IMG/VR virus record: IMGVR_UViG_3300021964_000246
Location: 1-34,548 of that record
Reading direction: 5' to 3' (one strand)
DNA from: a virus
DNA length: 34,548 nt
Made by a program: the position numbers and the translations under genes. The notes beneath the pieces are model-generated. The model saw nothing but the letters and a program-made list of their open reading frames with translations, was not told the DNA's origin and searched no databases. This document shows positions 1-34,548 of the stretch, in pieces (the first letter of the stretch is position 1; the number at the start of each line of letters is the position of its first letter).

Positions 1-646
1 AAGTCTCAGAAGCCGAACCGGCTAATGTTCTTAATGATCCAATGATCTCTTGGTCGATCTCAGCAGTGATCTCTTGGGCTAATGCCGCCATGATTTCTGC
101 TTCTACATCGATACCTTGCTGTGCTTGAGCATCTTGAGCCGCTTCAAAAGTCCATCTTGCTGATAGTTTTCTTGATTTGGCTTCAACTGGTTGTTTCAAG
201 ATTTGGATTGATAATCTCTTACCAGGTGTACCCTCTAAAGAAGCAGTTGATGCCGCTTTTGGAGTGGTGTTGTTCTGGTTACCAGCGTATGCTTTCGCAA
301 TTTTGAATGGAGATAATGCTTCTTCACCAGCAGTTGTGTTACCGCTTACTGTGTCTGCATATCTTATTCTTAGTGTGTGGATTTGTCCCACAGGACCAGA
401 CATTGGTTGTACACCCACGATCTCGTTAGCGATCACGGTTGGCATAACCCTTCTGATTACTGGTAGGATAACCCTGTTTAACGTAGCAACATTACCAGCA
501 GATGTGGCACCTGCAGTGGCTTGCTCTGACAAATATCTCTTTGTGTTTTCTAACACAACATCCATTGTCTTTTTCTTGTTGCCTGCTAAACCTTCGGTTA
601 GAGCGGCTTTAGTTTCGCCCCATTTTGATTCAAATATCTCTGACAT
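1..646 (-). CDS. 23: Major capsid protein gp23, N-terminal part (gene runs off the left edge)
   Basis: About 215 residues are present, starting MSEIFESKWGETKAAL at the ATG whose complement lies at 644-646. The open frame continues past base 1, so the C-terminal half is missing. The start is supported by an AAGGGG ribosome site 7 bases upstream. The protein resembles T4-type gp23: an early helical segment, then VATLNRVILPVIRRVMPT, the PMSGPVGQIHTLRIRY stretch, and the SRKLSARWTFEAAQDAQAQ segment typical of the family. In T4, gp23 forms the hexamers of the capsid and its N-terminal peptide is removed by gp21. It is the last gene visible in the minus-strand head operon, directly after scaffold gp22, which is the T4 order 20-21-22-23. 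Identification is from family knowledge and gene order. Confidence 0.95.
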   Translation of the reverse strand, partial: MSEIFESKWGETKAALTEGLAGNKKKTMDVVLENTKRYLSEQATAGATSAGNVATLNRVILPVIRRVMPTVIANEIVGVQPMSGPVGQIHTLRIRYADTVSGNTTAGEEALSPFKIAKAYAGNQNNTTPKAASTASLEGTPGKRLSIQILKQPVEAKSRKLSARWTFEAAQDAQAQQGIDVEAEIMAALAQEITAEIDQEIIGSLRTLAGSASET

Positions 647-662
647 TTGATGTTCCCCTTGT

Positions 663-1754
663 TTAGTTGTTTACTTTTTGTAGACCCGCTAATACACGGA
701 TGCTACTTAAATCAGCATCATCCCTAGTCTGTCTATGGTCCGCTTTGTCTCCAGATGATTCAGAAATTATCTTCTTCATTTTGGATACAGGAGCATCTTC
801 CATTACAGCAGGTAGATACTTGTCGTAAGCAGATTTTAATTTATCAGTATTAGTTGATTCTAACAACTGACTCATAACTTCTGCTTTGTCTTTGCTCAAA
901 GGTTTGAGCAACTCAGCCATCGTTGCCTTACGTTCCATCAAATCTTTCTGACGTGTTAACTCAGCGTCTTTAGATTCAATCACCGTTTTTGCCTCTTCGA
1001 TGGATTTCTCGGCATCTTTTAACTTAAGAGTGGTTTCATCCACTACTTTCATTAACTTCGAAGTCTCAGATTTCTCATTTAAGTAAGAAGCCTGATACTC
1101 TGAAGCGAACGCCTCGAAAATCTTTTTACCAAAGTTGATTTCTCTGGCAGAACTGATGTCTTCTTTCAATTGAGCAATTTCCTCGCCCAATTTTTTAGTG
1201 ACAGCAGTTTCAACCACTTTGGCAGATTTTTTAATGAAGGATTCTTTTAATTTTGCCAACTGTGCTTTGGCTTCCTTCACTAATTTAACTTTGGTTTCCA
1301 CTACAGATTTTTTGTCTTCAGAAAACTCTTTGATCTCTTTGGCAAGAGCGTTTACCACGAACTCTTCCAATTTCGCAAAGTTTTCACCGACTGATTTTCT
1401 GTCTTGGTGTAGTTCCTTAACTTCATTTGTTAATCTATCAAGTACAAAGGCTTCCATTTTTTTGCTGTGGTCACCCATTTTGTTCTTGTAGCCCATTTTC
1501 TCAACAGCAAGTTGCTTTCTGTCTTCAACGAATTTGTTAATCTCTTCGCCTAACTTGTCAGACATCATTTTGTCGATAGCCTCGACCATGTTTGACTTGT
1601 CGTGCTCGTATCTTTTAGCAAATTCTTCTCTTAACTCGCCAGTCACTTGCTCTCTGTTTTCTTTTACTTTTGAATCCCAGGCCTCTTCGATTGACTTTTT
1701 AGTGTCTTCACCGATCACGCCTGATTCAACTAGTTTTGATATTGCGTCGAACAT
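663..1754 (-). CDS. 22: Prohead core scaffolding protein gp22
   Basis: 363 residues, starting MFDAISKLVESGVIGED, with the ATG one base after the gp21 stop codon, so the two are probably translationally coupled. The sequence is almost entirely charged and helical (long Lys/Glu/Ala-rich runs predicting coiled coil across residues 20-300), with no cysteine and few aromatics, as expected of a T4-type internal scaffold. In T4, gp22 forms the prohead core and is degraded by gp21 during maturation. It is longer than T4 gp22 (about 270 residues). Position between gp21 and gp23 is the strongest evidence; coiled-coil scaffolds diverge quickly. Confidence 0.88.
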   Translation of the reverse strand: MFDAISKLVESGVIGEDTKKSIEEAWDSKVKENREQVTGELREEFAKRYEHDKSNMVEAIDKMMSDKLGEEINKFVEDRKQLAVEKMGYKNKMGDHSKKMEAFVLDRLTNEVKELHQDRKSVGENFAKLEEFVVNALAKEIKEFSEDKKSVVETKVKLVKEAKAQLAKLKESFIKKSAKVVETAVTKKLGEEIAQLKEDISSAREINFGKKIFEAFASEYQASYLNEKSETSKLMKVVDETTLKLKDAEKSIEEAKTVIESKDAELTRQKDLMERKATMAELLKPLSKDKAEVMSQLLESTNTDKLKSAYDKYLPAVMEDAPVSKMKKIISESSGDKADHRQTRDDADLSSIRVLAGLQKVNN

Positions 1755-1755
1755 T

Positions 1756-2385
1756 TTACTTCAACCCCTTTATTATGTTGTTTAGTGCCTCTTGGAGGTA
1801 TTTTTGTGCTTTTTTGTCATTTCTAACTTCGTTGGCCAGACCCAATGCCCTGTTTCCGCCTCTTGTGTTCAACAAGTGTTCGTAAATTGGGGTTGGGTAA
1901 GCACCTGGTGCCGAAGGTTGGGCCACAACATCAACTGTGATGATTTCAAAGTCCGAAACTTCGCCATTGCCATATTCAGAAACATTTCCGCTTCCTCTAG
2001 AGCTGACGCCTAGTTTCACACCTGATTCCAACATTGTTTTGACAAGTTGACCCATTGGTGTTGGCAGGATTTTCATCTTGCCGTATCCATTTGGACCGTC
2101 CATCCACATTTCTGTAATCATGTGTGAAACACGGTCCAAATTAATTTTTAAATCGTCCGGATGATCTACTTCACCTAGTACGCTGTAACCAGAACTGACC
2201 TGATCATTGAGTGTTTTTACTGCCTTTTGTATTTCATTGACAGGGTACACTCTTTGATTGGCATTTTTAATGCCACCTTGAATACAGATCCCCTTCATGT
2301 ACAAATCCTTGCCGTCTTTTCCCTCGTGCAAAACCTGTACTCTAGCCTGATCAAAGGTTAAGTGTTCTCTAAGATATAATGACAT
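1756..2385 (-). CDS. 21: Prohead maturation protease gp21
   Basis: 209 residues. It matches the T4 gp21 serine protease family (herpesvirus-assemblin-like fold). The likely catalytic histidine is His75 in GEVDHPDD, and the likely serine is in KLGVSSRGSG (Ser128/Ser129), followed by the FEIITVDVVAQPSAPGA segment that is conserved in this family. The enzyme cuts scaffold, core and capsid proteins inside the prohead. The start ATG is preceded by a weak AGGAGAGT-like site about 10 bases away. It lies between the gp67-like core gene and gp22, as in T4. Of the two serines, which is the nucleophile cannot be settled by eye. Confidence 0.93.
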   Translation of the reverse strand: MSLYLREHLTFDQARVQVLHEGKDGKDLYMKGICIQGGIKNANQRVYPVNEIQKAVKTLNDQVSSGYSVLGEVDHPDDLKINLDRVSHMITEMWMDGPNGYGKMKILPTPMGQLVKTMLESGVKLGVSSRGSGNVSEYGNGEVSDFEIITVDVVAQPSAPGAYPTPIYEHLLNTRGGNRALGLANEVRNDKKAQKYLQEALNNIIKGLK

Positions 2386-2410
2386 CCCGACTCTCCTTGT
2401 CTCCGTTAAC

Positions 2411-3349
2411 TTATTTTACAGAATTAACTGGAGATTTTGCTGATTTGTCTGAACCATCCGCGGTATTGGCTTTTTCTGCTTTCATGGCAGGTGCCTTGTC
2501 TTTACCTGGAGTGTTAGCAAATTCACCCATTTTCTGAGCAGTTGGGGCAGTTCTACCTTTTTCGTCCGCACCGCCTTTGGCGATGTTTTTGGCTCCGTGT
2601 CCCATTTTAGTTCCTGCGTCTGTTACTGGTGATTTTGCGCCTTTGTCCGAATGGTCTGCATTATCCGCCGACTTTTGGATTTTGTACTCATCCATTTTTT
2701 CTTTTTTCTTGTCGTCGTGTTTTGCTTCCATTGGTTGGATTTCGTCAGCGATCGGCTCTTCTACAGACTCTTCTTCTTTATGGTCGTCCATGTCATGGTC
2801 GCCATCGTCGTCTTTGTCTGTTCCTGCCATCATTTTTTCGAATTCTGCTTTAAGTTCGTCTAAAGCGTCTTCTAAATCGGCGACTCTTTCTTCTGTGTCA
2901 CCTTCCTCACCTTGATCATCCGCATCCATGTCGTCGCCCATATCGTCAGCGGCCATTTCGCCTTCTTCTTCGGCAGAAATGTCTTTCACTAATTCGTCAG
3001 TAGCGTCTCCGCCTACTTCCTCGATTGACTCTTCTTCGTTGGTTGCTTCGTCTTGGTCTTTAGAAGTTTCTTCGATTTCAACTTCTTCGCCTTCGTCAAC
3101 TTCCTCGTCTTTGGTTTCTTCCACTGCTTCTTCTTTCGCAGTTTCTTCTACCTTGTCTTCAGAGGCTTTAGAGGCTTCTTCTATTTCTTTCTCATCTTTA
3201 TTTTGAGAAGTTTCTTCTACTGTTTCGTCTGCTAGTCCTTCGTAGATGTCTCTTGACTTTTCTACAACGATTTCATGAAATAACGCTTCCGCTTTTTCAT
3301 TTTCTTCGTTCACTAGCAAATCAAGTAATTGTTCAAATTTATTTGACAT
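2411..3349 (-). CDS. Acidic prohead core protein, gp67-like
   Basis: 312 residues. The N-terminal 40 residues (FEQLLDLLVNEENEKAEALFHEIVV) form a helical segment that resembles the start of T4 gp67 in pattern. Residues 45-200 are extremely acidic: long Glu/Asp runs such as EEVDEGEEVEIEE and DDMGDDMDADDQGEEGD. The C-terminal third is Lys/Ala/Ser-rich with a near repeat, DHSDKGAKSPV and DGSDKSAKSPV. In T4, gp67 is a small acidic core protein encoded next to gp21 and cleaved to internal peptides. The match here rests on composition, N-terminal pattern and place in the operon; the protein is much longer than T4 gp67 (about 80 residues). AGGAG lies 9 bases before the ATG. Confidence 0.65.
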   Translation of the reverse strand: MSNKFEQLLDLLVNEENEKAEALFHEIVVEKSRDIYEGLADETVEETSQNKDEKEIEEASKASEDKVEETAKEEAVEETKDEEVDEGEEVEIEETSKDQDEATNEEESIEEVGGDATDELVKDISAEEEGEMAADDMGDDMDADDQGEEGDTEERVADLEDALDELKAEFEKMMAGTDKDDDGDHDMDDHKEEESVEEPIADEIQPMEAKHDDKKKEKMDEYKIQKSADNADHSDKGAKSPVTDAGTKMGHGAKNIAKGGADEKGRTAPTAQKMGEFANTPGKDKAPAMKAEKANTADGSDKSAKSPVNSVK

Positions 3350-3371
3350 TGCACGTGCTCCTTTTAGATTT

Positions 3372-3385
3372 GTACTTTAAAGTAC
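3372..3385. repeat. Perfect 14-bp palindrome at the head-operon 5' end
   Basis: GTACTTTAAAGTAC reads identically on both strands. It lies just downstream (on the minus strand) of the late-type -10 element at 3389-3396, so it would sit at about the first transcribed bases of the gp67-21-22-23 message. Confidence 0.6.
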
Positions 3386-3388
3386 TGA

Positions 3389-3396
3389 TATTTACA
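3389..3396 (-). promoter_or_regulatory. Probable T4-type late promoter (TGTAAATA) for the gp67-like/21/22/23 genes
   Basis: The minus strand reads TGTAAATA, one mismatch from the T4 late consensus TATAAATA recognised by gp55. It lies 40 bases upstream of the gp67-like ATG, in the only sizeable gap (108 bases) of the minus-strand head cluster. A gp55 gene is present in this window. The match is imperfect, so this is an inference. Confidence 0.5.
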
Positions 3397-3457
3397 CAAA
3401 AGGCGATAAAACGGTGGCAAAAAGCGGTCATTTTGGCACTTTTTACTATTTGATGAC

Positions 3458-4081
3458 TTATAAATGTAATTCCAAATTATATATCTTCAAAAATTCTTCA
3501 ATATAGATGTGTTTTATATTGTTACTGAACTCTAGATCGTGTGGTTTGAACCAGTTTTTTGGAATAACGCGAGTAAATTTGGTGTTAGGATAGTCCTTGA
3601 TCACGGTTTTTGTTTGATTTAACCAATTACCATAAAAGGTGGCTTCGTCTTTTGTCTTTTTGTAGTTCCTTGTGTCCTTGAAAATGTTATTAAAAGTAAA
3701 CCTATTTGCTTTTTCATCTGTTCTGTGTCCTTGATAATCGAACCCTAGTATGTTAATCTCGGTGTGACCTTGATCACATGCGTGTTTCAAAGCGGTCGGT
3801 CCAGAACTCCAACCGAGACTTGGTTTGAACCATCGCACGTGATTTTTAATTTTATCGTGTTTGTCGTATTGATGATTGTAGTTTGACCACACCTCGTTGT
3901 TGACAGGGTAGTCTGTTTCACCGATTTCTATTATCATCTTTGGATCGACTGCTACAAGCACGTCTGGTCTGTTGTCCCTGTAAACTCCATTGCAGGCCCA
4001 GACTTTGCCGTGCTGTTTAAGATCATCTATCTTGATGCCACGACGTGATTCGCCGTTACCTAATACAAATGCTATGGACAT
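3458..4081 (-). CDS. Unknown protein with DUF115/sialyltransferase-like N-terminus
   Basis: 207 residues, starting MSIAFVLGNGESRRG. The N-terminal pattern (hydrophobic strand, GNGxSR, a spacer, WACNGVYR, then DVLVAVDPKM) recalls the nucleotide-sugar-binding start of DUF115 and family-42 glycosyltransferase-like proteins, where GNGPSL is followed by an N-containing strand. A later stretch, INILGFDYQGHRTDEKAN, resembles a second Rossmann-like strand with charged residues. Its ATG overlaps the stop of the upstream 80-residue gene by one base (TAATG), so it belongs to the head operon although no T4 head gene corresponds to it. It could modify a virion protein or a surface sugar; that is a guess. 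No firm family assignment. Confidence 0.6.
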   Translation of the reverse strand: MSIAFVLGNGESRRGIKIDDLKQHGKVWACNGVYRDNRPDVLVAVDPKMIIEIGETDYPVNNEVWSNYNHQYDKHDKIKNHVRWFKPSLGWSSGPTALKHACDQGHTEINILGFDYQGHRTDEKANRFTFNNIFKDTRNYKKTKDEATFYGNWLNQTKTVIKDYPNTKFTRVIPKNWFKPHDLEFSNNIKHIYIEEFLKIYNLELHL

Positions 4082-4323
4082 TATAACTCTAAGTTATCTG
4101 TGCCTTGGGGTTGTCCGTACATTTTTTGGACAAATACTGCTTCTTGCTTCTGTTCTTCGTCGTGCTGTTCAGACGCAAGTCTCATTTTGTTGATATCTTT
4201 AAGGGTAAGTCTGGTTTTTCTAGTGTCACCGTCGTCTAGAATAGAAATATCGTCTTCTGCGTTGTAGTTTTTTTGTTGCTCTAGACCCTGTTCACCGTGA
4301 TAAAAAAATTCGTTGAGTTTCAT
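4081..4323 (-). CDS. Small conserved-looking protein between portal and core genes
   Basis: 80 residues: MKLNEFFYHGEQGLEQ at the start and a charged helical middle (KDINKMRLASEQHDEEQKQE) ending in a Gln/Gly/Pro-containing tail. Function is not recognised. It starts 11 bases after the portal stop codon and its own stop overlaps the next ATG, so it is clearly part of the operon. Small genes 67 and 68 lie at this place in T4 and encode prohead core parts; this could be a functional counterpart, but no sequence similarity that I can see supports that. Confidence 0.7.
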   Translation of the reverse strand: MKLNEFFYHGEQGLEQQKNYNAEDDISILDDGDTRKTRLTLKDINKMRLASEQHDEEQKQEAVFVQKMYGQPQGTDNLEL

Positions 4324-4334
4324 AAACGTATTTA

Positions 4335-6071
4335 TTAAGTGGTGCCTCCACCGCCTGGTGTAGTTCCTGGTGTGCCTGTGTTACCCGTAGGACCAGTAGC
4401 ACCCGGGGTTCCGCTCTGAGATTCAGGCTGTGGTGAGTCTGGACTTGCCTCTGGTTCGGCAAATTGATCAAGATCTGCTTGTATGCCGGCCTGTGATACG
4501 CCTGCTGTTCTCATCTGTGTTGATTTTGTCTGTTTTTTCTGTGCTACATTGTTTTCTTCCGCCCAGAGTTGTGAGTTTTGTGCCATTTCTTCTTCGGTCA
4601 TGCCCAGGAATCTTTTTAACGCAAACCTTTTGGACATGTAAGGCAGTTCGGCAATCTGAGTAAATGTGCCTACCCTTTGCTGATCCATTTCTGTTTGCCT
4701 GTACTGAGCAAAGTTTTGTGGCGGATTTAATTTGATCTCAAACATAGAGTTGTCAATGGTGTAGCCTTTGTTCTTTATCCAAAGTTTGAACTCCTCGTCA
4801 AAAATTGGAGCCACCATGGACTGCAGTCTCTGACAGTATTTGTTGAATCTCAATTCCTGTATAAATGCTGTGCCCACTCTGCCGTCATTGTATTGTTGTT
4901 GCGAATCATCCGGTCCTGTGGGTAGGTACGACGATGGAATACGCAAACCTCTGAAAAGTTTATTTGTGAAATATCTTAAGTCGTCGATCTCGCCTAGGTT
5001 AGTTCCTCCCGGCAATGTGTCGACTTTAGAACCACGTCCTTCTGCCGTCTGTGGGAAGAAGTAATCCTCGTTGATAGACATTGGGTTATAAGTGGCATCA
5101 ACGTAGTTGACTCCACCGGATGTGCTAGGAATTCTTCTTTGGTTGATTTCGTTTTTGACTCTCTCAACGAACTGCATCGCCAAGTGTGTTGGCATGTTAC
5201 CAACATCTATGTAAAACACTCTACGTTCTGGTGCTCTCTGAACCCTGTAGATAATGATTGCGTCCTCCAGAAGTTCTTTTTGCTTGTACACCTTGAAGAT
5301 CTGTTCAAGTATGGATTGTCCAAAAGGGAATAAGTTGTCTAGTCCATCACTTAAACTCATGTGTACCACGTGTTCGGCATTGATCGCATACTGATTCATT
5401 GTACGATAAAATCTGCCTCCCTGTCCTCCCGCGGCACCCATTCCTGAATTTATGTTACTGCCATAACCTGCCGATGAATAGTTTGCACTGTAAGGTCCGC
5501 TAGCGGTTCCTGTGCCACCATACACCTGATTGGGTGTTACCTGCGTTGCTGATAATCTCTGCAGGTTTGGATTGATGTCTCTGATTATGTATTGTTCCGG
5601 TACCTTGCCCTCCGATTCGTTAACTATGATTCTGTCGACCTTTGCCGCATCAACGTAGAGCCATTTGTTGGTCTCTGGATCTCTCACAAAGAAGCAGTCG
5701 CCGTATTTCAGTACGTTACGAAATATTCTAAATGTTCTTTTTTTGAATTGGTTTGATCGTGTCCACTGCTGTAGGGCCTTCTTGAGTAATTTAACTTCTG
5801 ATTCTGTGACGTCATCTTTGAACACCAAATCAAATGGTGTTTCATTTTCCTTGTTGGTCTGTGTACAGAATTCTGCCAGTATGTCTAGGGCCGCATTGAC
5901 CTCCGAATCAGAATCCATCTGATCGTACTGGAAGTATCTTTGTATCCTGTTAGGGTGTCCGGTATAGACGTCCGGTAGATAAGAACTGTAGTTCCTTTTT
6001 GAGAATTGTGGATTTCTATCTCCTGCTATGGGAGATAAGTTTGCGTCTTTAAAATATTTTTTCCAAGCCAT
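4335..6071 (-). CDS. 20: Portal vertex protein gp20
   Basis: 578 residues (T4 gp20: 524). Family hallmarks are visible: the N-terminal YFQYDQMDSDSEVNAALDIL, the central VERVKNEINQRRIPSTSGG, DYFFPQTAEGRGSKVDTLPG, LGEIDDLRYFTNKLFRGL with RIPSSYLPTG, and FNKYCQRLQSMVAPIFDEEFK. The portal is the dodecameric ring through which DNA is packaged and to which the neck attaches. There are two additions: a Gly/Ser/Tyr-rich insertion at about residues 186-225 and a C-terminal tail of about 35 residues rich in Pro, Gly and Thr with Gly-X-Y triplets. It lies 9 bases downstream of the tape measure gene, and is followed by the small operon genes. Confidence 0.95.
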   Translation of the reverse strand: MAWKKYFKDANLSPIAGDRNPQFSKRNYSSYLPDVYTGHPNRIQRYFQYDQMDSDSEVNAALDILAEFCTQTNKENETPFDLVFKDDVTESEVKLLKKALQQWTRSNQFKKRTFRIFRNVLKYGDCFFVRDPETNKWLYVDAAKVDRIIVNESEGKVPEQYIIRDINPNLQRLSATQVTPNQVYGGTGTASGPYSANYSSAGYGSNINSGMGAAGGQGGRFYRTMNQYAINAEHVVHMSLSDGLDNLFPFGQSILEQIFKVYKQKELLEDAIIIYRVQRAPERRVFYIDVGNMPTHLAMQFVERVKNEINQRRIPSTSGGVNYVDATYNPMSINEDYFFPQTAEGRGSKVDTLPGGTNLGEIDDLRYFTNKLFRGLRIPSSYLPTGPDDSQQQYNDGRVGTAFIQELRFNKYCQRLQSMVAPIFDEEFKLWIKNKGYTIDNSMFEIKLNPPQNFAQYRQTEMDQQRVGTFTQIAELPYMSKRFALKRFLGMTEEEMAQNSQLWAEENNVAQKKQTKSTQMRTAGVSQAGIQADLDQFAEPEASPDSPQPESQSGTPGATGPTGNTGTPGTTPGGGGTT

Positions 6072-6080
6072 GCTGTTATT

Positions 6081-8279
6081 TTACACTGAAAAATCTAAAT
6101 CCGCAATAGAATTTTTCACCTCATTTGATTTTTGTAATTGTTTGTTGCTGATCATCACAATGCTATTTAAATGTTTTTCACTCTTTACCAGTATTTCATT
6201 CATTGATGATAGATTGGTGCCCAGTTGGGTCATCATCCTGGACATTTCTGCTCGATTGGCGGTTTCTGTCACTGAGTTTACGGTGGTATCTTTGGATGCC
6301 ACTTGATTTTTGGTTACTAATGGCACTATCTCACCCGATTGTCCCGGTACGAAAAGTTCTGGTTTTCCACCTTCGCCCACCAAGTAAGGCTGTCCTCTGT
6401 TTACGCTTCCTCCCGTTTCTCTGCCTTCTACCATGCTACCCAGAGCCTGTCCTGCCATTGATCCCAGTGATGCTCCTATGGCGACTCCCATTGGTCCACC
6501 GACCAATCCCAATAGACCGCCTGCCACACCACCGACCAAACCAAGTATTCCTTGTGAGTCGTTGCTTTTGTCTTCGTCGAACAACTGGTATGCTGATGTT
6601 CCTAATCCTATGGCGGCACCTGCGTATGGTAGTCCCCTGCCTATAACGGCCAGGCCTCTGCCCATGGTGCCGAAGCCTCTGGTCAATGTGCCACCAAACG
6701 CTCCCAGAGAATTCTGTAGCCCGACATTACCTATCTTTGTTCCCAGGGCCACTATAGACACCTCCTTGGCAAAATTGACTGTGTACTTGGCCGCGTTGGC
6801 CGCCAGCACAGCGGTCGCTACCTTGCCGGGATTCTCCATGGTGAACTTGGCTATTGCGTTGGCCACATTCTGGAAACTGTCATTGGCGCCACCCAGGAAG
6901 TTTGAGAACGCAGTTGGCAAAGCGGACAAGAAACTTGTCTGGATGCTTTCGAATGAAGATTTCAATCTTCTGCTTGAATCCTGGAACTCCACCAACTCCT
7001 TGGTTAGTTCGTTTGCCTGTGCCGACTGTTGGGTATACGCGGCGTTAAGATCCAACGATAAATTTCCTAATTTGAGAACAGCGTTGGCGGCACCTGCTAG
7101 ATCACCTGCCAATAAAGTGGCCGCTCCCGAGGTCCCTCTAAATCTTTCATTGAATGCCCTGCCCGACATCGTCAACGCCTGCAGTGTCGCGGTCACATCC
7201 CCGGATTGCTTGAATGCCAGGATAGCATCTTGGAATCCCGGAGCCAAGGCAACAAGTTGTTGCCCTAGGTCATCCAATGGCACTCCGGTGGCCAATAGGT
7301 TTTTGGCGGTTTCACCGAGTGCAGGATTGACGGCACTCAAGGTTGCTATAAGGTTCTGTGTTGTCCTGGCTTGTTCGTCGCTGAGGCTACTCAGGAAGGC
7401 CTGGAACACAGCATCGTCCTGTTGTGCCCTGACCTGCTTGTCGAGTTCGGTGTTCTGGATACCGGTCAGCCTCGACAACAGGTTAAGTTCTTTTGCGTAT
7501 GCTATCACCGAAGTGGTGGCACTCTGTTGTGTGACCAGTGCGGCCCTGCCTTGGATCCTCTGTCTGCTTAGATAGGTTCCCAAGAATTCGTTCAACTGGT
7601 CTGTGGTTATACCAAGTTCGAAAAGATCTGTCTTGGCCCTGGATCTTATGGATTCAGAAAACAGGGCGAGGTTGTTGGTACCCTGATTGACTGTGCCAAA
7701 TAAGGCGGCCAATGTCTGACTATTTTCTGCCACCAGGTCCTTGAATTCTTCGATCGGTAACTGCGCCGCCCTGGCTCCTTCTCGTAGGCCCACGAGGCTT
7801 TTGCCAAAATCAGCACCAACGCTGGCCAACGAAATGAAATTATCTATGTTGTAGTCCAGGCTCTTGGCAAGTCCACTTATCGGACCAAACGCTGTGTCCT
7901 CTAGGGCTTTGGTAAAGTATCCAAGCCTTGTGTATCCGGTGGTTGTGGCATCACCTAAATTAATGAATTGACCAACGGTGTCGGTTATTGCCGATGAATA
8001 TTTTTTAAGTGTGTCTTTCGCAAGTTTTTTTGTTGCATCATCAAACGACTTCAGGCTGTCCTCGGCCGACTCCACTGCCAGCGTGACTTTTTTGAATTCT
8101 TTGGAATTTTGGTTAAGGTCCTTGAGAAGTGTCTTTCTTCTTTCTATTTCTTTTTGGATAAGGTCTCTGGCCTGTCTTCTGCTCGCGGCATCGCTGGTGG
8201 AGACTTTGGCCAGTGCCGCTATGCTTTTGTTAAGTTCCCTAAGATTCTTTTCCAGTTCTAAACTGACATCCTCAGCCAT
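6081..8279 (-). CDS. Tail tape measure protein (role of T4 gp29)
   Basis: 732 residues. Residues 1-110 are a charged coiled coil and the middle is Ala/Leu/Gln-rich helix. Around 545-615 is a Gly/Ala-rich hydrophobic stretch (GLVGGVAGGLLGLVGG) that could span a membrane. Residues about 615-653 hold the C-terminal signature of many phage tape measure proteins: TGGSVNRGQPYLVGEGG, then KPELFVPGQSGEIVP. Tape measures set tail length and are injected ahead of the DNA. T4 gp29 is 590 residues and encoded among hub genes; here the gene lies beside the portal gene and is divergent from gp26/gp51, its likely chaperones. The start ATG is preceded by a weak AGGGA site 12 bases away. Base use is GC-richer than in the neighbouring gp22/gp67 genes. 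Confidence 0.85.
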   Translation of the reverse strand: MAEDVSLELEKNLRELNKSIAALAKVSTSDAASRRQARDLIQKEIERRKTLLKDLNQNSKEFKKVTLAVESAEDSLKSFDDATKKLAKDTLKKYSSAITDTVGQFINLGDATTTGYTRLGYFTKALEDTAFGPISGLAKSLDYNIDNFISLASVGADFGKSLVGLREGARAAQLPIEEFKDLVAENSQTLAALFGTVNQGTNNLALFSESIRSRAKTDLFELGITTDQLNEFLGTYLSRQRIQGRAALVTQQSATTSVIAYAKELNLLSRLTGIQNTELDKQVRAQQDDAVFQAFLSSLSDEQARTTQNLIATLSAVNPALGETAKNLLATGVPLDDLGQQLVALAPGFQDAILAFKQSGDVTATLQALTMSGRAFNERFRGTSGAATLLAGDLAGAANAVLKLGNLSLDLNAAYTQQSAQANELTKELVEFQDSSRRLKSSFESIQTSFLSALPTAFSNFLGGANDSFQNVANAIAKFTMENPGKVATAVLAANAAKYTVNFAKEVSIVALGTKIGNVGLQNSLGAFGGTLTRGFGTMGRGLAVIGRGLPYAGAAIGLGTSAYQLFDEDKSNDSQGILGLVGGVAGGLLGLVGGPMGVAIGASLGSMAGQALGSMVEGRETGGSVNRGQPYLVGEGGKPELFVPGQSGEIVPLVTKNQVASKDTTVNSVTETANRAEMSRMMTQLGTNLSSMNEILVKSEKHLNSIVMISNKQLQKSNEVKNSIADLDFSV

Positions 8280-8309
8280 AGTGTTATAATTCCCTTGGTT
8301 TTATGCCCA

Positions 8310-8317
8310 TATAAATA
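8310..8317 (+). promoter_or_regulatory. Perfect T4-type late promoter TATAAATA for gp26
   Basis: The plus strand reads TATAAATA, the exact T4 late consensus. It lies 41 bases before the gp26 ATG at 8359. A start site about 6-8 bases downstream would give a leader of roughly 35 bases that includes an AGGA ribosome site at 8351-8354. Confidence 0.75.
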
Positions 8318-8343
8318 ATAGACAAAAACATTATTATAATGTA

Positions 8344-8351
8344 TATTTATA
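8344..8351 (-). promoter_or_regulatory. Perfect T4-type late promoter TATAAATA for tape measure/portal genes
   Basis: The plus strand reads TATTTATA, so the minus strand is the exact late consensus TATAAATA. It lies 65 bases upstream of the tape measure ATG (8279). It faces the plus-strand late promoter at 8310-8317, so the two transcripts would overlap at their 5' ends by a short stretch. Confidence 0.7.
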
Positions 8352-8358
8352 GGATAAA

Positions 8359-9213
8359 ATGACAGCGGAAAACCCATTATCGAAATATTATAGACAGCCG
8401 TCCGTCTACATCACTTTGCCCAGCAAAGGGCGTTATTATGATTCAACGGTATTGAAAACCACAGAGACCGGTGAACTGCCGGTGCTTCCCATGAACGCCA
8501 AGGACGAGTTGACCTTCAAAACACCCGATGCCATGATGAGCGGACAAGCCACAGTCGACGTCATCAAGAGTTGTATCCCGAACATCTTGGATCCATGGAG
8601 ATTGGTGAACTACGATCTCGACACTGTGCTGTTGGCGATCAGGATCGCCAGTTACGGCGAAAGCATGGATGTCACGTTCAACGTGCCCGTGATTAACGAA
8701 AAAGTTTCTCACAGCGTCAACCTCCCTGCTTTGTTGGAATCTGTGACAAGCGTGTCGATAACAGACGAGGCCAAAACCACAGCGGGATTTGTTATCAAGT
8801 TCAGACCACTGACATTCAAAGAGATAACCAAGAATCAAGTTGCCGCATTCCAACAGCAAAAAACCTACGCCAATGTGTTGGCCAGTAGTGCCACCGACGA
8901 GGAAAAGAGCAAAAAATTTGCCGAAAGTTTCAAGGCTCTCACAGATTTAAATTTTGATGTTTTGTTGAACGGTATAGAATCCATAACAACACCGGACGGA
9001 GACACCGTGACCGACAGCAAATCCATAGATGAATTCATATCGAACAGCGACAGCAGATTGGTAACCGAGATCCAGGACAAACTTACCCAGATCAGGGCAC
9101 AGGCCAGTTTCAAACCATTGAGTTTCAAATCCACCGAGGAACAGATCAACAAAGGAGCGCCGGTAAACTACGAAGTGCCGTTGACGTTTGACAACTCAAA
9201 TTTTTTCGGATAA
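8359..9213 (+). CDS. 26: Baseplate hub/tail assembly protein gp26
   Basis: 284 residues (T4 gp26: 208). It resembles the T4-type gp26 family in the opening YRQPSVYITLPSKGRYY and in MNAKDELTFKTPDAMMSG, VIKSCIPNILDPWRLVNYD, and LDTVLLAIRIASYG. In T4, gp26 is needed for hub formation around the tape measure; related two-gene arrangements in other tailed phages act as tail assembly chaperones. The start has AGGA 4 bases upstream and a perfect late promoter before it. The last codons contain the slippery heptamer A AAT TTT, after which the -1 frame is open into the next gene (see separate entry). Assignment is from family knowledge. Confidence 0.85.
   Translation: MTAENPLSKYYRQPSVYITLPSKGRYYDSTVLKTTETGELPVLPMNAKDELTFKTPDAMMSGQATVDVIKSCIPNILDPWRLVNYDLDTVLLAIRIASYGESMDVTFNVPVINEKVSHSVNLPALLESVTSVSITDEAKTTAGFVIKFRPLTFKEITKNQVAAFQQQKTYANVLASSATDEEKSKKFAESFKALTDLNFDVLLNGIESITTPDGDTVTDSKSIDEFISNSDSRLVTEIQDKLTQIRAQASFKPLSFKSTEEQINKGAPVNYEVPLTFDNSNFFG
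9198..9204 (+). promoter_or_regulatory. Candidate -1 ribosomal frameshift site (A AAT TTT)
   Basis: In the gp26 reading frame the bases read TC[A AAT TTT] TTC GGA TAA, an exact X XXY YYZ heptamer ending 9 bases before the gp26 stop codon. After a -1 slip the frame reads TTT CGG ATA AAA CTT TTA TCA ATG without a stop straight into the gp51-like gene. A 6-bp AT-rich inverted repeat (GATAAA at 9209-9214, TTTATC at 9218-9223) starts 4 bases downstream; it would be a weak stimulator at best. The fusion would have about 359 residues. Confidence 0.6.
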
Positions 9214-9224
9214 AACTTTTATCA

Positions 9225-9437
9225 ATGCCGGATTCTGACATCATGTCATATCTTAAGGATCTCGAGAAAGAAGGCAAGAATATCAAGCACGAACTTTTCA
9301 AGATATGTTGGTTCATGAGGGGAGGGGTAACTTACCAAGAGGCACTCAACATGGACTACGGAGAAAGGGAGATTATATCCCAGATAATCAAGGACAACCT
9401 GGAAACCACCAAAAAAAGTGGTCAACCATTCTTTTAA
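9225..9437 (+). CDS. 51: gp51-like hub assembly protein / tail assembly chaperone
   Basis: 70 residues if read from its own ATG; MSYLKD at 9243 is an alternative start. The core ELFKICWFMRGGVTYQEAL and DYGEREIISQIIKDNLE, then KKSGQPFF, resembles the short gp51 protein that follows gp26 in T4-like marine phages. The pattern also resembles the second part of frameshifted tail chaperones: Trp plus RGG, then a conserved acidic helix. Neither possible ATG has a visible ribosome-binding site, which fits translation mainly through a -1 frameshift from gp26. In T4, gp51 promotes hub assembly and is not in the particle. Family naming is moderately sure; the chaperone role is inferred. Confidence 0.7.
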   Translation: MPDSDIMSYLKDLEKEGKNIKHELFKICWFMRGGVTYQEALNMDYGEREIISQIIKDNLETTKKSGQPFF

Positions 9438-9444
9438 ATCAATC

Positions 9445-9460
9445 TATAATATAGTATAAT
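9445..9460 (+). promoter_or_regulatory. Tandem TATAAT boxes upstream of the coiled-coil gene
   Basis: Two TATAAT hexamers at 9445-9450 and 9455-9460 lie in the 60-base gap after the gp51-like gene. Neither has a convincing -35 element 17 bases upstream. Downstream, AGAGGAGA (9475-9482) sits in a tiny frame (ATG at 9468, seven codons, stop), 15 bases before the next gene's ATG. This could be an early or middle promoter, or just AT-rich spacer. Confidence 0.3.
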
Positions 9461-9497
9461 ATTATCATGACAACAGAGGAGAATATATAATCACACA

Positions 9498-9824
9498 ATG
9501 AGCAACAAAGATCTAGTGTCGGAATTAAAGGCACACATCAAAGAACTCTCAGCGGAAAAAGATGCATTGGTGAGAACCGTCACGATCAAGGACAGCAGGA
9601 TAAAACAACTGTTGCTCAAGATCGAGGACGCCAACGACGAGGTCAAGAGCACAGTCAAGAAAATGGAAGAATACAAAAATGAGACAGCAGATGCCAACGA
9701 GGAAGTGGAAAAGATGAAAAAGAAGATCAAGACCATCAAACACAACCTAGGGGCAGATGTGCTCAGAGACGATTTAAATGACCAAGACCAAACCAACGCC
9801 CAAGACACTGCACAGGAAGACTAA
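9498..9824 (+). CDS. Coiled-coil protein of unknown function
   Basis: 108 residues, nearly all predicted helix: heptad-like spacing through LVSELKAHIKELSAEKDALV, LLLKIEDANDEVKSTVKKME and VEKMKKKIKTIKHNLG, with an acidic Gln/Asp-rich tail. No enzyme motif. Its 3' end overlaps the next gene by 47 bases in another frame. The best ribosome site (AGAGGAGA at 9475-9482) is 15 bases before the ATG, which is unusually far. It sits just after the tail chaperone genes and could be a structural or scaffold-like factor, but no family is recognised. Confidence 0.65.
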   Translation: MSNKDLVSELKAHIKELSAEKDALVRTVTIKDSRIKQLLLKIEDANDEVKSTVKKMEEYKNETADANEEVEKMKKKIKTIKHNLGADVLRDDLNDQDQTNAQDTAQED

Positions 9825-10326
9825 CCCAGAGGCCGAGAAACACGTCACCCAATGGATGATCTCTTTCGTGGAGAAACCTCATCCTTACTTCGGTAACATG
9901 CCTCCCTGTCCGTACGCCCAGAAGGCCAGGCTAGATAACAAGATCGAAATGGTGTGGTTGTCACAAGAAGATGATGATGCGTTGGTCGCCGAACACATAC
10001 AGCAGGAGACATTCCAAAACATAGACGTCATGATCTTCATGGCGGATAGCGATAGGTGGACCTGGGAACAGGCCACACAACTCAGGCAAGATCTCAATAC
10101 CAGGTTCGCCGCACAGGACAAAGTTGTGCTGGAGGACCATCCATTGGACAATGAAAAGATCGGTGACGTGACCATGAGCAATGGAAAATATTGCCTTCTG
10201 TTGGCACAGCGTAGGAGCAAACTCAACAGGTTCTCCGATGTGCTTTCTAAAACAACAGACTACTACAAGAACTGGAGCCAGCAGGAACTGGACGACGTGG
10301 TCACTTGGCGTTTCCGAGATCTTTAA
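9778..10326 (+). CDS. Unknown protein with PPCPYA motif
   Basis: 182 residues from the ATG at 9778; a later Met (9856) is a possible start, but the intervening residues (NPEAEKHVTQW) look like part of the domain. The clearest feature is FVEKPHPYFGNMPPCPYAQK, a Pro-Cys-Pro-Tyr-Ala element with a single cysteine. After it come two Rossmann-like strand segments (KIEMVWLSQ, NIDVMIFMADSDRWTW) and a C-terminal KYCLLLAQRRSKLNRFSD segment. The CP(Y/F)A element is shared with some bacterial domains of unknown function such as DUF1415, but the rest does not let me assign it. The 3' end overlaps the convergent transferase-like gene by 26 bases. Confidence 0.6.
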   Translation: MTKTKPTPKTLHRKTNPEAEKHVTQWMISFVEKPHPYFGNMPPCPYAQKARLDNKIEMVWLSQEDDDALVAEHIQQETFQNIDVMIFMADSDRWTWEQATQLRQDLNTRFAAQDKVVLEDHPLDNEKIGDVTMSNGKYCLLLAQRRSKLNRFSDVLSKTTDYYKNWSQQELDDVVTWRFRDL

Positions 10327-11098
10327 CCATCTCTAGGTCGGAATCACGTTTACACAGTCTCCTATAGGACTTTTTCTGGGTGCTCCATTTTTCGCCCGTC
10401 CACCACTCGAAACCCTTGTAACTGCACTTGTATTCGGAACCCCGTTCGTATCCGGGCCCCATGTAGAAGCAGTGGGCGCCGAGATCCCGTGCCCATTGTA
10501 TCTCCATGTCCAGGGTCATGGCGGATATGGGCAACGAACTGGCGTGTAGCACAGACTCGATGCCGGGCAGTGATCCCGTGTTGATTTCCGGGAACAGTAA
10601 GTCGTCGGTGTAGTGGTCCATGGACTCTTGCCAATGATAGACACGCATCTTGGTGAAACCCACGCACCTGTCGTGGAGGTAGTACAGCAAGAACTGTGTG
10701 CGGTCATCCAGGTACTGCAGGGGATCGTAGAGGTCCCGGAAACCCTTGCGTTCTATGTAGTCCTGGTAGATGGCGTGTATGCCCGTGAGCGCCAGATCGT
10801 CGGTGGTACGCGGATGTATCGTCTTGACTGTGATGTCGACGCCGTCGTGTTGGTGTTTCCTGAATCTCGGTGAGTACCTGTCTATGTCCACCCGGGTGGA
10901 CCTGCTCTGGTACCAGCATTCGCGACCGCGGTGCCTGTGGTCCAACAACAGCCATCCGCTGTCCAGCATCTCCGCATCCTCTTCGCCTTCTGTCAGTGCC
11001 CATGGCCTGCAGATCACCAGGTCCTGTTGTTCCTGCTGTCCAAAACTGTGATTCCAAATTAGTTCCACTGTGTTATTTAAATGAGATGTGTTACACAC
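10301..11098 (-). CDS. Arginyl/leucyl-tRNA-protein transferase-like (ATE/Bpt, GNAT fold) protein
   Basis: 265 residues if started at the GTG at 11098; no ATG or clear ribosome site marks the start, and in-frame GTG codons further in are alternatives. The pattern follows the ATE/Bpt family: CWYQSRSTRVDIDRY followed by a basic helix; then IHAIYQDYIERKGFRDLYDP (family: Y-x2-Y...H...DP..Y); then TLDMEIQWARDLGAHCFYMG and PGYERGSEYKCSYKG with FEWWTG, matching the family's C-terminal YLGYWI..C..M.YK..F.P segment. Real ATE/Bpt enzymes transfer Arg or Leu to protein N-termini from aminoacyl-tRNA. The family's N-terminal Cys cluster is absent here, so the donor or substrate may differ. The gene is GC-rich and convergent with its neighbour. 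Confidence 0.6.
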   Translation of the reverse strand: MCNTSHLNNTVELIWNHSFGQQEQQDLVICRPWALTEGEEDAEMLDSGWLLLDHRHRGRECWYQSRSTRVDIDRYSPRFRKHQHDGVDITVKTIHPRTTDDLALTGIHAIYQDYIERKGFRDLYDPLQYLDDRTQFLLYYLHDRCVGFTKMRVYHWQESMDHYTDDLLFPEINTGSLPGIESVLHASSLPISAMTLDMEIQWARDLGAHCFYMGPGYERGSEYKCSYKGFEWWTGEKWSTQKKSYRRLCKRDSDLEMVKDLGNAK

Positions 11099-11102
11099 AT
11101 CT
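11084..11102. repeat. Perfect inverted repeat around the transferase-like gene start
   Basis: AGATGTGT (11084-11091), TAC, ACACATCT (11095-11102): an 8-bp perfect hairpin or operator-like dyad that overlaps the putative GTG start codon at 11098. Just inside the coding sequence, the minus strand reads TTTAAATA (11074-11081), one mismatch from the late promoter; if that is the real promoter, translation must start further downstream. Confidence 0.5.
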
Positions 11103-11420
11103 AAAACTTCGCTGTCGCTCGTTTTGTTTCTATATCTGCGCCTGCTGTGGCAGATGAGCAGTCACAATTCGGCTATTTCTAGCCGAACTGACCGTACCCG
11201 TGTGGCGAGTATCGCAGTCACCATGCAACGCTGTCGTAACTGGGCGGTTGTGCTGTACCCATTCGCTTATTCATCCAACGCGAGCCTGTTATATCTCTGC
11301 ATGATGTTCTATAACAGACCTGAGGTTGCTGTTTCTCAGAGCCTCATCTTTTTTGCCTGGTGCATCTACGGATTCACCTGTCGCTTGTTAGCCGCATTTC
11401 CGTGCTCACTTCAATGATGC
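11103..11420 (-). ncRNA. Candidate structured non-coding RNA (hairpin-rich intergenic region)
   Basis: About 390 bases separate two divergent genes. The region holds several hairpins, given in plus coordinates: TTCGGCTA 11168-11175 with TAGCCGAA 11180-11187, extended by GTCA 11161-11164 with TGAC 11189-11192; CTGTTATA 11286-11293 with TATAACAG 11310-11317; CTGAG 11320-11324 with CTCAG 11335-11339; TCTGC 11135-11139 with GCAGA 11150-11154; GCGA/TCGC around a 3-base loop near 11204; AAAAC 11103-11107 with GTTTT 11121-11125. On the minus strand the first hairpin is closed by GAAA, a GNRA tetraloop, which suggests a minus-strand RNA. A 109-codon plus frame crosses the region but looks non-coding. 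No known RNA family is recognised; no tRNA cloverleaf is seen. Confidence 0.4.
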
Positions 11421-11448
11421 TATGTGTGCCTTGATCGAATTAAAAATG

Positions 11449-11478
11449 TTGTGGTGTGCCTATCAGATAGTATATAAT
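11449..11478 (+). promoter_or_regulatory. Possible sigma-70-type promoter for the 11492 gene
   Basis: TTGTGG (11449-11454), an 18-base spacer and a perfect TATAAT (11473-11478) lie 13 bases before the ATG at 11492. The -35 box is imperfect. The leader would be very short and there is no clear ribosome site, so the assignment is tentative. Confidence 0.4.
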
Positions 11479-11491
11479 TGATATTGTTAAC

Positions 11492-12430
11492 ATGAGTGAT
11501 AGATCTGAGTCAACTGGTAATTTGAAGAACCTCATAATGTTCCCCGCGGGGTGCCATGGGCACCTGTTGGAATATTTGATGGACTGCCACGAGGAAGGCA
11601 GATTGTTGCCGTCACCGTTCACGGGCACCGGCAACAGCCACGCACACAGGCCACTCCACAGCAGGTGCGTGGACATGGTTTTCAGAGTGCAGAAGGACAT
11701 CGGGGATCTGCCGGACGCACACAGGACACTGGGGGTGACCTGTGCCGACAGCAACCTGTCCTATGCCACGAAATGCTACGTGGATCGTGGCGGGCACTAT
11801 GGCTCCGGGTCCGGTCTGCGAGAGATCACCCAGGATTTCAACACCTGGTCCGGCCAGACCTTCCACCATGGTGGCAAGGAATACAGAGATTTCTTCGTGC
11901 GTCACTTCGGCCACGATGGCCGGTCGCCGGTCACGAGATTCATGCTGAGGAACTACTTCATATTCCAGTTCGTGGCGGCACCCGAGAGCCTGCTGATCAA
12001 GACCAGTGATCTGTGTGCCCAGGCACAGCACACCATCCCAGTGGACAAGATACTGGACTACTCTCATCTCAAGCAGTGGATCATGGGGATCACCGGGGTG
12101 GATCTGGACTTCCGACACATACATGACGAATTCCTTGGACGCAACAGGCCCCTGGCACTCATGAGGCAGGAGGATGACATATTCCACGCCGTGATCCAGG
12201 GCAAGGAAATGCCCATACCTGAATTGGACGTGGTCACGGAGGCATCGCTGTGCCACAGGATAGAGGCGCACTACTTTGAGGTGCCCGTGGTGCCGCAGGA
12301 AATATTCTACACCAACACCACGCAAATAATTAATTACATAAAACACTTCCCGTCGTACCTGAAGAGGCCCAACCGGCTCTTTGAGAAGTACTACAAGAAG
12401 TACCAAAGGAGAAACACAGATGTCGAGTAA
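11492..12430 (+). CDS. Unknown protein with sulfotransferase-like GCHGH N-terminus
   Basis: 312 residues. It opens with a hydrophobic strand and loop, NLIMFPAGCHGHLLEYLMD, a pattern (strand, Gly-x-His-Gly, helix) found at the start of some sulfotransferase-like proteins of marine phages. No Lys or Arg occupies the usual phosphosulfate loop, so catalysis is unproven. Later parts include RFMLRNYFIFQF, KILDYSHLKQWIMGITG and a basic tail FPSYLKRPNRLFEKYYKKY. GC content by eye is well over 50 percent until about 12300, unlike the genes after it. Its last 11 bases overlap the start of the nuclease gene. Function not assigned. Confidence 0.6.
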   Translation: MSDRSESTGNLKNLIMFPAGCHGHLLEYLMDCHEEGRLLPSPFTGTGNSHAHRPLHSRCVDMVFRVQKDIGDLPDAHRTLGVTCADSNLSYATKCYVDRGGHYGSGSGLREITQDFNTWSGQTFHHGGKEYRDFFVRHFGHDGRSPVTRFMLRNYFIFQFVAAPESLLIKTSDLCAQAQHTIPVDKILDYSHLKQWIMGITGVDLDFRHIHDEFLGRNRPLALMRQEDDIFHAVIQGKEMPIPELDVVTEASLCHRIEAHYFEVPVVPQEIFYTNTTQIINYIKHFPSYLKRPNRLFEKYYKKYQRRNTDVE

Positions 12431-12968
12431 ATCCAAAAACAAGGGCAAGAGCTGGGAGAGAGATGTGGCCAACTTTCTGACAGATCTATACCAAGAATCT
12501 TTTGTTCGCGTGCCAAATAGTGGCGCATATGTTGGAGGCGCTAACGCTGTGCGGACGCAAACGCTGTCTGAATCACAGACGCGAGCCTTCAAGGGAGACA
12601 TTATACCAGGTCCTAGTTTTCCATATCTAGTGATCGAAGCGAAAAACTATGGAGATTTTCCATTCCACAAACTGGCATTCAATCAACGCATCGCAAAATT
12701 AGACGAATGGATCCAGCAATCCAAAGACTGCTGTCAGCCAGGAGACATATGGTTGTTGTGTGTCAAGATAACACACAAGGCAAGTTTTGTATTGTGGGAC
12801 AGTGATATTATTACCATGCCCGAGTCATTCATTTATGGTGGTTGGCCATTGGAAGATAACGCAGAAGAATACACACCCGAATACAGCGTTATGGAATACA
12901 ATCAGTTCTGGGAGGAAAATGCTACATTGGTCAAAGAATACCAAGCACAAAAGAAGATTGCTGTGTGA
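12420..12968 (+). CDS. Small PD-(D/E)xK-type nuclease (Holliday-junction-resolvase-like)
   Basis: 182 residues from the ATG at 12420, which has AAAGGAGA 7 bases upstream; an ATG at 12381 in the same frame lies inside the previous gene and lacks such a site. Features: SKNKGKSWERDVANFLTDLY (Glu in the first helix), RVPNSGAYVGGANAV, then FKGDIIPG and FPYLVIEAKNYGDF, i.e. GD-x(n)-IEAK, the PD-(D/E)xK active-site pattern. The fold is used by resolvases and restriction-like nucleases. In a T4-like phage it could act in recombination or packaging debranching. It overlaps the upstream gene by 11 bases but is clearly lower in GC, so the island ends here. Confidence 0.75.
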   Translation: MSSKSKNKGKSWERDVANFLTDLYQESFVRVPNSGAYVGGANAVRTQTLSESQTRAFKGDIIPGPSFPYLVIEAKNYGDFPFHKLAFNQRIAKLDEWIQQSKDCCQPGDIWLLCVKITHKASFVLWDSDIITMPESFIYGGWPLEDNAEEYTPEYSVMEYNQFWEENATLVKEYQAQKKIAV

Positions 12969-13161
12969 GGTCCCGATATACAATAGATTGGATGCCTTCG
13001 AGATACAGATAAAGTTTGAGTATTGGTTGAGATCACGTCCAAAGTTATTGGAGATATATGACCAAGGTGGATTACAAATAGAAATAAACAACAACACATT
13101 GTATGGTTATGCTAGGATGTCAGATCGACAATATACCTATTGGTGTTTGACGCAAACTTAA
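12919..13161 (+). CDS. Small unknown protein overlapping the nuclease 3' end
   Basis: The frame ends at 13161 and its downstream part (VPIYNRLDAFEIQIKFEYW, LRSRPKLLEIYDQGG, LYGYARMSDRQYTYWCL) looks like a real protein, with mixed aromatic and charged residues and no low-complexity bias. The start is uncertain: the ATG at 12919 has GGGAGG only 3-4 bases upstream and overlaps the nuclease gene by 50 bases; TTG at 12988 has GAGGT 16 bases before it. The part before about 12964 is basic and less protein-like. About 57-80 residues depending on start. Confidence 0.45.
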   Translation: MLHWSKNTKHKRRLLCEVPIYNRLDAFEIQIKFEYWLRSRPKLLEIYDQGGLQIEINNNTLYGYARMSDRQYTYWCLTQT

Positions 13162-13169
13162 ATAGAAAC

Positions 13170-14447
13170 ATGCCTGACAAAAAACAGATTTTTCCAATTA
13201 AAACATCAACGGCCTGTTTGTTGAAATGGGGCTGGAGTTCTATTTTTTTCCAAAGTGGCACAACCAATTCTTGCCATCGCACACAACTTCACAAAATACC
13301 TGTTGACGATTTTGGATCTTTTCATAACGTTCCTAAAAAGATCGAAGATAGGCAGAGAATGTTAAAAGGAGAATGGCCAAAAAATGACTGCATGTATTGT
13401 AAAAAATTTGAAGATGCGGGACACTACAGCGACAGGATCAATCAACTTCATCAACAAACAGATCCAAACTGTACTCCTCCCGAACTGTTAAAAGATCCAA
13501 CTGCCACCCACGTCACGCCTACAATGGTCGAGGTGTATTTCAAAAATACCTGCAACATGAGTTGCGTGTACTGTGGTCCACACCTCAGCAGTAAATGGGA
13601 AGAAGAGATCAAGAAACATGGCGAGATGCCCGAAATGAAGAAAAGGCTTAAGGATCCGTTCAGCATTGCCCAGGCTCAGCACAATCCTTTCTACGAGAAA
13701 CAGAAAGAGGATTTCTGGAACTATCTTGCCACAGACGGCAGATACAAGGTGTTGCGTTGGTTTTCTCTGCTTGGTGGTGAGCCATTGGTTCTTCCAGAAT
13801 TTGACGAATGCTTGGATTTTTGGCAAAAACACCCCAACGAAAACTTAACGTTTCAAATGGTGACAAATCTCAAAGCGGATCAGGCCAGGTTTAGCAAATT
13901 TTTAGACAAGATAGATATTCTAACAAGGCAGAAAAAAATTTATCAGTTCAAGGTGATAGCCAGCCTGGACTGTTTCTCTCCGGAAACAGAATACGTTAGA
14001 TATGGAATGAAATTGCAACAGTGGAACGAGAATTTTGAAAGACTGCTTTCTATGAAAAATGTGTCACTAGGTATCAATTCGGCCATCAGTGCGTTGACCC
14101 TGCCAACGTTCGAAACTCTATTACACAAAATAAAACAGTGGAACGTGGGACGTAGTGTTACCAACAGGATCATACACAGTTTCAATTTGGACACAGGACT
14201 CACTGATCCAAAGATGTTGGGAGGACAGTTTTATGAAAAAACGTTAGAAAAATGCACGTCATTGTTTGAAGTCAAAAACGGAAGAGAGCTCAGCATCAAA
14301 AGGCACTGGCAAGGCATCGCTGAGCAGATCAAAAAAAGCGAAAAAAACACAAACGCTGTTGCAAATCTAAAAACTTATCTTGGATCTTTGGATTTTAGGA
14401 GAGGAACCAATTGGAAAGAAACATTTCCGTGGTTGCTTGAAGAATAG
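13170..14447 (+). CDS. Radical SAM protein, phage twitch-domain type
   Basis: 425 residues from the ATG at 13170; an in-frame ATG at 13140 lies inside the preceding ORF. The radical SAM cluster motif is CNMSCVYC (Cys128, Cys132, Cys135), which binds the 4Fe-4S cluster with S-adenosylmethionine. The GGEP motif follows in FSLLGGEPLVLPEF. Before it lies a Cys pair, DCMYCKKFEDAG (Cys74, Cys77), with Ser-x-Arg beyond, as in short-barrel 'twitch' radical SAM proteins common in marine phages. Substrate unknown; such proteins could modify a peptide, nucleotide or sugar. It is followed immediately by a terminator overlapping its stop codon, so it ends a plus-strand unit. Confidence 0.8.
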   Translation: MPDKKQIFPIKTSTACLLKWGWSSIFFQSGTTNSCHRTQLHKIPVDDFGSFHNVPKKIEDRQRMLKGEWPKNDCMYCKKFEDAGHYSDRINQLHQQTDPNCTPPELLKDPTATHVTPTMVEVYFKNTCNMSCVYCGPHLSSKWEEEIKKHGEMPEMKKRLKDPFSIAQAQHNPFYEKQKEDFWNYLATDGRYKVLRWFSLLGGEPLVLPEFDECLDFWQKHPNENLTFQMVTNLKADQARFSKFLDKIDILTRQKKIYQFKVIASLDCFSPETEYVRYGMKLQQWNENFERLLSMKNVSLGINSAISALTLPTFETLLHKIKQWNVGRSVTNRIIHSFNLDTGLTDPKMLGGQFYEKTLEKCTSLFEVKNGRELSIKRHWQGIAEQIKKSEKNTNAVANLKTYLGSLDFRRGTNWKETFPWLLEE

Positions 14448-14482
14448 CATTAAGCCCGTTTCCAGGCCTAACGCTATTTTTT
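14445..14482 (+). terminator. Rho-independent terminator after the radical SAM gene
   Basis: A 12-position stem (14445-14456 with 14465-14476, 10 Watson-Crick pairs) with an 8-base loop is followed by six T at 14477-14482. The stem begins at the stop codon itself. On the minus strand the two mismatches become U-G pairs, but no T-run follows, so it could act at most weakly for the convergent H1-like gene. Confidence 0.7.
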
Positions 14483-14488
14483 GGAAAA

Positions 14489-14680
14489 TTAAGCGGCCGC
14501 TTTCTCGGCGTTCTTTGCCTCTTGAATTTCTTTTCTTCTTGCCTTAATTAATTTTGCCAACTCTGCTAATGCTTTTCTGGCTCTTGTAGCAGATGCCTTT
14601 ACACCTTTGTCAGTGAATTTAGAATTCTCCTCTGAATAGGTTTGGATTGTTGACATAATTTGATCATGTGTTTGTGACAT
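14489..14680 (-). CDS. Histone H1-like (Hc1-type) small basic protein
   Basis: 63 residues. The segment FTDKGVKASATRARKALAEL followed by KLIKARRKEIQEAKN matches the pattern of bacterial Hc1/histone-H1-like proteins (KAA.TRARKAL.E...L....RKEI). The Ala/Lys-rich tail AKNAEKAAA fits too. It has a strong AAGGAG site 9 bases before its ATG. Hc1 proteins bind and compact DNA in Chlamydia and other bacteria. In a phage it could package DNA or act on the host nucleoid; that role is inferred. It is an isolated minus-strand gene between two plus-strand units. Confidence 0.65.
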   Translation of the reverse strand: MSQTHDQIMSTIQTYSEENSKFTDKGVKASATRARKALAELAKLIKARRKEIQEAKNAEKAAA

Positions 14681-14785
14681 GTCTTTCTCCTTGTTTGCGT
14701 TAATTAATTAACCTTAGTGCTATTTTATGACGGTAAATGCGGTTTAGTCAATAGATTTATTTTTTTGGCCCTGTTTTTTCCATAC

Positions 14786-14793
14786 AATAAATA
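14786..14793 (+). promoter_or_regulatory. Late-promoter-like AATAAATA before the sugar gene cluster
   Basis: AATAAATA is one mismatch from TATAAATA. It lies 10 bases before the cupin ATG (14804), which would leave a leader of only a few bases, so if used the message would be nearly leaderless. The same variant precedes the tube-initiator and gp6 genes. Confidence 0.4.
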
Positions 14794-14803
14794 TTTTCTA
14801 AAT

Positions 14804-15172
14804 ATGAGAATTACCAAACTTGATCCGGAAATAAATCATAAAACTTTCCAAGATGGCAGGGGAGGCATAATGACCTATTATCCCCAAACCGACAGCATAA
14901 AGGAATGGAATGTGATTTTTACTAACAAAGGATCAGTGCGTGGCAAACATTATCACGAAGAATTTGACGAATACATTACCATCTGTTCTGGTGGAGGGGT
15001 ATACGTAGGGGTCGACGACGGTGAAGAATATGCTGTGCCTGTGTCTGCCGGGGATTGCGTCTATATTGCCAAAAACGTGCCTCATACGTTTTACCCAAGA
15101 TCAGACACTGTGATGGTTGCTCAGATCACCAAAAAATGGAATGACTGTGAAAAACCAATTACAAAAATATGA
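14804..15172 (+). CDS. Cupin-fold protein, probably in sugar metabolism
   Basis: 122 residues starting MRITKLDPEINHKTF; the frame is open further upstream, but that part has no protein-like features or ribosome site. The cupin metal motif is visible: GSVRGKHYHEEFDEY (His49, His51, Glu56) and the second motif GDCVYIAKNVPHTFYP (His94). Single-domain cupins of this kind include sugar ketoisomerases and epimerases (FdtA/WbuC-like, RmlC-like) as well as binding proteins. It overlaps the epimerase gene downstream (ATGA), which makes a role in a nucleotide-sugar pathway likely. Exact reaction not determined. Confidence 0.75.
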   Translation: MRITKLDPEINHKTFQDGRGGIMTYYPQTDSIKEWNVIFTNKGSVRGKHYHEEFDEYITICSGGGVYVGVDDGEEYAVPVSAGDCVYIAKNVPHTFYPRSDTVMVAQITKKWNDCEKPITKI

Positions 15173-16050
15173 AAATTTTGATAACCGGATGCCTGGGTTA
15201 CATTGGTACAGAACTTCTTGATCTTTTCAAAAATACTGATCATGAAATCATAGGATTGGACAACGATAGGTCTTTGTACGAAAGATTCGCTCCATTTTAT
15301 ATCAAAGACAAAAACATCAATTTGGTAGTAAAGGACATATGCGATGACATCAAGCAATATAAAGATGTAGACATTGTCATACATCTTGCCGCCGTTGTTG
15401 GTTATGTCAGTTGTGATGATAAACCGAAAGAAGCCTACAAAACCAATATAGAAGGAACAAAAAATGTATTGTCATTAGATAAGCCTACTGTATTTTTAAG
15501 CAGTGGAAGTGTTTATGGAAAGATAGGCACAGTTTGTTCTGAGATCATAGACCCTGTGCCAGAAACATTGTACTCCAAGACCAAAGTACAGGGAGAATCT
15601 ATGTTTATGAAAAAAAAGGATTGGGTGATTCTTAGACCAAGCACATTGTATGGTATTTCTAAGAACATGAGACATGATTTATTGATACACAATTTGATGT
15701 CAGATGCTATTAGGGACAGTGAAGTACATTTGTATCAACCAATGGCTAGGCGTAGTTTCTGCAGTGTTTCGTGTGTGGCTAACTTGTTGTTCTATATCAC
15801 AGAAAACTTTCAAAAATTTAACCGTAATATTTTCAATGTGGGGACTGAAAATTTAAATCTAACCAAATCGGAGATATTGGAAGAAATATCAAAATATGTA
15901 AGTTTTGAAACAAAAATTATAGATAACGAAGACAAGGATCAAAGAGATTATTATGTCAATTATGGAAAACTTTCAAAATTGTACACTGGGATCAAAAAAA
16001 ATCTAGACATCTCAGACTGCATTAAATATTACAAACAATTTCATGAATAA
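15169..16050 (+). CDS. NAD-dependent nucleotide-sugar epimerase/dehydratase
   Basis: 293 residues of the extended short-chain dehydrogenase family. The NAD-binding motif GCLGYIG lies at residues 7-13, Asp31 in GLDNDRS probably contacts the NAD ribose, SSGSVYG holds the catalytic serine region (111-117), and YSKTK carries the Tyr135-xxx-Lys139 pair. Length is slightly short for the family (310-340). It likely converts a nucleotide sugar; substrate unknown. It overlaps the cupin gene by 4 bases and the next epimerase gene by 8, so the three form one unit. Confidence 0.85.
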   Translation: MKILITGCLGYIGTELLDLFKNTDHEIIGLDNDRSLYERFAPFYIKDKNINLVVKDICDDIKQYKDVDIVIHLAAVVGYVSCDDKPKEAYKTNIEGTKNVLSLDKPTVFLSSGSVYGKIGTVCSEIIDPVPETLYSKTKVQGESMFMKKKDWVILRPSTLYGISKNMRHDLLIHNLMSDAIRDSEVHLYQPMARRSFCSVSCVANLLFYITENFQKFNRNIFNVGTENLNLTKSEILEEISKYVSFETKIIDNEDKDQRDYYVNYGKLSKLYTGIKKNLDISDCIKYYKQFHE

Positions 16051-16936
16051 GATTTTATTAATAGGTGGCAATGGATTTTTGGGCAACAATCTAAAAGAAT
16101 ATGCCAAAGACATACAGTTCGATGCTCCTAGATCTAGCGAATTAAATTTTCTAACGAAAAAAGGTTTTGAAAAATACTGTAAAGGGTATGATACCGTAAT
16201 ATACATGGCGGCCGACTATGGTGGTTTGAAGTATAATATAGACAACAGGCTCAAAATGATGTTCTCGAACACAGAAATGACCACTAATTTTTTTCATTTT
16301 ATCAACGAACTACAACCAAAAAGAACTATAACGTTTGGAAGTGCCTGCGCCTATCCCGCCAATAAAGCACTGATGAAAGAAGACGAAATATATGAAGGAG
16401 AAGTTCATCCTTCTGTGAACGAATATGGGAATATAAAAAGAATGTTGGTTTGGGGGAGTAAGACTTTTCAAAAAGAATGTGGAATAGAGTGGGATCATTT
16501 GTCGTTGGCCAATATGTATGGACCATATGATGTCTATGACCTAGATAGGTCTCACATAGTTGGTGCTTTAATAACCAAATTTATGATGCCGGGCGGATCT
16601 GTACAGTTGATGGGCACTGGCATAGCAAGACGTGATCTAATCTATGTTAAAGATGTCTGTGACGCTATAGTAAAGGTGATAAACAATCGACCAAGCAACC
16701 AAATCATAAACATAGGCAGTGGAGGCTCTATGTTGATAAAGGACCTGGTAGATTTGATACATGAAATGACTGATCCTAAAAAAAATGTTAAATGGGGAAA
16801 TCCTGATGAAAACGGATCTTTGGAAAAATCTTTGGACGTCACAAGAGCAAAGGAACTACTTAACTGGTCACCAACAACTTCATTGCGTGACGGTCTTGCC
16901 GAAACTATAAAATGGTATCAAAATAGCGTCAAATGA
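16043..16936 (+). CDS. NAD(P)-dependent sugar epimerase, GDP-L-fucose-synthase-like
   Basis: 297 residues. It carries GGNGFLG at 8-14 for the dinucleotide, MAADYGG at 55-61, FGSACAYP at 98-105 with the catalytic Ser/Cys area, Tyr128-xxx-Lys132 in NEYGNIKR, LANMYGPYDVYD and a late RRDLIYVKDVCDAI. The order and spacing match GDP-L-fucose synthase (Fcl/WcaG), which reduces and epimerises GDP-4-keto-6-deoxymannose. No GDP-mannose dehydratase gene is in this window, so it may draw on the host or on genes elsewhere. Its 3' end overlaps the convergent gp46 gene by 8 bases. Confidence 0.8.
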   Translation: MNKILLIGGNGFLGNNLKEYAKDIQFDAPRSSELNFLTKKGFEKYCKGYDTVIYMAADYGGLKYNIDNRLKMMFSNTEMTTNFFHFINELQPKRTITFGSACAYPANKALMKEDEIYEGEVHPSVNEYGNIKRMLVWGSKTFQKECGIEWDHLSLANMYGPYDVYDLDRSHIVGALITKFMMPGGSVQLMGTGIARRDLIYVKDVCDAIVKVINNRPSNQIINIGSGGSMLIKDLVDLIHEMTDPKKNVKWGNPDENGSLEKSLDVTRAKELLNWSPTTSLRDGLAETIKWYQNSVK

Positions 16937-18698
16937 TTATGTCAACATCGTTGGCGTAGTTCGTAAAACCATTTTCCTTAACAACTTTCAAAACTGAATT
17001 CACCCTGCTCACTAATTCGTCTTTGTGAGATATCAAGAAAATATTTTTTTGTTGTGTTCGCGACATTTCTTTCAGAACCGACATAGAGGATTCAACGCCC
17101 GAGGTGTCCATGCCTGCGTCGATGAGCTCATCGATAAACAATAAATTGATCTGTTGATAAAGGCTTTCCCAAACGTCACGGAACGCCCAACTTAGGCTCA
17201 ATATCAATCTATTTCTTTCTCCTCTGCTCAAATTATCAAAATCTAATTCTCTTCCTAATTCTTCTATCTGCACAGTTAAATCTGACTGGAATATCACCGT
17301 GTGTGGAAGTTTCACTTGTTTGAGATACCATGCCAGCCTCTGATTCAAGTATGTCAAGTTTTGTTCTATTATTCTTGTCCTGACAAATGAGTCCTTCGCG
17401 GTCAGTAATTTGTACAAGAATTCTTGATGTCTGTGAAGGTCCTCCAACTCGTTCAATGTCGAATAATCAATTTTTTGTATTGCCGATTTCTTCAATTCTT
17501 CTATTTGTTCTTGATAGGGATTATCTTTTTTCTTGGTCTGCTCCAGTTGCCTTTCCAGGTCTTTCAACGATCCTTGGTGATTGTAAGCCTCTTCTATAGT
17601 GTCATAGAAAGTATCCGGTAACTGGCCTACATCTCCTATTTTATCAATGCTCGAATTTATTTCTTTTAGTTTATCGTTTAAATTGTTCTCGTCCTGTGTG
17701 AGTTCTTTTAGATCTGTCTCAAGTTTCTCCAACAACTGTTGATGTTTACTATCGTGCAGTGCCTGTTCACAGGTTGGACATTTGGCATCTTTGGCGTATT
17801 CTAAATCCTTGTGTTTGAACGATATCTGTTTTGACGTTTTTGTAAGGCTGTCTTCGTGATAACTTTTTTCCTTTTCGAGGCTTCTCAGAGTCTTTAAACT
17901 ATCCTGTTGCTGTTGTATTTTCTTATGTAGCGCCAGTTCTTCTGTGATGTCAACTTTTTTGAGGTTGTCGATGGCATCCTGGAATTTTTCAATATCGTTT
18001 TTTTGCTGTGTCTTCCAGGCACTGTTACGCAGATTTAGATTTGTTATGGACTCTTCTATCTTCTCGTTAGAATTTATCATAGAATCGATTTTGTATTTTT
18101 CTTCGAGAGATTGTGTTTTGGTTGCTTTTATCTGCTCTTTCAAAAGATCCGCTTTCTGTGACAGTAAAGTGATTCCTAATAACTGTTCTATTATCTCTCT
18201 TTGTTCGGATTGTTTGGTAGATAAAAACGGTTGTGAATAAGTGTTCAAAGCAATTATGTTTTTGAACATAGAATGCGTCATTCCTAACAATTTTTCTATT
18301 TCGTGTTGTGTTTCTCTGTTTTCTCCCTGCGCCTCGTTTGATTCCTGCTCGATGTCGTCTTTGTAGAATCTCAGTGCTTGTGGTTTCCTTCCACGTTCTA
18401 TTTTGTATCTTATTCCGTTTTTCTCGAACTCGATCGCAACCACCATGTCCTTGTTGTTGGTTTTGTTAACGAGATTGTCCTTACGTATTTGTGTAAGTGC
18501 ATCACCGTAAAAGGCATAACTGATTGCGTTAATGATTGTTGTCTTGCCCGTGCCGTTTCTTGCGCCTGCGTCATCTCCCCCTAGGTCCATGTTCTCGCCT
18601 ATTACAAGAACAAGGTTTTTGCCTTCGAAATTGATACTCTGGGCCTGATTGCCCACAGACAAAAAGTTTTTTACCGTCAATGTTTTAATTGTTAACAA
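16929..18698 (-). CDS. 46: Recombination endonuclease subunit gp46 (Rad50/SbcC-like)
   Basis: 589 residues (T4: 560). Walker A is GARNGTGKTT (45-54). A long coiled coil flanks the zinc-hook CPTCEQ near residue 305. The ABC signature is LSRGERNR near 488, and Walker B is NLLFIDELIDAG near 520. With gp47 it forms the T4 SbcCD-type complex that resects DNA ends for recombination-dependent replication and degrades host DNA. It starts at TTG, chosen because AAGGAG sits 6 bases before it and the family start (TIKTLTVKNFLSVG) follows directly. The TTG overlaps the stop of the 54-residue ORF upstream. Confidence 0.95.
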   Translation of the reverse strand: MLTIKTLTVKNFLSVGNQAQSINFEGKNLVLVIGENMDLGGDDAGARNGTGKTTIINAISYAFYGDALTQIRKDNLVNKTNNKDMVVAIEFEKNGIRYKIERGRKPQALRFYKDDIEQESNEAQGENRETQHEIEKLLGMTHSMFKNIIALNTYSQPFLSTKQSEQREIIEQLLGITLLSQKADLLKEQIKATKTQSLEEKYKIDSMINSNEKIEESITNLNLRNSAWKTQQKNDIEKFQDAIDNLKKVDITEELALHKKIQQQQDSLKTLRSLEKEKSYHEDSLTKTSKQISFKHKDLEYAKDAKCPTCEQALHDSKHQQLLEKLETDLKELTQDENNLNDKLKEINSSIDKIGDVGQLPDTFYDTIEEAYNHQGSLKDLERQLEQTKKKDNPYQEQIEELKKSAIQKIDYSTLNELEDLHRHQEFLYKLLTAKDSFVRTRIIEQNLTYLNQRLAWYLKQVKLPHTVIFQSDLTVQIEELGRELDFDNLSRGERNRLILSLSWAFRDVWESLYQQINLLFIDELIDAGMDTSGVESSMSVLKEMSRTQQKNIFLISHKDELVSRVNSVLKVVKENGFTNYANDVDIII

Positions 18699-18856
18699 TT
18701 ATTGCTCCTTTTTTTCTTCCATTGATGATATTCTCGTAGCCATTCTTTTTGGGTCACCTTCCTGTACAGAAAGTCGTTGATTGGTTCAAATTCATCAGGA
18801 TCGGCAGACAACAGTTTTATTAATTTTTTCTTGCTTATTTTTTTAGTTGTTGACAT
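18692..18856 (-). CDS. 54-residue unknown protein between gp47 and gp46
   Basis: The minus strand encodes MSTTKKISKKKLIKLLSADP, DEFEPINDFLYRKVTQKEWL and a basic tail REYHQWKKKRSNNC. The ATG lies inside the 3' end of gp47 (14-base overlap) and the stop overlaps the gp46 start, so it is embedded in the operon like the small reading frames between genes 46 and 47 in T4 and its relatives. Very basic, with a Trp/Tyr-rich C-terminal half; possibly DNA- or protein-binding. No family recognised. Confidence 0.65.
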   Translation of the reverse strand: MSTTKKISKKKLIKLLSADPDEFEPINDFLYRKVTQKEWLREYHQWKKKRSNNC

Positions 18857-19865
18857 CTAGGTTATTATAAATGGCCATTAAAACTTGTTTGTCGTAAGTC
18901 TTAGAATCCACTCCTTCTAATTGTTTTATTACAATTTGATCAACGCTGTCAAATTTTTCAATGCTGACAGGTTTTGCTTCGGCTTGATCCAGTTGTTCTG
19001 GAATAAGTTGGAATTCTCGCAATTTGTATTTTTCCATAAAAGTCTCACGTATGAAATTGGCTTCTTCGTACGAGATTTTAATATCCAACCCGACTCTCAC
19101 ATACATTTTCTCCTTCAATAGATTGTCCGCGTCATCAAGCAATTTTGAAATTTTGTAGTGCCTGTATTTTGGCATGAACGGGTAGTCTATGTATTGTGGT
19201 TTGCCTCCGTGTTCTAGTATCATCATCCCCCGAGCGTCATCACTGGCATCTGCATAGTTGTGTGGAAAAGCATTGCCGATATAATGAATATTTTTCATTG
19301 ATTGTCTTTTGTGGAAATGTCCTGTGAACACATATTCCTGGTTAACAAAATGGTCGGATTTGATGCCACCAACATCCGGCATTTCTACCATTGCGTTCAT
19401 CATGAAGTAAGGCAATTCAAAATGTCCAAAAATGTATCGTTGTTTGAGGTCTGGTATTTTTAAATGTTCTTCTGGTTCCAGCCACGGAATAATCGCAACG
19501 TCATCTTCCAGCATCCACTCATTGATAATATGTACATTTGGAATGTATCTTACAAATTCCATTGAGTTGATTTCTCTTTTTTCCCTGTAGTAAAGGTCGT
19601 GATTGCCCATTATCACGTACACGTTGTCAAACGCTTGTCCTAGTCTTTCCATATTACTAACTGTGTAGTTCATGGTGCTGACGTTTGTTGATGACCTGTG
19701 ATGGTGCCAATCGCCTAGGAATATACAGGTTTCGCAGTTGTTCTTTTTGGCCTGCTCTATGAACCAATAGATAAAGGTCTCTGCATCGTCGTTGTGTATT
19801 CTGGAATTTCCTTTTAGGCCAAAATGTATATCTGTAAAACAGGCCGCCTTTTTAAATAATGGCAT
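18843..19865 (-). CDS. 47: Recombination endonuclease subunit gp47 (Mre11/SbcD-like)
   Basis: 340 residues, matching T4 gp47 (339). The calcineurin-like phosphoesterase motifs are in order: FTDIHFG (10-16), LGDWHHHRS near 50, VIMGNHDLYY near 90, IFGHFELP near 145 and FTGHFHKRQS near 185. These bind two metal ions. It works with gp46 to process DNA ends. It starts 3 bases after the gp55 stop codon, so gp55, gp47, the small ORF and gp46 are co-transcribed on the minus strand. Confidence 0.95.
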   Translation of the reverse strand: MPLFKKAACFTDIHFGLKGNSRIHNDDAETFIYWFIEQAKKNNCETCIFLGDWHHHRSSTNVSTMNYTVSNMERLGQAFDNVYVIMGNHDLYYREKREINSMEFVRYIPNVHIINEWMLEDDVAIIPWLEPEEHLKIPDLKQRYIFGHFELPYFMMNAMVEMPDVGGIKSDHFVNQEYVFTGHFHKRQSMKNIHYIGNAFPHNYADASDDARGMMILEHGGKPQYIDYPFMPKYRHYKISKLLDDADNLLKEKMYVRVGLDIKISYEEANFIRETFMEKYKLREFQLIPEQLDQAEAKPVSIEKFDSVDQIVIKQLEGVDSKTYDKQVLMAIYNNLDVNN

Positions 19866-19868
19866 ATG

Positions 19869-20837
19869 TTATTTTACCTCTTCAAAATCCTTTGGGTCTA
19901 ACTTTCCGGTGTTCTTATATTTCTTGTTTAATTGCTTGATCGCTTTTTTTGTGTAAACTTTAACTGGAGCGGCCTCGTATTTCTGCCTGTGCCTTTGTTT
20001 CTTGTCTGGAAGGTTCCTGTAGAAATCTTCTTCGTGTTTTTGTTTTTCGGCATCGTTTTTCGCCTGCCTTGTGTAAGATGGCATCATGTTGTTCATTTCC
20101 ATTATGTCATCCCTAATGTTTTGATTTTTCTTTTCGATGTTTAATATTCTTGTGAATGAATTTGTGATCGCCGCGGTGTAGTAGGCAAATGGATTCTCTG
20201 ATTTGGATTCGTCGAACTGTAGACCTATCTGTGACAACTGCATCAACGCCTGGGACTGCATCTCGTCGTTGTAGGTGTAACCTCTCCAGTTTGATCTTGT
20301 GCCGTATCTTTCGCAGAGTTTCATATACATCAACGCAAGTTTGTTTGTGATCTTGCCATGGTCTGCTCTGAAGTTACCGTTGGTCATTCCACCTTCCCAG
20401 TGGCTCTTGCCCACACATTTTATCTTACCCTTGTCGTCTATCTTGAAATGCTGGAAAGGAGGGAAATTGACTTTAGTGTGCCTGTCTGCCACTGTCTTGG
20501 GTTTTTTCTTACGTTCACTGTCCTCTGGTATGTGATCAAAGGTCATCACACGAAACACCAGATCCGTTTTGTTTATCTTTCTTGGCGACACCTCGCAATC
20601 TGACACACGGAGTTTTTTCTGTCCCGATGCTTTGGCTTCCTCCCAGGCCAATTGGGTCAATTTTTTTGCCTTGTTTTTTCTAGCCTTTGCTATCGCGGAG
20701 GCATTTATTTTATTAACGTTTGTGACTATCAAGTCGTATTGATCGTCGTCGTCGGCCACGTAAGAACAATAGGTGTTTTTGCTCTTGTGTATCTCTGCCA
20801 ACAGATCTTTGTTATTAAGATAATTGTTCTTTTTCAT
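19869..20837 (-). CDS. 55: Late-transcription sigma factor gp55, with long N-terminal part
   Basis: 322 residues against 185 in T4. The C-terminal half follows the gp55 pattern: YMKLCERYGTRSNWRGYTYN, DEMQSQALMQLSQIGLQFDE, ENPFAYYTAAITNSFTRIL and NIEKKNQNIRDDIM, comparable to T4's region-2-like segment with GYT...EM...GI...FDE...NP.AY.T.A..NAF. The N-terminus also has NYLNNKDLLAEI, like the opening of T4 gp55. About 120 extra residues rich in Lys (30-150) separate the two. gp55 recruits host RNA polymerase to TATAAATA promoters together with the sliding clamp. GGAAAG precedes the ATG. A role for the insertion is unknown. Confidence 0.88.
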   Translation of the reverse strand: MKKNNYLNNKDLLAEIHKSKNTYCSYVADDDDQYDLIVTNVNKINASAIAKARKNKAKKLTQLAWEEAKASGQKKLRVSDCEVSPRKINKTDLVFRVMTFDHIPEDSERKKKPKTVADRHTKVNFPPFQHFKIDDKGKIKCVGKSHWEGGMTNGNFRADHGKITNKLALMYMKLCERYGTRSNWRGYTYNDEMQSQALMQLSQIGLQFDESKSENPFAYYTAAITNSFTRILNIEKKNQNIRDDIMEMNNMMPSYTRQAKNDAEKQKHEEDFYRNLPDKKQRHRQKYEAAPVKVYTKKAIKQLNKKYKNTGKLDPKDFEEVK

Positions 20838-20900
20838 AATTCTTTCCGTTTAAATTGTAAACTCGTGCCTGTGGGGAATAAGTGCGCCTATAATGTGCCT

Positions 20901-20908
20901 AATAAATA
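20901..20908 (+). promoter_or_regulatory. Late-promoter-like AATAAATA before the baseplate operon
   Basis: AATAAATA on the plus strand, one mismatch from TATAAATA, 42 bases before the ATG at 20950. It lies in the 112-base gap between the divergent gp55 gene and the baseplate genes. An inverted repeat GTTTA-AATTG-TAAAC (20848-20862) lies on the gp55 side and could be its control site. Confidence 0.5.
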
Positions 20909-20949
20909 CAGTATAGTATAAAGTATTTTTGGGGGTAAAGCAACCTTTT

Positions 20950-21828
20950 ATGTTGAACAACATTTCTAAATTCACAAACAAGTTGAAGAAGGTACCTGTG
21001 GTGGGTGGCTTCGTTGATCACGTGGTCAAAAGGCTCACAGGTGCCGGCTTGCCCAAGGGGGGAGAAGGAACCGATATTTTAAGGGCCACCGCATCATGGT
21101 CCACTCGTGATCAAAAAACTGATTTTCGCGTGAAACTGACCCTGCCTCCCACTAGCGATCTTTATAAGGTGTATTTTGGATATGACAAAAGCACAAGCGG
21201 GGGATTAACCTCCAATCCGGATTTTACCATTAACAATCTTATGTTACCTCTGGCCCCAGCGGGAGGTGTGGTGTTTCCACTTACACCTTCTATAATCATC
21301 AACCATTCTGCTTCGTATAATCCGATGACCATGCCTCATAGCAACTATCCTCATTACGCATACCAAAATTCTGAGATACCATCTTTCACTATAGTGGCTG
21401 AGTTTCCGGTGCAGAACCAATCTGACGCGAAATATTGGGTAGCGATGTTGCATTTCTTTAGATCAGTAACCAAGATGTTTTTTGGCAAGGATGCCGCGTT
21501 CAAAGGTAATCCACCTCCAATTCTACAAATGAACGGATATGGAGATCACGTGTTCAGTAACGTTCCGTGCGTGGTAACCAACTTCACTTGTGACCTAAGG
21601 CAAGACGTTGACTATATCTGCACAGAGCAACAAGAATCTGCCTCGGATAGCATAGACGAACTTACAGTCGTCAATCCAGACAGGAATAAATCTTGGGCAC
21701 CGACTCTAAGTCAGGTCACGGTGCAGGTACAACCTATATACTCGAGAGACAGCGTCAAAAATTTCAGTATGCAGAAATTTATTCGTGGAGAATTAACAGG
21801 CAGAGATAACACAGTAGGATATATCTAA
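20950..21828 (+). CDS. Baseplate tail-tube initiator/cap protein (gp54/gp48-like)
   Basis: 292 residues from the ATG at 20950; the frame also opens at a TTG (20929), but the stretch between is not protein-like. GGGGG lies 14 bases upstream of the ATG. After a hydrophobic basic N-terminus (KKVPVVGGFVDHVVKRL), residues 40-270 are β-rich: LMLPLAPAGGVVFPLTPSI, YNPMTMPHSNYPHYAYQNSE and KYWVAMLHFFRSVTKMFFG. This resembles tube-like virion proteins of T4-type marine phages that cap the baseplate and start the tube. T4 gp54 (320 aa) and gp48 (364 aa) fill these roles. Which of the two it replaces is not clear; the position before gp53 and the hub supports a baseplate role. Confidence 0.6.
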   Translation: MLNNISKFTNKLKKVPVVGGFVDHVVKRLTGAGLPKGGEGTDILRATASWSTRDQKTDFRVKLTLPPTSDLYKVYFGYDKSTSGGLTSNPDFTINNLMLPLAPAGGVVFPLTPSIIINHSASYNPMTMPHSNYPHYAYQNSEIPSFTIVAEFPVQNQSDAKYWVAMLHFFRSVTKMFFGKDAAFKGNPPPILQMNGYGDHVFSNVPCVVTNFTCDLRQDVDYICTEQQESASDSIDELTVVNPDRNKSWAPTLSQVTVQVQPIYSRDSVKNFSMQKFIRGELTGRDNTVGYI

Positions 21829-22127
21829 TGGCAAATTATAGCAACACCAGTCCATACTTTGAAACACCACAAAACAACATCAGTCTAGATCTTTATCAAC
21901 CTAGAACAATCACAGCAGAAGATGACGATATAGTTTACACCATAGATAGGATTTATGCCTACAGGCCAGACCTATTGGCCTTTGACTTATATGGCACTCC
22001 GAGATTGTGGTGGGTGTTTGCTCAAAGAAATCCGGACGTGATAGAAGACCCGATCTATGATTTTGCCCCCGGCAAGAATATACAGATACCCAAGTTAAGC
22101 GTATTGAAAAATGACCTAGGATTTTAG
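21828..22127 (+). CDS. 53: Baseplate wedge protein gp53
   Basis: 99 residues (T4 gp53: 196, so this is a shorter core form). The characteristic stretch is LFDLYGTPRLWWVFAQRNPD-like: here AFDLYGTPRLWWVFAQRNP followed by DPIYDFAPGKNIQIPK, the LysM-like domain of gp53 seen in T4 and many smaller myophages. gp53 joins wedges in the baseplate ring. The ATG overlaps the previous stop (TAATG). Confidence 0.8.
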   Translation: MANYSNTSPYFETPQNNISLDLYQPRTITAEDDDIVYTIDRIYAYRPDLLAFDLYGTPRLWWVFAQRNPDVIEDPIYDFAPGKNIQIPKLSVLKNDLGF

Positions 22128-22129
22128 GC

Positions 22130-24286
22130 ATGGCAGATCTAAACATCAATAATTTGCTCAACACTGTCATTTCGGACAAAAAGACCAAACAAAAAGTCAA
22201 CGTTCAGGACGCATTTGCTATAGACAATGTGTTGAACCGCTATGCGTCATACAACTACTTGTTCACACTGTCTGCCATATCGGAAACAGATTACAGAGAC
22301 CCCAAGCGTTATCTTGGAAAGAAACCCAAAGATGTCATAGCAAGATCTTCGGGCATACTCGAAGAACTCAGCCAGACAACAGACGGCGACACAATCAAAA
22401 CAGAAGATCAAAAAGGGCAATCGTCTTTCGATGGTTTGAATCAAAGGGAAAAGGGAGCAATCAAGCGGGCACAGGGCATTTTGAAAGAAAAAAAGGATCT
22501 ATATTTTGAAACTGTCAGCATTGATTCTGTTCATGGATACAATCAGGAGAGGAGGTTGGGCACTGTTACGAAGATTAGAATGAGACTCAATGAACCGTCC
22601 GGTATAACCCTGCTAGAAAAAATGAAGGCCGCCGCGTTCAACAACGGGTGGCGTGATCACATCGATGCCGCTTTTTTATTGACCGTTGAATTCAAGGGAT
22701 TTGACGAGCTGGGCAAGGAGATGCCGTTGGACAATTCCGTTTACAAAAAAGTGATACCAATAAAGATCACAAGGTGTCAGATCAATGTTAACCAAGCCGG
22801 GGCAATTTACGACATAGAAGCGGTACCATTCAATGAATTCGGGTTCATGAACCGGTTCACTTATCTTAGAAGCACCATCACCTTGGAGAAAGCGTATGGT
22901 ATCAGGAATTTTTTATTCAGGTTACAAAATGAACTTAACGCCAACACCAAACAGGAAGCAGATAAAGGACTGTTTGAAAAAGGCAAACAGGACAGGTACA
23001 GAATAACCATAGATCCCAAATTTGGCGACATCCCTCTCAAGGTGGACGGAAAAGGAAAAAATGTAAACACTGTGCCCATGCAGGATTACCAGGAACCGGA
23101 CTTCTTCAACCAAGTGGAGACTCTGGCTTCTCCACCGAAAGTTTTTAAATTCGGAACCAAGACCGGCACCATACAGCCGGGAACATCTATAATGAAGATA
23201 CTCGAGGAAGCAATGACCAGCCTACAACCGGTGCAGGACACGGTCAAGAATTGGTTCTTCAAAACAGTTGCCGCGATACGAGAAAAGAAAGGCAGAGAGC
23301 TCATAGGAAACGACGATCTTGCGTCACTGGAAGAATCGGACTACTACATAGATTGGTTCAAAGTCAAAAGCGAAGTGGTCCAGGACACCGGACAACTTGA
23401 CAACATCACAAAACAACATCCTAAACTTATCCAGTATCATGTGTATCCTTACAAGTTGCACGTATTTAGATTGGTACAACCCGGTATTAGTTTGGGAGCC
23501 TCCAAAGATGTATTGGTAAGAAAGATTTATGATTACATCTTTACAGGTGACAACAGAAACATTTTGGATCTTGACATCGACTACAAGGTAGCATGGTTCC
23601 AGACCAGGCTTGAACCGGTCAGCCCCAATTGGAAAAATAGCCTTAACAGTGGACAAGACACATTTTCTTACAAATATGGCACAGAAACACAGATAGAAGA
23701 TCTTTTACCTATTAGGTCATATCCTTCCGGAGTCAAGTCAGCACCGGCCGGTATCTTTAGCAGTGACGACAAACAGAAAGTGGATCTTTTCATGGATGCC
23801 TTGACAAATCCACAAGCAGACATGGTCAAAGTTCAATTGCGAATAATGGGAGACCCTTCATGGATCGGAGCAACACAATATTTTCCTTTGAAACTTTCTG
23901 TCACCGGCAATTCAAGCGTGGCAGTAAACCTAACACCGTCAGAATTTCAAGCCACAGGACAGTTTAACTCGAGGTTCCAGTGCTACAATGTTGAGGCCGT
24001 AGACCCTATAGTAAGATTGAATTTCAAAATGCCAAATGATTTCGACGAGCTGAAAGGCACATACAACCTTTCGAGAACCCAGACTGCTGTTTTTTCGGGT
24101 TTGTACCAGGTATATAAAGTTGAAAGCAATTTTGACAGAGGACAATTCACGCAGGTGCTTCACATGACACGATTTAATAATCAAGGAGAAATTAGAAAAA
24201 CAAACTACCAAGAAGTGAAATGGTACGTTGCTCCAGATAACAGGGTGTTCACGGCGGCCACCACAGACACAGAGGGCAGTTTCTAA
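22130..24286 (+). CDS. Baseplate hub protein (role of T4 gp27)
   Basis: 718 residues. The N-terminal 250 residues hold FETVSIDSVHGYNQERRLG, EKMKAAAFNNGWRDHIDAAF, and VEFKGFDELGKEMP. The C-terminus (GLYQVYKVESNFDRGQFTQVLHMTRF) has the pattern that closes gp27/gpD-type hub proteins: a strand, then GxFTQxL. It directly precedes gp5, as hub and spike genes do. T4 gp27 has 391 residues, so this version has a large insertion. The assignment rests on position plus the C-terminal pattern; sequence similarity to gp27 itself is not visible by eye. Confidence 0.6.
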   Translation: MADLNINNLLNTVISDKKTKQKVNVQDAFAIDNVLNRYASYNYLFTLSAISETDYRDPKRYLGKKPKDVIARSSGILEELSQTTDGDTIKTEDQKGQSSFDGLNQREKGAIKRAQGILKEKKDLYFETVSIDSVHGYNQERRLGTVTKIRMRLNEPSGITLLEKMKAAAFNNGWRDHIDAAFLLTVEFKGFDELGKEMPLDNSVYKKVIPIKITRCQINVNQAGAIYDIEAVPFNEFGFMNRFTYLRSTITLEKAYGIRNFLFRLQNELNANTKQEADKGLFEKGKQDRYRITIDPKFGDIPLKVDGKGKNVNTVPMQDYQEPDFFNQVETLASPPKVFKFGTKTGTIQPGTSIMKILEEAMTSLQPVQDTVKNWFFKTVAAIREKKGRELIGNDDLASLEESDYYIDWFKVKSEVVQDTGQLDNITKQHPKLIQYHVYPYKLHVFRLVQPGISLGASKDVLVRKIYDYIFTGDNRNILDLDIDYKVAWFQTRLEPVSPNWKNSLNSGQDTFSYKYGTETQIEDLLPIRSYPSGVKSAPAGIFSSDDKQKVDLFMDALTNPQADMVKVQLRIMGDPSWIGATQYFPLKLSVTGNSSVAVNLTPSEFQATGQFNSRFQCYNVEAVDPIVRLNFKMPNDFDELKGTYNLSRTQTAVFSGLYQVYKVESNFDRGQFTQVLHMTRFNNQGEIRKTNYQEVKWYVAPDNRVFTAATTDTEGSF

Positions 24287-26721
24287 TGGTAGGAAAATTC
24301 ATAAGTGGAGATATATCATCCGGTAATCTACCAAAAGAAAAAATAGGACAATCGAGGGTAGATTCAGGTCCATTTATAGGCATAGTGAAATCTAACATAG
24401 ATCCGACCAGGATGGGACGTCTCGGAGTTTTGGTTCCAAGTTTGACCGGTACCTTAGAAATAGACTCAGGACAGTTGGTCACATGTGAATATTTGGCGCC
24501 TTTTTATGGAGCCAAGTCAACAAGATATCTCAACAGCAAAGATCCATATGGATACGAGAACACACAACACAGTTACGGTATGTGGATGGTTCCACCGGAT
24601 ATAGACACAAAGGTACTTGTTATATTTGTGGAGGGAAGGGTTGATCAGGCTTTCTGGATAGGTTGTGTACAGGATCCTCTAATAAATCACATGATCCCGG
24701 GAATAGCGGCATCAAAGGCCACGGCGATGCCCGACGGACAACAAGGCAACAGTAAAATTGGAACATACGGCAACGATGAATTGCCATCCGGTGAATACAA
24801 CAGATTGGTATTAGACGAGAGAGGGGATGACACAGCCAACCCCAATGCTCTAAGGTCAATACACCCTTTCGCGGAAACTCTTAGACAAGAAGGATTATCG
24901 CAGGATGACGTGAGGGGAACTACAACATCTTCCGCAAGAAGAGAATCACCTAGCCAGGTTTTTGGAATTAGTACCCCCGGAAGGAGAGATCCAGCCGCAC
25001 CAGACAAGATAATGGGCGTGAAAAACAGCCAACACAAAGAAAAAATAGAAAGGTTAACCGGACACACCCTTGTAATGGACGACGGTGACAAAGACGGGGA
25101 AAACCAATTGATGCGTCTACGAACAGCGAGTGGCCACCAACTTCTTCTACACGACACGACAGGAGTGGTTTACCTAGCCAACGGATCAGGCAACACGTGG
25201 ATGGAATTTTCTGCCAACGGAAGCATAGACATATACGCAGGAGGAAGTGTAAACCTCAGATCCAGAGGTGACATGAACTTTCACAGCGACTCGAACATCA
25301 ACATGTTCAGTCAAAACGATATCAAATTGAGTGCGTTGAGAAAAGTGGTAGTGGATGGGGGATCTATAACAAATTATTCAGATACGGATATATTATTGCA
25401 GGCATCAATGGGTAGTGTACTGATGAAAGCACCGATAGGCAATTTGCTTACCGATGTTGGAGCAAATATAATAAGCCAAGGAAAAGGTGTGCACCACGTG
25501 ATTGGTTCACAGGTTCATTTAAATTCGGTGCCAAGAATTGATGAGTTGGTTCCCACACAGTTCAGGACAAAATCTTATGAGGACACAGGGACCGGCACAG
25601 CCAGAGAAATTGTGCCTGATGTTAATCCTGTGGCAAAATATCTTAGAGGTCCGTTGGAAGTGACTCCTAAGGGTAACATCACAATGACCGGCATGCGAAT
25701 GCCGACACACGAGCCTTATCCTTTTCATTTCGACAAGGTGGTCAGTTTCGTAGGATTGGCACCCGACAACAATGACCTAGTACCAGGTACAGCAAATTAC
25801 ATAGCACACAGGAATAGGACCAGTGACAACACAGCAATACAAATTGGTCAGTTCCAGGCCGATCTACAATATTATCTAGAGACTCAAGGATTTGGCACAG
25901 ATGTGGCATCTGCTGTCAACAAAGTAAAAGGAAAAGTTACTCAAACAAAAACACAAAAATCTATAACCAAGTTACAAGAGTTGGCAGATGAATATACAAA
26001 AAATTACAAGGAAACTTACAAGATACCCGACCTGCCTAGCAACCTAAGTTCGATCACAGCAGGAGTCAGTGACGCCGTGAATCAAACCATACAGGGAATC
26101 ACGGGAGATACCGTGAATTACCTCAAAGACCAAGTTTTTATCAAAGAGGCAGGAGAGATATTTTCTGCTTCTAATCTAGGTAGCAAAATAAGTGGTGATA
26201 TCAAAAACGTTTTTGGTGATCTTTCATCTCTGATTAACGTGGACACCACAGTGGGAAATATTTTGAAAAATGATTTGCCGGGCAATGCTTTCGGTCCCGG
26301 ACTTGGAAGCATACCTAAGATACCCGGCATACCCGACCTACAAGGGACAGTGGGTGATCTCAGTTTAGGTAATCTCACACGGAACCTTTCTAACCTTACC
26401 AGCAGGAATAGAACATTGACCACTGCTGTAGAAACTGGTCTTAAGATCAACGACCTTACACAAGGAGAAGCCGGCAAGGCATTGAAAGATGTTTTGTTTG
26501 GCAAAAATCCTCTCGGTGATTTTGATCCAGGCACACAGGGCATATTCGGAACCGGTGGTATGATAGGCAAGGGCGGAATAGTCACAGACGTCTACAAAAA
26601 TATAATGGGCGGAAAGGCTACAGTGGTGAACAAAGTCCAAAGCATCTTCAGTGGAATAGGAACAGGATTCGAGAAAAAAATAGCCAGTATAGGTTCAGCG
26701 ATCAACAGGTTATTTTCATAG
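24286..26721 (+). CDS. 5: Baseplate central spike gp5-like (no lysozyme domain)
   Basis: 811 residues. Residues about 30-150 form the OB-fold of gp5/VgrG spikes: GPFIGIVKSNIDPTRMGRLG, then YGMWMVPPDIDTKVLVIFVE and FWIGCVQDP. Residues about 290-410 have short repeated strands (ANGSIDIYAGGSVNLRSRGD, MNFHSDSNINMFSQNDIKLS), the triple-stranded β-helix needle. The T4 lysozyme domain between these parts is absent. Instead a region of about 120 residues (150-270) and a long C-terminal extension of about 400 residues, partly coiled and rich in Ile/Gly/Pro, are present. The spike pierces the outer membrane. Its start overlaps the hub stop codon. Confidence 0.85.
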   Translation: MVGKFISGDISSGNLPKEKIGQSRVDSGPFIGIVKSNIDPTRMGRLGVLVPSLTGTLEIDSGQLVTCEYLAPFYGAKSTRYLNSKDPYGYENTQHSYGMWMVPPDIDTKVLVIFVEGRVDQAFWIGCVQDPLINHMIPGIAASKATAMPDGQQGNSKIGTYGNDELPSGEYNRLVLDERGDDTANPNALRSIHPFAETLRQEGLSQDDVRGTTTSSARRESPSQVFGISTPGRRDPAAPDKIMGVKNSQHKEKIERLTGHTLVMDDGDKDGENQLMRLRTASGHQLLLHDTTGVVYLANGSGNTWMEFSANGSIDIYAGGSVNLRSRGDMNFHSDSNINMFSQNDIKLSALRKVVVDGGSITNYSDTDILLQASMGSVLMKAPIGNLLTDVGANIISQGKGVHHVIGSQVHLNSVPRIDELVPTQFRTKSYEDTGTGTAREIVPDVNPVAKYLRGPLEVTPKGNITMTGMRMPTHEPYPFHFDKVVSFVGLAPDNNDLVPGTANYIAHRNRTSDNTAIQIGQFQADLQYYLETQGFGTDVASAVNKVKGKVTQTKTQKSITKLQELADEYTKNYKETYKIPDLPSNLSSITAGVSDAVNQTIQGITGDTVNYLKDQVFIKEAGEIFSASNLGSKISGDIKNVFGDLSSLINVDTTVGNILKNDLPGNAFGPGLGSIPKIPGIPDLQGTVGDLSLGNLTRNLSNLTSRNRTLTTAVETGLKINDLTQGEAGKALKDVLFGKNPLGDFDPGTQGIFGTGGMIGKGGIVTDVYKNIMGGKATVVNKVQSIFSGIGTGFEKKIASIGSAINRLFS

Positions 26722-26735
26722 GTTAAATAGTACTA

Positions 26736-27140
26736 ATGGCGGCTAACAAAAAACTAAATGGTGTGAATTTTCAAATCTTCAAAGGATTCAGTTCCAGAGC
26801 GGAAAACAGCAATTTCAAACTTTATGATTTCGAGTGCGTGAAACAGGATCTAATCAACAGGCTGAGCGTAAGAAAGGGAGAACGTGTAGAAAATCCAGAT
26901 TTCGGCACGATTGTTTATGATGTCATATTTGAACCTTTAACCGACGCTGTAAAACAAGCAGTTGCCGAAGACATCACTCAGCAGTTGAATGCTGATCCAA
27001 GGATCAGCACAGAAGAAATTATTGTAAGCGAAAGTGAACAGGGCATATCTGTACAAGCGTCAATAACCTATGTTCCTTACAATATTACCGAGAAATTGAC
27101 CTTGGCTTTCGATGAAAACTCCACAATACGTTTGTCTTAA
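26736..27140 (+). CDS. 25: Baseplate wedge protein gp25
   Basis: 134 residues (T4: 132). Family motif VENPDFGTIVYDVIFEPLTD contains the conserved Phe-Gly and the Glu-Pro-x-T/L pattern of the GPW/gp25 family, preceded by VKQDLINRLSVRKGE and followed by VAEDITQQLNADPRI. gp25 forms the sheath initiator on the wedge. Starts 14 bases after the gp5 stop. Confidence 0.95.
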   Translation: MAANKKLNGVNFQIFKGFSSRAENSNFKLYDFECVKQDLINRLSVRKGERVENPDFGTIVYDVIFEPLTDAVKQAVAEDITQQLNADPRISTEEIIVSESEQGISVQASITYVPYNITEKLTLAFDENSTIRLS

Positions 27141-27160
27141 TCTACGTAGTTTATTTTAAT

Positions 27161-27168
27161 AATAAATA
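27161..27168 (+). promoter_or_regulatory. Late-promoter-like AATAAATA upstream of gp6
   Basis: AATAAATA in the 43-base AT-rich gap between gp25 and gp6, 15 bases before the gp6 ATG. One mismatch from the T4 late consensus; the resulting leader would be very short. Confidence 0.4.
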
Positions 27169-27183
27169 TCATTACACTACACT

Positions 27184-30100
27184 ATGGCCAGTACAGATAG
27201 ACAAAACAGATTACTAGTATCAGAAGATTGGAGGAAGATCTACACTGCTTTCCAACAGGCAGACTTTAAGTCTTACGATTTTGAAACACTGCGTAGGACA
27301 ATGATAGCCTATCTAAGGGAGAACTATCCAGATGATTTCAACGATTTTGTTGAGAGTTCAGAGTATATTGCTCTCATAGATCTGATCGCCTACATAGCAC
27401 AATCGTTGTCGTTCAGAGTTGATTTGAATGCTAGGGAAAATTTTTTAGAGACTGCGGAAAGAAGAGATTCCATACTTAGACTGGCTAGGCTTATAAATTA
27501 CAATCCCAAAAGAAATAAAGCGGCCAGTGGATTGTTGAAAATTATTTCTGTGTCCACTACACAGAACGTCACCGATAGTTCCGGATCAAACCTTGCTAAC
27601 ACTACTATTCTTTGGAATGATAGTACCAACGCCAATTACAGAGAACAATTTGTAAATGTTCTCAACGCGGCCAATGTATCCGGCCAGAAGTTCGGCGATC
27701 CGTTAGAACAAGACAGCATAGGAGGAATTGATACGCAAGTGTACACTTTCAATAATGTCAATGTTGGATTACCAATTTTTGCGTATACCAAAAATGTAAG
27801 TGGAGTCACAAGAAATTTTGAATTGGTACCTAGCACTATTTTAGATTCGGAATCAATTTACGAGCAGGCACCGTTGCCTGGTGGCGGTTTCGGATATCTA
27901 TATAGGACCGACGGAGCAGGAGATTCAAGTCCTAACACAGGGTTTTTTGTACAGTTCAAACAAGGAAATTTATCCAACACGGATTTTTCAATTACGAATC
28001 CTACAACTAATTTTGTTCAACCTATATCAGTCGATAACATAAACAACGACGATGTATGGTTATACAAACTAGACGACTTTGGTCAGCCGGACACACTTTG
28101 GGATAAAGTGCCTTCGTTGTCCGGCAACAATACCATTTACAATTCGCTTTCGGCAGATAAACGTGATATCTACAACGTGGTAACCAAAAACAATGACAAC
28201 ATTGATCTTGTGTTTGGTGATGGAAATTTTTCTAACATACCTTCGGGTTCATTTAGGACCTATTACAGAACAAGCGACAATGCTAACTTTGTGGTTCAAC
28301 CCAATGACATGCAGAACATACAATATCAGTTGGAATATGAAGATGCCAATGGTGGGACTCAGACACTTACAATAGTGGCATCATTACAACAAAGTGTCTA
28401 CAATTCTTCTGCCACCGAATCAAACAATTCTATAAAAGAAAAAGCACCACAAGTATATTACTCACAGAACAGAATGATAACTGCCGAAGATTACAACATA
28501 GTGCCGTTGTCCGCCAGCCAAGATATCATAAAAACCAAAGCCAATAACAGGATAGCATCTGGTATATCTAGGGCAAAAGAAATAATTGACCCATCGGGTG
28601 CCTACAGCAGTGTTAATGTTTTAGCAGAGGATGGAATATTGTATAGAGAGGAATCTTTGCCAGCATTCACCTTCACTTTTAACAACAGGAATGATATATT
28701 GAATACAATCAATTCCAATGTTGAGGCAAAACTTTCGGAAGCCTATAGCAGACAGTTTTTTTATATAAAGTATGGATCAAAAGATGTTTCTGCCCTGTCG
28801 GCGAGTTGGATAAGCACAACAACATCTACAAATGAAAACACAGGTTATTTCAATGCAGGTGGACCGTTGCTTCTGGGAGATTTTTCTACCAATAACTTAA
28901 AATATGCTAAAGCCGGATCATTGATAAAATTTGTAAGTCCGGATACAAGAGAATTTCTAAATGGCAATTTGGTAACATCTGGAACAAATAATGCTGAAGA
29001 TAGACAATGGGTCAAAATTAGCAACGTGGTCGGAGATGGTTCAAATGGGGGAGTGGGTAATCTAGAATCAGGAGTAGGACCCGTAACTTTAAGCAGTGTG
29101 GTCCCTGCTAATGCAGTGATTAGCAAAGTTTTTCCTATCTTCTCAACCAGTTTTACAAACACGCTGAAGAACGACCTAATAGACAGGGTAGAAAATTTTG
29201 AGACCTTTGGATTAAGATATGACGAAGATGATAGCAACTGGAAAGTAATTACGGCAACCAACTTGAGCCAAAGCAGTGTGTTTTCATTGAATAATGCTGG
29301 AGACACATCAGGCACAGAAATTGACGCCAGTTGGTGGTTCAAATTCACTAACGACGGAGATACCTACACAGTCACATATAGGGCCTACGAATATATTTTT
29401 GAATCTGTGTCCGAGAATAAATTTTATTTCGAAAAGACCGATAAAGTTTATGATTACGTTCTAGGTAAATCTGTAAAAGACACTGTAAAAATAGTTAAAA
29501 GCAACGATATTTTAAGCACGGGAAATGCTATTGGTTATCCAATCAATTGGCAAGTGGTAGACACCATAGAAGAGTCCGACGGTTATCAAGACAACAGAAA
29601 AGTCAAGGTTGGATTTTTTGATGACGATGACGATGGTGTTGTAGATAATCCTGAAATTTTCGACATAATTGTAGAACCCGACACCAACGTATCGACTAAA
29701 TTTGTATTCTTCGAGAAATATATCGGATACAACAACATAGAAAGATACAGGCCTTATGCGGCTACAAATTTTGTAGTCACGCAAAATGAAGCAGACATTA
29801 CATTACCGGGTGGTTACAGCAACGGGCAACTATTTTACTTCTATGACGAAAACGAAAATGTAATTAAAAAATACAATTCAACCACTATAACTTTAGAAAC
29901 CTCCACAGACTATATCGCCAGGAGCGGTAGATCGGATTTGGTTTTCCAATACAAGCATAGTGCCGGACAAAATTCTAGGATAGACCCAGCACAAACAAAT
30001 ATAGTAGACATCTATTTGCTTGAAAGAAATTACGACTCTTTGTTTAGGGCATGGTTGTCGGACGGCGGCATCAAGCCAACAGAAAGCACCTCGGATCAAT

Positions 30101-30669
30101 TGAGAATCAATTATGACGGAGCACTATCGCCTTTGAAAGCGTTAAGTGATCAAATAATTTATCATCCTGTAAAATATAAAATTCTATTTGGCAACAAGGC
30201 AGACGAAGAATTTCAGGCCACATTCAAAGTAGTTAAAAACAACAAGACAAATGTTTCTAACGCAATCATCAAGTCTAGGGTAATAACAGCAATAAACGAA
30301 TTTTTCGCGTTGGACAATTTTGATTTCGGTGACACTTTTTATTTCACAGAGCTAGCCTCGTATATACACAAGGAATTGGCACCGGATTTATTGACAGTTG
30401 TAATTGTCCCTAATCAATCAGGGCAATCTTTTGGATCATTATTCCAGATCAGCGGAGCATCTAATGAGATCTTTATAAGTGGTGCAACAGTCGACGACGT
30501 TTCTATAATAGATGCCATTGGTGCTAATCAACTTGCGGCCAGCGGCACGGTGGTTACAAGTACCACTTCAATTACATCATCTAATAGATCTACTTCGGCG
30601 GTCGGAACCAGTACTAGATCTTCATCTGGATCTGGATCTAGCACAGGCAGTAGCGGAACAGGATACTAA
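27184..30669 (+). CDS. 6: Baseplate wedge protein gp6
   Basis: 1161 residues (T4: 660). The N-terminus matches gp6/baseplate-J: SEDWRKIYTAFQQADFKSYD, ETLRRTMIAYLRENYPDDFN, SEYIALIDLIAYIAQSLSFR and DLNARENFLETAERRDSILR with LARLINYNPKR. The middle holds the J-like part (VVTKNNDNIDLVFGDGNF, SQNRMITAEDYNIVPLS). The last 40 residues are a Ser/Thr/Gly-rich linker. gp6 dimerises around the dome to hold the wedges. The family in marine T4-like phages is larger than T4's. Stop overlaps the next ATG (TAATG). Confidence 0.93.
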   Translation: MASTDRQNRLLVSEDWRKIYTAFQQADFKSYDFETLRRTMIAYLRENYPDDFNDFVESSEYIALIDLIAYIAQSLSFRVDLNARENFLETAERRDSILRLARLINYNPKRNKAASGLLKIISVSTTQNVTDSSGSNLANTTILWNDSTNANYREQFVNVLNAANVSGQKFGDPLEQDSIGGIDTQVYTFNNVNVGLPIFAYTKNVSGVTRNFELVPSTILDSESIYEQAPLPGGGFGYLYRTDGAGDSSPNTGFFVQFKQGNLSNTDFSITNPTTNFVQPISVDNINNDDVWLYKLDDFGQPDTLWDKVPSLSGNNTIYNSLSADKRDIYNVVTKNNDNIDLVFGDGNFSNIPSGSFRTYYRTSDNANFVVQPNDMQNIQYQLEYEDANGGTQTLTIVASLQQSVYNSSATESNNSIKEKAPQVYYSQNRMITAEDYNIVPLSASQDIIKTKANNRIASGISRAKEIIDPSGAYSSVNVLAEDGILYREESLPAFTFTFNNRNDILNTINSNVEAKLSEAYSRQFFYIKYGSKDVSALSASWISTTTSTNENTGYFNAGGPLLLGDFSTNNLKYAKAGSLIKFVSPDTREFLNGNLVTSGTNNAEDRQWVKISNVVGDGSNGGVGNLESGVGPVTLSSVVPANAVISKVFPIFSTSFTNTLKNDLIDRVENFETFGLRYDEDDSNWKVITATNLSQSSVFSLNNAGDTSGTEIDASWWFKFTNDGDTYTVTYRAYEYIFESVSENKFYFEKTDKVYDYVLGKSVKDTVKIVKSNDILSTGNAIGYPINWQVVDTIEESDGYQDNRKVKVGFFDDDDDGVVDNPEIFDIIVEPDTNVSTKFVFFEKYIGYNNIERYRPYAATNFVVTQNEADITLPGGYSNGQLFYFYDENENVIKKYNSTTITLETSTDYIARSGRSDLVFQYKHSAGQNSRIDPAQTNIVDIYLLERNYDSLFRAWLSDGGIKPTESTSDQLRINYDGALSPLKALSDQIIYHPVKYKILFGNKADEEFQATFKVVKNNKTNVSNAIIKSRVITAINEFFALDNFDFGDTFYFTELASYIHKELAPDLLTVVIVPNQSGQSFGSLFQISGASNEIFISGATVDDVSIIDAIGANQLAASGTVVTSTTSITSSNRSTSAVGTSTRSSSGSGSSTGSSGTGY

Positions 30670-33600
30670 TGGCTGACACCCCTATAAACAGTCAAAGCAA
30701 CGCCGAGGTTGTAAATCAAAAAAATAAAACTACCTTGAGAAGAACAGTTGCTCACCTACCGGCATACTACAGGACAGATAACAATGAAAGATTTTTTTCC
30801 AGCACCCTCGATCAATTTGTACAACCAGGAAATCTACAAAGGCTTGATGGGTATATAGGCAGGAATTATTCTTACACTAACCGACCAAATGATTCATACC
30901 TTACTGCTACTAGCGAGGAGAGAAAGAACTATCAACTTGAACCAACAGTGGTTTACACCGAGAAAGATACTTCATCTATCAATCCCGAAGATCAAGTTAC
31001 GTTTACTGGCACTTATGACGATTATATCAATCAATTGAAATTTTATGGTGCTAAAGTTAACAATCATGACCGGTTGAATAACGGAGAAGTATATTCATGG
31101 AATCCTGCCATTGATTTTGATAAGTTGGTAAATTACAGAGAATATTATTGGTTGCCGGAAGGCCCAAATCCTATTTCAATAAACACGGTAGGGACCGGTT
31201 CGGTTTCTGACATAGATGTTTCTGCCAACGGTGTAAGTGCCTATAGGTTCAATAATTATGGAACAGCAGACAATCCAACGTTGACCGTGTATAGGGGAAA
31301 TACCTATAACTTTATAAAAGACATCGACGCCCATCCTCTGTTCATAATGACAGAGCCATTCAAGACTGGAATTGCACAAGACGGATCAACATCTGTGATC
31401 TATTCAACAGGGGTCACAAACAATGGAGTCAAAAAAGGAACTTTGACTTTTTCTGTGCCTGATGACGCACCAGACGTTTTATATTACCAATGTGGTAGTC
31501 ATTCACCTATGTATGGCATAATAAAAGTAAAAACTGCCACTTCTACCACAAAGATTGATGTGGAGCACGATATTTTAAATTTGAAAAATTATAAAACAAC
31601 AGGTGGAACATCGCTGTCAAATGGAATGAAAATAAAGTTTTTATCCAACGTTACCGACACAGCAAAATACAGTAACAAGGAATTTTATGTAGAAGGTGTT
31701 GGCGAGGCCATAACACTCACAGATACCGCTGATTTGATCGTGCCTGAAAGTTATTCGGAAGAAACCACAACAACGTATGACGACATACCATATGACACAA
31801 GACCCTACAGTATAAGTTTTTACAGGCCAACCGACAAAGATTACATCACTATCAAGCGGGACTCTTTAGACCGAAACGCATGGTCGAGATACAATAGATG
31901 GTTCCATAGGAAAGTTATTGAGTCCACCGCGGTGGCTAATGGATACACTCCAGAACTGCTAGAAAACGACAGGGCCAAAAGACCTATTATAGAATTTGAC
32001 TCTGGTTTGGCTTTATATAACCATGGTACGCAAGCCTTGAATTCTGTGGCTTTGATCGATACGACTACCACAGATGTTATGAGCACGGTGGTTAACACGA
32101 CTGGGTACATTGTAGATGGTGTAAATTTAGTGGATGGCATGCGTGTACTTTTCACAGCGGACACTGACTATTTGGTCAAGAACAAAATATACAAGGTAAA
32201 CTTCGTTACGGTTGGAACACAATCTGTCATTAATCTCACATTAGAAGACACTCCTTTGGATAAGCAAAATGTTTTCGTTGAATTAGGAACCGATAATCAA
32301 GGAAAAACTTTTTACTATGACGGAGACTCGGAAACCTGGAAAGCATCGCAGACAAAGACAGCATTAGGACAAGAACCGTTATTTGATATATTTGATCAAC
32401 AACACGTGTCATTTTCTGACAGTGTAAAATATCCCAACAGCACATTCACAGGAGCAAAAGTTTTTAACTATGCGACGTCGGACTCCAGCGTACTAGACAC
32501 CGTCCTTAATAAGAAAGTAAAGTACAGGACCATTAACAATGTTGGCGATATTGTGTTTGAATCTGATCTAAGTAGCGGAAGTTTTACCTACACAGATTCT
32601 AATAATAAAGTGTTAACAAAAAACTATGCCGAAGCACATCTGCACTACACCACCGGTAGGACCAGTCATAACTCAAAGAGCGCCTGGATCAAACGAAACG
32701 AAAATAGCATACAACGGGTAATTAGGACCTATGTCGTGACACCTGATGAGTTAAGACTTTTTCCTATAGATGTTTTTGAAAAGTCAAAAGATCTGTCAGA
32801 TCTTTCGATATCTGTGGACGTAAATCATGTGCGTAAAGATTTAAACCTTGATTACACTTTGGTCGATGGAACAACAAACAAATATGTAAAATTCACCAAA
32901 GAGCTTAAAGTAAACGATTTTGTGAAACTGGAATGTTACAGCAGTGTGCAGAAAGTGGATGGAGTTGGTTTGTACGAAGTACCAGAAAACCTTTCGATAA
33001 ATCCGTTCAACTCACAACTATCGGAATTCACATTCGGTCAAATTTTAAACCACGTGCATGACATACACGAGAAAAACATAGAGATAGTCGGTCCTATGCC
33101 GGGCAGTTCAAACCTCAGGGATCTACCGGATGTAAGGACCAAGGGTGGAACAATACTACAACACGAGGCATCGTTGGTTCCATCGATGTTTTTGTTAATT
33201 GATAAAAATGCCAATCTTATTAGTTCCATAGATTATGTCGCCAGCGAATATCAAAAATTCAAAGAAAATTTCCTGAATTATCAAGTGGGCACTGCTTTCG
33301 AAGGCAATGTTGCCGACAGAGTGGACGAGATAATCGAATCTTTGGCAAGGGATAAAAACAATTCTTTTCCTTTCTTCTACGAGGATATGATAGGACACGG
33401 AGAAAACGTTAGTGTGAGAAATTACACGGTAGAGGATGTTTCTGAAACCCAATATCCAATCGACTCGCAATTCGATGTTACTATTACTAGTAATAGGGCA
33501 GTCTATGTCTACTTGAACGATTCACAACTTGTTCTTGGCACAGACTATAGTTTTAGCACAGACACAGACAATGTAAACATCACCGCTACTTTGAATGTTG

Positions 33601-34548
33601 GAGATAAGATCACAATCAAAGACTTCTCAAACACAGAAGGTAGTTACGTGCCGGTGACGCCGACAAAGTTAGGAATCTATCCAAAATTTAAACCAGAACT
33701 GATAGTTGACGACAGTTATGTGACCCCACAATCCGTAATTGTCGGCCATGACGGTTCACGAATTAAGGCCTTTGGTGATTACAGAGATGATTTATTATTG
33801 GAATTAGAAAAAAGGATCTACAACAACTGTAAAACGTCATATGATAGAAGTTTGTTAGATATTTCAAAGGTGATGCCTGGTGCTTTTGCCAGTACAGAAT
33901 ATACCATGGCGGAGCTCAATGAAATTCAAGCGAATGATTTCTACACCTGGGCAGGAAAAAATGGAGTGGATTTTAGGGCAAATACTTCTTACAGTGATTC
34001 AAACACTTTCACTTTTAACTATTCAAACAGTACGGGTAGATTGAATCAAAAAAGGCTTCCGGGATTCTGGAGGGGTATTTTCTTTATGCACTATGACACC
34101 GATAGGCCACACACGCACCCATGGGAAATGATAGGCTACTCAGAAAAACCTTCATGGTGGGAAAGCACTTATGGAGTTGGACCGTATTCATCGGGCAACA
34201 CGATAATGTGGAATGATTTGGCGTCTGGTTTCGATGCCGGTACCAATCAAGTGAACACTAGGTATGCTAGACCAGATCTATTAGATTACCTACCCGTTGA
34301 CGCAAATGCTAATCTTTTATCGCCGATCGATATAGGGTTGATAGGTAGTTACAGTAGGAAGAAGTTGAGCGGAGATTGGAAGTTCGGAGACCATGGACCG
34401 GCAGAAACAGCATGGAGGAGAAGTTCGGAGTTCTGCTTCTCGATAGTCAAACTATTGGCCTTGACTAAACCTGCTGAGTTTGGATCTTTATTTTTTGACA
34501 ATTCAAGATTAACAACTAATGTGCAGGGTAATATCATCGATTCGGACA
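30669..34548 (+). CDS. Giant baseplate wedge-region protein with cupredoxin domain (gp7 position), partial
   Basis: At least 1293 residues, open to the window end, starting MADTPINSQSNAEVVNQ. The opening (TLRRTVAHLPAYYRTDNNER, FFSSTLDQFVQPGNLQRLDG) and later stretches (WRRSSEFCFSIVKLLALTKP) resemble large virion proteins next to gp6 in T4-like marine phages; T4 has gp7 (1032 aa) there. Residues about 190-288 form a cupredoxin-like β-domain with a plausible type-1 copper site: His222 (DAHPL), Cys275 and His278 (YYQCGSH), Met281 (SPMYG). The domain sits near the N-terminus of the protein. Its role (copper binding, fold only, or adhesin) is not known. The gp7 equivalence is by position. Confidence 0.7.
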   Translation, partial: MADTPINSQSNAEVVNQKNKTTLRRTVAHLPAYYRTDNNERFFSSTLDQFVQPGNLQRLDGYIGRNYSYTNRPNDSYLTATSEERKNYQLEPTVVYTEKDTSSINPEDQVTFTGTYDDYINQLKFYGAKVNNHDRLNNGEVYSWNPAIDFDKLVNYREYYWLPEGPNPISINTVGTGSVSDIDVSANGVSAYRFNNYGTADNPTLTVYRGNTYNFIKDIDAHPLFIMTEPFKTGIAQDGSTSVIYSTGVTNNGVKKGTLTFSVPDDAPDVLYYQCGSHSPMYGIIKVKTATSTTKIDVEHDILNLKNYKTTGGTSLSNGMKIKFLSNVTDTAKYSNKEFYVEGVGEAITLTDTADLIVPESYSEETTTTYDDIPYDTRPYSISFYRPTDKDYITIKRDSLDRNAWSRYNRWFHRKVIESTAVANGYTPELLENDRAKRPIIEFDSGLALYNHGTQALNSVALIDTTTTDVMSTVVNTTGYIVDGVNLVDGMRVLFTADTDYLVKNKIYKVNFVTVGTQSVINLTLEDTPLDKQNVFVELGTDNQGKTFYYDGDSETWKASQTKTALGQEPLFDIFDQQHVSFSDSVKYPNSTFTGAKVFNYATSDSSVLDTVLNKKVKYRTINNVGDIVFESDLSSGSFTYTDSNNKVLTKNYAEAHLHYTTGRTSHNSKSAWIKRNENSIQRVIRTYVVTPDELRLFPIDVFEKSKDLSDLSISVDVNHVRKDLNLDYTLVDGTTNKYVKFTKELKVNDFVKLECYSSVQKVDGVGLYEVPENLSINPFNSQLSEFTFGQILNHVHDIHEKNIEIVGPMPGSSNLRDLPDVRTKGGTILQHEASLVPSMFLLIDKNANLISSIDYVASEYQKFKENFLNYQVGTAFEGNVADRVDEIIESLARDKNNSFPFFYEDMIGHGENVSVRNYTVEDVSETQYPIDSQFDVTITSNRAVYVYLNDSQLVLGTDYSFSTDTDNVNITATLNVGDKITIKDFSNTEGSYVPVTPTKLGIYPKFKPELIVDDSYVTPQSVIVGHDGSRIKAFGDYRDDLLLELEKRIYNNCKTSYDRSLLDISKVMPGAFASTEYTMAELNEIQANDFYTWAGKNGVDFRANTSYSDSNTFTFNYSNSTGRLNQKRLPGFWRGIFFMHYDTDRPHTHPWEMIGYSEKPSWWESTYGVGPYSSGNTIMWNDLASGFDAGTNQVNTRYARPDLLDYLPVDANANLLSPIDIGLIGSYSRKKLSGDWKFGDHGPAETAWRRSSEFCFSIVKLLALTKPAEFGSLFFDNSRLTTNVQGNIIDSD

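Follow-up and report, generated by a model that had tools for sequence, protein, structure and literature searches.

In phage lambda, the tail assembly chaperone pair gpG/gpGT is produced at the slip site G GGA AAG, and tail assembly depends on a fixed ratio between the short and the long form. For phage P2, which has a contractile tail, the E/E+E′ pair reportedly arises through a −1 frameshift on the T-rich heptamer T TTT TTG, an account attributed to Christie et al. in 2002. As for the T4-like phages, the abstract of a 2022 study by Vladimirov and colleagues is said to describe a frameshift conserved in several T4-like groups, with T4 itself using the separate genes 26 and 51. Vladimirov, Gautam and Davidson (2022, Virology 566:9-15) are reported to have established which proteins act as tail assembly chaperones in T4-like phages. 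Of the papers that cite this work, PMC12846349 states that poly-T −1 signals are known from TAC-N genes in this phage group, and PMC10885494 that some T4-like phages have short and long gene copies in place of frameshifting. T4 gp26 and gp51 are also listed as hub assembly chaperones in a 2010 review (PMC3004832).

Here we analyzed a 34,548-nt stretch of DNA from an uncultured marine virus (IMG/VR record IMGVR_UViG_3300021964_000246, positions 1 to 34,548; hereafter the window), and propose, with a probability of roughly 95%, that a single tail assembly chaperone gene makes up its gp26/gp51-like region and gives two products via a −1 frameshift. The gp26-like gene, encoding the predicted short chaperone (TAC-N) of 284 aa, lies on the plus strand at 8359..9213, and its 3′ end reads AAC TCA AAT TTT TTC GGA TAA, in which the codons from TCA to TAA occupy 9196-9213. 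Two overlapping heptamers of the X XXY YYZ type were found in the gp26 frame near this end: A AAT TTT (9198..9204, plus strand) and, starting 3 nt further downstream, T TTT TTC (9201..9207, plus strand). From 9192 onward, the −1 frame meets no stop codon before the TAA at 9435-9437, in agreement with the initial annotation, and from CGG at 9207 it encodes a 76-aa C-terminal tail (TAC-C, gp51-like; 9207..9437, plus strand) that is conserved in 94 relatives. In the fusion, F283 of gp26 would be joined to RIKLLSMPDSDIM..., giving 283 + 76 = 359 aa, the length that had been estimated at about 359 residues.

The first ATG of the −1 frame opens a 70-aa ORF (9225..9437, plus strand) that has no ribosome-binding site, and a Shine-Dalgarno-like 4-mer was found in the window upstream of neither this ATG nor the second one at 9243, as had been noticed before; this ORF is therefore probably not started on its own, judging from its sequence context. 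No match to PF12322 was obtained with the window tail ORF, and the phrog search with the 70-aa ORF returned only phrog_37855, at an E of 0.07, which was not used. Directly after the tail gene, a 108-aa coiled-coil-like ORF (9498-9824, plus strand) was observed, whose family matches were weak and non-specific.

The gp26-like product belongs to the T4 baseplate family, with a PF12322 (T4_baseplate) match at E 4.5e-15 and 56.4 bits against a curated cut-off of 24.5, and with a match to phrog_150 (baseplate hub) at E 2e-18. Its AlphaFold2 model (8359-9210) reached a pLDDT of 86.7, and comparison of the model with BFVD matched T4-like hub proteins, and annotated tail assembly chaperones weakly. Similarly, the scores of gp26 against chaperones outside the T4-like phages were weak (phrog_1749, E 0.03; PF16459, E 0.07; a Molivia TAC in BFVD, E 0.02), lambda-type chaperone homology stayed below significance in the profile searches of the window proteins, and searches by sequence and by fold gave no convincing match among solved structures. 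The fold matches in BFVD also included uncharacterised proteins of ~450-690 aa from jumbo phages such as phiEaH2, RP12, Special G and Eowyn, and this suggests, on the strength of the predicted model, that a gp26-type chaperone may form part of larger proteins in these phages.

The presumed client of such a chaperone is encoded next to it. A tape measure protein gene of 732 aa (6081..8279, minus strand; phrog_167 tail length tape measure protein, E 4.7e-15) adjoins gp26 but is divergently transcribed from the opposite strand, a small correction to the initial annotation. A chaperone role for the gp26/gp51-like products is suggested by the family to which they belong, by the neighbouring tape measure gene and by the published work on T4-like phages.

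The region between these two genes contains the only two exact matches to TATAAATA, a T4-type late promoter element, in the window, arranged as a divergent pair: one directed toward gp26 (8310..8317, plus strand) and the other toward the tape measure gene (8344..8351, minus strand). Among 93 relatives, the plus-strand motif was found in 59 (0.17 expected) and the minus-strand motif in 49 (0.29 expected), with both present in 37. The two motifs of a pair were 31-36 nt apart in 36 of these 37, and a start-to-start spacing of 32-33 nt, approximately three helical turns, was observed in 32.

To compare the junction across related phages, relatives were collected by protein patterns that did not include the gp26 end and near-duplicates were removed, which left 94 loci. 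A T TTT TTY heptamer in the gp26 frame, located 7-40 nt before the gp26 stop and with the −1 frame staying open from it to the tail, was found at all 94 non-redundant loci, in the form T TTT TTC in 89 and T TTT TTT in 5; hence, the persistence of an X XXY YYZ heptamer and an open −1 frame that the initial annotation had proposed to look for was seen throughout (94/94). In 35 of the 94 relatives, the nearest ATG for the tail, if any, was more than about 25 codons away from the slip site, and in 17 the tail start lacked ATG, GTG and TTG alike, and a Shine-Dalgarno-like 4-mer preceded a tail start in only 10. Since a nearby ATG, or any of the three start codons, is missing in those relatives, independent initiation of the tail is not plausible in them. 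These counts bear on the reading that the region consists of two operon genes, with translational coupling or re-initiation starting the gp51-like protein at ATG 9225 or 9243, a reading to which the two ATGs in the window −1 ORF and the separate genes annotated in public records lend some support. Apart from the relatives devoid of start codons, it is opposed by the conservation of the tail protein sequence, which begins right after FF and thus upstream of both window ATGs, and by the freezing of the TTT TTC codons, which coupling would not bring about; we consider it very improbable.

The codon freeze was evaluated in 11 close relatives sharing 48-99% aa identity. Among 67 invariant gp26 residues with degenerate codons, only three keep a single codon, and these are the slip-site codons AAT, TTT and TTC. 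In addition, across 13 long window genes (6,731 codons in total) T TTT TTY occurs in frame a single time, at the slip site itself. Given the single occurrence of the heptamer, the frozen slip codons and the presence in 94/94 relatives, the observation is real and not a product of chance. The programmed −1 frameshift that had been proposed to join gp26 to the gp51-like tail, as in lambda G/GT, gains strong comparative support from the site and open frame at all 94 loci, from the 35 loci without ATG and from the fixed codons.

Which of the two overlapping heptamers is used is a matter of refinement more than of a full rival explanation, as slipping on either would yield the identical protein, ...DNSNFF followed by RIKLLSMPDSDIM..., so the window sequence alone does not separate them. 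The initial annotation had named A AAT TTT, which indeed lies in the gp26 frame at 9198-9204, is found in 62 of the 94 relatives and carries an AAT codon that is invariant among the 11 close relatives; the universal heptamer, however, is T TTT TTC, with T TTT TTY present in all 94 relatives, including the 32 in which A AAT TTT is absent, and with both the TTT and TTC codons invariant in the 11. Furthermore, a −1 slip at T TTT TTC leaves the P-site tRNA fully re-paired, whereas at A AAT TTT this tRNA would move from AAT to AAA and be mismatched at the third position. Because of its universality and the perfect P-site re-pairing, T TTT TTC (9201-9207) is likely the working slip site; A AAT TTT may assist slipping, and slipping at A AAT TTT instead appears unlikely.

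A run of six consecutive Ts also raises the question of transcriptional frameshifting, in which the polymerase would slip on the T-run and some mRNAs would carry an extra or a missing T. Bacterial polymerases are known to slip on homopolymers; six Ts, however, are short for such slippage, the phase always fits X XXY YYZ, and a C ends the T-run in most relatives (89 TTTTTTC, 5 TTTTTTT). The enrichment of downstream RNA hairpins in the family likewise fits ribosomal frameshifting, and slippage of the polymerase is, in our estimation, very improbable.

This enrichment was evident from the folding energies just downstream of the slip site, which had a mean z of −1.37 in the family compared with −0.29 and −0.33 in the controls; a z below −2 was obtained for 32% of the family and for 10% and 7% of the control stretches, and strong downstream hairpins were found in S-PM2 and Atu_ph07, among others. 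In the window, no stable downstream hairpin was found: a weak A/U hairpin at 9209-9223 folds no better than shuffles (z 0.12) and was rejected as a stimulatory element. Stable downstream RNA structure was also absent in several close relatives. A very stable two-part hairpin was observed just 3′ of the slip site in Atu_ph07 (positions 4826-4906 of the extracted locus, z −6.3 against shuffles), which is a candidate frameshift stimulator by its predicted folding.

What can be read directly from the DNA is a slip site and an open frame, that both are conserved, and that many relatives have no independent start for the tail; from here, we infer the slipping, its rate and the chaperone role, and expression by −1 frameshifting would proceed as follows. 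Most ribosomes would terminate at TAA 9211 and release the 284-aa short form (TAC-N), while a fraction would move back by one base at T TTT TTC (9201-9207), possibly aided by the overlapping A AAT TTT. The slipped ribosomes would read the −1 frame to 9437 and produce the 359-aa long form (TAC-NC) with its 76-aa C-terminal domain. On the model of lambda gpG/gpGT, both forms together may coat the neighbouring tape measure protein, keep it soluble and recruit tube subunits.

The arrangement was found in uncultured marine contigs, in the jumbo phages Atu_ph07, Phosso, PA5oct, 121Q, RaK2, GAP32, Munch, CBB, Kaldavass, Vibrio 2.275.O, RAS14 and XacN1, and in S-PM2, P-SSM2, the pelagiphage HTVC008M, Cr30, phiM12 and KVP40, thus including cyanophages. 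The public records examined either annotate two genes, as in S-PM2, KVP40 and 121Q, or omit the tail, and the KVP40 record remarks a similarity to ~40 residues at the T4 gp51 C-terminus. Accordingly, the "gp51", or the small hypothetical gene after gp26, in many public records would be the C-terminal part of a frameshifted chaperone, and one joined gene should be annotated. Rhodothermus phage RM378 (NC_004735; extracted locus, 1501-2390) differs in that its gp26 homologue ends TCC TTT TTT TGG ... TGA and the tail-like ORF that follows lies in an open frame at +1 (or −2) instead of −1, which suggests from the reading frames a different shift at the same T-run.

How the frameshifted gene relates to the two T4 genes was then examined by profile comparison. 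T4 gp26 (208 aa) and gp51 (249 aa) are paralogues, each of them a full PF12322 protein, and come, as the initial annotation had said, from separate genes, which lie on opposite strands. Along the 282 positions of phrog_150, T4 gp26 aligns to position 235 and gp51 to position 280, indicating that gp51 has an extra C-terminal tail. Phrog_634 is matched both by the −1 tails of cyanophages and by the C-terminal end of T4 gp51. Using hhalign, the window tail was linked to the jumbo-phage tails with a probability of 99.6, the jumbo-phage tails to the cyanophage tails with a moderate 47%, and the cyanophage tails to the T4 gp51 C-terminus with 90%; the direct comparison of the window tail with the T4 gp51 C-terminus was not significant (probability 0.2-6%), so that the link runs via the jumbo-phage and cyanophage tails. 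The 70-residue ORF designated gp51-like would correspond to the C-terminal end of T4 gp51 only and not to the whole protein. In the simplest reading of these alignments, T4 gp26 would be the counterpart of the short form, and gp51 that of the long form, which the window virus would make from one gene. Two full-length PF12322 genes of the T4 type were not found in the window, which holds one gp26-like gene and the −1 tail; as the window is a 34.5-kb fragment, a second copy may lie elsewhere in the genome.

The distribution of the frameshift fits an ancestral origin, and the 2022 study may cover part of this distribution. On balance we favour, with some reserve, the view that the T TTT TTY frameshift would have been present at the root of the entire T4-related assemblage, jumbo phages (280-490 kb) and uncultured marine clades included, that the unlinked gp26 and gp51 of T4 would be a derived replacement by gene duplication, and that RM378 would have kept the T-run and moved the tail to +1 (or −2). 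The proposed translational trick is conserved at the level of individual codons among very distant phages, and T4's two chaperones, long named hub subunit and hub assembly catalyst, can be set beside the single-gene frameshift version of the more distant relatives examined.

Both mechanism and role are already described for T4-like phages, and the window is a new example, not a new mechanism; the suggestion that gp26 and gp51 are the tape-measure chaperones of T4-like phages had reportedly been published before by Vladimirov et al. (2022). What is added here may be the breadth across uncultured marine and jumbo phages, part of which the 2022 paper may cover, together with the codon-level conservation and the corrected heptamer. 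A search for an open paper on frameshifting in the jumbo RaK2-like phages found none, which is not proof of absence. The window locus shares with the T4-like chaperones of Vladimirov et al. (2022) the protein family (gp26/gp51, PF12322) and, as predicted, a short and a long form, but its virus is uncultured and marine and stands nearer to Atu_ph07 and other jumbo phages than to T4. With T4 genes 26 and 51 it shares PF12322 membership; in T4, gp51 bears the extra C-terminal tail, and there are two separate full-length genes and no frameshift. P2 E/E+E′ resembles it in having a contractile tail and a T-rich −1 heptamer and differs in protein family, going by annotation alone. Lambda gpG/gpGT is alike in having a short form and a −1 frameshift long form beside the tape measure gene, and unlike in its slip site, in that no protein homology was detected and in that the window tape measure gene lies on the opposite strand.

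Follow-up and report, generated by a model that had tools for sequence, protein, structure and literature searches.

A predicted cupredoxin module, complete with type-1 copper ligand residues, in the giant gp7-position tail protein of a probably marine phage

The Cys, His and Met ligands of blue copper proteins are spaced as C-x2-H-x4-M in plastocyanin and pseudoazurin and as C-x4-H-x3-M in azurin, while rusticyanin, a free periplasmic protein, has a longer ligand loop, C-x4-H-x4-M. Where metals are known in phage tails, they are mostly iron and zinc bound in spikes and fibres. The open-access literature yielded no paper that describes a cupredoxin as part of a phage virion, and databases may well label some of the proteins described below as cupredoxin-like without publication. 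A conserved type-1 copper ligand set in tail proteins of many cultured marine cyanophages, spread over several unrelated proteins and found in a Pelagibacter phage fibre as well, would put the cupredoxin fold to a new use.

The window, by which we mean the whole stretch of 34,548 nucleotides that was analysed, comes from an uncultured bacterial virus, probably a marine one. Its end is occupied by a large open frame (30669..34547, + strand) which runs off the window, so that only the first 1,293 residues of the protein are covered. This product matches phrog_10938, a virion structural protein, with an E value of 6e-175. It had been described as giant from the sequence alone, and this was borne out, as ortholog frames remain open over 4,167 to 4,663 amino acids on longer contigs. 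Upstream on the same strand are a gp5-like baseplate hub/tail lysozyme gene (24286..26721; phrog_13211, and Pfam Phage_base_V with E 3e-6), a gp25-like wedge subunit gene (26736..27140; phrog_43 and phrog_261, both baseplate wedge subunit) and, just before the giant gene, a gp6-like wedge subunit gene (27184..30669; phrog_10646, baseplate wedge subunit, E 1.6e-286). The name gp7 derives from this position, after gp25- and gp6-like genes, and by homology to virion proteins of the jumbo phages Phosso, Atu_ph07, PA5oct, GAP32 and CBB, with some 25-31% identity over most of the stretch. For Pseudomonas phage PA5oct, the record of the homolog itself marks detection by ESI-MS/MS. The name finds no backing, on the other hand, in the annotated gp7 of P-SSM4, whose first 1,952 residues have no detectable similarity to the gp7-position protein. 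The window also encodes, in the interval separating head from baseplate genes, a weak radical-SAM-like protein (13140-14447, + strand) and a nucleotide-sugar epimerase-like protein (15169-16050, + strand).

A copper-type domain had been proposed at residues 190-288 of this protein. The domain is indeed present, with somewhat wider limits, approximately residues 182-292 (31212..31544, + strand), as judged with AlphaFold2, Foldseek and VIA-align 2. An AlphaFold2 model of these residues, computed without templates from an input alignment of 58 orthologs, corresponds to a separate and confident domain (mean pLDDT 89.8, pTM 0.82) made of eight strands. When residues 1-470 were modelled together, mean pLDDT was 61, the cupredoxin stretch being the most confident unit and everything except this domain and its C-terminal neighbour being of low confidence. 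Since the surroundings of the domain are thus poorly defined in the larger model, its exposure on the particle is only inferred.

Structure prediction and comparison with blue copper proteins, which the sequence-only reading had called for, yielded a confident fold whose best structural matches are cupredoxins. In a Foldseek search of the PDB, the best 17 rows were all cupredoxin-fold copper proteins (best E 4e-4), with a pseudoazurin carrying an amicyanin loop on top, and AcoP, plastocyanins, amicyanin, an azurin with a CAAHAAM loop and rusticyanin also present. With VIA-align 2, the best match was to residues 29-137 of a three-domain nitrite reductase (Z 9.9, rmsd 2.2, 89 aligned residues), and two-domain laccases followed at Z 8-9, values of 8 to 10 being just moderately higher than those that unrelated sandwiches score.

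The four proposed ligands were found at the residue numbers first quoted for them in the 30669-34547 frame (AHPLFIM...YYQCGSHSPMYGIIKVK). They are His222, in a GHPF-type motif (31332..31334, + strand), Cys275, the putative thiolate ligand and the sole Cys within the domain (31491..31493, +), His278, the second His (31500..31502, +), and Met281, the candidate axial ligand (31509..31511, +). In the model, and using domain numbering, His222 precedes strand 43-46, Cys275 ends the next-to-last strand 89-94 with His278 in the loop that follows, and Met281 stands just ahead of the last strand, 101-107. The order of ligands relative to strands is the same in plastocyanin. This placement was deduced from strand order together with alignments, where His222 falls opposite the first His ligand both in rusticyanin and in bacterial PF00127 proteins.

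Among 92 distinct gp7 orthologs, the four residues are kept in 90, 89, 90 and 91 sequences, respectively. The exceptions are a C to G change in L027, an H to M change in L142, and the combination of C to S and H to N in L064 and L093. One further ortholog domain, split by an inserted stretch (L068, 3616-4149), is degenerate and has lost all ligands. Conservation also extends beyond gp7: the H-C-H-M set was present in 161 of 195 distinct domain sequences taken from all protein contexts, and in the corresponding alignment the four ligand positions were among the best-conserved 8-9 of 111 (p ~1e-5 for the four named positions). The survey of relatives, another check named in the sequence-only reading, showed a set conserved both in orthologs and across other phage tail proteins, which exceeds what chance would give.

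The relation to known copper proteins was less easily seen at the sequence level. Taken alone, the window protein is below the curated cut-off of every Pfam cupredoxin family. PF00127 (Copper-bind) does not match it, and is matched weakly by 3 of 58 orthologs (best E 2e-4). The nearest Pfam model is PF25489 (At5g54830-like), which gives 23.1 bits and E 8e-5 for the window, compared to a curated cut-off of 27, and which matches 56 of the 58 gp7 domain sequences (best E 5e-8). This family takes its name from a plant protein, and also matches one bacterial CHRD-protein relative. Nothing was found in NCBIfam, and when the window domain served as the only query against PDB sequences, just chance matches came back (ribosomal uL18).

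Two profiles were therefore used, A1 built from close orthologs and A2 wider, across protein contexts. Against PDB sequences, A1 gave weak matches, with artefacts from fusion tags and, at E 0.13, a single engineered azurin. A2 gave plastocyanin (2plt, E 2.4e-5), Cu nitrite reductase (1e-3) and rusticyanin (6e-3), followed by amicyanins, auracyanins and other plastocyanins, nearly all of them blue copper proteins. When aligned with rusticyanin, the phage GHPF-x-I is opposite GHSFDI and ligand matches ligand, whereas with plastocyanin the first His is off by two residues. Using hhalign, A2 was also compared to ten bacterial PF00127 proteins, taken from genomes in the class of the Pelagibacter MAG: probability was 93%, with E 3e-7 and the four ligands paired. 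The best of 40 column-permuted controls reached E 0.08, the reversed control E 0.75, and with A1 by itself the comparison was weak (probability 8%). Once the four ligand columns were masked, the match dropped to E 0.025, meaning that much of the sequence signal is contributed by the ligands themselves. Kinship to the His-Pro-Met motif of multicopper oxidases was considered as well; the hhalign comparison was not significant, and the likeness of the phage HPF is a resemblance only.

Could the likeness to blue copper proteins be fortuitous? Phage tails often contain beta-sandwich domains, and an unrelated Ig-like or jelly-roll domain might have the four residues by accident, the more so as the window alone has no curated Pfam match. 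This is hardly credible, as the structure search returned cupredoxins almost exclusively, the A2 profile found plastocyanin at 2e-5, and the ligands are conserved across contexts; together with the hhalign result, these largely refute it. The template-free model, the structure and profile searches and the relatives all support a cupredoxin fold with a conserved type-1 copper ligand set, so that the description of residues 182-292 as a cupredoxin module with such a set is well supported. Copper binding by the domain is likely, judging from its residues.

The distribution of the module was then informative on its use. A tblastn search with the domain matched 328 of 50,697 phage records, all of them marine phages: phages of Synechococcus, Prochlorococcus or Pelagibacter, other cyanophages, and marine uncultured viruses. 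T4 gave no match. Locations were gp9, long tail fibres, tail spikes, proteins of the podoviruses P-GSP1 and P-SCSP2, and Pelagibacter phage fibres. Foldseek comparison with predicted viral structures also retrieved cyanophage proteins annotated as subtilases. In P-SSM2 (L161), a subtilase gene (905-2737) is immediately followed by a gene for a tail spike (2761-6045), and the latter encodes two cupredoxin modules. Matches to the predicted fold were also given by "beta-sandwich" proteins of Pithovirus and Marseillevirus (BFVD A0A481Z6J5, A0A481YXP1 and others), which, going by predicted structures, are possibly cupredoxin-like proteins of giant viruses.

In gp7 itself, the domain is absent from the corresponding site in all six jumbo-phage homologs inspected (Phosso, Atu_ph07, PA5oct, GAP32, Vibrio 2.275 and SCTP-2), a Vibrio phage and a saltern phage being among these homologs. 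The domain therefore looks like an insertion that took place in the lineage of the window. Giant gp7 genes with 52-57% identity over the domain were also present on five contigs of bacterial MAGs (L149, L150, L151, L152 and L153), all of which have the look of phage sequence that was binned with bacteria.

Searching genome collections with A1 yielded mostly such apparent phage contigs binned into MAGs; PF00127 was not found in three MAG-type genomes with apparent binned phage contigs. Clear cellular relatives came from A2. One Pseudomonadota genome (L350) encodes two adjacent short, probably secreted proteins with module and ligands; it is one of 2 matched genomes out of 299, the other match being the centre of the search itself, a phage-like contig. 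For Bacteroidota, matches came from 9 of 198 genomes, centre included, and secreted or lipoprotein-like proteins with module and ligands were found (L353, L355, L357, L359 and L360). Several of the Bacteroidota proteins also have CHRD or fasciclin domains.

From these observations, we consider it rather probable that the gp7 cupredoxin, with its type-1 ligand set, is a mobile outside beta-module, pinned by copper, that serves contact or adhesion at the tail. The module would be self-contained and sit outside the baseplate or a fibre. A bound copper ion would pin the loop end of the sandwich together, and the domain clamped in this way may offer a rigid, compact surface through which it touches adjacent parts of the tail or the surface of the host. 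The module belongs to a cupredoxin family shared by secreted bacterial proteins and by several marine phage tail proteins that are unrelated to one another (gp7, gp9, long tail and podovirus fibres). We favour a rigid contact or adhesion role because the module accompanies adhesion-type domains in cells and, in phages, forms part of fibres, connectors and baseplate proteins; its role would accordingly be stabilising or adhesive rather than electron transfer.

An informative exception to ligand conservation was provided by a fibre clade. While no gp7 ortholog was found to retain the fold without the ligands, this situation was encountered in one distant group, that of tail fibres like those of Synechococcus phage RN05-S (L165 1932-2252; L222-L265), where Phe, Ala and Val or Thr replace His, Cys and His. 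The 28 sequences of this clade read F-A/S-V/T/I-M: the first His, the Cys and the second His are lost together, and the fold and the Met are retained. The clade nests beside intact sequences (L266, Bellamy) with support 100/99. Joint loss of H, C and H supports the notion that these residues form one metal site. Persistence of the fold without them indicates that metal is dispensable in these fibres, and retention of Met without the other three indicates that conservation of this residue is not due to metal alone. The RN05-S-like fibres thus constitute a natural metal-free control.

The same clade bears on the possibility that the module is copper-free in the virion, either apo or loaded with another metal such as zinc, and acts as an adhesive scaffold whose ligands are kept for folding. 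Phage tails are assembled in the cytoplasm, a compartment whose free copper is kept very low. Copper loading would consequently have to come at or after lysis, an awkward requirement which speaks for a copper-free module, as does the clade in which the fold persists with F-A-V/T-M and Met stays alone. However, residues kept for structure only should vary singly, whereas H, C and H were lost jointly in the RN05-S clade, and C and H jointly in L064 and L093. A buried unpaired Cys next to two His is moreover costly in the absence of a metal. We therefore regard a copper-free module as improbable.

More active roles for copper were also weighed. It is unlikely that marine phage tail tips carry working blue copper sites in which copper binding or oxidation state aids host recognition or baseplate triggering. 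A redox or copper switch was considered too, where uptake of copper, or a change in its oxidation near the host envelope, would help trigger baseplate rearrangement or strong adsorption. In T4, parts of the gp7, gp9 and fibre type pass on the adsorption signal; by gene context, the gp7, gp9 and fibre proteins studied here belong to such parts, and in all three the complete type-1 ligand set is under strong constraint. The isolates with the domain, moreover, infect marine bacteria, nearly all cyanobacteria. Yet neither a redox partner nor a further copper site was seen, and the RN05-S fibres work without the ligands, so that a switch appears unlikely to us. Finally, virion-borne copper might exploit a host metal uptake route, in a copper version of the published Ferrojan Horse proposal (iron in tails), which has been discussed for a marine phage (PMC11705849). 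Residues of the metal site are conserved in marine phage tail proteins, as such a ferry would have them; still, the data imply no outer-membrane copper receptor, copies per virion would be few, and the proposal is pure analogy. We hold it to be very improbable.

The presence of copper in virions becomes a simple measurable question, as the domain is present in cultured phages, among them P-SSM4, Syn30 and P-SSM2.

How does the module compare to the systems already described? With amicyanin, pseudoazurin and plastocyanin (PF00127), the phage domain has in common the predicted sandwich type and the places of His...Cys-His-Met in the strand order, despite an identity of about 20%. The sequence-only reading had assigned to it the ligand spacing of blue copper proteins in general; its C-x2-H-x2-M is identical to that of amicyanin, and is not that of plastocyanin or azurin. 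The phage domain has a Pro after the first His, where blue copper proteins usually have Asn, and it is embedded in a giant tail protein, whereas amicyanin and plastocyanin are free electron carriers. Rusticyanin has the same distance from His to Cys as the phage domain, 53 residues by rusticyanin numbering. Among named phage proteins, gp9 of cyanophages (phrog_677, baseplate wedge tail fibre connector) ends in a C-terminal part that is this very domain, ligands included. Cyanophage gp9 is nevertheless a different protein, while the phages related to the window carry the domain in gp7, and exactly once in each of 20 long contigs.
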